A stretch of DNA of 41,685 nt, from IMG/VR virus record IMGVR_UViG_3300026473_000779, positions 1-41,685 of that record; one strand, given 5' to 3'. This DNA is from a virus. Positions within the stretch are counted from its first letter, which is position 1. The number at the start of each line of letters is the position of its first letter. Of the stretch, positions 1 to 41,685 are shown piece by piece. Made by a program: the position numbers and the translations under genes. Below the pieces are notes generated by a model that saw nothing but the letters and a program-made list of their open reading frames with translations, had not been told where the DNA came from and made no database searches.

Positions 1-1110
1 ATGAAAAGTCCAAAAGACACTGATCACGAAAAACCAAATTCGAAACGAATTGAAGTTGAATTGCTCGACTTTGATCCGGAAAACCCACGCTTTCCGCCAG
101 AGATTGCGAGCGGTCCAATTGAACAACTGGTTGAGCGTTTTGTCCGCGATGAACGCCTTCTTGAAATTGTCACGTCTATTGCCGATCAAGGGTACTTCGA
201 AGGTGAGCCTCTCCTTGTCACGAAGAACAATGGAAGATTTCATGTCATTGAAGGGAATCGGCGTCTGGCCGCGCTCAAACTTTTGAACCGGCAAGTCGAT
301 GTACCGGAGGGGCGCCCCTCTATTGATGAAGTGGTCGAGAATGCAAAGAACCGTCCCCAAGAAGTCCCTTGCCTGGTTTTCTCAGAAAGCCCCCAAGTGT
401 TGCGTTACTTGGGATTTCGGCATATCACGGGGATCAAGTCTTGGAGTTCTCTGCAGAAGGCTAGGTATCTCAAACGCTTAAAAACTACCTTCTACCAAGA
501 AATGACAGGAAAAGACCTGCTTGTTCGATTAGCTAGAGAGATTGGAAGTCGATCCGATTACGTCGGCCAAATGCTCGCTTCCCTTAACGTCTACGAGCAT
601 GCCGAAAAACAAGGGTTCTATAAAGTCAAAGGCCTCAATCCTGAGGAGATTGATTTTTCTGTTTTGGGAACTGCATTGTCTTACTCGAGCATTGCAGAAT
701 TCACAGGCTTGGATGGCCGCCAAGATATGGAGGGGGTTAACCTCTCCGATGAGAATTTAAAAAATCTGCTCTCGTGGATGTTCGTTGCTAGAAGTAACCA
801 AAAATCCATCTTGGGGGACTCCAGAAATCTCAAAAAGCTCGCCGCAGTGGTTGAGTCGAAGGATGCGATCAATATTTTGGTTAAAGAAGGCAATCTGGAT
901 AGCGCGTATCAACTCAGCAAGGGGCCTGCCCAAGCTCTCAACCTTGCATTGAAAAACATAGAAAAAAGGCTGAAAGACGCTTGGGATTGGATGCCGTTGA
1001 TAGATAGCCCTGAACCCGGTGACGATGAGCGCGCCGACGGTATTCGCAAATTGGCACATCAACTCAGAGACGCGATCCGCTCTAAAAATGCAGAGCACGA
1101 AGATGATTGA
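1..1110 (+). CDS. ParB/Srx-fold protein, probable partner of the downstream nuclease
   Basis: This 369-residue protein has a ParB N-terminal-like domain in about residues 16-95, ending in the motif EGNRRLAALKLL (84-95), which matches the GxRRxxA nucleotide-binding motif of ParB/Srx proteins. The rest (about 130-369) is helical with no match I recognise. ParB-fold domains bind DNA and hydrolyse CTP or ATP in several families, and many stand-alone copies occur in mobile-element defence loci instead of partition loci; no parA is seen here. The stop codon overlaps the start of the next gene, so the two are translationally coupled. Base composition is more AT-rich than the phage genes to the right, which suggests separate acquisition. 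The fold assignment is fairly secure; the role as a specificity or regulatory subunit for the next gene is inference. The gene begins at the first base of the window, so its upstream signals are not visible. Confidence 0.72.
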   Translation: MKSPKDTDHEKPNSKRIEVELLDFDPENPRFPPEIASGPIEQLVERFVRDERLLEIVTSIADQGYFEGEPLLVTKNNGRFHVIEGNRRLAALKLLNRQVDVPEGRPSIDEVVENAKNRPQEVPCLVFSESPQVLRYLGFRHITGIKSWSSLQKARYLKRLKTTFYQEMTGKDLLVRLAREIGSRSDYVGQMLASLNVYEHAEKQGFYKVKGLNPEEIDFSVLGTALSYSSIAEFTGLDGRQDMEGVNLSDENLKNLLSWMFVARSNQKSILGDSRNLKKLAAVVESKDAINILVKEGNLDSAYQLSKGPAQALNLALKNIEKRLKDAWDWMPLIDSPEPGDDERADGIRKLAHQLRDAIRSKNAEHEDD

Positions 1111-2122
1111 CCAAGTGCTCAAAAACTTGACGAATCCACCAAAAGCGGGAAGCCATGAACTGTACCGGTGGTGCGATTACATTGAACTTCGTTGCCTCAC
1201 ACACAAGGACCATCGGTTTTCGCGTGACGGACTGGTTGAGTCGATTGCTGAAAACGCTGATACAAATTCAGATGATTCTCTGATCGATCAGGAAGAAGAC
1301 GAACTGGATGAGCCGACAGCCACAATCAGCGAGACTGATGCTGCAATCGTCAATGACAAGCACGAACAACATTCCGCAAATTGCTTCAAACACTTGCGCT
1401 GGAGAGAAAAAGCTTTTTCAGAATGCTGGCCTTTCACTCTCGACGAACATGCTTTTGAAATTCGCATCAAACCCGAATTGACTGAAATACAGCGCTTTTA
1501 CCTCTCCCTGCTGCTGTCTGCATCGCTCAGCTATGTTCCCAAAAAACGGTGGCGAGGACTGACGGGACTACTTGAAAAGGCGTCTACCGAAATTATGAAG
1601 CGTTTGATGCCAAATGGCGCTGAAGTTCATCCTTTTGGCGCAGCAGAAACCAAGCGCTATACAGGACACCTGTTTGATCGCTTGACCAAATTGGCAAATG
1701 ATGTTCGTGGCTCACTCGAATTAAAAAAACACCACTTTGCAGAGCATGATTCGGGAGACAGCGGATTGGATGTGGTTGCTTGGCATGGACTTGGCGATGA
1801 ACGCAAGGGAATTCCTATTGCCTTTGCACAATGTGGATGTACTGCGTCCGGTTGGCCTAACAAGATGCTTGAGGCATCCCCGGCCAGGCTTGCAGGACAC
1901 CTAAATACATTCCATGAATGGGCTACCTACTATTTCATGCCGCTAGACCTCTCTACAGAAGTTGACGATGTGATGGACTGGCAGATGTTTTCTGACTTCA
2001 GTCGCGCAATTGTCATTGACCGCATGCGATTCGTGCGATTGACATTGGCCTACGACATCCCTCCCGCACCAATAACCGCATACGAATACGTCAATGAAGC
2101 ACACGCTTTACAGCTAAGTTAG
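1103..2122 (+). CDS. putative PD-(D/E)XK-like restriction nuclease
   Basis: The ATG at 1103 overlaps the stop of the preceding ParB-like gene by eight bases, giving 339 residues; an in-frame ATG at 1088 is an alternative. The N-terminal part has an acidic linker near residues 57-72. The C-terminal half contains GLDVVAW (D223) followed by a beta-strand ending in AFAQCG (Q243) and then a lysine near 254. This D...QC...K layout resembles a variant PD-(D/E)XK nuclease core that I associate with uncharacterised putative restriction proteins of the form GxDxVAW...GQCxxGxxWxxK. I do not recognise a named family beyond that. With a ParB-like partner and a C5 methyltransferase next door, a restriction-type role is reasonable, but nuclease activity is inference from a motif seen by eye. 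Confidence 0.55.
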   Translation: MIDQVLKNLTNPPKAGSHELYRWCDYIELRCLTHKDHRFSRDGLVESIAENADTNSDDSLIDQEEDELDEPTATISETDAAIVNDKHEQHSANCFKHLRWREKAFSECWPFTLDEHAFEIRIKPELTEIQRFYLSLLLSASLSYVPKKRWRGLTGLLEKASTEIMKRLMPNGAEVHPFGAAETKRYTGHLFDRLTKLANDVRGSLELKKHHFAEHDSGDSGLDVVAWHGLGDERKGIPIAFAQCGCTASGWPNKMLEASPARLAGHLNTFHEWATYYFMPLDLSTEVDDVMDWQMFSDFSRAIVIDRMRFVRLTLAYDIPPAPITAYEYVNEAHALQLS

Positions 2123-2147
2123 GTGCGACCGTACCAACAACACGCTT

Positions 2148-2175
2148 TCGCTGAGGCCAGCTATAGCCTCAGCGA
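2148..2175. terminator. hairpin between convergent genes
   Basis: A perfect 10-bp inverted repeat (TCGCTGAGGC and GCCTCAGCGA) with an 8-base loop lies in the 80-bp gap between the nuclease-like gene and the convergent methyltransferase. Its position fits a bidirectional terminator. There is no run of T on either side, so it would be a weak intrinsic terminator at best, or an mRNA 3'-end stabilising stem. Confidence 0.45.
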
Positions 2176-2202
2176 GTCAACTTCGAGGGGTATCGGGAAC
2201 AA

Positions 2203-3159
2203 TCATCCCCACACGTTGGGCAAGGCTTTCACCACGGCCTCAAACAGTGGGGGCGGTACCGCATTGCCGGCCACCTTGTAGCGCATGTCGAGGCTACCGG
2301 CGAGCGTGTCCGGAAACACGAAATCATTGGAAAACCCCTGTAGGCGTGCAGCCTCTCGGTAGCTAAAGCGACGTGCAGGAGCATCACTCTCAAATGACCA
2401 GACGTTATGCTCCAGCTTTTTGAGGGCAGGGCTCATGGGGTGCAGCGGCATGTGACGCGGGTTGGCCACGATGGTTTTGGAGACCTCATGCCAGTCGCGG
2501 CGGCGGTTACGGCTGAGGTAGTACCAGTGGAAGTCGCGCGCATAGAACTCACCCTCGGGCCAAGCTGGCAAGTCGGCAATGGCTTGCTCAATGGTCTTGT
2601 GCGGGTTGTCCCTGCCAAGACCATGGGTAGGCAGAGGGAACTGGTATTCGAGTCCCAAATCTTCTCGCACCCCGACGATGAAGATGCGCTTGCGCTCTTG
2701 GGCCACCCCATAATCCATGGCGTTGAGCACTTCGGCCTTAACTTTGTATCCCGCCTCAGCAAACACCTTGAACTGGTCTTGAAGCAGGTGAGCAAAGTTT
2801 TGGCGCACCATGCCTGATACGTTCTCCACTACAAAGGCCTTGGGCCGGATGGTGCGCAGGGCCCGAGCGAACTCTAGGTACAGGGTGTTGATTTTGGCCG
2901 AAGGCTTTCTGACACCGCCCTGGCTGAATCCCTGGCAGGGATAACAGCCCACCAATAACTCCGCTTTGGGAAAGGTTTCGATCTTGGCAATGTCCTTGAC
3001 TACGTAATCGGTCTCTGGGTGATTGGCCAAATAAACGTCCCGCGCATAGGACAGCTTGTCATTGGCCATGACCACTTCAAAACCGGCAGCAACAACTCCA
3101 GCGTCACTGCCGCCGCAGCCTGAAAACAGGGAAACCGCCTTCACGGTTGAACCCCACAT
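2203..3159 (-). CDS. C5-cytosine DNA methyltransferase (Dcm-like)
   Basis: This 318-residue protein shows the ordered motifs of C5 DNA methyltransferases: motif I FSGCGG near residues 12-17, motif IV GCYPCQGFSQGG with the catalytic cysteine of PCQ, motif VI VVENVSGM, motif VIII QERKRIFIVGV, and motif X AGNAVPPPLFEAV near the C-terminus. It transfers a methyl group from SAM to carbon 5 of cytosine in a specific DNA sequence. The target recognition region between motifs VIII and IX is short, as in small phage or restriction-associated enzymes. It faces the ParB-like/nuclease pair convergently and could protect DNA from that nuclease, or could be an orphan phage enzyme. Its enzyme class is secure; its target and pairing are not known. 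Confidence 0.93.
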   Translation of the reverse strand: MWGSTVKAVSLFSGCGGSDAGVVAAGFEVVMANDKLSYARDVYLANHPETDYVVKDIAKIETFPKAELLVGCYPCQGFSQGGVRKPSAKINTLYLEFARALRTIRPKAFVVENVSGMVRQNFAHLLQDQFKVFAEAGYKVKAEVLNAMDYGVAQERKRIFIVGVREDLGLEYQFPLPTHGLGRDNPHKTIEQAIADLPAWPEGEFYARDFHWYYLSRNRRRDWHEVSKTIVANPRHMPLHPMSPALKKLEHNVWSFESDAPARRFSYREAARLQGFSNDFVFPDTLAGSLDMRYKVAGNAVPPPLFEAVVKALPNVWG

Positions 3160-3245
3160 CTCTGATTGTTTTTTGCCATGTGCTCCTCTTTATTACAATT
3201 TTATCGCCAAGTCAAGGAAAAATGGTTGACCCTACTTTACCCAAT

Positions 3246-3689
3246 TCATATGTCCGCAATGGCCTGGAATTTGGCATGCTGCTCACTCCACAGGCTCGGG
3301 ATGGTGTGTTTGGTGAACCAGTGCAAGTTCAGCCCCTTGGGCTGGGTGCCTTGAAGGATGCTGTCGATGATTTTGGGATCCAGCAGCGTCAAGCGCATGC
3401 ATTCGTTGACCGTAGCCTGATCCAGGCCCTCCTGCCGGGCAATTTCAACGCCACTGCGGACGATGCCCTCGTCGATGAGCCGCTGCCAGTAAAAGGCCCG
3501 TGTGAGCCCTTCAACCAGTTTGGTGTCCGGTAGCTGGGCGTGGTCTTTGATCACCTGGGCGACGTTTTCCGGGGGCTCAACAACGCTGCGCCCGCCGCGT
3601 TTGACGAACTTCAGTGGGATGAACGTGCTGAACTCCAAGTGATTCGAGGTGGTGGCCACGCTGTTGCCCACCGACTGTGCGTTATTCAT
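3246..3689 (-). CDS. KorB-like helix-turn-helix protein of the recombinase operon
   Basis: This 147-residue protein has a central segment, GVEIARQEGLDQATVNECMR, that reads as a helix-turn-helix like those of ParB/KorB proteins. The flanking text (VEGLTRAFYWQRLIDEG before, LTLLDPKIIDSILQG after) also resembles the HTH regions found beside serine recombinases in proteobacterial islands. Its ATG overlaps the recombinase stop as ATGA, with a GGAG ribosome site inside the recombinase gene, so it is co-translated. A DNA-binding accessory or regulatory role in recombination is likely by context; it has not been assigned a function that I know of. Confidence 0.65.
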   Translation of the reverse strand: MNNAQSVGNSVATTSNHLEFSTFIPLKFVKRGGRSVVEPPENVAQVIKDHAQLPDTKLVEGLTRAFYWQRLIDEGIVRSGVEIARQEGLDQATVNECMRLTLLDPKIIDSILQGTQPKGLNLHWFTKHTIPSLWSEQHAKFQAIADI

Positions 3690-5047
3690 GCGATCTCCAA
3701 TTCACGCAGGTCATATTCCAGTTGTTCATATCCGGCCAGGTTCTTGGGCGGAAGGCCGATCAGTGCGCCCCAGGCCTCAAATCGCCAGTCCACATGCAGG
3801 CCTTCTGGGGCGACGGTGATGCGTTTGATCAGCGTGCGCACGATGTCCTGTTTGGCTTGCGTGGCCAACTGGTCCCATATGCCAGCCGTGTTTTTGAAGA
3901 AAAGCACCATGGCCTCAGGTTCGGTCAACTTGGGGTTGAGGCTGCACACCTGCTCCCAGCATTTGTGGACCATCTGACCGGAGCGCAAGACCTCGAGCAC
4001 CTTCTCCATCACGGATTTCTCGATGCCTGCTGCTGGCAGATTGGCAAATTCCACGGTGCCAGCCCCCATCTTTTGGTTCTTGTTGACCACGTAGTAGCGG
4101 TACAGCTTGCCGCTGGTCTTGCGGGTGGCCATCGGCAGGTAGAGGTCCCCATCGGCCGTGAACATCATTCCGCGCAACAAAAAGCCGTGCCTGCATTTCT
4201 GACCGAAGGTGTCGCGAGCCCGGTCCCGGCTGTTTTGGGCCATGATTTCTTGCACGCGGTCCCATTGCGACTGGTCTATCAGGGCCTCGTGTTGGCCTGG
4301 GTAAAAGTCGCCCTTGTGTCCAATATCGCCGATGTACAGGCGGTTGTGGAGGATGGTGTAGAGAGCCTGCTTGCTCAGAGGCTTGCCGTTCTTGCTCGTG
4401 ACGCCTTGCTCTACGAGCTGCTTGACCATGAGGGTGGTTGAGCGTGTTGCAACAAACGAGTCAAAGATTTGCCTCACCACCTCGGCCTCCTCTGGCGCCA
4501 CCACCAACTTTCGGTTGTCCACGCAGTAGCCCATCGGCACTTGTCCGCCCATCCACATGCCTTTGCGCTTGGAGGCGGCGAATTTGTCGCGAATGCGCTC
4601 GCCAGTCACCTCGCGCTCAAATTGCGCAAAAGATAGCAGGACGTTGAGCATCAGGCGTCCCATGGACGTGGCCGAATTGATCTGCTGGGTGACCGAACTG
4701 AAGCTGGCCTTGTACCGATCAAAGAGCTGAATCATCTTGGCAAAGTCAGCCAGTGACCGTGAAAGCCGGTCGATCTTGTAGACCACCACGATGTCGATCT
4801 TGCCGTCCTGAATGTCTTGCAACAGGCGCTTGAGCCCTGGGCGATCCATATTGCCGCCGGTGAAGCCGGGGTCTTCGTAGTGGTCTTCGACTTGCTCCCA
4901 GCCCTCGGCGCGCTGACTGGCGATGAATGCTGCACCAGCTTCACGCTGCGCATCAATGGAGTTGAAGGTTTGATCCAGCCGTTCGTCCGAAGAGACGCGG
5001 CAATACACCGCGCAGCGCTTGGGAGTGACTTGTTGCGCTTCGCTCAT
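3686..5047 (-). CDS. large serine recombinase (probable phage integrase)
   Basis: This 453-residue protein has a resolvase/invertase catalytic domain at about residues 10-160. The nucleophile is the serine of YCRVS (S19), and the arginine-rich active-site motif is YKIDRLSRS (90-98). A recombinase domain follows at about 170-270 and then a C-terminal DNA-binding region. The usual cysteine pairs of the zinc ribbon after LLRG are absent (LLRGMMFTADGD), so this belongs to a subfamily without a classical zinc ribbon. The start at 5047 is preferred because it overlaps the previous stop as ATGA and follows AAGAAGG; an upstream in-frame start at 5089 is less likely. Such enzymes join attP and attB through serine-linked double-strand breaks. 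It is the only recombinase in the window, so it is the best integrase candidate. Confidence 0.88.
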   Translation of the reverse strand: MSEAQQVTPKRCAVYCRVSSDERLDQTFNSIDAQREAGAAFIASQRAEGWEQVEDHYEDPGFTGGNMDRPGLKRLLQDIQDGKIDIVVVYKIDRLSRSLADFAKMIQLFDRYKASFSSVTQQINSATSMGRLMLNVLLSFAQFEREVTGERIRDKFAASKRKGMWMGGQVPMGYCVDNRKLVVAPEEAEVVRQIFDSFVATRSTTLMVKQLVEQGVTSKNGKPLSKQALYTILHNRLYIGDIGHKGDFYPGQHEALIDQSQWDRVQEIMAQNSRDRARDTFGQKCRHGFLLRGMMFTADGDLYLPMATRKTSGKLYRYYVVNKNQKMGAGTVEFANLPAAGIEKSVMEKVLEVLRSGQMVHKCWEQVCSLNPKLTEPEAMVLFFKNTAGIWDQLATQAKQDIVRTLIKRITVAPEGLHVDWRFEAWGALIGLPPKNLAGYEQLEYDLRELEIA

Positions 5048-5514
5048 GCCTTCTTGCCTTTCAGTCCAAAGAAAGCGGGGCCGGACCATTGGGTGCCCGT
5101 GATTAACTTGGCAATGGCCGACAAGCTCTTGTACCGCTGGCCGTCGAATTCATAGCCACCCGTGGGGAGCACCGTGACCTTGTACTTTTGGCCATCAAAT
5201 TCACGCAAGAGCGTGGTGCCCGGGAGCAAGGTCCGGGTGGTTGGTGCAGCGGTCTTGATTTTCGAGAACCGGGCGCCGTAATCAGCCAGCATGTCGCGGG
5301 TGCCACTGGGCAGGGCGCCATAGGCTTGCTCTTGCAGCTTGTAGATCAAGCGCGATTCGATGTGTGTGCGATTGGGCCGGGCCGGGCGGTGCACAAAGAA
5401 TTGATCCCACAGGGCCCAGAGCTCGGGCATTTTCATGTTCGGGAGCGCGTGGAGTTGTTCGGATATTTGGCCGGTGCGCAGGATGTCGCGCATCGGCGGG
5501 ACGGTGTTTTTCAA
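5044..5514 (-). CDS. DUF2924 family protein
   Basis: The 156-residue product matches the DUF2924 pattern that is often found immediately upstream of serine recombinases in proteobacterial islands. It has an N-terminal segment with MPELWALWDQFF and SRLIYKLQEQAYG, then a C-terminal beta-rich part with LLREFDGQKYKVTVLPTGGY and YKSLSAIAKLITGTQWSGPAFFG. The start is a TTG at 5514 overlapping the previous stop; an ATG at 5493 is a credible alternative. It overlaps the recombinase start by four bases. DUF2924 has no proven biochemical role that I know of. Constant linkage to a recombinase suggests a directionality or accessory factor, which is inference. Confidence 0.82.
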   Translation of the reverse strand: MKNTVPPMRDILRTGQISEQLHALPNMKMPELWALWDQFFVHRPARPNRTHIESRLIYKLQEQAYGALPSGTRDMLADYGARFSKIKTAAPTTRTLLPGTTLLREFDGQKYKVTVLPTGGYEFDGQRYKSLSAIAKLITGTQWSGPAFFGLKGKKA

Positions 5515-5741
5515 GGCTGTGACTCCATGTGGGTAGACGGGTTTGCATTGACGCTCTGGTAGGCATGGAAGTCGAGGAACTTGTCTCGATCAGTCGCATA
5601 TACCCAACTGCTGTGCGCCTGCGTAAGGGCCTGGTGTTGATCGACGACCGCCTGTGCGATCAGGTGCGCGATTTGCGAGAGGGAGAGGTACCCACTTTTC
5701 TCAGCCGGGTTGCCTTGGACTGGGGTTTGAAAGTGGTTCAT
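5511..5741 (-). CDS. small first gene of the recombinase operon, unknown function
   Basis: A 76-residue reading frame starting at ATG 5741 ends in a stop that overlaps the DUF2924 start by four bases, like the other junctions of this operon. The sequence contains an amphipathic stretch (LSLSQIAHLIAQAVVDQHQAL) and no recognised domain. The frame extends upstream to 5843 with unconvincing sequence. The coupling argues that it is real; the function is unknown. It lies where a recombination directionality factor might be encoded, but nothing in the sequence proves that. Confidence 0.5.
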   Translation of the reverse strand: MNHFQTPVQGNPAEKSGYLSLSQIAHLIAQAVVDQHQALTQAHSSWVYATDRDKFLDFHAYQSVNANPSTHMESQP

Positions 5742-5906
5742 CGAGGTGCTTTGATTGATCAAATCTGACCTCGGAAATCGTAGCCAAAACACCCAAATTC
5801 GAGTCGTTGTTTTAGAGGCCCAGCAACGAGCTTGAGAGCACAAACCCGCATGAATACTGGCTTTTTCTGAAACCTCCCAGCAACCATGCGGCCTGGAGCG
5901 ACGGTT

Positions 5907-5941
5907 TTGACAGATTTCCGAAAAGCTGTATATTTATCCAG
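5907..5941 (+). promoter_or_regulatory. sigma70 promoter overlapped by a LexA-type SOS box
   Basis: TTGACA (5907-5912) and TATATT (5929-5934) are separated by 16 bases, a near-consensus promoter reading right. CTGTATATTTATCCAG at 5926-5941 overlaps the -10 element and matches the LexA consensus CTGT-N8-ACAG with one mismatch in the right half-site. The next gene starts 90 bases downstream. The rest of the 5742-6031 gap shows no gene. The match to the SOS consensus is direct; DNA-damage induction of the operon is inferred. Confidence 0.68.
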
Positions 5942-6031
5942 CAATCCGGCGAAAACCAACATAAGCCCCAGGACGAAGGACCAGGGGTTCAGACGCCTCA
6001 TTGCCCAACGAAAAACAACAAGGAGATATTC

Positions 6032-7273
6032 GTGAGCCGAAACCAAACCTACGCCGACATCTTGCTGAGCCTGCCCGTCGACGAAACCCTCAAAACCTTC
6101 ATCGAGCGCCACGCCTTGCCCATGCCAGAGGGCTGGACATGGAACGACACGGTCCAGACCTCAAGACGCTTGATCGGGCTGATTCAGGCGCATCCCGTGG
6201 TGGCCATGCGTGACCGCATAGTGGCGGGGCTGCATGCCAGCACGCTGCTGGCCCACACGCTGGGCAAACAGGCCATGTTCCAGGCCGCCCATGACCGACC
6301 TGCCGAACTGGTGGGCCTCATTGCCTGCAAGAACGACCTGCACCGAGCCTTCTGGCTGTACGTTCACCACCCGGCACTGTTCGAGGCTGCAGCGGAAATC
6401 GAATACCTCGACCACCATGGCCAGCAAGCCCAACAGCACGACCTGGGCCTCAAGCGGGCCATCAAGCGTGATGATGTGTCGATCGCTGCATTCGGTGATG
6501 CCATCAAAGGCTTCTACCAGCGGGAGCTGGGGTGCGGGGAGGTGTGCGTGGTCAATGTGCTGGACCGGGCGCGCGGCACGCAGCTGATCTCCATCCATGC
6601 CAAGGACCTGGCCACGGCCAAGTTGGAGTTCGAGGGCAGCCAGTTGCAGCGGCGGGTGGGCAGTCCGAACATTCACATGGTGCTCGAGTACGCCCAGGCC
6701 ACCGGTGTGGCTCGCACCATTATTCGTGGTGGGGCCAAGTACCACGCCATGCTGTGTGAGGTGTTTGCAAGACACTTGCTTGGCGTGGATGCCGATGCCC
6801 AGCGGATTCAGACGCCACGCCTGAACCTGTCTACGCTGCGCTTGGGGCTGAACATCCCGCAGGCCATCGATGACGGATTCGTTGGCCTGCAGGTCAAGAG
6901 CGTGACCGTGGTCAGCGGTTGCGGGCAGCTCAAGATGGAGTGCACGGCCAGTGCCGCCAGCGATCAGCGCTGCGTCACGGACCTGCTGCAGGACTACTTC
7001 GGCGCAGAAAACCCGCTTGCACGCGGCTGGACCATCCAGGCAGCGGTGCTCAACTTCTATCTGGCACCGATGCAAGGCAAGAGCCGCTGTCAGGTGGTCA
7101 GTGTGGAGATCACCAGCAAGGGGCGACTGAACCTGCACAAGTTCGATGAGAAGCTGCGTGCGCAGTTGGAGGGTTACTTGGTTGAGCTGGGCATCCTGAA
7201 GGCGCAGCAGGTCCTCAAACCCGACCGAGAGCAGGAACAGCCCCAGGCAGTGGCTGCCAGCTTGTTTGAGTGA
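6032..7273 (+). CDS. unknown protein, first gene of the SOS-box operon
   Basis: The start is GTG at 6032, preceded by a strong AAGGAG ribosome site; the product is 413 residues. I do not recognise the family. It is largely soluble, with no signal peptide or membrane segment, and appears mixed alpha/beta. Histidine-rich spots occur (EYLDHHGQQAQQHD near residue 130) and the C-terminal third (about 270-390) is predicted beta-rich. There is no Walker, HNH or PD-(D/E)XK motif that I can defend. The next gene follows after seven bases, so the two form an operon under the LexA-type promoter. Composition resembles the host-like phage genes, not the AT-rich cargo further right. Function is unknown; the SOS control and recombinase neighbour suggest a role in DNA damage response, excision or defence. 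Confidence 0.82.
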   Translation: MSRNQTYADILLSLPVDETLKTFIERHALPMPEGWTWNDTVQTSRRLIGLIQAHPVVAMRDRIVAGLHASTLLAHTLGKQAMFQAAHDRPAELVGLIACKNDLHRAFWLYVHHPALFEAAAEIEYLDHHGQQAQQHDLGLKRAIKRDDVSIAAFGDAIKGFYQRELGCGEVCVVNVLDRARGTQLISIHAKDLATAKLEFEGSQLQRRVGSPNIHMVLEYAQATGVARTIIRGGAKYHAMLCEVFARHLLGVDADAQRIQTPRLNLSTLRLGLNIPQAIDDGFVGLQVKSVTVVSGCGQLKMECTASAASDQRCVTDLLQDYFGAENPLARGWTIQAAVLNFYLAPMQGKSRCQVVSVEITSKGRLNLHKFDEKLRAQLEGYLVELGILKAQQVLKPDREQEQPQAVAASLFE

Positions 7274-7280
7274 GGTGTGA

Positions 7281-8237
7281 ATGGAGTTGACACCCAATCA
7301 GCAAGCCATCGGCTTGGCGGCTTTGATGTTTCTGCGGGGCAGTGCATCCTTTGAGAGCAGCCTGCACGATGAAGAAAAAGCTGCGCTGCAGCTTCTCAAG
7401 CAAGCAAAGGCCGTGGTGGCTGGTGCGGCCAATAGCCGGAATGCGGAATGCGCTTTCTGTGGCCTGTACCGTGGTCCGATTTTCAGGAGCGATGAAGGAC
7501 TCATGGTGCAATGCCCGGACTGTGGGCCGTTTGCGCTGGATCCGGCCAGTCAGCGCAGTTGGCGGCTGGACGACGAGTGGTTGATCCGCAAGCTGCGCGG
7601 CGCACTGGATATTTCGCCGCACGCAACGACCACTCAGATCGTCGATAGCGTGTGGGACATTGGGCGGTACAAGAAGCGGCCGGTGGTGCTGGCTCGCCGT
7701 ATCGACCTGGTGGAACGCCATGGACTGCGGATTTTTCATGGACCTCAGCCACGCAGCCAAAGCTGGGTGATCACGCCACGGCCCTTAGTGCGGTCTCCAC
7801 TGGAGCCGCTGGCCGGGACGGCGACGTGGTGGCAATTGGAAGACCGGTTTGCCTTACATGGCCTAGCACTGCGCCTGCTTGACCCGGACCAAGGTGAAGG
7901 AGCCGACGACATGCAAGACAACATCCCTGGCGTGGCTGTCCATGGGCCGTTCAGTGAAGACTTCGCATGGGTGCATTTGGATGGCTGGCTGCATGGTCCC
8001 ATTCGTTTGAGCGATGCTCAGGCGCATCTGTTCGCGGTACTCTGGAAGCATCGTAATCAGGCACAGTCTGCGGAGTTTCTAATGCGGGAAGCAGGGCTGG
8101 TCAGTGAGCGTCCGATAGATGTTTTCAAGGTGAAGGCTGCCAACCGTGGTGATTATCGGTATGAGGGGCCATTGCACGCATATGAAAAACTGGTTAGGCG
8201 TCAGCGCCGTCAAGGGTTGTATCGATTAGCCTTGTGA
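7281..8237 (+). CDS. zinc-ribbon unknown protein, second gene of the SOS-box operon
   Basis: The 318-residue product starts at ATG 7281, seven bases after the preceding stop and after a GAG-rich leader. It carries two CxxC pairs, CAFC (57-60) and CPDC (78-81), spaced as in a zinc ribbon. The remainder has no recognised domain, although the C-terminal 100 residues (about HLDGWLHGPIRLSDAQAHLF onward) look like a winged-helix fold typical of DNA-binding proteins. It is probably co-transcribed with the 6032 gene. A DNA- or RNA-binding role is a reasonable inference from the ribbon and possible winged helix; the partner and target are unknown. Confidence 0.78.
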   Translation: MELTPNQQAIGLAALMFLRGSASFESSLHDEEKAALQLLKQAKAVVAGAANSRNAECAFCGLYRGPIFRSDEGLMVQCPDCGPFALDPASQRSWRLDDEWLIRKLRGALDISPHATTTQIVDSVWDIGRYKKRPVVLARRIDLVERHGLRIFHGPQPRSQSWVITPRPLVRSPLEPLAGTATWWQLEDRFALHGLALRLLDPDQGEGADDMQDNIPGVAVHGPFSEDFAWVHLDGWLHGPIRLSDAQAHLFAVLWKHRNQAQSAEFLMREAGLVSERPIDVFKVKAANRGDYRYEGPLHAYEKLVRRQRRQGLYRLAL

Positions 8238-8403
8238 AGGCCGTTCCGTAGCGGCTAAGGAACTCTACGGTGTCTTTACAGACTTCTTGAAGATTTGTGA
8301 GGCAGCCAAGAAGAAGCAGGACCGATCGAATGGGTTTCGGTCCACACAAAATGTTGAGTGTGCTGATTTTCGGATGGAAACCATGGGCAAGTTCAAGCAG
8401 TGA
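8230..8403 (+). pseudogene. possible gene remnant without a start codon
   Basis: Between the zinc-ribbon gene and the methyltransferase-like gene, one frame is open for 57 codons from a stop at 8227 to a stop at 8401. It reads with protein-like composition, including VAAKELYGVFTDFLKICEAA and further charged sequence, yet no ATG, GTG or TTG is placed to start it. It may be the C-terminal tail of a lost gene. I cannot name a family, and chance cannot be excluded for a frame this short. Confidence 0.25.
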
Positions 8404-8478
8404 CCTGCAGAGAATGGCCATTGAGGTTGATACCGAATAGCTCCATGCGTGGCAAGAAATTTTTGGAATGAAAGAGGC

Positions 8479-9645
8479 ATGAGCGAAAACCGTACAACTA
8501 TCCGGAATGGTCGCTTTGTCGCTGCACATTGGTTGCAGCGCTCAGCCGAAGGCTTTCTGGCATGGTCAAAAGCGTCAGGAGAGGCGGAAAGGAGAGCGTC
8601 TACGATGGGCAAAGCCATTGCTCGTGTGGCGGACCCATCGTGGTATCACGGCCTACCTGGCGCGGTAGCTCGAAGTCTTCCGGACGTGTTCAGAAATTGC
8701 GATGCGCTGTCCTTCTCTCATATGTCTGAGGCCGTTGCTTACGCAGGCGTGCATCTGCTAGACCGGTATGGGCGCGTAATGCAGGTGCTCGAATATCTCA
8801 TGGTGAACGGGAGGCTACCTCTTAGAAAAGTGGGCCTCAAGGTCTTGGAGGTCGGCTCCGGACCTGCGCCGGCACTCTATGCTGTGCATGACTTCTATTC
8901 CATACTTCGAGATTGGCCTGGCCGGGGCAGCACTGAGATTTCGGAAATCAAGTATGCGGATTCATTAGAACGTGGTGAGGCCTGGGACTCAATCCTTCAC
9001 CATGTCTCGGAGCAGTTGATGGTGATACGAGGAAAAAAACAAGGTGCAATCGGCCTTCCGTTTCGGCGCTCAATTGATGACTTATCCGGCTTCGACCCTC
9101 AACGACGGCACCAGGAGGCAATTGCTCAGCATGCCAGAAAAATTCTCAGCGACTTTAAGTCGGCAGACGAGCCTATTTCTTCAAAGTCTGCATTCAGAAT
9201 AGCGTATCAGGATGGAGGCAGTGCCCCCTCCGCGTATGACCTAATCTTCATGTGCAACTTCTTGACTCAACCATCAATGACGCAGCACTACAGAACGGAA
9301 TTGCAAAATCTTGCAAAATCGCTAACGCCTGGTGGCGTACTAGTAGTTATTGGCGCAACCGGTAAACAATATCCAGAGATCTACAAGGAAGTTTTTGATA
9401 TCGCTTCTGGAGCTCGGCTGACCAACATTAGCCCAGCCAACGTTTTCAATGCGAACCTCAGCCCACACCTAAACATCGTGCGCGAACACATACGAAATAA
9501 CGTCGCGGCAGCACTCGTTGATTGCTCTGAAAAAGAGCAGCAAGATATCTGTTCGAGGCTACCAGAGGACCTCTGGAACTCAAACGTTGATTTCGTGCTT
9601 CCTAAATACCAAGCACTTGTCTTTTGCATGCAAAAGAGGCCTTGA
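8479..9645 (+). CDS. class I SAM-dependent methyltransferase-like protein
   Basis: The ATG at 8479 follows GAAAGAGG and is preferred to an upstream GTG at 8449; the product is 388 residues. Residues 122-135 (VLEVGSGPAPALYA) form a SAM-binding motif I. A later strand with acidic end (AYDLIFMCNFLTQPS) and LTPGGVLVVIG match motifs IV and VI of Rossmann-fold methyltransferases. The DPPY or PCQ motifs of DNA methyltransferases are absent, so the substrate is not DNA by any familiar signature. It is more AT-rich than the phage core and sits 57 bases before an Mrr-type nuclease gene, so the pair may form one functional unit. Enzyme class is likely; substrate is unknown. Confidence 0.68.
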   Translation: MSENRTTIRNGRFVAAHWLQRSAEGFLAWSKASGEAERRASTMGKAIARVADPSWYHGLPGAVARSLPDVFRNCDALSFSHMSEAVAYAGVHLLDRYGRVMQVLEYLMVNGRLPLRKVGLKVLEVGSGPAPALYAVHDFYSILRDWPGRGSTEISEIKYADSLERGEAWDSILHHVSEQLMVIRGKKQGAIGLPFRRSIDDLSGFDPQRRHQEAIAQHARKILSDFKSADEPISSKSAFRIAYQDGGSAPSAYDLIFMCNFLTQPSMTQHYRTELQNLAKSLTPGGVLVVIGATGKQYPEIYKEVFDIASGARLTNISPANVFNANLSPHLNIVREHIRNNVAAALVDCSEKEQQDICSRLPEDLWNSNVDFVLPKYQALVFCMQKRP

Positions 9646-9702
9646 TCAGACGATTTGATCGGCAGCTGATATCCTTTAAAACTATAAATAAAGAAATCGC
9701 AA

Positions 9703-10713
9703 ATGGGTAGCATTGTCTTTGGACCAAAAGTTTTGCCAGACAACCTGACCGAAATCGCCGGCTATAAAGGTGGCCTCGCGATGTCGCTTGAGGAAATCTG
9801 CGACCATTTGACCGGCACTTCGTTCCCAGACGTCGTCCGTGATGGTGAGACATCGGGAGTTCGGTTGAGGTCAGAAGAGTATGAAGATCTTTACTACAAC
9901 CTACTTTACCGAATCGGGTATACGAAAGATCTGTATCTCGGGCCCAGCGTTGAGCAAGCGAGATTATTTCATCGCTTCAAAGCTAACGCTGTTGAACTCG
10001 ACGTCTACATGCAAATCAGTGCGACGATGAGTCACTTTATGAGGAACGGAATTCCAAATGGTGAGTCTAAGACGACTGACCTTAGTGCGATCTTGGCTGA
10101 AGTTAAGAGGGTCTTCGGGGACACTGGTGTCAAGATCGGAATTGAGATGTACGAGATCATCAATCGGGGAATTCGAATGAATCCTCATTGGGGCATCGGC
10201 AACGAATGGATCAACCCTCTTAAGCTTAAGGGGCTGTTCAAAGGAACAGACCAACAACCTGAGAAGGGGCGGTTCATTGATCAGCGATACATCGATTACC
10301 TGTCGAACAACCATGATCGCATTGGCGAAATGCACTGGCGGCAATTTGAAAAACTTACTGCCGAGTTTTACGCGCGAGATGGTTATAAAGTTGATCTTGG
10401 TCCCGGCAGCAATGATGATGGTGTCGATGTCCGTGTGTGGAAACCTGACGCGAATTCGGAGGATAGCCCATTGTGCATTGTTCAATGCAAGAGACAGAAG
10501 AACAAAATCGAAAAAGTCGTTGTCAAGGGCCTTCACGCAGACGTTCAATTTGAGCGGGCGGATTACGGCGTAATCGTCACAACGTCAGAGCTAAGCCCCG
10601 GAGCTAAGACGACGATATCTGCACGTGGCTATGACATCCAAACCGTTGAAAGAGACGGCGTCAAAGGCTGGCTAACGAAACTTCGAACGCCTGGAACCGG
10701 TATCGTCCGATAG
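9703..10713 (+). CDS. Mrr-type restriction endonuclease
   Basis: The 336-residue protein has an N-terminal domain of unknown type (about 1-200) and a C-terminal Mrr_cat PD-(D/E)XK domain (about 207-325). The domain opens with MHWRQFEKLTAEFYARDGY, has the catalytic aspartate in NDDGVDVRVW (D242), the QxK motif as IVQCKRQ (Q261, K263), and the late strand YGVIVTTSELSPGA. Mrr-family enzymes cut foreign, often methylated, DNA. The ATG at 9703 has only a weak purine-rich leader. It is probably co-expressed with the methyltransferase-like gene upstream. The nuclease fold is secure; whether cleavage depends on DNA modification is unknown. Confidence 0.88.
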   Translation: MGSIVFGPKVLPDNLTEIAGYKGGLAMSLEEICDHLTGTSFPDVVRDGETSGVRLRSEEYEDLYYNLLYRIGYTKDLYLGPSVEQARLFHRFKANAVELDVYMQISATMSHFMRNGIPNGESKTTDLSAILAEVKRVFGDTGVKIGIEMYEIINRGIRMNPHWGIGNEWINPLKLKGLFKGTDQQPEKGRFIDQRYIDYLSNNHDRIGEMHWRQFEKLTAEFYARDGYKVDLGPGSNDDGVDVRVWKPDANSEDSPLCIVQCKRQKNKIEKVVVKGLHADVQFERADYGVIVTTSELSPGAKTTISARGYDIQTVERDGVKGWLTKLRTPGTGIVR

Positions 10714-11151
10714 CATTAAACTGACGGATCATATAGAGAGATGACCGGTAGCTTCTAGCCGAAATTTGTTGGACATTCTTAGTTGGCGGGCAGCTGCTAG
10801 TAGCCTTGAGAAGACATTGGTCGCTATCCAAGTAGTGATTTCCGAGGGGATGGGGTCGTTATTTACTAAGTGGCCGATGCCCGGTATCGGCCTTGGAGCG
10901 GTCACTGAAGAGTGTCGGTTCAATGGCGACCGGATTTCAACTTGGCTTATTTTCTTTGCCGGTGATTCCGGCGTTACGCGAGTCCCATCGACTCGCTCAA
11001 GTCTAAGATGCGAACTGAGGACCGGGCGATTCACTGTGAGCGTTCGAGAGGGCCGGCAGAGCTGACCCTGCTGGCCTGCCAAGGCCGTTCAGTCCCGGTC
11101 TTTACGCACGAAAATTCTTATGTACGTAACGAGCTCGCCAAGGAGGTCACC
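10714..11151. other. gene-free gap with hairpins
   Basis: No credible gene lies in these 438 bases between the Mrr-type gene and the KAP NTPase. Two perfect inverted repeats are visible: GGCCGAT/ATCGGCC at 10872-10892 with a 7-base loop, and GCGAGT/ACTCGC at 10978-10996 with a 7-base loop. A shorter GCCGG/CCGGC stem precedes the second. Neither is followed by a T run. The region must hold the promoter of the KAP gene, but I see no convincing -35/-10 pair. Confidence 0.4.
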
Positions 11152-13449
11152 ATGAGGGAATGGTTAAACCGTATCATCGGCAGGCAGGCGGTATCCGAGC
11201 CTGACGAAATGTCGTCGGCTGGTGTTGCAGTGGACGCAGTAGCGACACCTGCTCAACCCAGGGCTGAGCACTTCGTTTCAGATGAACCGATCACCGGAGC
11301 AGCCCAGGATCGCTTCAACCGCGCGCCCTTTGCTATCCGCGTTGCAGACACTATCGCGCGCCGCCCCGATAGCGCCAGCCTAGTTGTGGGCGTATTCGGC
11401 CCGTGGGGGGACGGCAAAACCTCGGTGCTGAAGATGATGGAGGAAGAACTGGAGCTGCACGACAACGTGGTCGTGCTACGGTTCAATCCTTGGCATTTCC
11501 AGAGCGAGGAGCAGTTGATACGCGGCTTCTTCGCTACGCTCGCCGAAGGGCTGGATCAAAAGCTCAACACCACCCAGGAGAAGATCGGCAAGATTCTGAA
11601 GGATTACGGCTCTTTACTGTCGCTGGGCTCTTTCGCTGTAGCCGGCGGGGCCATCCAACTCCGTCCGGGTGACGCCGCCAAGGGCCTTGGCGAGGCGCTG
11701 TCAAACGTCAGCCTGGATGAGCTGCGATCACGCATCGATGCCATCCTCGCCGCCAGCGGCAAGCGGGTGGTGGTGCTGGTCGATGACATCGACCGGCTCG
11801 ATCGGGCCGAAACGCACTCGATGTTCAAGCTGGTCAAGCTTTCGGCTGGTTTCAACCACACCGCCTACGTGCTGGCCTTCGACGACGAGGTCGTGGCCGC
11901 TGCACTTGGCGAAAGATATGGTGATGGCGGCAAGCAGGCGGGCCGCGCCTTCCTCGAAAAGATCATCCAAGTGCCGCTGCACCTGCCGCCGGTCGACGAA
12001 GTGGCACTGCGCCAGGTGGCGTTCGAAGGCGCGCAGGCTGCGGTTGACATGGCGGGCATCCAGGTCCCACAGCCCGATGTCGATGCCTTCATGCGCCACT
12101 TCGTGGATGGCCTGGAGCGCAAGCTCACGACACCTCGCGTGGCCAAGCTATACACAAATGCCCTAATGTTCGCGCTGCCATTGCTTAAGGGCGAGGTAAA
12201 CACGATGAACCTGATGCTGATTGAGGGCATCCGGGTGCTGTACCCCGCCCTATATGCAGCCATCCGCGACAACCCGAGCATTTTCCTCATTGGACGGGAG
12301 CGCGCGCTCCACGGTCTTGAACTGGCCCGCAACCGGCTGGACGAGGTAGTCGATGCGGCCTTGCCGGAGTGCACACCCGGGGACCGCGAAGCGATCAGGA
12401 CGGGCCTGCTGAAGCCGCTCTTCCCGCGCACCGGCAACACAATCTACGACCATAAATGGGACACGGTGTGGGCACGTGAGCAGAAAATTTGCTCAGAGCC
12501 CTATTTCAAGCGCTATTTCACGTACTGCGTGCCCGACGGCGACGTCGCCGACGCGAGCATTGCCGAGCTGCTTGATCGACTGCCTACGGACAATGATACG
12601 GTTAAGCGCGAACGGCTCGCGCAATTCGAGAGTCGCCGGTCGATGCCGCGGCTGATCTCCGCATTGCGCCAACGCGTGGACGGCATGGACGCCGACTGTG
12701 CGGTGGCGTTAGCCCGCGCCATCGCGCTGTCCGGAGACCTGATGGTGCGTGAGCGCGGTCAGATAATGGTTACGACCTTCAATCAAGCGGGCATCCTGGT
12801 TGCCGCTGCCATTCGGCAGCTGCCCGGCCGCGAACGGCGGTGGACTGCCGTTGAGGATATTCTGCAATCCGCCATGCCGCTGGACTTTGCGGTCGAGTGC
12901 GCACGCTGGATTTACTTCAATGCGGAGCGGGCAGAGAACGACAACATCGTTCAAGAGGCCGACAACGACCGCATTGATGGCCTCCTGGCCCAACGCATCG
13001 CTGCTGCAGACCAGGTGCAGCCAATCTACAGGCAGTTTCCCAAGGAGACAGCAAGCCTCTATTTCCTCTGGAATCGGGCCGTGCCTGGTGCGCCGGGCGA
13101 ATCGCTGCGGCGGAGGTTCGCTGAAGCACCTGCTGAGTTGGACTCGTTCATCGATTGTTTCGTCGGGGAGGGTTGGGAGATCGAAAGCGGACTCCCAGTG
13201 CGCAGCGATTTGCGGCGGGATAGCTATAACGCGATAGTTCAACTGATCGAGGAGAATTACATAATGGTCAACTTGCGAGCGCGCTATGGCGAAGAGCTGA
13301 ACACGCCTCTCAACTATCCGCCGCGCGAGTGGCCACATGCGCGCAAGTTCGCGCACCAGTTCGCCGCAATACACGCCCTCGTGGCGCAGGAGGCTGTAGC
13401 GGTACCTGAGACGAAGCCACCTACCGACGACGATCCACAGCCAGTCTGA
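11152..13449 (+). CDS. KAP-family P-loop NTPase
   Basis: The ATG at 11152 is chosen because AAGGAGG lies seven bases upstream; the frame is open further left without good signals. The 765-residue product has Walker A GPWGDGKTS (83-91), the KAP hallmark VLRFNPWHFQ (108-117), and Walker B VVVLVDDIDRLDR (206-218). I find no clear pair of transmembrane helices inside the NTPase domain, so this is probably the soluble type; the VVV and LLSLGSFAVAGGA stretches are the only hydrophobic segments. KAP NTPases occur as defence proteins, for example QatA of the QatABCD system, but no qatB, qatC or qatD is adjacent. Its solitary position suggests a single-gene or partner-distant defence role, which is inference. 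Confidence 0.88.
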   Translation: MREWLNRIIGRQAVSEPDEMSSAGVAVDAVATPAQPRAEHFVSDEPITGAAQDRFNRAPFAIRVADTIARRPDSASLVVGVFGPWGDGKTSVLKMMEEELELHDNVVVLRFNPWHFQSEEQLIRGFFATLAEGLDQKLNTTQEKIGKILKDYGSLLSLGSFAVAGGAIQLRPGDAAKGLGEALSNVSLDELRSRIDAILAASGKRVVVLVDDIDRLDRAETHSMFKLVKLSAGFNHTAYVLAFDDEVVAAALGERYGDGGKQAGRAFLEKIIQVPLHLPPVDEVALRQVAFEGAQAAVDMAGIQVPQPDVDAFMRHFVDGLERKLTTPRVAKLYTNALMFALPLLKGEVNTMNLMLIEGIRVLYPALYAAIRDNPSIFLIGRERALHGLELARNRLDEVVDAALPECTPGDREAIRTGLLKPLFPRTGNTIYDHKWDTVWAREQKICSEPYFKRYFTYCVPDGDVADASIAELLDRLPTDNDTVKRERLAQFESRRSMPRLISALRQRVDGMDADCAVALARAIALSGDLMVRERGQIMVTTFNQAGILVAAAIRQLPGRERRWTAVEDILQSAMPLDFAVECARWIYFNAERAENDNIVQEADNDRIDGLLAQRIAAADQVQPIYRQFPKETASLYFLWNRAVPGAPGESLRRRFAEAPAELDSFIDCFVGEGWEIESGLPVRSDLRRDSYNAIVQLIEENYIMVNLRARYGEELNTPLNYPPREWPHARKFAHQFAAIHALVAQEAVAVPETKPPTDDDPQPV

Positions 13450-13967
13450 GATCTTTCGGTGCCGAGCGTCATAGGCCTGTGACCATCGCTCGAGATCGCT
13501 ACGATTGTTGTTACCTGGAAGGTGAGAGCCTCCTCAGCACACTGCGTGCAAAATTTCCCTGATACCTAGTTACGTCAGCGCATCCCAGGGGATTCTTCTC
13601 GCGAAAAGTTCGCAGCTGCTGCTCGTCGATGCGGGTCCCAGGGAACTGGTTTTGGCACTGTGCTCGAAGGCCACACCGCCCATACGAACGATGCGAGCAG
13701 AGTTACTCCGTGTAGCATCACCCAGGAATTAGGTTTTTCGATACTGCAGGTGTGCCTATGTTTCCGATCAGGGCAACTCACGGGGAGAAGGTTCGATGGT
13801 CAGGTCCGGAGCGGCAAGATCCAGGCCGCATATGTCTCTTCATCGGATGAAAGTAGGCGACTGCCCTCAATCAGCCTTTTCAGACCTGTTGACACTCCTC
13901 GGTGCTTTGTTGCTTATTTAATCCTGATGGGGTTTGCTAAGGGAATGGTCTGAGCGTCGGAGACGCA
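13450..13967. other. gene-free gap between convergent genes
   Basis: This stretch of 518 bases lies between the KAP NTPase stop and the end of a minus-strand gene. Open frames in it are short, lack ribosome sites and have odd composition, so I call no gene. I see no T-rich terminator hairpin, tRNA-like cloverleaf or long repeat. It may be a junction scar between independently acquired cargo segments. Confidence 0.35.
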
Positions 13968-14693
13968 TTAATGCTGTTTGGGCAGTACGTCTCGCCAGCC
14001 TCCGACCTTCGGCTCGGAATACCCCAGACTGATCAATAGACGCATGGTTTGGATGATGTTTTTGACCGCATACCCCTGAACTTCAGGATCTGGATCGCCA
14101 ATTTCTACCGGTAGGGCGTTCTCCCAGCCTGTAAAGGCAGGCCAAGGTAGCAGCTTTTGAGTGCCGTTTTGGTGTTCAACACGAACCCAGACCTGGGAAT
14201 CCGGAGAAACGAGCACTGCGATGGAAGTGTGCTTGGCGGATTGCCATGGCCATGGAGAGTTGGTCGGCCTATGGACCGGAGCGCGTGCGGAAAGTGAAAT
14301 GGCTTGTCTGTATCGCGTAATCCGTTGCTGCGCATCCTGTTTAGCAATGGCTTTTTGTTCGGAAAGACGTTGTTGCTGTTGGCCAAGGCGGGCCAGCTCC
14401 TGTTCCTCGAAATATGCGATCAAGGCGGCAGTATTGGCTTCGAGCAATGCCCGTTCTTGGTCAGTCAGTCTTCTGCCATCGCCAGTTCCGTGCACCGAAC
14501 TGCCCAGTGCCTTGGCGCCGCCGTACCTCTTTGCAAAGCAGCTAGATCCCAAGACTAGAAACTTACCTGCCTCTTGAACAATATGAACCGCCGCGTATAC
14601 CTTGTGGCCGCAGCCGGTATGTTGGCAGCGCACTGCATGAGCAGCATCGATCGCGATGATCGCGTGTAACCGTGCAGGTGGATATTCATTCAT
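13968..14693 (-). CDS. zinc-binding protein of unknown function
   Basis: The product is 241 residues from the ATG at 14693; a GTG two codons upstream is also possible. The N-terminal 60 residues carry CQHTGCGHK and later GSSCFAKRYGG, which look like metal ligands of a small treble-clef-like zinc site. A long coiled-coil follows at about 75-125 (QERALLEANTAALIAYFEEQ onward, rich in Q, E and K). The C-terminal part has PWPWQSAKHTSIAVLV and ends without a signal. I do not recognise a named family, though such proteins are seen on mobile elements. It is the last gene of the minus-strand block after the toxin-antitoxin pair, about 77 bases away. Confidence 0.68.
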   Translation of the reverse strand: MNEYPPARLHAIIAIDAAHAVRCQHTGCGHKVYAAVHIVQEAGKFLVLGSSCFAKRYGGAKALGSSVHGTGDGRRLTDQERALLEANTAALIAYFEEQELARLGQQQQRLSEQKAIAKQDAQQRITRYRQAISLSARAPVHRPTNSPWPWQSAKHTSIAVLVSPDSQVWVRVEHQNGTQKLLPWPAFTGWENALPVEIGDPDPEVQGYAVKNIIQTMRLLISLGYSEPKVGGWRDVLPKQH

Positions 14694-14770
14694 ATGCACA
14701 AGGCCCAGCAGATTGCAGGAAAGTCTTGGATTCTCAGATGATGTGGATGCCTCATCGCAGCAATACGCAA

Positions 14771-15529
14771 TTAAGACCGCAACTGTTGAACGACCCTTAC
14801 TTCATAGTCGTTGATCAATTTCTTGAAGTACTTGTAAATCTCATCCATCTTCACTTTCAGATGGATGCTGGAAAACCCCTCGTCGTCTTTGTCCAGTGCG
14901 ATCACACCGGTGACCACACTCTTGAAGTACTCGGGATCTTTGTTTCTGATGGGCTGGTAGGCATCGATGGCCGTAAAGATATCGTCAAGGGTATAGCCAT
15001 GGTCTCTCGTGAGGACCATCAAGTCGTAGATGTCACGAGACTTCACACGGTCATAGACGACGATGCTTTTCATGACAAGAAGCCCATCGATGCCCAGCAC
15101 ATCAAAGCCACCCTTGGAAACCACCACCTTGGGAGCTGACTTCAGGAAATCAATCTGCGCCTTGGGGCGATCACCTTCATTGCGGGAATGAAACGTCACC
15201 TTGGCACCATCGATCAGGTAGTCCTGAATGTAGTGGTCCAGATTCTCTGACGTATTGATTTTGAAGCCCAGCTTTTGTTCAGAGGTGATCAGGCTTTCAA
15301 TCGTGGCACCACCGGCAGCCAATTCATCCAGAAGCCCATCGATGGCTCTGATGGGCAATTTCTGACCAAAGATATTGAAGTCCAGGTCTTCGCTGATCCG
15401 GTGTCCTATTTGCAATGCCAAGGCCGTGCCGCCGACTAAGGTAAAGCCAGCCAGTCTGGGGTTGTCCTTGAGTCGTGCGAAGTTCTTTTGCGTCGCCTCT
15501 GGCATGAATTCCAGCTTGAGCTTATGCAT
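14771..15529 (-). CDS. AbiEii/AbiGii-family nucleotidyltransferase toxin
   Basis: This 252-residue protein has the AbiEii signature LVGGTALALQIGHRISEDLD at residues 31-50, comprising the GGTAL nucleotide-binding motif and the DLDF-type metal-binding aspartates. A later KSRDIYDL motif around the middle is also typical. AbiEii-type toxins are nucleotidyltransferases, some of which add nucleotides to tRNA 3' ends, and act in type IV toxin-antitoxin and phage abortive infection systems. The ATG at 15529 follows CAGGAA and overlaps the antitoxin stop by eight bases; an in-frame GTG at 15550 is an alternative. Together with the gene upstream it forms a coupled bicistron. Confidence 0.88.
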   Translation of the reverse strand: MHKLKLEFMPEATQKNFARLKDNPRLAGFTLVGGTALALQIGHRISEDLDFNIFGQKLPIRAIDGLLDELAAGGATIESLITSEQKLGFKINTSENLDHYIQDYLIDGAKVTFHSRNEGDRPKAQIDFLKSAPKVVVSKGGFDVLGIDGLLVMKSIVVYDRVKSRDIYDLMVLTRDHGYTLDDIFTAIDAYQPIRNKDPEYFKSVVTGVIALDKDDEGFSSIHLKVKMDEIYKYFKKLINDYEVRVVQQLRS

Positions 15530-16319
15530 GGGCTGGTTCCTGTGAGGCACGCAGGCCTTTACTGATGTTGCTCAGCATCCGGGTCACACTGGCACTGGTC
15601 ATGGGCTCAAACGCACGCCGCTTGAACACGCGCTTGACCTTGGGGACACCGTAGTAAAAGCACAGCCGCGCCACATCCTCGAATTTGTGCTTTTCAAGCA
15701 CCTTGCCGATCAGCACATCGTCTCGGATGTTCGGATTGGACCAGTCATACGCACCCGACAAACCGATCTTGACGGACTTGCGTGGTGCATTGGCTTGCTG
15801 GATGGCGGTGCGCAGCCACGCTGGGATCAGCGCTGCGTAGCTGTCGATTTCGCCCTCAAGCCAGTCACCCGTGGCGCGCTGGATCTCCAGCGTCGTTAGG
15901 TTTCTCATACCCCGGGTCCACAGCGCAAGTAAGACCCGGCCCTTGGGGCTGGCGGCGAGCTGGACTTTTCTTTGACTCATGCGGCGGAACTGCACGGTAT
16001 GCCCCGCTGCCTTGACGGTGCGTGACAGGCCCGAGGTGGGCACCACCAGCACATCACCAGGCCCTTCGGCTGGTGCAAGTCCCACGCGCTCGCCGGTCTT
16101 GTGCGCAAGGGCGCTGGCCACCGTTTGCGCATCCACCTGCTGACCAGCGGCAGCGTACAGCCCTCTGGCCACCCGCACGATGGTCCCGGCCTTCATCAAC
16201 CGAAAGAGCGCCTGGTCAACGGCTGCACGCGTTCCAGCCGACAAAAAGTCAGCACTGGAGAACACCCAACCCTGAGGCCTGTCTGCGATGGCTTGCCGGA
16301 TCATTTCAGATGTGCGCAT
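15522..16319 (-). CDS. DUF6088/AbiEi-like antitoxin with winged helix
   Basis: The 265-residue product begins with a winged-helix segment (MRTSEMIRQAIADRPQGWVF to about residue 55, including FRLMKAGTIVRVARGLYA) like the DNA-binding domain of AbiEi antitoxins. The C-terminal region contains the strongly basic VKRVFKRRAFEP. It immediately precedes and overlaps the AbiEii toxin, the standard order of AbiE-type modules. Antitoxins of this type repress their own promoter through inverted repeats and neutralise toxicity without forming a stable complex. A repeat cluster suitable as operator lies about 80 bases upstream of the start. Confidence 0.82.
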   Translation of the reverse strand: MRTSEMIRQAIADRPQGWVFSSADFLSAGTRAAVDQALFRLMKAGTIVRVARGLYAAAGQQVDAQTVASALAHKTGERVGLAPAEGPGDVLVVPTSGLSRTVKAAGHTVQFRRMSQRKVQLAASPKGRVLLALWTRGMRNLTTLEIQRATGDWLEGEIDSYAALIPAWLRTAIQQANAPRKSVKIGLSGAYDWSNPNIRDDVLIGKVLEKHKFEDVARLCFYYGVPKVKRVFKRRAFEPMTSASVTRMLSNISKGLRASQEPAHA

Positions 16320-16401
16320 GTCAGAAATTATCCATGTTTTTCACTTATTGTCAATATTCAGTCTATGGCATGCCCAGCGGGGAAAAGGTCTTGCCGGGAT
16401 T

Positions 16402-16458
16402 AAAGAACTGGAGATATCGCCAAAGTTCTTTATTCAGTTCCTTATCAGTTCTTTATTG
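16402..16458. repeat. repeat cluster AGTTCTTTATT between divergent genes
   Basis: Three tandem units stand side by side: AGTTCTTTATTC (16424-16435), AGTTCCTTATC (16436-16446) and AGTTCTTTATTG (16447-16458). An inverted copy, AAAGAACT, lies at 16402-16409. The cluster occupies the gap between the leftward antitoxin gene and the rightward replication module. It could be the operator of the antitoxin, the operator of an early-gene regulator, or a small iteron set. Direct observation is the repeat structure; the role is open. Confidence 0.6.
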
Positions 16459-16508
16459 ATTTCCTGAAATAGCAGCGTTGTCCCCCAACTCTTCGAAAGG
16501 AGTTACCA

Positions 16509-16793
16509 ATGCTGCTTGCAACACCAGCACTCGAGGCGCCAGTCTTCCTGAGCGCCACTTCCCCTGAATCCACCATGCCCAAGCAGCTGGTGCTGACCGA
16601 GGCTGACCTGGCCTCCCGATGGGCCATGAGCCCCAAAACCCTGCAGCGCTGGCGTATGACTGGCACTGGGCCGACGTATCTCAAGCTGGGTAAACGGGTG
16701 AGCTACCCCCTCAACGCTGTGATTGCCTTCGAGAACTGCGTCCAGCATGTCTCGACTTCCAAGCGTATCCCCGGGAAGGCAGGTGCGGCATGA
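16509..16793 (+). CDS. small MerR/AlpA-like helix-turn-helix protein
   Basis: The ATG at 16509 follows AAAGGAG, giving 94 residues. Residues 28-75 (LVLTEADLASRWAMSPKTLQ, then RWRMTGTGPTYLKLGKRVSY) match the helix-turn-helix of excisionase/AlpA-type proteins, where the arginine-lysine-valine-tyrosine strand forms the wing. Such proteins act as excisionases or early transcription regulators. It is the first rightward gene after the divergent antitoxin and leads the replication module, with the next start overlapping its stop. Whether it serves the serine recombinase or controls early genes cannot be told. Confidence 0.78.
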   Translation: MLLATPALEAPVFLSATSPESTMPKQLVLTEADLASRWAMSPKTLQRWRMTGTGPTYLKLGKRVSYPLNAVIAFENCVQHVSTSKRIPGKAGAA

Positions 16794-17275
16794 ACCACCT
16801 GCAATTGCAGCAAGCTGCGCTGCCGGACCTCTCCGTGAGCCAGATCAGCCGTCTGCCCAAAGACCAGCTGGCCCATTTCAGCAACGCGGTGCAGCAGCTT
16901 AATGACTGGACGGTGCAGATGCGTGGCCGGATCAACCGGGCCATGGAAATCCGCTACGCCGATCAGATCTGCCACGCAGAAAACCATGGTCAGGAGGAAG
17001 CGGCCAGGTTCCGCATCGATGACGGTGACTTGCAGATCGATGTCTCGCAACCCAAAGAAATCGTCTGGGACCAGCAGCACCTGTCCCAGATCGCCGAACG
17101 GATGGTGGTGGCCGGTGATCGGGTGCAGGACTTCATGCAGGTCCAGTTTTCGGTGAGCGAGCAGGACTACGCCCGCTGGCACCCACTGCTGCGCGCGGCA
17201 TTCCAGCCCGCCCGCAAAGAGCTGATCACCGAACCCACCTTCCAGATCCGCTGGGTCGGCGAAGTTCAGCTTTGA
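16790..17275 (+). CDS. phage replication-module protein, unknown function
   Basis: The 161-residue product starts at an ATG overlapping the previous stop as ATGA. Its N-terminal half is helical (LPKDQLAHFSNAVQQLNDWT) and the rest mixed. No catalytic motif or named domain is evident to me. It is acidic and soluble. The tight packing with the HTH protein before and the ssDNA-binding-like protein after places it in early phage DNA metabolism. Confidence 0.7.
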   Translation: MNHLQLQQAALPDLSVSQISRLPKDQLAHFSNAVQQLNDWTVQMRGRINRAMEIRYADQICHAENHGQEEAARFRIDDGDLQIDVSQPKEIVWDQQHLSQIAERMVVAGDRVQDFMQVQFSVSEQDYARWHPLLRAAFQPARKELITEPTFQIRWVGEVQL

Positions 17276-17331
17276 GCGGACGGCCCTTTGGAAAAACCAG
17301 AACACAACCCCACACAACAGGAAAACCTTCA

Positions 17332-18060
17332 ATGAACCACGACAGCTACAACCAGGCCGCAACCTATGGCCAATCTTCGACCCACGGCGCCCCGGGTGCA
17401 TGGTGCGACTTCAATGACGCCGATGCCCAGCAAGGCGAGTTCAACCTGATCCCCAAAGGCACTCAGGCCCTGGTGCGCATGGCCATCAAACCCGGCGGCT
17501 ATGACGATGCCAGCCGGGGCTGGACGGGCGGCTACGCCACGGCATCTGATGAAACCGGTGCCGTGTTCCTGTCCTGCGAGTTCGTGCTGCTCACAGGCCC
17601 GTTTGCCAAGCGCAAGATCTGGAGCAATGTCGGTCTGCATTCCAACAAGGGGCCGACCTGGGCGCAGATGGGCCGCAGCTTCATCAAGGCAGTGCTCAAC
17701 AGTTCACGCAATATCCACCCTGATGACGGCTCCCCTGAGGCGCAGCGTGCCCGCCAGATCCGCAGCTTCGGGGACCTCGATGGTGCCGAATTCGCAGCCC
17801 GGATCGGTATCGAGAAGGATGGCCAGGGCGAGTACCGCAACATCATCCGGCTGGTGATTGAGCCCGATCACAAGGAATACGCAGAGCTGATGCAGGCCAA
17901 ACTGCAACGCGATGGTGGCATGGGCGGGGGCTCTGGTGGGGGCTCCGGTGGAGCTCCGGCAATGGCCTCTCCTGCATCGGCGGCTCCAGCTCCACAGCCG
18001 GGGAACACTTACACCCCCCGCCCTGGTAATGCGCAGTCGCGGCCTGCATGGGCGCAGTGA
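17332..18060 (+). CDS. putative phage single-stranded DNA-binding-like protein
   Basis: The ATG at 17332 follows ACAGGAAA, giving 242 residues. The first 170 residues look like a beta-rich domain (FNLIPKGTQALVRMAIKPGG, then SCEFVLLTGPFAKRKIWSNV). The C-terminal 60 residues are low-complexity, rich in glycine, serine, proline and alanine, ending RPAWAQ. This architecture, a compact domain with a flexible Gly/Pro tail, upstream of the primase, resembles phage DUF669-type or other ssDNA-binding proteins. The usual acidic C-terminal tip of bacterial SSB is lacking. The assignment rests on architecture and context. Confidence 0.6.
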   Translation: MNHDSYNQAATYGQSSTHGAPGAWCDFNDADAQQGEFNLIPKGTQALVRMAIKPGGYDDASRGWTGGYATASDETGAVFLSCEFVLLTGPFAKRKIWSNVGLHSNKGPTWAQMGRSFIKAVLNSSRNIHPDDGSPEAQRARQIRSFGDLDGAEFAARIGIEKDGQGEYRNIIRLVIEPDHKEYAELMQAKLQRDGGMGGGSGGGSGGAPAMASPASAAPAPQPGNTYTPRPGNAQSRPAWAQ

Positions 18061-18072
18061 TGGCGGCTGTGC

Positions 18073-18495
18073 ATGAAATGCTGGGTGTGTTCTCGTCAGG
18101 CCAAAGGCTTCGGTCATGTGGATCTGCGCTTCAAGGTGGGGCACCCCAAGCGGTATCCCATCGACTGGATCTTTTGCTCACTGCGCTGTCAGGCCTGTTT
18201 CCACCGGCTGTACGCGGCCGGTGTGCGGGCACTCGAGCGCGAGAGCACTTTGCCAATGGGAGCTGGCGTGATTGATCCGACTGATGCCGAATTGGCCGCC
18301 ATGCAGCAGTGCCTCAAGCCACTGGGCGAGGCCGCCGGTGAAATCGGTATGGACCGACCACTGTCGAGCTACACCCAGCAAGAGGCCCTGCGGCTGATCA
18401 ATGCCGTGGTCACGACCTATGTCGAGGCCATGGTCCAAGAACACGAGCGCAGCAAGTACCCACCTGTTCGCATGCAACTGGATCAATCGCCATAG
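18073..18495 (+). CDS. DUF6511-family zinc-binding phage protein
   Basis: The 140-residue protein begins MKCWVCSRQAKGFGHVD and continues with KRYPIDWIFCSLRCQACFH, giving two metal-binding pairs (C3, C6 and two cysteines near residues 37-41) as in DUF6511 phage proteins. The C-terminal half is helical. It sits between the ssDNA-binding-like protein and the primase, the usual setting for this family. Function is not known; a small zinc protein assisting replication or host takeover is a guess. Confidence 0.78.
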   Translation: MKCWVCSRQAKGFGHVDLRFKVGHPKRYPIDWIFCSLRCQACFHRLYAAGVRALERESTLPMGAGVIDPTDAELAAMQQCLKPLGEAAGEIGMDRPLSSYTQQEALRLINAVVTTYVEAMVQEHERSKYPPVRMQLDQSP

Positions 18496-18498
18496 AGA

Positions 18499-18549
18499 CG
18501 ACTCTGAGTCGATTGCCCTGAATCCACCGCAGGACGCAGCGTCCTGCGG
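18499..18549. promoter_or_regulatory. two adjacent palindromes before the HTH/primase genes
   Basis: The 113-base gap 18496-18608 contains a 13-bp palindrome CGACTCTGAGTCG at 18499-18511. A stronger one at 18527-18549 has 11-bp arms CCGCAGGACGC and GCGTCCTGCGG around one central base, flanked by GAAT and ATTC. No T run follows, so termination is not obvious. They could be operators, an attenuator stem, or part of a replication origin. Confidence 0.55.
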
Positions 18550-18608
18550 ATTCCAACTTCTACCAACCAATGCGGGTGAACCAGATCACCTGCAGGGGAG
18601 ACTATTTC

Positions 18609-18899
18609 ATGAATGAACCTGAATCTTTGGCCTCGCCATTGAGCCTGCAAGCAGCAGGCGAGAACGACTTCAGCGATGAGCCGCTACTCACAGCCAAACG
18701 AGCATCCAAGGCGCTGAACCTGCCGCTGTACTACTTCACCAAAACTGCAAAGCGCAAAGCCCTGGGGTTGCCGTTTTACTGCGTGAATCGGTTGGTCCGC
18801 TTCAGATTGGGTGAGCTGCACCAGTGGCAGATTGCCTATGCCCACAAGCTGCTTGAAGAACAAGACGCAGCTCTCCAAGAGGGAGGTGCGCATGCTTGA
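18609..18899 (+). CDS. small DNA-binding-like protein ahead of the primase
   Basis: The ATG at 18609 follows CAGGGGAG, giving 96 residues; an upstream in-frame start at 18570 is less likely. Residues 30-80 (PLLTAKRASKALNLPLYYFT, then VRFRLGELHQWQ) resemble the wing-and-helix layout of excisionase-type HTH proteins. Its stop overlaps the primase start (GGTGCGCATGCTTGA), so the two are coupled. A replication initiator accessory or early regulator is possible. Confidence 0.68.
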   Translation: MNEPESLASPLSLQAAGENDFSDEPLLTAKRASKALNLPLYYFTKTAKRKALGLPFYCVNRLVRFRLGELHQWQIAYAHKLLEEQDAALQEGGAHA

Positions 18900-21210
18900 T
18901 TTCAACGATGCACCCACTTCGACCACGCGCAAAGCAGTGGGGGATGCCACCGAAGCCAATCGTGAAAAATCAGAAATCCGAACAGCCCTGAACGATCAGC
19001 TGGCCCTCCTGGCTGTGGATATCTGGCCTTCGGGCAGGCGCCGCCAGAACAAATACCTGGTGGGCGATGTGATGGGTGGTCCGGGCGACAGCCTGGAGTT
19101 GCTACTCTCTGGCCCCAAGGCCGGGCTGTGGACAGATCGGGCCACTGACGAGGGTGGAGACATCTTCGATCTGATCGCCCGCTACTACAGCCTCAATGTT
19201 CAGACCCAATTCCCGCAGGTTCTGGAGAAAGCCCGGGAATGGCTCGGCCGTGTCTCGGCCATGCCACCCAGCGCTGTGGCTGCAAGTAAGGCCAAGGCGC
19301 CAGTGGTCGATGAACTGGGACCGCCAACGGCTAAGTGGGACTACCAGGATTCCAGCGGCAAGCTCATCGCAGTGGTGTACCGGCACGACCCTGAGCCTGG
19401 ACGCAAGGAGTTCAGGCCTTGGGATGTGCGCCGCCGCAAGATGACGCCTCCTGAGCCACGTCCGCTGTACAACCAACCCGGCATGCTCAAGGCCGATCAG
19501 GTGGTTCTGGTCGAAGGAGAAAAGTGCGCCCAGGCCCTGCTCGAGTTCGGCGTGTGTGCCACCACGGCCATGCACGGTGCCAATGCGCCGGTTGAGAAAA
19601 CCGATTGGTCGCCGCTGTCTGGAAAGCATGTCCTCATCTGGCCCGATCGGGACAAGCCCGGTTGGCTGTACGCGGACCGTGCCTCGCAGGCCATCTTGCA
19701 GGCAGGGGCCAAGTCGTGCGCCATCTTGCAGCCTCCCGCAGAAAAGCCCGAGGGCTGGGATGTGGCCGATGCACTGACCGATGGCTTTGACATTGCCGGG
19801 TTTCTGGCCGTGGGCGAGCGTATGCCGATCACGCGTGAATTCGGTGCGAACGACATCGCCATGCCGATCGAGGGCATCGACTATTCCACCGAAGATGGGC
19901 TGGCTCTGGCGTTCTCGCACCAGTTCGCCGAGGACTGGCGTTACTGCGCCCCGTGGTCCAAATGGCTGGTCTGGAATGGCGTGCGCTGGAACGTGGACAA
20001 GCAGCTGTACATCATGCACCTGAGCCGCACGGTGTGCCGCAGCGCCGCCATGTTCGCTGAGACACCGCGCATGAAAGCCCGCATGGCCAGTGCAGCCACC
20101 ATCTCGGCCGTAGAGCGTCTTGTGCGATCTGACCCCCGGCAAAGCGCCACCGTTGAAGAATGGGATGCCAGTGCCTGGCTGCTCAACACGCCTGGCGGCA
20201 TTGTGGACCTGCGAACCGGCGCACGTGGACCGCACGACCGCGATCGCCGCATGACCAAGGTGACCACGGCCACGCCACAAGGCGAATGTCCGGTCTGGCG
20301 AAATTTCCTGGTCAACGTCACTGGGAGCGATCAAGAACTGCAGGACTACCTGCAGCGCGTGGTGGGCTATTGCTTGACGGGCGACCTGAGCACGCACGCA
20401 CTGTTTTTCCTCTATGGCACGGGGGCGAATGGCAAGTCGGTGTTCGTGAACGTGATCTCCACAGTGCTGGGCGACTATGCGGCCAATGCGCCCATGGACA
20501 CCTTCATGGAGTCGCGCACCGACCGTCACCCCACCGATCTTGCCGGTCTGCGCGGTGCCCGCTTCGTCTCGGCGACAGAAACCGAGCAGGGCAGACGCTG
20601 GAACGAGTCCAAGATCAAGGCGATCACGGGTGGTGACGACATCACGGCTCGCCTGATGCACCAGGACTTTTTCACCTACAGGCCGCAGTTCAAGCTACTG
20701 ATTGCCGGTAACCACAAGCCCGCGATCCGCAACATCGATGAGGCCATGCGCCGCCGCATGCACCTGATCCCTTTCACGATCACGGTCCCTCCAGAAAAGC
20801 GTGATCCGCTCCTGACCGAGAAGCTTCTGGCCGAGCGTGACGGCATCTTGGCCTGGGCGCTGGAGGGCTGCCTGCAGTGGAAGAAGCTGGGACTCAAGCA
20901 GCCCCAAAGCGTGGCCGAGGCGACCGAGGAGTACTTCGAGGCCGAAGACGCTATGGGCAGGTGGATCGCTGAGCGCTGCAACCAAGGGCCCAGCCACAAG
21001 GCCCTCACGGCCACGCTTTTCAACGACTGGAAGCAGTGGGCCGAGCTCAGTGGCGAGTACGTGGGCACCCAGCGCAGGTTCTCGGATGCCTTGCTGGCCA
21101 GGCGTCTGGAGAAGTGGCGCAACTCCATGGGCGTGCGTGGCTATGTGGGCCTTGACCTCAAACAGCCCACCTCGCTGCCTTCGCGCGCCTATCCCTACAA
21201 CGACGATTGA
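18892..21210 (+). CDS. phage primase-helicase (Toprim plus D5-N and SF3 helicase)
   Basis: The ATG at 18892 follows GAGGGAGG inside the preceding gene, giving 772 residues. A Toprim-like domain covers about 203-290, with VVLVEGEKCAQALLEFG as the glutamate motif and VLIWPDRDKPG as the DxD motif. A D5_N-type region follows from about 340. The SF3 helicase has Walker A YGTGANGKSVF near 508-518 and the AGNHKP sensor strand. The N-terminal zinc-ribbon of classical primases is replaced by a compact region (about 30-125) with LWTDRATDEGGDIFDLIARY, typical of P4-alpha-like proteins. It primes and unwinds phage DNA at replication start. Confidence 0.92.
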   Translation: MLDFNDAPTSTTRKAVGDATEANREKSEIRTALNDQLALLAVDIWPSGRRRQNKYLVGDVMGGPGDSLELLLSGPKAGLWTDRATDEGGDIFDLIARYYSLNVQTQFPQVLEKAREWLGRVSAMPPSAVAASKAKAPVVDELGPPTAKWDYQDSSGKLIAVVYRHDPEPGRKEFRPWDVRRRKMTPPEPRPLYNQPGMLKADQVVLVEGEKCAQALLEFGVCATTAMHGANAPVEKTDWSPLSGKHVLIWPDRDKPGWLYADRASQAILQAGAKSCAILQPPAEKPEGWDVADALTDGFDIAGFLAVGERMPITREFGANDIAMPIEGIDYSTEDGLALAFSHQFAEDWRYCAPWSKWLVWNGVRWNVDKQLYIMHLSRTVCRSAAMFAETPRMKARMASAATISAVERLVRSDPRQSATVEEWDASAWLLNTPGGIVDLRTGARGPHDRDRRMTKVTTATPQGECPVWRNFLVNVTGSDQELQDYLQRVVGYCLTGDLSTHALFFLYGTGANGKSVFVNVISTVLGDYAANAPMDTFMESRTDRHPTDLAGLRGARFVSATETEQGRRWNESKIKAITGGDDITARLMHQDFFTYRPQFKLLIAGNHKPAIRNIDEAMRRRMHLIPFTITVPPEKRDPLLTEKLLAERDGILAWALEGCLQWKKLGLKQPQSVAEATEEYFEAEDAMGRWIAERCNQGPSHKALTATLFNDWKQWAELSGEYVGTQRRFSDALLARRLEKWRNSMGVRGYVGLDLKQPTSLPSRAYPYNDD

Positions 21211-21222
21211 GAGAAAAACCTA

Positions 21223-21435
21223 ATGAAAAAGATTTCAAAAACACGACTGATTGCCAATTCTCCGACACAGCTGACTTGGTTGAACATTGGTTCTTTACGC
21301 GTGAACGCGTATACGGATAAGAGTTATGGATGTTTGGGTACGGCGACTGCGTCGGAGGCATTGTCAAACCCGGCATGCGCCGGCTTTGACTTCCCAGCGG
21401 CGCATCGGAATATTTCGTTTGGAGGGCAGGTATGA
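21223..21435 (+). CDS. possible small phage protein
   Basis: A 70-residue frame starts at ATG 21223 after a weak purine leader, 12 bases after the primase stop, and its stop overlaps the next start as ATGA. It has no recognised domain and contains a long near-palindrome, so it may instead be a structured leader. The coupling favours translation; the composition is mildly unusual, with several cysteines and glycines. Call it hypothetical. Confidence 0.42.
   Translation: MKKISKTRLIANSPTQLTWLNIGSLRVNAYTDKSYGCLGTATASEALSNPACAGFDFPAAHRNISFGGQV
21363..21390. repeat. 28-bp near-perfect palindrome
   Basis: Arms GTCAAACCCGGC (21363-21374) and GCCGGCTTTGAC (21379-21390) differ from perfect pairing at one position and enclose ATGC. 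The stem would be very stable in RNA. It lies inside a doubtful small reading frame between the primase and the next genes, so it could be an RNA processing or regulatory stem or a protein-binding site. Confidence 0.55.
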
Positions 21436-21662
21436 AGATCCCTCCAGCACGTTACCCATCGCCCCTTGGGCGCATGCAAGCCACTCCCATGGATGTCGAG
21501 ACCACCAAGCGCCAGGGGTGGCTCGAGCAGCACATCCTGGTCATCTCGGATGAGGACGAGCGTCTGGATTTTCTGGAGCGCCAGCTCATTCGCAGCATTG
21601 GCGAGCGGCTCTATGGTCAAGGCCATGGCCAAGGTCACCCCAAGGGAGGTCGCCATGGTTGA
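21432..21662 (+). CDS. small phage protein of unknown function
   Basis: The 76-residue product starts at an ATG overlapping the previous stop and ends eight bases into the next gene. It has an acidic amphipathic centre (EQHILVISDEDERLDFLERQ) and a Gly/His-rich tail (YGQGHGQGHPKGGRHG). The tail could bind metal, or may simply be coding drift near the ribosome site of the following gene. No family is recognised. Confidence 0.58.
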   Translation: MKIPPARYPSPLGRMQATPMDVETTKRQGWLEQHILVISDEDERLDFLERQLIRSIGERLYGQGHGQGHPKGGRHG

Positions 21663-22050
21663 TGCCTGGACAGTCGAGACGGTGGCAGACCGATTTGTCG
21701 ATGCAGCCAGAACGGCCAGGCGCCTGCCACGCGTGATGGTGCAGGGCTACGCCAGCACCTGGCCCATCGTGATCCTGCCAGGCGATGCCTACCCGGATCC
21801 GCACAAGGTGTACCGATTGCCGCCCCCGTCCCCCAAGGATGTGGAGCGCATGCTCGAAGTGATGCGCTGGGTGCAGATGCTCGAGCTCGATGAGCGCCAC
21901 CTGGTGTGGATGCGGGCCAAGCGCTTTGACTGGGTGGAGATCAGCAAGCGCTTTGCCTGTGACCGCACCACGGCGTGGAGACGCTGGAAGCGGGACATGC
22001 AGGTGGTGGCTGATCTGCTCAACCGGCAGGCCCAGTCACCGCAAAAGTGA
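21655..22050 (+). CDS. DUF6362-like phage protein with HTH-type C-terminus
   Basis: The ATG at 21655 follows AAGGGAGG, giving 131 residues; the frame is open further left without signals. The N-terminus (MVDAWTVETVADRFVDAART) and the C-terminal helix-turn-helix-like stretch (DWVEISKRFACDRTTAWRRW) match what I know of DUF6362 phage proteins. These lie late in early-gene clusters of HK97-like phages and may act as late regulators or terminase-associated factors. DNA binding is likely from the HTH; the function is not established. Confidence 0.72.
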   Translation: MVDAWTVETVADRFVDAARTARRLPRVMVQGYASTWPIVILPGDAYPDPHKVYRLPPPSPKDVERMLEVMRWVQMLELDERHLVWMRAKRFDWVEISKRFACDRTTAWRRWKRDMQVVADLLNRQAQSPQK

Positions 22051-22074
22051 GGCCTGGCATCTGGAGAGGAAATT

Positions 22075-22150
22075 AGCGTGTTTTGGCGGTCATGAGCGGC
22101 GCTATTGACGTTCAAGCGTGAATGCGCGGTTTTTGAGGCCAAAACACGCT
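22075..22150. repeat. 13-bp inverted repeat with 50-base interior and nested stem
   Basis: AGCGTGTTTTGGC (22075-22087) and GCCAAAACACGCT (22138-22150) are perfect inverted copies. Inside them GCGC pairs at 22099-22102 and 22124-22127 and TTCA/TGAA forms a small hairpin at 22111-22122. The whole can fold into a long branched stem as RNA or extruded DNA. It follows the last early gene, so a complex terminator, a small structured RNA or an origin element are all possible. Confidence 0.6.
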
Positions 22151-22209
22151 GCAACATTTCGCCGATTTGCAGCTACATTTTCATCTACGGTGGACAAACG
22201 AGTGCAAAG

Positions 22210-22297
22210 ACAGTGATGACAGTCGCACACAGTCGATGACACCTCGAAACTTCCCCGAAACAGTCGAGGAATAGTCAAAGACAGTCGATGACATCGA
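22210..22297. repeat. helically phased ACAGTCG repeat array
   Basis: ACAGTCG occurs at 22219, 22229, 22260 and 22281, with related heptamers at 22210 (ACAGTGA) and 22271 (ATAGTCA). Spacings are 9-11 bases or multiples of about 10.5. ACAGTCGATGACA is perfectly repeated at 22229-22241 and 22281-22293. Such phasing puts every copy on one face of the helix, as in iterons or cooperative operators. The binding protein is unknown; neighbours include a DUF6362-like protein and a ParB-fused methyltransferase. Confidence 0.6.
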
Positions 22298-22315
22298 CGT
22301 CTTCTGACGATGTCA
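22289..22315. terminator. 8-bp stem at the end of the repeat array
   Basis: TGACATCG (22289-22296) and CGATGTCA (22308-22315) are perfect inverted copies with an 11-base loop. The right side abuts the end of a small leftward gene at 22321. No T run follows on the plus strand; on the minus strand it follows the stop directly and could be a weak terminator for that gene, or part of the repeat array. Confidence 0.4.
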
Positions 22316-22320
22316 GACCC

Positions 22321-22542
22321 CTATCGATGAACTTCGATTTCTCCGGACTCCTGGTACTCCACCAGCTTTTCCAGCGGCATGTACACAGACGGCTTTCCCT
22401 CCCGGAAAACCTCCAGACGTCCATGAACTTCTGATCCCACTTCGTAGGTCCCTGCAACCAGCGGCGTAAAGCCTGCTCCGGATGCGGTGGCCTCTGTCGG
22501 GCTTTTGCGGGCCAGAACCCCGCGAACTACTTTGATTTGCAC
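22321..22542 (-). CDS. small leftward phage protein, unknown
   Basis: The frame gives about 73 residues from a GTG at 22542; a TTG at 22569 would add nine residues. It reads (after the start) QIKVVRGVLARKSPTEATAS and later YMPLEKLVEYQESGEIEVHR, with soluble, plausible protein composition and no known domain. It is divergent from the ParB-methyltransferase gene, with 44 bases between starts. No strong ribosome site is present, so confidence is moderate. Confidence 0.5.
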   Translation of the reverse strand: MQIKVVRGVLARKSPTEATASGAGFTPLVAGTYEVGSEVHGRLEVFREGKPSVYMPLEKLVEYQESGEIEVHR

Positions 22543-22586
22543 TGCAGAACATTCTCGTTTTGCGGGCAATTTTACCGGTCACCCCC

Positions 22587-23846
22587 ATGAATCATCCTGA
22601 GATCCGTATGGTCCCAGTGGACGCGCTCGTCCCCTACGCACGCAATGCCCGAACCCACAGCGATGCCCAAGTGGCACAGATCGCGGCCTCGATCACTGAG
22701 TTCGGTTGGACCAACCCGATCCTCACGGATGGTGCCAAGGGCTTGATTGCTGGCCACGGTCGCTTGATGGCTGCGCGCAAGCTCGGTCTCAAGGAGGTGC
22801 CAGTCATTGAGCTGGGGCATCTGACGCCCGAGCAGAAGAAGGCATACATCCTGGCCGACAACCGTCTCGCCGAAAACGCTGGCTGGGACGAGGAACTGTT
22901 GAAACTCGAGTTGGCTGAACTCAAGGCGGCCGACTTTGATCTGGACCTGATGGGTTTCTCCGACAAGGAGCTCGAAGATCTGCTCAACGGCGACGAATCA
23001 GGCGGTGGTTTGACTGAGGATGACGCAATCCCAGAAGCACCAGTAGACCCGGTATCCAGACCTGGGGACTTGTGGATTCTCGGCAACCACCGCCTCCTTT
23101 GTGGCGACTCTACAGTCCTGTCGGATGTGGAGCGCCTCATGGGTGGCCAATTGGCCGACATGGCCTTCACCGATCCGCCTTACAACGTGGACTACGGCAA
23201 CAGCGCCAAGGACAAGATGCGCGGCAAAGACCGGCGCATCATGAACGACGATCTGGGAGAGGGGTTCTTCCAGTTCCTCTACGACGCCTGCTTGAACCTG
23301 CTCCTGGTCACCAAGGGTGCCTGCTACGTGTGCATGAGCTCGTCCGAGCTGCACACCTTGCAAAAGGCCTGGATCAAGGCAGGAGGCAAGTGGTCCACGT
23401 TCATCATCTGGGCAAAGAACACTTTCACGCTCGGGCGTGCGGATTACCAGCGACAGTACGAGCCCATCCTGTATGGCTGGAAACAGGGCACGGACCACTT
23501 CTGGTGCGGCGATCGCGATCAGTCAGACATCTGGAACTACAACAAGCCCCGGGTCAATGACCTGCACCCGACCATGAAGCCGGTCGAGCTGGTTGAGCGG
23601 GCAATCAAGAATTCCTCGAAGAGCCGGGACATCGTGCTGGACCTGTTTGGAGGTTCGGGCACCACCCTGATCGCCAGTGAGAAGACCGGGCGTCAGGCTC
23701 GCCTCATTGAGCTCGATCCCAGGTTCGTGGATGTGATCATCAAGCGCTGGGAGGACTACACCGGCCAGCAGGCGGTGCGCGAAGACGACGGGGTGAAGTT
23801 TTCTGAGGCCAGCGAAAAAGCGCTTCCCGATCCAGCTCCCCTATGA
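22587..23846 (+). CDS. ParB-domain fused N6-adenine DNA methyltransferase
   Basis: The 419-residue protein has a ParB-like domain at about residues 5-95, with IAGHGRLMAARKLG as its nucleotide-binding motif. A DNA N6-adenine or N4-cytosine methyltransferase domain follows, with DPPYNVDYG (196-204) as catalytic motif IV and VLDLFGGSGTT as motif I near the C-terminus. The DPPY-before-FGGSG order is that of beta-class enzymes. It probably modifies phage DNA to evade host restriction or to mark packaging or replication sites. This fusion is common in HK97-like phages close to the terminase genes. An upstream in-frame start at 22560 is less likely. Confidence 0.92.
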   Translation: MNHPEIRMVPVDALVPYARNARTHSDAQVAQIAASITEFGWTNPILTDGAKGLIAGHGRLMAARKLGLKEVPVIELGHLTPEQKKAYILADNRLAENAGWDEELLKLELAELKAADFDLDLMGFSDKELEDLLNGDESGGGLTEDDAIPEAPVDPVSRPGDLWILGNHRLLCGDSTVLSDVERLMGGQLADMAFTDPPYNVDYGNSAKDKMRGKDRRIMNDDLGEGFFQFLYDACLNLLLVTKGACYVCMSSSELHTLQKAWIKAGGKWSTFIIWAKNTFTLGRADYQRQYEPILYGWKQGTDHFWCGDRDQSDIWNYNKPRVNDLHPTMKPVELVERAIKNSSKSRDIVLDLFGGSGTTLIASEKTGRQARLIELDPRFVDVIIKRWEDYTGQQAVREDDGVKFSEASEKALPDPAPL

Positions 23847-23924
23847 CGGTGGGCCACATTTGCTTGCGTCAAAATCATGGGTAAGTCCAAGCCATGGACT
23901 TTTAAACCATGACCACAGACCGGC

Positions 23925-24422
23925 ATGTTCAATCTTCACTGCACCAAGAAGCTTCTCGATCGAATCAAGCCAAAGGTTGAAAACCCTCGGCAGGGAACAA
24001 CGCGTCTTGGCAGCTGGTATGCCACGGCGCTGTTTTGGAAACCTCAAATGGCACTTGTGGTCAATGAGCGAACGCTCTTGCCCGTGCTGCTTCCTTTGGC
24101 GCCAGCGGCAACGCTTGCGCAGCGATTCCCGGTAGCGTTGCGGGATGTCCTGCGTGCGCTGGATATGCCAGTCGAATTCATTGATTCGGAAATTGATGGC
24201 ATGAGTGAGGTGGTCTATGCCAAGACTGCTAACCGAAGCGTACTGGGCGTGATGAACGAGTTTGCGTACCTGGCAGAGGGGTACCGCGATCAAGATGTCT
24301 CATTCGATCCGATTGCGCTGTCCCTCAAATTGGCAGGTACACCTTGTGGCCCTCTCTACAAAGGTGCAGTCTTTCCGGACAAGGCTTTGCGTGAGTTGGT
24401 CCATGGTGGCCCGATTCATTGA
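23925..24422 (+). CDS. DUF6933 domain protein
   Basis: The 165-residue product begins MFNLHCTKKLLDRIKP and has LGSWYATALFWKPQMALVVN and LLPVLLPLAPAATLAQRFP, a pattern that I recognise as DUF6933. It is a soluble alpha/beta protein without a catalytic motif that I can defend. The family occurs widely in bacterial chromosomes and only at times in phages, so it is probably accessory cargo. Function is unknown. Confidence 0.78.
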   Translation: MFNLHCTKKLLDRIKPKVENPRQGTTRLGSWYATALFWKPQMALVVNERTLLPVLLPLAPAATLAQRFPVALRDVLRALDMPVEFIDSEIDGMSEVVYAKTANRSVLGVMNEFAYLAEGYRDQDVSFDPIALSLKLAGTPCGPLYKGAVFPDKALRELVHGGPIH

Positions 24423-24546
24423 CGCACTTCTAATCCAGATAGTCCTTTTTCCTCTCAGTTGTCCGAGAAATTCGAGTACAGAGCTGATTCGTTGAGAAGT
24501 ACAGCAATAAATCAAATATTTTTGATCTTTTCTTGTCTGCAACTGA

Positions 24547-24906
24547 TCAGCCCAGACGTGCCACATATCGACCATAGTCCGATCCAGATGGGTCGATAAA
24601 AAGGTAAGGGCGACCGGGCGCGTGCACTTCGACGCACAGCCTGCCATCTCCGTAATAGCCGCCCTTGCCCTGGAGCCAGTCGCGCGACTTGAGCAGGTTC
24701 TTGGCAAAGATGTCGAACTCAGCGGATTCCATCTCGCGCGTCTCGGTGATGTAGACGTCGCAATCCTCGCTGCCCGCGATCTCGGTCATGGTTGCAGGCT
24801 TGCGCCCAAAGGGAAGTCGGATGCCCAGTGCTTCGACTTCCATGTCTTTGCCATCGAAGTGGATGGTCATGGGTTTGCGTTCGATTGTGATGTTTATGGT
24901 TTTCAT
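24547..24906 (-). CDS. small phage protein, last gene of the DUF6900/DUF3489 operon
   Basis: The 119-residue product starts at ATG 24906 with GAGG eight bases upstream and lies eight bases after the DUF3489 stop. Beta-rich text (INITIERKPMTIHFDGKDME, then YLFIDPSGSDYGRYVARLG) suggests a compact fold. No family name comes to mind, although it is typical beside DUF3489 in proteobacterial phages and plasmids. Function is unknown. Confidence 0.72.
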   Translation of the reverse strand: MKTINITIERKPMTIHFDGKDMEVEALGIRLPFGRKPATMTEIAGSEDCDVYITETREMESAEFDIFAKNLLKSRDWLQGKGGYYGDGRLCVEVHAPGRPYLFIDPSGSDYGRYVARLG

Positions 24907-24913
24907 GTGAGCC

Positions 24914-25354
24914 TCAGGCTTGAGTGGTGATGCGGTAGACGCGGTCTGTGCCGGTCTGCTTTTTTGAGGTGATCTCCAGGCCCAGCTTCTTCTTGAGAGC
25001 GCCTGCCATCGCGCCGCGCACGGTGTGCACCTGCCAGCCTGTGGCCTCGGTCATCTGCGGCAGCGTGGCGCCCTCAGCGCGGCTGAGCAATTCGATCAGC
25101 ATGGCTTGCTTGGTGCCCTCGCGTGTTGTGTGTGGTGGCTGAGTAGTGATGCCGATCTCTTGCAACCCTGTGGCTGTGGCCACATAAACCTCGGGCTCTG
25201 CCGCGCTGGCCTCAATCAGCTGTGCGTTGCGCATGGCAGTGAGCACCTTGATGCGTGCACCACCCTTGAGGGTGTCAGGGAAGTTGGTCAGTTTCTTTTG
25301 AGGATGCTGCGCAGCGGCTTCAAGCAGCGCGCGTTGGGTGTCCGTGAGTTTCAT
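24914..25354 (-). CDS. DUF3489 family protein
   Basis: The 146-residue protein has an N-terminal helical winged-helix-like part (LTDTQRALLEAAAQHPQKKL) and the C-terminal DUF3489 segment with LIELLSRAEGATLPQMTEAT and GWQVHTVRGAMAGALKKKLG. The latter reads as a winged-helix DNA-binding fold. It is translationally coupled to DUF6900 by an ATGA overlap. A small transcription regulator is plausible from the two HTH-like halves, but no target is known. Confidence 0.85.
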   Translation of the reverse strand: MKLTDTQRALLEAAAQHPQKKLTNFPDTLKGGARIKVLTAMRNAQLIEASAAEPEVYVATATGLQEIGITTQPPHTTREGTKQAMLIELLSRAEGATLPQMTEATGWQVHTVRGAMAGALKKKLGLEITSKKQTGTDRVYRITTQA

Positions 25355-25557
25355 TGTTTGCCTTTCGATGTTGTTGATGTGTTTTTTGCTGCTTCGATCC
25401 CTGCGGCGTAAGCAGCCTCCAGTGCGCCCTTGATGGACCAGACTGCGACGTCGTGAAAGTCCAGGCGATCACGGTGCTGTGTCTCCAGGGTTTCGATAAA
25501 GAAATGCTTCAGAGCGATCTGCTCAAAAAGCTTGTTGAGGTTCTTGTCTTGCTTCAT
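25351..25557 (-). CDS. DUF6900 family protein
   Basis: The ATG at 25557 follows GAAAGGGA, giving 68 residues; an upstream ATG at 25608 is less likely. The core FIETLETQHRDRLDFHDVAV followed by WSIKGALEAAYAAG is the DUF6900 signature as I know it. It leads the leftward three-gene operon with DUF3489. Function is unknown; the family is typical of proteobacterial phages and plasmids. Confidence 0.8.
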   Translation of the reverse strand: MKQDKNLNKLFEQIALKHFFIETLETQHRDRLDFHDVAVWSIKGALEAAYAAGIEAAKNTSTTSKGKQ

Positions 25558-25663
25558 CGGTTTGTCCCTTTCGTCTTTCCGATGTGATGGATTGACGCTC
25601 TGATTCAAGATGAAGCCAAGTCAAATTTTTGAGCTGTCGCTTATTCCTTGAAAGCCGATTGAG

Positions 25664-26044
25664 ATGCCTCGAAGTGCGCCTACTCCATGCAGATATCCGG
25701 GTTGCGCGCAGGTGCTGAACGTGCCCGGCTACTGCACCAATCACCAGCCCCAAGTGCACCGTGAGTACGGCCGCGCGCGGCGTGGCTTTGACACCGAGCT
25801 GGGCTTCTATCAATCGGCCAGATGGCGCAACACACGTGCAGCGGTGCTACGGGATAACCCGCTTTGCTGCAGGTGCCAGGCCAAGGGCGTGCTCCAGCCA
25901 GCCAAGGTGGTCGATCACATCGTTCCGGTCAAGCAAGGCGGTGAGCGCTTTGAACGCTCAAACCTGCAAAGCCTGTGCGTGCCCTGTCACAACGCCAAGA
26001 CCGCCTCAGAGACGCCATCCCTGCGCAACCAGGCCCCGTCCTGA
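25664..26044 (+). CDS. phage HNH endonuclease
   Basis: The 126-residue protein has a zinc pair CRYPGC...YCTNHQ near its start and a second pair in CCRCQAKG. The HNH core is VDHIVPVKQGG followed by NLQSLCVPCHNAKT, which provides the catalytic DH and the zinc CxxC. In HK97-like phages an HNH nuclease next to terminase supports specific cos cleavage during packaging. It lies just left of the packaging genes here, as expected. The family and packaging role are well supported. Confidence 0.92.
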   Translation: MPRSAPTPCRYPGCAQVLNVPGYCTNHQPQVHREYGRARRGFDTELGFYQSARWRNTRAAVLRDNPLCCRCQAKGVLQPAKVVDHIVPVKQGGERFERSNLQSLCVPCHNAKTASETPSLRNQAPS

Positions 26045-26134
26045 GGGGGTAGGGGGTCTGAATCTCTACAGACTGGCGCCCAAGATGCGTGGGCTTGCGC
26101 AAATTTTTATGCGTGCAAATTGAAACAGGGGGGG
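26045..26134. other. candidate cos (packaging) site
   Basis: This gap between the HNH gene and the packaging genes begins with G-rich text (GAGGGGGTAGGGGGTC) followed by TGAATCTCTACAG, and later two related GCGCAAATT/GTGCAAATT elements. HK97-like phages with HNH and P27-type terminase usually carry cos in this interval. No cleavage position can be assigned from sequence alone, so this is inference from position and general resemblance. Confidence 0.35.
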
Positions 26135-26416
26135 TCAATTAGTTGCCCACACTCCAGAGGGAGAACCTACGTCATCCCATGTAACGATGAACTTTGCAGG
26201 GAGAGGTGGCATTTTGTTTTGAATAGCAAAAAGCAGTCGTATTCCGTGAATCCATCTATTTATTGAAGGCGGTGCATAAATAAGTCGTTCGTTAGCCGAC
26301 GCTGGTAACTCTGTAAGTACGTATCGGGGGTAATTAGGTGGACGACCACGTTTTGGTTTTGGGCGGAGTTCATCAACCAGAAAGATACCTGGGGGTATTT
26401 TTTTAATTTTTTGCAT
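26135..26416 (-). CDS. small leftward protein with AT-hook-like motif
   Basis: The 93-residue frame starts at ATG 26416 with AGGAG nine bases upstream. Residues 17-27 (LRPKPKRGRPP) contain an AT-hook-like KRGRP core; the remainder (ERLIYAPPSINRWIHGIRLL) has no known domain. It is AT-rich and opposite in direction to its neighbours, the HNH and terminase genes, so it looks like a late insertion (moron). Ribosome site and composition support translation; function is unknown. Confidence 0.55.
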   Translation of the reverse strand: MQKIKKIPPGIFLVDELRPKPKRGRPPNYPRYVLTELPASANERLIYAPPSINRWIHGIRLLFAIQNKMPPLPAKFIVTWDDVGSPSGVWATN

Positions 26417-26431
26417 GGAAGTCTCCTAGAT

Positions 26432-26893
26432 ATGGCGGGTCGAAAACCAGTACCTACAAGCATAAAACAGCTCAGAGGAACCTTGCAGCCCTGTCGCACC
26501 AACTACCACGAGCCCGTACCAGAGGGCTTACTAGTTGAGCCACCAGATTACATGTCTGAGGGCGCAAGGGCGGCATGGCGCTATGCGCTGGAGAGCGCCC
26601 CGCCCACGCTGATTAAGAAGCTGGATATGTCCGTGCTTGAAGTCTGGGCATGTGCTGCGGACTTGTACCGACAAGCACAAATGGGCATCAGCAAGACCGG
26701 ATTGCTGGTCAAAGCTCCAAGCAGCGGTGTGCCCATGCAGTCGCCTTATCTGGCCATTGCCAACAAGCAAGCGCAAATTATGACCAAGGCTGCGATTGAG
26801 ATGGGTTTCACGCCCGCATCGCGCTCTCGCATCTCCACGCCCATGGAGCGACCTCTAGAAGAAATGGACCTCTGGGCAGACATTATTGGGTGA
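26432..26893 (+). CDS. terS: terminase small subunit, P27 family
   Basis: The ATG at 26432 gives 153 residues beginning MAGRKPVPTSIKQLRGT, the usual P27-type start. The body (MSEGARAAWRYALESAPPTL, then KTGLLVKAPSSGVPMQSPYL) and IANKQAQIMTKAAIEMGFTP match the phage terminase small subunit P27 family. It recognises the packaging site and recruits the large subunit. It is followed after 31 bases by the large subunit gene. Confidence 0.92.
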   Translation: MAGRKPVPTSIKQLRGTLQPCRTNYHEPVPEGLLVEPPDYMSEGARAAWRYALESAPPTLIKKLDMSVLEVWACAADLYRQAQMGISKTGLLVKAPSSGVPMQSPYLAIANKQAQIMTKAAIEMGFTPASRSRISTPMERPLEEMDLWADIIG

Positions 26894-26924
26894 AATTGTT
26901 CGCTGAAATTATTGAAGAAGCTAG

Positions 26925-28631
26925 ATGAGTAAATTTGCTTTGAGCGCTAAACACTACGCAGAAGCGGTTGTCTCTAAGCAAATACTCACCTGCGAATGGG
27001 TGCAAAAGGCGTGTCAACGTCAACTCGATGACCTGATCCGTTTCAAACGCAAGAGCAGCCTCTACCAGTTCAACCCGGAGCTGCTTGACCGGTACGGCAG
27101 GCCCTACCGACCAGCCGACAACCTGTGCGCTTTCATTGAGCGTCTGCCTCACGTCAAAGGACCACTGGCCAGCCGGATGATCGTTCTGGAGCCTTGGCAG
27201 GTGTTCATCCTGTCCACGGTATTCGGATGGGTCAAATCGGACGGCAAGCGCCGTTTCAGGCGGTCGTACATCGAGGTGCCACGGGGCAACGCCAAGTCAA
27301 CGCTGTCATCGGCGGTGGGTCTGTACATGCTGGCGGCCGACCGCGAGGGCGGCGCCGAGGTGTACTCGCTGGCCACCACCCGCGATCAGGCTCGCATCGT
27401 CTTTGGCGATGCCCAGACCATGGCGCGCCTGAGCCCGGGATTCAGGAATCGATTCGCGGTGAACGTCGGTGCGCACAACATGCATGTGCTTCAAACGGGC
27501 TCCAAGTTTGAGGCACTCTCTGCTGAGGGCTCCACGCTGGACGGTCTGAACATCCACTTTGGTTGTATTGACGAGCTGCACGCCCACAAGACCCGAACGG
27601 TCTATGACGTTGTGGAAACCGGCACCGGCAAGAGGGACAACTCCCTGCTGTGGGTGATCACCACGGCTGGCAGCAACCGCTCAGGGATTTGTTACGAGGT
27701 CAGGAGCTTTGTCACCAAGCTGCTCAACCGAGTGTTCGAAGACGACTCTCAGTTCGGGATCATTTACGGCCTCGATGAAGGGGACGACTGGACGATCAAG
27801 GACTCCCTCATCAAGGCCAACCCCAACTGGGGCATCTCGGTGCGCGAGGAGATCCTGACTCCCCTGCAGGCAAAAGCCATGCAGTTGCCCAGCGCGGTCA
27901 ACAACTTCAAGACCAAGCACCTCAATGAATGGGTGAGCGCGGACAAGGCCTGGATGGACATGCGGGCCTGGGACGCGGGCACCAACCCCGATCTGGAGTT
28001 GGACCAGTTTCTCGGGCAACCCTGTTGGGTAGGCCTGGACCTGGCCAGCAAGACGGATATTGCGGCACTGGTCATGGTGTTCCAGCACCCTGACACACCA
28101 GACGCATATGCGGTGTTTGGCAAGTACTACCTGCCCGAGGACACGGTCCAGGCTGCGGGCAACAGCCAGTACGAGGGCTGGTCCCATACCGGACGCCTGT
28201 CTGTGACGCCGGGCAACGTGATCGACTTCAGCTGGATCGAGGCTGATCTGCTGGACATCGCATCCCGGTTTTCGGTGGAAGCCGTGGCCTTCGATCCGTT
28301 TCAGGCCACACAGCTGTCCACACGGATGCTCTCCGAGGGCCTGCCCATGATCGAGGTGCGTCCCACGGTGCTCAATTTCAGCGAACCGATGAAGACGCTT
28401 GAAGCCCTGGTCCTGCAAAAGAAGCTCGTCCATGACGGCGACCCTGTATTGGCCTGGATGGCCAGCAACGTGGTGGCCCACACGGACGTCAAAGACAACA
28501 TTTACCCGCGCAAGGAGCGAGCAGAAAACAAGATCGACGGCATCGTGGCACTGATCATGGCCCTTTCACGGGCGATCAAACCGGGGGACTCGGTGGTGCT
28601 GGGATCCGACTACGAGCTGATGCTGCTCTAA
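26925..28631 (+). CDS. terL: terminase large subunit
   Basis: The 568-residue protein has the packaging ATPase Walker A variant PRGNAKST (119-126) and Walker B with catalytic acid FGCIDELHAH (212-221). The RNase H-like nuclease domain carries acidic residues in WVGLDLASKTD (D372) and AVAFDPFQ (D457), with a third candidate in VKDNIYP or KIDGIVAL near the C-terminus. It powers DNA translocation into the prohead and cuts concatemers. Length is typical for HK97-like phages with P27 small subunits. Confidence 0.95.
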   Translation: MSKFALSAKHYAEAVVSKQILTCEWVQKACQRQLDDLIRFKRKSSLYQFNPELLDRYGRPYRPADNLCAFIERLPHVKGPLASRMIVLEPWQVFILSTVFGWVKSDGKRRFRRSYIEVPRGNAKSTLSSAVGLYMLAADREGGAEVYSLATTRDQARIVFGDAQTMARLSPGFRNRFAVNVGAHNMHVLQTGSKFEALSAEGSTLDGLNIHFGCIDELHAHKTRTVYDVVETGTGKRDNSLLWVITTAGSNRSGICYEVRSFVTKLLNRVFEDDSQFGIIYGLDEGDDWTIKDSLIKANPNWGISVREEILTPLQAKAMQLPSAVNNFKTKHLNEWVSADKAWMDMRAWDAGTNPDLELDQFLGQPCWVGLDLASKTDIAALVMVFQHPDTPDAYAVFGKYYLPEDTVQAAGNSQYEGWSHTGRLSVTPGNVIDFSWIEADLLDIASRFSVEAVAFDPFQATQLSTRMLSEGLPMIEVRPTVLNFSEPMKTLEALVLQKKLVHDGDPVLAWMASNVVAHTDVKDNIYPRKERAENKIDGIVALIMALSRAIKPGDSVVLGSDYELMLL

Positions 28632-28663
28632 CGAGACGGCAGGCGCGTTTTCTGACACTACCG

Positions 28664-30157
28664 ATGGGAATCTTCAACCTCTTTGACCGATTCAAAGCTT
28701 CCACAAGTGATCGCTCCCCATGGGGCGATTTCTTTTTTGAGCCTGTATCGGTGCGCAGCGTCTCGGGCATGCGCGTCTCGCCCGATTCGGCCATGCGACT
28801 GGCAGCGGTCTATGCCTGCGTGCGCATCCTGTCTGAGACCATGGCCTCGCTGCCCCTGGTTGTTTACCGCGCCAGGAAGGATGGCGGCAAAGACAGGGTG
28901 ACGGATCACTGGCTCTACCGGTTGCTGGGCAAGAAGCCCAATCGGTACCAGAACCCGTTCGAGTGGCGCGAGATGCTGCAGGGGCACCTGGCCCTGCGTG
29001 GCAATGCCTTCTGCCAGATCCTGGCCAACGGCCGAGGCGAGATCACCGAGTTGATTCCCATCCATCCGGACCGGGTGCGAATGGAGCTGCTCACCGAAGG
29101 GGACTACCGCTACCGCATCCAGAACCAAACGGGTCACGAGATGGTCCTGCCTCGCGGCGAGGTCTGGCACCTGCGGGGCTTGTCCTCGGACGGATTGCTG
29201 GGCCTGAGTCCCATAGAGCTTTCCCGCGAGAGCCTGGGCATGGCATTGGCCGCGCAGGACTATGGCGCCCGGTTCTTCAACAACGATGCCAAACCCACAG
29301 GGGGCTGGATCGAGTTCCCTGGCAACTTCAAGGACGCCGAGGCCAAGCGGGTGTTCAGGGAGTCCTACCAGGCTGCCCAGTCCGGTGCTAACCGGGGCAA
29401 GGTGCTGGTGCTGGAAAACGGCATGAAGTTCCACGAAGTGGGCATCACGAACAAGGACGCCCAGTTCCTGGAGCTTCGCAAGTTTCAGATTACGGACATC
29501 GCCCGCCTGTTTCGGGTGCCACCGCACATGATCGCGGACCTCGACCGGGCGACGTTCTCGAACATCGAGCAGCAGAGCCTGGAGTTCGTCATGCACACCA
29601 TGACGCCGTGGGCCGAGCGTTGGGAGGCTTCGATCGAGGCGGATCTGATGCTGGACGGCGATGAGCTTGAAATCGAATTCGACTTCGCCAATCTGATGCG
29701 CGGTGACGCGGCCAGCCGCTCGGCGTATTACCAGAGCGGCATCCAGAACGGTTGGCTCACCCGCAACGAGGCCCGCATTGCAGAAAACCTCAACCCGCTC
29801 AAGGGGCTCGACCAGCCGCTTCGGCCGCTCAACATGGTCGAAGAGGAAGACGCCGAAGCGCAGGAAGCTCAAAACCAGCCCACTGACGAATCTGACGCAT
29901 CTGACGAAACCACTTCCGTCGGAATGCGTCAGCGTCAGGATCAAGACCTCCGACTGCGCAATCTCATTGAATCCAACGCCCAGCGTCTGGCCCGGCGCAT
30001 CAGCAAGAAGGGCAGCCTGGACGCACAGGAAATCGCCCTGATCGCCCAGGCCCTGGGCTTGCAAGAGCCCGAGGTGCGCGTTTGGGCGCTATCTCAACCC
30101 ACTACTGATGAACCAGTGCTGCTCAAGGCGCTGATCCAACTTGGAAACTCCACATGA
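28664..30157 (+). CDS. HK97-family portal protein
   Basis: The 497-residue protein has the portal hallmark AMRLAAVYACVRILSETMAS near residue 45 and QITDIARLFRVPPHMIADLD near 270-290, a conserved stem and wing region. The C-terminal 100 residues are acidic and Gln-rich (EEEDAEAQEAQNQPTDE), longer than in some relatives. Twelve copies form the DNA entry ring at one capsid vertex. Its stop overlaps the protease start by four bases, so head genes are coupled. Confidence 0.95.
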   Translation: MGIFNLFDRFKASTSDRSPWGDFFFEPVSVRSVSGMRVSPDSAMRLAAVYACVRILSETMASLPLVVYRARKDGGKDRVTDHWLYRLLGKKPNRYQNPFEWREMLQGHLALRGNAFCQILANGRGEITELIPIHPDRVRMELLTEGDYRYRIQNQTGHEMVLPRGEVWHLRGLSSDGLLGLSPIELSRESLGMALAAQDYGARFFNNDAKPTGGWIEFPGNFKDAEAKRVFRESYQAAQSGANRGKVLVLENGMKFHEVGITNKDAQFLELRKFQITDIARLFRVPPHMIADLDRATFSNIEQQSLEFVMHTMTPWAERWEASIEADLMLDGDELEIEFDFANLMRGDAASRSAYYQSGIQNGWLTRNEARIAENLNPLKGLDQPLRPLNMVEEEDAEAQEAQNQPTDESDASDETTSVGMRQRQDQDLRLRNLIESNAQRLARRISKKGSLDAQEIALIAQALGLQEPEVRVWALSQPTTDEPVLLKALIQLGNST

Positions 30158-31095
30158 ACAAACACCTTCTTGTCTCCGAATTCCTGACCACGCCGTGGGC
30201 GCTCATGCCCGAGCGCCTGCAGGCCATGACTGCCGTGCTCACCCGCTGGTCCTCGGATGAGCCCCCGAGCGAAGAGACCCTGTTTCAGATCAATGCAGAC
30301 CGGGTCTTGCGTGACACGCGCAAACAGTTCGCCTCAGATCGTGCTGCTTCCAATGCCGGAGCTGGCATCGCTGTCCTGCCCCTGTATGGGGTGGTCACGC
30401 AGCGCGGCAATATGGTCGATGACATCTCGGGGCCGGGCAGCACCAGCACCCAGAAATTCACGAGCGCTTTGCGCCAGGTCCTGGCGGACGACACTGTGGG
30501 CCAGATCCTGATCGACATCGACAGTCCCGGCGGCAGCGTCTATGGCGTGGCCGAGTTGGCCACCGAGATCGTCAAGGCCCGGGCCCAAAAGCCCGTGGTG
30601 GCCGTGGCCAACAGCCTGGCCGCCTCGGCCGCCTACTGGATCGGTTGCTCGGCCGGTGAGTTCTACGTCACCCCGGGTGGCGAGGTGGGATCCATTGGCG
30701 TCTGGCAGGCACATTTTGATTACTCGAAGGCGTTCGAAGAGGATGGGGTCAAACCCACCCTGATTTCGGCAGGCAAGTTCAAGGTCGAGGGCAACCCTTA
30801 TGTGCCGCTGGATCCTGAGGCACAGGCCTTCATGCAGTCCCGCGTGGACGATTACTACAACGCCTTCATCAAAGCCGTGGCCAAGGGCCGAGGCGTCTCG
30901 GTTGCCGATGTGCAGGGCGGCATGGGCGAGGGCCGGGTGCTGGGCGCAGACGCTGCTTTGGCAGCCAAGATGGTGGACGGCATTGCCACCTTCGACGATG
31001 TGCTCGCTCGCATGCAAAAGGCGGCCCTCCCAGTGAAGCCCAAGAGTGCTTCCCGTCTTGGTCAGGCGCGCAATGCACTGGCCTTGCTTGGATAA
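30154..31095 (+). CDS. S49 (SppA-type) head maturation protease
   Basis: The 313-residue protein has the S49 peptidase core: IDIDSPGGSVYGV (oxyanion region, about 121-132), ANSLAASAAYWIG with the nucleophile S158, and SAGKFKVEGNPY with the general-base lysine (K208 or K210). There is no signal peptide, consistent with a cytoplasmic capsid-processing role. It likely cleaves the delta domain of the capsid protein, encoded a kilobase downstream. Family and role are standard for this gene position. Confidence 0.93.
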   Translation: MNKHLLVSEFLTTPWALMPERLQAMTAVLTRWSSDEPPSEETLFQINADRVLRDTRKQFASDRAASNAGAGIAVLPLYGVVTQRGNMVDDISGPGSTSTQKFTSALRQVLADDTVGQILIDIDSPGGSVYGVAELATEIVKARAQKPVVAVANSLAASAAYWIGCSAGEFYVTPGGEVGSIGVWQAHFDYSKAFEEDGVKPTLISAGKFKVEGNPYVPLDPEAQAFMQSRVDDYYNAFIKAVAKGRGVSVADVQGGMGEGRVLGADAALAAKMVDGIATFDDVLARMQKAALPVKPKSASRLGQARNALALLG

Positions 31096-31105
31096 TCCTT
31101 CTGGT

Positions 31106-31139
31106 TTGCATTGTTCCGGCAAATTGCCGTACAATTTGC
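31106..31139 (+). promoter_or_regulatory. promoter with overlapping palindromic operator for the toxin-antitoxin pair
   Basis: TTGCAT (31106-31111) and TACAAT (31130-31135) are 18 bases apart. The palindrome CGGCAAATTGCCG fills 31117-31129, and GCAAATT/AATTTGC (31119-31125 and 31133-31139) forms a second inverted pair over the -10. This is the layout expected for autoregulation by a ribbon-helix-helix antitoxin. The elements are visible; repression is inferred. Confidence 0.65.
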
Positions 31140-31160
31140 GTGAACTTCAGGAGAACCGTC

Positions 31161-31469
31161 ATGACTGCCAGAGCCGCTGTTGCCACCTCTCGCTCACTGA
31201 AGCCTCAGTCTGCAAGGCTGGAGGCTCGGATCAGTCATGACCTGCACGTGGTCGTAAAGCGTGCGGCCGAGATTCAAGGCCGAACCATGACTGATTTTGT
31301 GGTCCATGCCTTGCAGTCTGCAGCTTCTCAAGCCATCGAGCAGGCTGATCAAGTGCGCATGAGCATGGCAGATCAAGAGGCATTTGCCAAAGCCCTGATC
31401 TCTCCTGCCAAGCCCAATGCCGCACTCAAGCGCGCATTCGCCAAGGCCAACAAGCTGCTGGCGGCTTGA
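31161..31469 (+). CDS. DUF1778 (TacA-type) antitoxin
   Basis: The ATG at 31161 follows CAGGAGAA, giving 102 residues. The N-terminal ribbon-helix-helix, about residues 15-50 (SARLEARISHDLHVVVKRAA, then GRTMTDFVVHAL), matches the DUF1778 antitoxins paired with GNAT toxins. The C-terminal tail (LISPAKPNAALKRAFAKANK) is the usual toxin-neutralising segment. It dimerises on its operator and blocks the acetyltransferase. Its stop overlaps the toxin start as TGATG. Confidence 0.9.
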   Translation: MTARAAVATSRSLKPQSARLEARISHDLHVVVKRAAEIQGRTMTDFVVHALQSAASQAIEQADQVRMSMADQEAFAKALISPAKPNAALKRAFAKANKLLAA

Positions 31470-31975
31470 TGGCGGGCCCGTTTTCGGTTGTCCCGCTCGA
31501 TCTCGACACAGACCGCTCGGGATTCGAGTGTGGCGTTGAACCGCTGGACAGGTACTTCAAAACCCAGGTCAGTCAGGACATCAAGCGTCGTGTGACTGCG
31601 TGTTTCACGGCACTGGATACCAGTGGCCGGGTGGCGGGTTATTACACGCTGGCCTCGGCCAGCATCTTTTTGACAGACCTTGCTGAGAGCTTGGCCAAGA
31701 AACTGCCCAGGTACCCCAATGTGCCTGCTGTTCGCATGGGGCGTCTGGCTGTGGATCAGGATTTCAAGGGTAAGGGTTTGGGGGCGGCCCTGCTCGCCGA
31801 TGCCTTGCGCCGGGCAGTAACGGCAGAGATTGCTGCCTACGCGTTTGTGGTTGATGCCAAGAATGAAATCGCTGCCGAGTTCTATGCGCACCACGGGTTC
31901 CGTGCCACTGTGGACAACCCACTGTTTTTGTACCTGCCACTGGCAACTGTCAAAGACCTGGTCAAGCCAACTTGA
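31469..31975 (+). CDS. GNAT-family (TacT-type) toxin
   Basis: The ATG at 31469 overlaps the antitoxin stop by one base, giving 168 residues. The GNAT acetyl-CoA loop is visible as QDFKGKGLGAALLADAL, and the catalytic-tyrosine region as EFYAHHGF near the C-terminus. TacT-type toxins acetylate the amino group of charged tRNAs and stop translation. Here it belongs to a self-contained cassette between the head protease and capsid genes. The toxin family is secure; the tRNA target is unknown. Confidence 0.9.
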   Translation: MAGPFSVVPLDLDTDRSGFECGVEPLDRYFKTQVSQDIKRRVTACFTALDTSGRVAGYYTLASASIFLTDLAESLAKKLPRYPNVPAVRMGRLAVDQDFKGKGLGAALLADALRRAVTAEIAAYAFVVDAKNEIAAEFYAHHGFRATVDNPLFLYLPLATVKDLVKPT

Positions 31976-32007
31976 CCACGTCAGCACAACCCTGATATTT
32001 CAAATTT

Positions 32008-32029
32008 ACAGGCCTCCGTAGAGGCCTGT
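32008..32029 (+). terminator. 9-bp hairpin after the toxin gene
   Basis: ACAGGCCTC (32008-32016) and GAGGCCTGT (32021-32029) are perfect inverted copies with loop CGTA, followed by TTTCA rather than a full T run. It lies 33 bases after the toxin stop and could end the toxin-antitoxin transcript in part or protect its 3' end. Confidence 0.6.
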
Positions 32030-32059
32030 TTCACGTCTGCGACCCGTTGGTCGCGCCTC

Positions 32060-32097
32060 AAACCGCCGCCCTGTGCTTGTTGCCTGGGCGGTTTTTT
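32060..32097 (+). terminator. rho-independent terminator before the capsid gene
   Basis: AAACCGCC (32060-32067) pairs with GGCGGTTT (32087-32094), followed by a T run to 32097. It is the clearest intrinsic terminator in the window and sits 20 bases before the capsid start. It would separate toxin-antitoxin transcription from the capsid, or act as a capsid mRNA leader element with readthrough by late transcripts. Confidence 0.7.
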
Positions 32098-32116
32098 CAT
32101 TTCTGGAGCAACACCA

Positions 32117-33457
32117 ATGAGTAAGCAATTGCGCGAGCTTCAAGCTCGCAAAGCCACCCTGGTCAAGGACGCCCGTGCCCTGACCGATATCGCCGCTGCA
32201 CAAGAGCGCGACATGACCGATGAAGAGCTGGCCGCCTTCAACGCCCTCAAGGCCAAGATCGAGGCGGCATCGGCTGCCATTGACCGCGAGGCTGGCCTGA
32301 TCGCCGAAGAGGCGCACATGGCCAATGTCGCCCACTCGGCTCATTCGACTATCTCCCATGGCCAGATGGCCACGGTGATTTCCGTTACCGACAACCTCGA
32401 AGCCGACCCCAAGCACGGCTTCAAAAGTGTGGGTGACTTCCTCAAGACCGTGCGTCAGGCGCAAAACCCTGGTTCCTCGATCGATGACCGTCTGCTGATT
32501 GGCATGAATCGCGGTGCCGTAGCCCCAGCCTCGTTTGGCAGTGAAGGCGCGGCGCAAGATGGCGGTTTCCTCGTGCCCCCGCAATTCGCACAGGAAATCT
32601 TCCAGCTCTCGTTGGGTGAGGATTCCCTGCTGCCCATGACGGACAACGTCGAGATCACGGGCAACACCATGGCCTTTCCCAAGGACGAGACCACGCCCTG
32701 GGGCACCAACGGCATCCGAGCCTACTGGCAAGGTGAAGCCGCATCGGCCGTGGGTACCAAGCCGGTGCTGGGTCTTTCGACTCTGCGCCTCAAAAAGCTC
32801 ATGGCCCTGGTGCCGGTGACCGATGAGCTGCTGGACGACACCAATGCGCTGTCCACCTACCTGCCTGACAAGATCGCCAGCTCCATTCGCTGGAAAACCA
32901 ACGAGTCGATCCTGTTCGGCTCTGGCACGGGCCTGCCAGTGGGCTGCATGACGAACGCAACCACGGTGACGGTGGCCAAAGAATCGGGACAGACCACGCA
33001 GACCCTGCTGGCGCAGAACTTGGCCAAGATGATCTCGCGCCTGCCGCCGGGCTCGTTTGGCAAGGCCGTCTGGATCGTCAACAACGACGTGCTGCCAGCG
33101 CTCTTCACTCTGACGCTGGGCAACTACCCGATCTACCTGCCCACGGGCATGAACCCGGGTGGCATTCAGGTCTCGCCCTACGGCACGTTGCTGGGTCGTC
33201 CGGTCTTCGTCTCACAACACGCCAACACCTTCTCTTCTGTGGGTGACGTGCTGCTGGCCGATCTGTCGTACTACCAGACCATCACCAAGGCCGGTGGCAT
33301 GCAAACGGCCACCTCCATGCACCTGTACTTCGATGCGGACCTCACGGCTTTCCGCACCACGTTCCGCATGGACGGCCAATCCAAGATCGCTGCGCCGATC
33401 TCCCCCGCCAAGGGCAGCACGACCATGTCGCCCTTTGTCCAACTGGGCGCACGTTGA
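32117..33457 (+). CDS. HK97-family major capsid protein
   Basis: The 446-residue protein begins with a coiled-coil delta-like domain (about 1-75: SKQLRELQARKATLVKDARA and DEELAAFNALKAKIEAASAA), normally removed by the head protease. The HK97 fold follows, with DNVEITGNTMAFPKDETTPW (E-loop/P-domain) and the late WIVNNDVLPALFTLTLGNYP and LLGRPVFVSQHANT segments. It forms the icosahedral shell. An SD-like GGAG lies 10 bases before the ATG. Confidence 0.95.
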   Translation: MSKQLRELQARKATLVKDARALTDIAAAQERDMTDEELAAFNALKAKIEAASAAIDREAGLIAEEAHMANVAHSAHSTISHGQMATVISVTDNLEADPKHGFKSVGDFLKTVRQAQNPGSSIDDRLLIGMNRGAVAPASFGSEGAAQDGGFLVPPQFAQEIFQLSLGEDSLLPMTDNVEITGNTMAFPKDETTPWGTNGIRAYWQGEAASAVGTKPVLGLSTLRLKKLMALVPVTDELLDDTNALSTYLPDKIASSIRWKTNESILFGSGTGLPVGCMTNATTVTVAKESGQTTQTLLAQNLAKMISRLPPGSFGKAVWIVNNDVLPALFTLTLGNYPIYLPTGMNPGGIQVSPYGTLLGRPVFVSQHANTFSSVGDVLLADLSYYQTITKAGGMQTATSMHLYFDADLTAFRTTFRMDGQSKIAAPISPAKGSTTMSPFVQLGAR

Positions 33458-33486
33458 TCGTCCCCGCAATCTGAAGGAGAACTCTG

Positions 33487-33933
33487 ATGTTTCCCAATGC
33501 AAAAGGCAGCGAACTGTTCTCGGTTCTGGCCACCATCGATCCCGCCAGCCAGGCTGTGGGCACTGTCACCACCGGCTGGATTTCGGCGGGCAACCACCAC
33601 ACCCTGCTGGCGCTCGTGCAAAGCGGCGTTCTTGGCACCGGTGCCACGTTGGATGCGAAGCTGCAGCAGGCCACCGACGCTTCTGGCACGGGTGCCAAGG
33701 ACGTGACGGGCAAAGCCCTCACCCAGATCGTCAAGGCCACAGGTGACAACAAGCAGGCCCTGATCAACTTGCGCCCCGACGACCTGGATGTCACCAACGG
33801 CTACGCCTATGTGCGCCTGTCGCTGACGGTGGCTGTTGCGGCCAGCCTCACGGCGGCGCAATTGCTGGGCTTTAACCCCCGCTTTGCGCCGGGAGATGCC
33901 AGCAACCAGGCTGCGGTCGCGCAGGTGGTCTGA
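33487..33933 (+). CDS. structural protein after the capsid, unknown role
   Basis: The 148-residue product follows an AAGGAG site. It is a compact, beta-rich, Thr/Gly/Ala-rich protein (IDPASQAVGTVTTGWISAGN) without known motif. Its position directly after the capsid gene is that of head decoration or minor capsid proteins in HK97-like phages, so a particle component is likely. No sequence family is recognised. Confidence 0.75.
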   Translation: MFPNAKGSELFSVLATIDPASQAVGTVTTGWISAGNHHTLLALVQSGVLGTGATLDAKLQQATDASGTGAKDVTGKALTQIVKATGDNKQALINLRPDDLDVTNGYAYVRLSLTVAVAASLTAAQLLGFNPRFAPGDASNQAAVAQVV

Positions 33934-33954
33934 GCCTGAAGGTGGAGCAATCAC

Positions 33955-34578
33955 ATGCCCATGCAGTTGATTAATCCGCCCGCAGGGGAGCCCATCTCGC
34001 TTGCCGAGGCCAAGCTCCACCTGCGGGTGGACTTCGATGACGACGACAGCCTAATACAGGTCCTGATGTCGGCGGCCCGCCAGGCGGCCGAGACCCTGAC
34101 CAACCGGCAACTCATCACCGCGCGCTGGCGGATGGTGCTCGACAGCTTTCCCGGACCCAGCCTGATGGGTGTGCCCGCAGGGCAGATCTTCACGCTGCCC
34201 GGACATGCTGTATTGCTGCCCAAGTCGCCCGTGGCGTCGGTGGTGGAAATCCGCTATCTGGACATGGCGGGCACCTGGCAGGTCATGCCAGCAGCGAACT
34301 ACACCGTCGACAACGCCTGCGAACCTGCACGCATCACGCCCGTGTTCGGACAGATCTGGCCAATTGCCCTGCCTCAGATCGGGGCTGTGAGCGTGATCTT
34401 TGATGCAGGGTATGGCAATGCTTCAGCAGTGCCCGAAGGCATCAAGACCTGGATCAAGCTACGCGTGGGCTCTCTGTACGTACACCGCGAGGAGGTGGCA
34501 TCGATGACACGAGGGCGTATTGATCCGCTGCCCTTCATCGATGGCCTGCTCGATCCCTACAAGGTACCCCTGATATGA
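33955..34578 (+). CDS. head-tail connector (gp6/phiE125 gp8-like adaptor)
   Basis: The 207-residue protein has the adaptor signature MQLINPPAGEPISLAEAKLH and LRVDFDDDDSLIQVLMSAAR near its start, typical of head-tail connector proteins such as HK97 gp6 and phiE125 gp8. It forms a ring beneath the portal. Its stop overlaps the next start by four bases. Confidence 0.9.
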   Translation: MPMQLINPPAGEPISLAEAKLHLRVDFDDDDSLIQVLMSAARQAAETLTNRQLITARWRMVLDSFPGPSLMGVPAGQIFTLPGHAVLLPKSPVASVVEIRYLDMAGTWQVMPAANYTVDNACEPARITPVFGQIWPIALPQIGAVSVIFDAGYGNASAVPEGIKTWIKLRVGSLYVHREEVASMTRGRIDPLPFIDGLLDPYKVPLI

Positions 34579-34925
34579 ACCCCATCGGAGCTGGAACGCT
34601 AGCTCGCCGCATCAAGATCCAGCGGCCCAGTACGGTCAAAGACAGCTTGGGCGCCCCCAGCCGTACATGGATTGATGTGGCCACCGTGTGGGCTGACATC
34701 CAGCCCCTGTCCGGCCGTGAAGCCGTGATCGCCAGCCGCATCTCGGCCGAACTCACGCACCAGATCACGGTGCGCTACCAGAGCATCTTTGACAACCCAC
34801 AACAGGTGGCCCAGTACCGGGTGCTTTACAGGTCGCGGATTTTCAACATCCATTCGGCCCTGAACGAGGACGAGAAACGCGTCCTGGTTGTCCTGCTGGC
34901 CAGCGAGGGTCTGGACGATGGCTAA
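34575..34925 (+). CDS. head closure / head-tail adaptor protein (SPP1 gp16-like)
   Basis: The 116-residue protein (GAGTLARRIKIQRPSTVKDS, then VWADIQPLSGREAVIASRIS, with HQITVRYQS) has the classic head-tail joining pattern of SPP1 gp16/HK97 gp7-type beta-barrels. It closes the filled head after packaging. It overlaps both neighbours, by four and eight bases. Confidence 0.9.
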   Translation: MNPIGAGTLARRIKIQRPSTVKDSLGAPSRTWIDVATVWADIQPLSGREAVIASRISAELTHQITVRYQSIFDNPQQVAQYRVLYRSRIFNIHSALNEDEKRVLVVLLASEGLDDG

Positions 34926-35406
34926 ACATGAACGCTTCAAGGTCGAGGGCCTGGCTGAATTGGCCAAAGCCCTGCGCGAATTGCCCGACCGGGTGGCCAA
35001 GAACGGCCTGCGCGTCTCGGTCTATGCCGGAGCCAAAGTCATCCGCGATGAAGCCCGCATGCGCGCGCCCAAAGCAGCCGAGGTCCTGGGGCCCAACCAG
35101 CCGCCACCCGGAACGCTCAAACGCTCGGTGATCATGAAACAGATCCCTGAACTCTCCAGTCTCACGCGCCAGACCTTCTTCGTGACGGTGCGCCACGGCA
35201 AGAAGTTCCGCAAGCAGGGCAAGAAGGGCAACCTGTCTCAGGATGCCTGGTACTGGCGCTTCGTTGAGTTTGGCACTCGCAAGATGCGCGCGCGGCCATT
35301 CCTGCGGCCAGCCCTGGAAGCCAAGCGGCGCGAAGCGGTGCAGGCCATGAAGGACCGGCTGAGTGAGCGCATTGAGCAGGAAGCCAAGAACCTCTACAGG
35401 AAATAG
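34918..35406 (+). CDS. HK97 gp10-family neck/tail protein
   Basis: The ATG at 34918 gives 162 residues, with FKVEGLAELAKALRELPDRV at the start and WYWRFVEFGTRKMRARPFLR toward the C-terminus; the latter FxEFGT...ARPF motif marks the HK97 gp10 family. These proteins complete the tail end that joins the head. Three bases separate it from the next gene. Confidence 0.92.
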   Translation: MAKHERFKVEGLAELAKALRELPDRVAKNGLRVSVYAGAKVIRDEARMRAPKAAEVLGPNQPPPGTLKRSVIMKQIPELSSLTRQTFFVTVRHGKKFRKQGKKGNLSQDAWYWRFVEFGTRKMRARPFLRPALEAKRREAVQAMKDRLSERIEQEAKNLYRK

Positions 35407-35408
35407 CC

Positions 35409-35759
35409 ATGCAGGACTTCTTTGATGCCATCAAGGATCTGGCTGGTGGTGAGGTCTACGCGCTTGTCGCCGCAGAAAACACCCAGTACCCGGCCATCGT
35501 CTACACGCCCATCGTGCAGGAGCACATCTTTGGCATCGATGGGCCGCATGGCTTGCAGCGCGTGCGCGTGCAGGTCGACACCTATGCCAGAACGTACCAG
35601 GAGGCCTTGCACCTGCAAGACCAAGTCCTGGCTGCGCTTTTGGCTGACAAGAGCACCGTCGCAGATGTGCGTATGGGGCTGTCCGAATTTGAAGATCAGG
35701 CCCGGCTGTACCGGGTGAGCGTGGACTACACCTACCACCGGCCGGTGGGTTCACCATGA
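35409..35759 (+). CDS. DUF3168 tail terminator / completion protein
   Basis: The 116-residue protein matches the DUF3168 layout, with YPAIVYTPIVQEHIFGIDGP and VRVQVDTYARTYQEALHLQD, followed by a C-terminal strand pair (QARLYRVSVDYTYHR). It forms the ring that ends tail tube growth. It is encoded between the gp10-like and tail tube genes, the standard place. Confidence 0.9.
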   Translation: MQDFFDAIKDLAGGEVYALVAAENTQYPAIVYTPIVQEHIFGIDGPHGLQRVRVQVDTYARTYQEALHLQDQVLAALLADKSTVADVRMGLSEFEDQARLYRVSVDYTYHRPVGSP

Positions 35760-35775
35760 AACAAGGAGCACGTGC

Positions 35776-36186
35776 ATGAGCAGCACCGCAATCACCGCGC
35801 AGGGCATTGCCATTGCCCGGTTTGGCACCACCGCGTTTGAAACCATCCCCAACGTGGTCTCGTTCCAAGGCCCGGGCGGGCAGGCCGCCGTGATCGACGT
35901 CACCAACCTGGCCTCCACCGCCAAGGAAAAGCGCGTGGGCCTGCGTGACGAGGGTCAGTTGTCTCTGACCCTGCACTACAACCCTGACGATCTGGTGCAT
36001 CAAGGCCTCAGAACCGACCGCGCCAACCGCGTGCGACGTCAGTTCAAGATCACTTTCACCGACACCAACCCTGCCACCTGGACTTTCTACGGCTATGTCA
36101 CGCACTTCAGCGTGCAAGGCGGTGTGGATGCGGTCGTGCAGGCCTCCGTGACCATCGAGATCGATGGCGACATCACCGAGGCTTAA
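35776..36186 (+). CDS. phage tail tube protein
   Basis: The 136-residue beta-rich protein (TAFETIPNVVSFQGPGGQAA, then VIDVTNLASTAKEKRVGLRD, and FKITFTDTNPATWTFYGYVT) matches siphophage tail tube proteins. It polymerises into the tail shaft around the tape measure. The following chaperone genes and tape measure confirm its identity. Confidence 0.9.
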   Translation: MSSTAITAQGIAIARFGTTAFETIPNVVSFQGPGGQAAVIDVTNLASTAKEKRVGLRDEGQLSLTLHYNPDDLVHQGLRTDRANRVRRQFKITFTDTNPATWTFYGYVTHFSVQGGVDAVVQASVTIEIDGDITEA

Positions 36187-36198
36187 GGAGACAGACCC

Positions 36199-36537
36199 AT
36201 GTTGACCCGTGAACAAATCCTTCAATCTGACGATCTGCCCCGTGAAACTGTCCAAGTCCCGGAGTGGGGCGGTGAGGTGCAGGTGCGCACCATGACCGGT
36301 ACCGACCGCGACGCCTTCGAGGCCAGCTTGATTGGCAAGGAAGGCCGCCTTGAGAACGTCCGTGCCCGCCTGGTCTCGCTCACCCTGTGCGACGAGAGCG
36401 GCAGTCGCCTTTTTTCAGATGGCGACATCGCGGCTCTCGGCGGCAAGAGTGCCAAGGCACTGGACCGGGTGTTTGCTGTGTCTCAGCGCTTGAACGGCAT
36501 TGGCACCGATCAGGTGGACGCTGCAAAAAACGACTGA
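36199..36537 (+). CDS. tail assembly chaperone G
   Basis: The 112-residue protein (LTREQILQSDDLPRETVQVP, then RTMTGTDRDAFEASL) matches tail assembly chaperones of the lambda G type. It ends at a TGA that lies six bases after an A-AAA-AAC slippery site, so a share of ribosomes shift frame to make a longer GT fusion. It coats the tape measure protein during tail assembly. Confidence 0.88.
   Translation: MLTREQILQSDDLPRETVQVPEWGGEVQVRTMTGTDRDAFEASLIGKEGRLENVRARLVSLTLCDESGSRLFSDGDIAALGGKSAKALDRVFAVSQRLNGIGTDQVDAAKND
36525..36531 (+). promoter_or_regulatory. programmed -1 ribosomal frameshift site
   Basis: AAAAAAC at 36525-36531 sits in the zero frame as A-AAA-AAC, the canonical X-XXY-YYZ slippery layout. 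The zero-frame stop follows at 36535-36537, and the -1 frame stays open for 114 more codons. No strong stem was found by eye just downstream, although the region is GC-rich. Confidence 0.82.
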
Positions 36538-36875
36538 TCGCCCATCCCTCGCGGCGCTTTGTGTTCCGGCTGGCGCTGGCTTTGGGTCTGCCGGTGCGCG
36601 AGATGCTCGCATCGATGGGTTCGGACGAGCTGACTGAGTGGATGGCGTACTACCAGCTCGAGCCCTTTGGGGACTACCGGGCCGATTACAGGAGCGGTGT
36701 GGTGGCCTCCACGTTTGCCAATGCCCACCGGGCCAAGGATGCGGGGCCATTCAGGCCTGAGGACTTCATGCCTTTCCTGGACAAGCCCAAGGCTATGCAA
36801 CCCCCAACCCAAGATGAAACACAGCTCAATGTGGCCCGATTCAAGGCCATGTTCGCGCACAAAGTTCGCGCATAA
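36531..36875 (+). CDS. -1 frame extension of the tail chaperone (GT part, DUF4035)
   Basis: Reached by the -1 shift, this 114-residue segment begins RLIAHPSRRFVFRLALALGL and contains PVREMLASMGSDELTEWMAY, the DUF4035 signature seen after tail chaperones. No good independent start with a ribosome site was found, which favours the frameshift route. The fusion with the upstream chaperone would be 225 residues. The GT product binds the tape measure protein and tail tube protein during tail assembly. Confidence 0.82.
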   Translation, partial: RLIAHPSRRFVFRLALALGLPVREMLASMGSDELTEWMAYYQLEPFGDYRADYRSGVVASTFANAHRAKDAGPFRPEDFMPFLDKPKAMQPPTQDETQLNVARFKAMFAHKVRA

Positions 36876-36886
36876 GGTGATGAAGC

Positions 36887-39331
36887 ATGGCTGATATCGG
36901 CTCCCTGGTCGTCAAACTCGCTGCAGAAACGGCCGATTTCCGGGAGGATTTGGGCAAGAGTGCGCTGCTGTTGGAGCGTCACGCTGAATCCATGCGTGGT
37001 TCCTTGGAGAAGGTAGCCGAAGTCGCCAAGACCACCTTTGCCATCGCCATTGGAGTCGAGTCGGTTGGGGCACTCAAGGAGTTAGTGGCCCACACACTGG
37101 AAACGGTGGCCGCCCTGCAGGATCTGGCCGAGCAGACCGGGGCGAGCGCTACGGCCCTGTCCGGCTTTGCGCCGGTGGCCACCATTTCTGGTGTGGCCAT
37201 GGAGCAGATCGGGGTGGGCCTGACCAAGCTCTCCAAAGGGCTGGCCGGGGTGGACGATGAGACCAAAGGCGCCTCGCAGGCCCTGCAGTTTCTGGGCGTG
37301 AAGGCCAAGGATGCGGGTGGCAACCTGCGCGATCCGGCCGAGGTGATGAACGACATTGCCCTCAAGCTCTCGAACTTCGAGGACGGGGCGGGCAAGACGG
37401 CCATTGCGCTCGAACTGTTCGGCAAATCCGGTGCTGGCTTGCTGCCTTTCCTCAAGGACTTGGCTGCCAATCAAGACCTGAATATCCGGCTCACGGAGGC
37501 CGAGATCGAGTCGGCCGAGAAAGCCTCCAAGGCCATGGGCCGGATGCGCGCCGAGCACAACTTCGTGGCCCAGACCATTGTGACGGCAGCGCTGCCAGCG
37601 CTGGAAGAACTGGTGGGTGAGCTCAAGGCCGTGATGCTGGGCACGCACAACACGGCAGATGCCATGGTCAAGCTGCGTGATGACGGCACGCTTAAGACCT
37701 GGGCGCAGGACACGGCCTACGGCATTGCGATCGTGATCGATGCGCTGCGCGGTGTGATCCAGATGGCCAAGGCGGTCATGGGCAGCTTCGAGGCGGTCTG
37801 GGCCGACATCGAGTTGCTCGGCACCTTTTTGGCCGGTGGCAAGGGCTTGAACCCGTTCTCCGAGGAGAACCAGGCCACCCTCAAGACCGCACTGGAAAAA
37901 CGCAATGCGATTGTCGAGAAGGCCAACCAGACCTACGTTGACTTGTGGAAGATGCCGCTACTGGCCGACGCGATCAAGGAACGGTTCGATGCCATCAACC
38001 GGGGGGAGACCGAAGCGGCCGGTGAGGCGGCCAAGCCCAAACTGAACTACAACTCGGCCACTGGCGCGCTCACAGCTGCGGCCATGGCCAAGATCGAGAG
38101 CGACATCAAGCAGCTGCAAGGGCTGACGGATGTCGAGACGGGCCTCCTGAAGGACCGGCAAAAGATCATCGACCTGTACGAGGGCCAGGGTTACATCAGC
38201 TACAAGGAAGCCAGTGAAGCTCGCCTGAATGCTCAGCAGGAATTCACGGACCGTCTGGGCGAGTTGTATGCCCAGGAAGAGTCGATCCTGAAACGGGGCT
38301 TGGCCACTGTGGCCAAGACCACCCAGGACAAATTGAAGCTCCAGGACAAGCTCTCGGAGATCACCCTGCGCCGGGAAAAGCTCGAGCGCGAGGCCCAGCA
38401 GTCCAACCTCGAGCGCGAGATCAAGCTGCCGGGTGAAACGCTCAAGGACTTGCAGGAGCAGGTGGCCAGGAGCCAGGGTCAGCTGCGTTCGACCGAGGAG
38501 CAGATCAAGGTCCTGCGCGAGACCGGCTCGATCAGCGAGATCGATGCCTTGAGGCGCTTGTCCGATGCCCGCAAGTCCAGTGCTGATGAGCTGGCCGACT
38601 TCGCGGCCAAGGCCCGGGAAATGGTGGAAGCCACCCCAGGCAATGACAAGTTGGCCGAGTCGTTCAGGCGTATTGAAGAAGCTGCCCGTCAGGCGGCCGA
38701 TGGAGCGAAGCTACTGGGCCAACGGGCGCTGGAGTTGTCAGACCCAGGCACTGGATTTTCCAAGGCGCTGCGCACCCTCGGTGAAGAAACCGAGCAGGTG
38801 GGCAAGCAGATGGAGGCGGTGACCACCAAGGCCTTCAACGGTATGACAGATGCGCTCACCAATTTCGTGATGACTGGCAAGCTGGACTTCAAGTCGCTTG
38901 CTACCTCCATCATCTCGGACCTGATCCGCATCCAGATCCAGCGCGCAGTCACGCTGCCCATGGCCAAGGCGCTGGGCAGTCTGTTTGGATTTGCCGATGG
39001 CGGGGTCATGACTTCTTCGGGCCCTTTGCCGCTGCGCGCGTATGCCAGCGGCGGAGTGGCCACCACACCGCAGTTGGCGGTCTTTGGTGAGGGATCCATG
39101 GCTGAAGCCTATGTGCCGTTGCCAGACGGCCGCTCGATCCCCGTGACCATGAACCAGTCCTCATCCGGGGGCGGGGATGTCTTCAACATCTCGGTCAATG
39201 TGGCCGAGGGTGGGGTGACCAGCAGTGCCGGTCAGGGCAAAGACCTGGGGCGAGCGATCTCCAGCGCAGTACGCCAGGAGTTGCTCAACCAGAAGCGTGC
39301 GGGTGGTCTGCTGGATCCGCGTCGGCAGTGA
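36887..39331 (+). CDS. tail tape measure protein
   Basis: The 814-residue protein is rich in helix and coiled coil, especially about residues 400-620 (KIESDIKQLQGLTDVETGLL, and QDKLSEITLRREKLEREAQQ). The C-terminus (FNGMTDALTNFVMTGKLDFK, then FADGGVMTSSGPLPLRAYAS, then NISVNVAEGGVTSSAGQGKD) matches lambda-family tape measure C-terminal regions. Its length sets tail length; at the usual ratio of about 0.15 nm per residue a tail near 120 nm would be predicted. Confidence 0.94.
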   Translation: MADIGSLVVKLAAETADFREDLGKSALLLERHAESMRGSLEKVAEVAKTTFAIAIGVESVGALKELVAHTLETVAALQDLAEQTGASATALSGFAPVATISGVAMEQIGVGLTKLSKGLAGVDDETKGASQALQFLGVKAKDAGGNLRDPAEVMNDIALKLSNFEDGAGKTAIALELFGKSGAGLLPFLKDLAANQDLNIRLTEAEIESAEKASKAMGRMRAEHNFVAQTIVTAALPALEELVGELKAVMLGTHNTADAMVKLRDDGTLKTWAQDTAYGIAIVIDALRGVIQMAKAVMGSFEAVWADIELLGTFLAGGKGLNPFSEENQATLKTALEKRNAIVEKANQTYVDLWKMPLLADAIKERFDAINRGETEAAGEAAKPKLNYNSATGALTAAAMAKIESDIKQLQGLTDVETGLLKDRQKIIDLYEGQGYISYKEASEARLNAQQEFTDRLGELYAQEESILKRGLATVAKTTQDKLKLQDKLSEITLRREKLEREAQQSNLEREIKLPGETLKDLQEQVARSQGQLRSTEEQIKVLRETGSISEIDALRRLSDARKSSADELADFAAKAREMVEATPGNDKLAESFRRIEEAARQAADGAKLLGQRALELSDPGTGFSKALRTLGEETEQVGKQMEAVTTKAFNGMTDALTNFVMTGKLDFKSLATSIISDLIRIQIQRAVTLPMAKALGSLFGFADGGVMTSSGPLPLRAYASGGVATTPQLAVFGEGSMAEAYVPLPDGRSIPVTMNQSSSGGGDVFNISVNVAEGGVTSSAGQGKDLGRAISSAVRQELLNQKRAGGLLDPRRQ

Positions 39332-39349
39332 TGTGTTGAAGGATTTTTC

Positions 39350-39688
39350 ATGGCGACATTTACATGGATCGCCTCGATCGGGGCATCCCTCACCGTCAAA
39401 CCCAATGTCCGCAAAGTTTCCTTTGGGGACGGGTACGAGCAGCGCCTGGCCTACGGCATCAACACGCAGCCGGAGGTCTGGTCGCTCGAGTTTCGGGGCA
39501 AGTCCACGGTAGACGCTGCTTCGATCGACAACTTTTTGCGAGCACGGGGCGCGGTGCAGTCCTTTGACTGGACCACCCCGAGCGGCATTGTGGGCAAGTT
39601 TCTCTGTGAGGAATGGAGCCGCAGCATCGAAGAACCCAATCTGGAAAACATCCACGCCACCTTCCGGCAGGTGTTTGATCTGTCATGA
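39350..39688 (+). CDS. minor tail protein M
   Basis: The 112-residue protein (VKPNVRKVSFGDGYEQRLAY, then FDWTTPSGIVGKFLCEEWSR) is a phage tail protein M family member. It is the first of the tail tip assembly genes after the tape measure, in the lambda order M-L-K-I. It overlaps the L gene by four bases. Confidence 0.92.
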   Translation: MATFTWIASIGASLTVKPNVRKVSFGDGYEQRLAYGINTQPEVWSLEFRGKSTVDAASIDNFLRARGAVQSFDWTTPSGIVGKFLCEEWSRSIEEPNLENIHATFRQVFDLS

Positions 39689-40389
39689 CCAGCCAAGCCA
39701 TCACCTCAGAAATTCAGAAGCTGGCCCCCAGTGCGGTCATCGAGCTCTTTGTGCTGGACCTGTCTCTCTTCAACGAGGGGGTGGTTCGGTTTCACGCGGG
39801 CACTAATGAGCTGCGCCGTCAGGTGGTCTGGCAGGGCAACACCTACGAGCCGTTTCCCATTCAAGCCGAGGGCTTCGAGTTCAACGGCAACGGGCAGGTG
39901 CCGCGCCCCAAACTCAAGGTGGCCAACGTTACTGGCACCATCACCGCGCTCATCCTGTCCTACCAGGACCTGGTGGGGGCCAAGGTCACACGCAAGCGCA
40001 CGCTCCTGAAGTACCTGGACGCGGTGAACTTCGCCTCAGGTGCCAACCCCACGGCCGATCCTTCAGCTGAGTTTGCCGACGATGTGTATTTCATTGATCG
40101 CAAGTCGCGTGAAACGCGGGACGTGGTCGAGTTCGAGCTGGCCGCAGCGTTTGATCTGGAAGGGGTGTCATTGCCCCGGCGGCAGATCGTGCAAAACGTC
40201 TGCCCCTGGCAGTACCGGGGTGCAGAGTGCGGTTACACCGGCACCGCGTACTTCAACGCCAATGACGAAACCGTGAGCTCCCGAGCGCAGGACGCCTGTG
40301 GCAAACGCCTGGTGTCCTGTCAGAAACGCTTTGGCGTGAACGCCGAACTGCCCTTTGGCGGGTTTCCTGCAGCGGGGTTGATTCGGTGA
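39685..40389 (+). CDS. minor tail protein L
   Basis: The 234-residue protein has ELFVLDLSLFNEGVVRFHAG at its start and three late cysteines (QNVCPWQYRGAECGYTG and near the C-terminus QDACGKRLVSCQKRFG), matching phage tail protein L, which binds an iron-sulfur cluster in lambda. It takes part in tail tip formation. Its TGA overlaps the K gene start as TGATG. Confidence 0.93.
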   Translation: MTSQAITSEIQKLAPSAVIELFVLDLSLFNEGVVRFHAGTNELRRQVVWQGNTYEPFPIQAEGFEFNGNGQVPRPKLKVANVTGTITALILSYQDLVGAKVTRKRTLLKYLDAVNFASGANPTADPSAEFADDVYFIDRKSRETRDVVEFELAAAFDLEGVSLPRRQIVQNVCPWQYRGAECGYTGTAYFNANDETVSSRAQDACGKRLVSCQKRFGVNAELPFGGFPAAGLIR

Positions 40390-41117
40390 TGCTCGAAACC
40401 AACCAGACGCTGGCGCTGGCCCACGCTGCACGGGAGTTTCCCCGAGAGGCTTGTGGCCTGCTTGTCATTCACAAAGGCCGGGAGACCTATGTCCCTTGCC
40501 GCAACATCGGGGTAGGAACCGACCAGTTCGTGATCCACCCCGAAGACTATGTGCGCGCCGACCAGCTTGGCGAGATCGTGGGGGTGTTTCACTCTCACCC
40601 GAACCTGCCCGCCGAACCCAGCCAGGCGGACAGGGTGGCCTGCGAAGCCACGGCGCTGCCCTGGTTCATCGTGAGTTTCCCGGCCGGGCACTGGACCGAG
40701 CTGTGCCCGCAAGGCTATGTCGCCCCGCTGGTCGGGCGCGAGTGGTCGCACGGTGTGCTCGACTGCTACTCGCTGATCCGGGATTGGTACGCCCAGGAGC
40801 GCGGCATCGACCTGCCTGATTTCGCACGCTTTGACGAGTGGTGGAAGCGCGGCGGGAATCTGTATGTGGACAACTTTGCTGGCGCAGGTTTCCATGTGGT
40901 GGAGGCCTCCGACATGAATCCGGGCGATGTCTTGCTGATGCAGGTCGCATCCCCTGTACCGAATCACGCTGCCATTTACCTGGGCGACGGCCTCATCCTG
41001 CACCACCTGCAGGGCAGGCTTTCCAGTCGCGATGTCTATGGCGGCTACTGGCAAAAGATCACCACCCACACCCTGAGACATCAACTTCTGAATGGTCACG
41101 ATTCTTCTACTTGGTGA
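40389..41117 (+). CDS. tail assembly protein K (JAMM plus NlpC/P60)
   Basis: The 242-residue protein starts at ATG 40389. The N-terminal JAMM domain has E20 and the metal motif GVFHSHPNLPAEPSQADR (about 65-82). The C-terminal NlpC/P60 domain has the catalytic cysteine in HGVLDCYSLIRDWY (C126) and histidine in VPNHAAIYLGDG (H193). The same two-domain architecture is found in lambda K, where it processes tail tip components and may cut cell wall peptides. Confidence 0.94.
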   Translation: MLETNQTLALAHAAREFPREACGLLVIHKGRETYVPCRNIGVGTDQFVIHPEDYVRADQLGEIVGVFHSHPNLPAEPSQADRVACEATALPWFIVSFPAGHWTELCPQGYVAPLVGREWSHGVLDCYSLIRDWYAQERGIDLPDFARFDEWWKRGGNLYVDNFAGAGFHVVEASDMNPGDVLLMQVASPVPNHAAIYLGDGLILHHLQGRLSSRDVYGGYWQKITTHTLRHQLLNGHDSSTW

Positions 41118-41685
41118 ATTGGGCAAGCGCTTCGGGCGACGCCACAGGATGGCAGTGGCCTCAGCTGCTGAGGCTGTGCGCGCCCTGTGCGCCAACTTTC
41201 CCGGCTTCGAACAAGAGCTCGTCGCCTCGGGCGAGCGCGGGGTGGGCTACCGGGTACTGTCAGGGCGTGACGCTTTGAGCCTGGAGCGCCTGCACGAGCC
41301 CAGTGGCCAGCAGCGCATCACCATCGCACCGGTCGTCTCCGGTGCCGGTGGCAATGGCTTGGGCCAGATTCTTTTGGGTGCTGCCTTGATCGCGGTGTCC
41401 TGGTGGAACCCAATGGGCTGGGCCGCAGCGGGCTCGTTCCTGTCTCAGGCCACGCTCTATTCGGTGGGCACTTCCATGATTTTGGGTGGTGTGGCCCAGA
41501 TGATTGCTCCAACGGCTAAGGCGCAAGACCCGTCCGAGCGACCTGAGAACCAGCCCAGTTATGTTTTCAACGGGGCGGTCAACACCACGGCGCAGGGTCA
41601 TCCCGTACCCGTGGGCTATGGCCGTCTCATCGTCGGTTCGGCCGTGATCAGCGCGGGAATTGATGTGGACGAGATCGCAGTATGA
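41092..41685 (+). CDS. tail assembly protein I
   Basis: The 197-residue protein has a ubiquitin-like start (TILLLGELGKRFGRRHRMAV) and the lambda I pattern with a hydrophobic central pair (GQILLGAALIAVSWWNPMGW and LYSVGTSMILGGVAQMIAPT) and PVPVGYGRLIVGSAVISAGI at the end. It overlaps the K gene and ends at the last base of the window; the tail fibre J gene is expected next. Confidence 0.92.
   Translation: MVTILLLGELGKRFGRRHRMAVASAAEAVRALCANFPGFEQELVASGERGVGYRVLSGRDALSLERLHEPSGQQRITIAPVVSGAGGNGLGQILLGAALIAVSWWNPMGWAAAGSFLSQATLYSVGTSMILGGVAQMIAPTAKAQDPSERPENQPSYVFNGAVNTTAQGHPVPVGYGRLIVGSAVISAGIDVDEIAV

Follow-up and report, generated by a model that had tools for sequence, protein, structure and literature searches.

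A virus record of IMG/VR (IMGVR_UViG_3300026473_000779, positions 1-41,685, one strand, 5' to 3') carries at positions 5907-8237 a two-gene operon, here g1-g2, which lies beside a serine recombinase gene, and the locus raises the question of what the two proteins do and whether DNA damage controls them. An earlier note, made from the sequence alone, had proposed that the pair is under SOS control and that it could govern excision, DNA protection or a damage-triggered abortive response. In what follows, the window is the whole stretch of 41,685 nucleotides that was analyzed.

Promoter and genes of the g1-g2 operon

The promoter, the LexA-like box that overlaps it with one mismatch, the leader of approximately 90 bases (read from the sequence), the AAGGAG site and both reading frames were all recovered as the earlier note had described them:

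5907-5934, + strand: sigma-70-type promoter (TTGACA at 5907-5912, TATATT at 5929-5934, 16-base spacer); TTGACA and the spacing are kept in relatives
5926-5941, overlapping the -10 element: LexA (SOS)-type box CTGTATATTTATCCAG, one mismatch to CTGT-N8-ACAG, assigned on a comparative basis
6020-6025, + strand: ribosome-binding site AAGGAG, 6 bases 5' of the GTG start, assigned from the sequence
6032-7273, + strand: g1, GTG start at 6032, 413 residues, predicted RdgC/CENP-N/TBP-like fold, phrog_37634
7281-8237, + strand: g2, 318 residues, four-cysteine zinc ribbon (CxxC...CxxCG) and predicted C-terminal winged helix

Judged from this single sequence, the box does not exceed chance expectation. 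Sites with one mismatch to CTGT-N8-ACAG number 6 in the whole window against 16 expected, and since the window is not enriched in them, the single-sequence argument for the box is weak.

Conservation of the LexA-type box

Close relatives of g1 were taken from IMG/VR and from GTDB genomes. Those in which g1 is at least 71% identical (clade A; Limnohabitans, Hylemonella and other Comamonadaceae) provided 37 promoters, 25 of them non-redundant; L. parvus II-B4 has a relative at 96%. Across these 25, the 16-mer of the box is 98% conserved, being identical in 19 and carrying an invariant CTGT half-site in all 25, as compared to 61% for the 20 bases upstream and 65% for the 35 bases downstream. In four Limnohabitans genomes, the lexA promoters carry CTGTATTTTTAACCAG and an adjacent CTGG-type site with the same CCAG/CTGG half-site, which indicates that a CCAG half-site is normal for the LexA of this host. 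Limnohabitans sp. JirII-31 has the 16-mer of the window, CTGTATATTTATCCAG, unchanged upstream of its umuDC genes, and L. radicicola has CTGTATATACATACAG upstream of its own. The two features by which a LexA regulon member is recognized on sequence, a conserved LexA-type box and agreement with the boxes of the likely host, are therefore both present, and damage (SOS) control of g1-g2 in the lineage of the window, as the earlier note had read it, is strongly supported by this comparison, with LexA as the putative binding protein. When the regions upstream of the wider family were scanned for GTTC-N7-GTTC, the alphaproteobacterial LexA motif, 1 of 40 had it, which is not above chance. As a side observation, the umuDC genes of Limnohabitans sp. 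JirII-31 with the identical SOS 16-mer are located only approximately 4.4 kb from g1 (locus L089, around 5474; the same as L176).

Linkage of g1-g2 to a serine recombinase module

Four genes on the opposite strand precede the operon:

5511-5843, - strand: p110, a small clade-A protein divergent from g1, with homologues only next to clade-A g1
5044-5514, - strand: DUF2924 protein (RAMA-like), module member (PF11149, E 2e-41; RAMA, E 2e-4); start derived from the open reading frame
3686-5089, - strand: large serine recombinase (PF00239, E 2e-38; PF07508, E 4e-17); start derived from the open reading frame
3246-3689, - strand: p147, module member with conserved order and strand; start derived from the open reading frame

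The recombinase carries both the Resolvase and the Recombinase domains that characterize large serine recombinases, with a weak match to the zinc-ribbon domain that is usual in such enzymes (PF13408, E 0.06); the similarity of p147 to ParB-type HTH proteins is also weak and below the cut-off (E 0.06).

The earlier note had suggested looking for the pair beside DUF2924 and serine recombinase genes in other genomes, and the association was borne out from both sides. Of the 46 genome loci in which 9 kb or more of sequence precedes g1, 45 encode DUF2924, the serine recombinase or both divergently upstream, usually together with p147; g2 follows g1 in all 71 genome loci. For the reverse approach, 80 DUF2924 loci were collected from viral contigs; the order p147-recombinase-DUF2924 is nearly constant across them, and 70 have a g1 homologue after profile iteration, while 7 of the 10 others are fragments shorter than 10 kb. 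The linkage tracks the recombinase cassette even where the replication genes are on its opposite side: phage replication genes are located downstream of g2 in clade A and beyond p147 in most of the sister clade described below (clade B). To describe the pair as lying beside a serine recombinase is thus correct as to adjacency and too narrow, the unit also taking in p147, the recombinase and DUF2924 at 3246-5514 on the minus strand. Given this near-obligatory linkage, p147, the large serine recombinase, DUF2924, g1 and g2 appear to make up a conserved five-gene module. In these same proportions (45/46 and 70/80), g1-g2 is encoded and conserved with the cognate integrase, as a recombination directionality factor (RDF) should be.

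A repressor and protease replace the box in clade B

In the sister clade, clade B, g1 is 49-62% identical and the SOS box is absent from the g1 promoters. Of 49 clade-B loci, 47 encode a divergent XRE repressor and an ImmA/IrrE (M78) protease in the interval from DUF2924 to g1, versus 0 of 17 in clade A. The earlier note had held that homologues always occurring without this promoter would speak against its reading; other clades do lack the box, but the best-sampled of them has XRE-ImmA in its place. Integrase genes are often constitutive and RDF genes SOS- or ImmR/ImmA-controlled; indeed, both ImmR-ImmA and SOS control xis of ICEBs1, and mitomycin induces sprB, the RDF gene of SPbeta (PMC6957869). 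A swap of switches ahead of one set of genes is thus as expected of an operon that starts excision.

The only two clade-B loci of the 49 without XRE-ImmA, from Ramlibacter (L093 and L095), have a CTGG-N8-CCAG palindrome just 3' of the -10 element, which as a regulatory site is suggestive only. Such a palindrome is also seen beside the -10 element upstream of g1 at locus L060.

Fused and diverged forms of the pair

In 31 of the 70 viral loci with a g1 homologue, g1 and g2 are fused into a single protein, mostly of approximately 770 residues. In hhalign, the g1 profile before iteration matched the N-terminal part of the fusion with a probability of 97.6 over 346 columns, and g2 matched the C-terminal part with a probability of 93.6 over 261 columns; these are single pairs of small alignments, for which E-values are rough. 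In the remaining class, a diverged g2 (probability 96-97.5) is encoded directly downstream of g1, and such a gene was present in 15 of the 16 loci examined. The natural fusion argues for joint action of both proteins. Of the 31 fusion genes, 16 share their strand with the recombinase and DUF2924, unlike the pair in the two betaproteobacterial clades, where inducible-type control separate from the recombinase is seen by sequence.

Predicted structures of g1 and g2

The earlier note could name no motif in either protein, and neither g1 nor g2 has a Pfam, NCBIfam or PADLOC family match above threshold; in PADLOC, nothing was found at E values up to 1 for either of them. The family that g1 does match, phrog_37634, is one of unknown function. 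A tblastn search of annotated phages with g1 and g2 found none, and a search of plasmids returned one partial relative of each, on the same Eleftheria terrae plasmid.

Structure prediction, another check proposed earlier, was run on both proteins and provided weak fold matches. The AlphaFold model of g1 (pLDDT 81, pTM 0.61) matched CENP-N (E 9e-5) and E. coli RdgC (E 1.1e-4) when compared to the PDB using Foldseek, and a phage RdgC in BFVD (E 9.4e-4, probability 1.00), but TM-scores of only 0.2-0.4 make the fold similarity to RdgC weak. RdgC, CENP-N/L and TBP constitute one published fold group (PMC4080450). The g1 profile had no match among PDB sequences, and hhalign of g1 against the true RdgC proteins that the host genomes encode separately provided a probability below 1%. 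Membership of g1 in the RdgC family (PF04381) was consequently rejected, there being no Pfam match either; g1 resembles RdgC in predicted fold, and differs from it in having no sequence similarity and an extra helical N-terminal region. At most, g1 may thus share an RdgC/CENP-N/TBP-like fold, and is no RdgC by sequence.

For g2 (pLDDT 87), the four-cysteine ribbon is invariant among homologues, several of which have weak zinc-ribbon matches; the g2 profile found weak zinc-ribbon matches only among PDB sequences. The C-terminus matched an OmpR/PhoB-like winged helix weakly (E 0.035, probability 0.99), and g2 is thus predicted to combine a zinc ribbon and a winged helix.

Insertion sites and the candidate integrase of the elements

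The distance from g2 to the 3' end of a tRNA-Phe, tRNA-Ala or tRNA-Lys gene is usually a few hundred bases in clade B, and an element-borne hairpin, GCCCAACC...GGTTGGGC, directly precedes TGGTGG, which corresponds to the CCACCA end of the tRNA. Insertion is exactly at this end in several different tRNAs, and tandem arrays occur. A Pigmentiphaga element at tRNA-Phe and a Cupriavidus cauae element at tRNA-Lys are near-identical in DNA sequence (99.9% over 25.6 kb), and the two diverge right past TGGTGG. Copies of tRNA-Lys are 76.1 kb apart in C. cauae versus mostly approximately 2.7 kb in the 59 other Cupriavidus genomes searched, and comparison to an empty site reveals two tandem elements of approximately 10.8 and 62.4 kb, both bounded by TGGTGG. 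The hairpin resembles a replacement terminator for the tRNA (L104 and L105, both at 12184-12640, and G002:C6).

A tyrosine integrase (PF00589) had no match inside the examined clade-B elements and was rejected as the true integrase. Close to its left end (G002:C6, oriented 17815-21163), the 62-kb element encodes a second serine recombinase, after which come two ParB-like genes; this recombinase is also present in G005 and G006 and absent from G007. The 77-kb CP059256 element has the module recombinase and lacks this second enzyme, which was rejected as the integrase on these grounds. These two absences leave the recombinase of the module as the best candidate for the integrase.

Clade A has a tRNA-Met or tmRNA gene on the side of p147, and the end sequence there is related. 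The attachment site of the window itself was not located, there being no tRNA gene in the record and no shared end sequence. At four loci (L118, L129, L130 and L149), a tRNA 3' half ending at the anticodon region adjoins the element end with no whole tRNA, as if the same gene had been split by another element.

Relation to known systems

A serine integrase with an inducible accessory factor is a known kind of system. ICEBs1 of Bacillus subtilis, whose int-xis region serves as a model for clade B, is alike in being an element at a tRNA gene with a repressor and an ImmA protease over the excision operon (PMC6957869); it differs in its tyrosine integrase and small Xis, where we find a serine recombinase and the sequence-unrelated g1-g2 pair, and it uses ImmR-ImmA, in place of which the window's own clade has a LexA box. 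SprA-SprB of SPbeta (PMC6957869) likewise combines a large serine recombinase with an accessory gene that is transcribed separately and stress-inducibly, but SprB is a single RDF, and partners such as DUF2924, p147, g1 and g2 are not described there. The recombinase of the window is related at the domain level to CcrA/CcrB of SCCmec; it was rejected as a CcrA, CcrB or CcrC, since its match to the NCBIfam CcrB model (E 6e-47) reaches 160 bits versus an equivalog cut-off of 900. Unlike SCCmec, the sister-clade elements insert at tRNA ends, and we know of no g1-g2 in the Ccr system.

Phage WO of Wolbachia shares with the module a large serine recombinase as integrase; the target of its sr1WO is a protein-coding gene (PMC9203015), not a tRNA gene. 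In one assembly, wStri, a DUF2924 gene adjoins a recombinase (PMC10299305). In the open literature searched (subscription papers were outside the scope), the papers on DUF2924 all concern Wolbachia, and no assignment of the module partners was seen there. The protein family, its predicted fold, the fusion and the linkage appear to be undescribed within the open literature searched.

A putative role in excision

With a probability that we put at about one half, g1-g2 is the damage-inducible accessory operon of the five-gene integration module, and acts as or within an RDF to allow excision. The module would belong to temperate phages and integrative elements. In the lysogen, g1-g2 would be repressed by LexA in the lineage of the window and by the divergent XRE repressor with its ImmA protease in the sister lineage; on induction, g1 with its RdgC/CENP-N-like fold and g2 with its zinc ribbon and winged helix would act jointly on the complex of attachment site and recombinase. 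Excision would thereby be allowed, g1-g2 being the RDF or part of one. LexA binding, physical action on the recombinase and the direction of the effect are steps that we infer.

Support comes from box conservation, the linkage, the exchange of regulators, the fusion and predicted folds of a DNA-binding type, and the location of the elements at tRNA 3' ends, the finding of an empty site and the lack of a tyrosine integrase inside were counted in its favor; the inducible promoter and the divergent layout also favor excision. Of the three roles first proposed, excision control fits best, considering the near-constant recombinase linkage and an XRE-ImmA switch as for xis of ICEBs1. DNA protection may be kept as a possible role in view of the RdgC-like fold predicted for g1; the abortive response did not stand, as detailed below. 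Several points count against excision. RDFs are usually small single proteins, whereas g1-g2 has two genes and approximately 730 residues; in the 16 same-strand fused loci, control of excision and integration is not separated; the alphaproteobacterial LexA motif is unenriched in the wider family; and g1 resembles RdgC only weakly in fold. At 16509-16793, where the early region of the phage begins, an AlpA-like protein of 94 residues is encoded that matches phrog_66 (excisionase and transcriptional regulator) and is a candidate for a competing excisionase.

More tentatively, the five proteins could form a serine-recombinase complex, widespread in proteobacterial phages and elements, of which one lineage targets the 3' ends of several tRNA genes; the two-protein g1-g2 factor, sometimes fused, would be needed for direction, and LexA and XRE-ImmA would be interchangeable. 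If true, this would be a new multi-subunit way to run a large serine integrase. RDFs of these enzymes are diverse and hard to recognize, and decide the reversibility of the reaction, which matters in genome engineering. On this evidence, the entire family, whether its two parts are separate or joined, is nominated for the accessory role in a serine-integrase group common among proteobacteria. Tests can draw on attachment sites, on an empty site and on gene sets that are nearly complete. Nature also offers an experiment on the rewiring of damage sensing by prophages, since one operon is found behind two alternative switches, a LexA box or XRE-ImmA.

The near-universal linkage across every lineage sampled, together with the 16 fused loci that have the gene on the DUF2924/recombinase strand, would also be compatible with g1-g2 being core subunits of the recombination machine, acting in both integration and excision within a multi-protein synapse, with the promoter just setting the amount. 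We consider this rather unlikely: in the clade of the window and in the XRE-ImmA clade, the pair is transcribed divergently and has inducible-type control of its own, which suits a factor needed at induction only, and known large serine integrases perform integration alone.

An early SOS-induced DNA function, such as RdgC-like RecA modulation or the protection or replication of the excised genome, would explain the fold similarity of g1 to RdgC/CENP-N in two libraries and the damage-inducible-type promoter, the recombinase linkage then coming from a shared early/lysogeny region. This is improbable, since g1 lacks a sequence relationship to RdgC and the linkage follows the recombinase cassette wherever the replication genes lie. 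It is very improbable that the two proteins are a transcription regulator pair, an activator or antirepressor turning on other early or late phage genes: the zinc ribbon and OmpR/PhoB-like winged helix of g2 and the damage-inducible-type control would suit this, but the linkage is to the recombinase and not to one phage regulatory region, and g1 exceeds the usual size of phage regulators and is predicted to fold differently. Lastly, although several defence-like genes are nearby (Mrr-type protein, PifA-like KAP ATPase, AbiE pair), a damage-triggered abortive or defence pair can hardly be reconciled with the lack of a PADLOC or Pfam match for g1 and g2 and with a strict recombinase linkage across many elements whatever their cargo.

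Defence-like cargo flanks the module on both sides in the window (1-3159 and 8449-16319), and includes:

1-1110: ParB-like PD-Lambda-5_A relative
2203-3159: DNA cytosine methylase
9703-10713: Mrr-type protein
11008-13449: PifA-like KAP ATPase
14771-16319: AbiE-like pair
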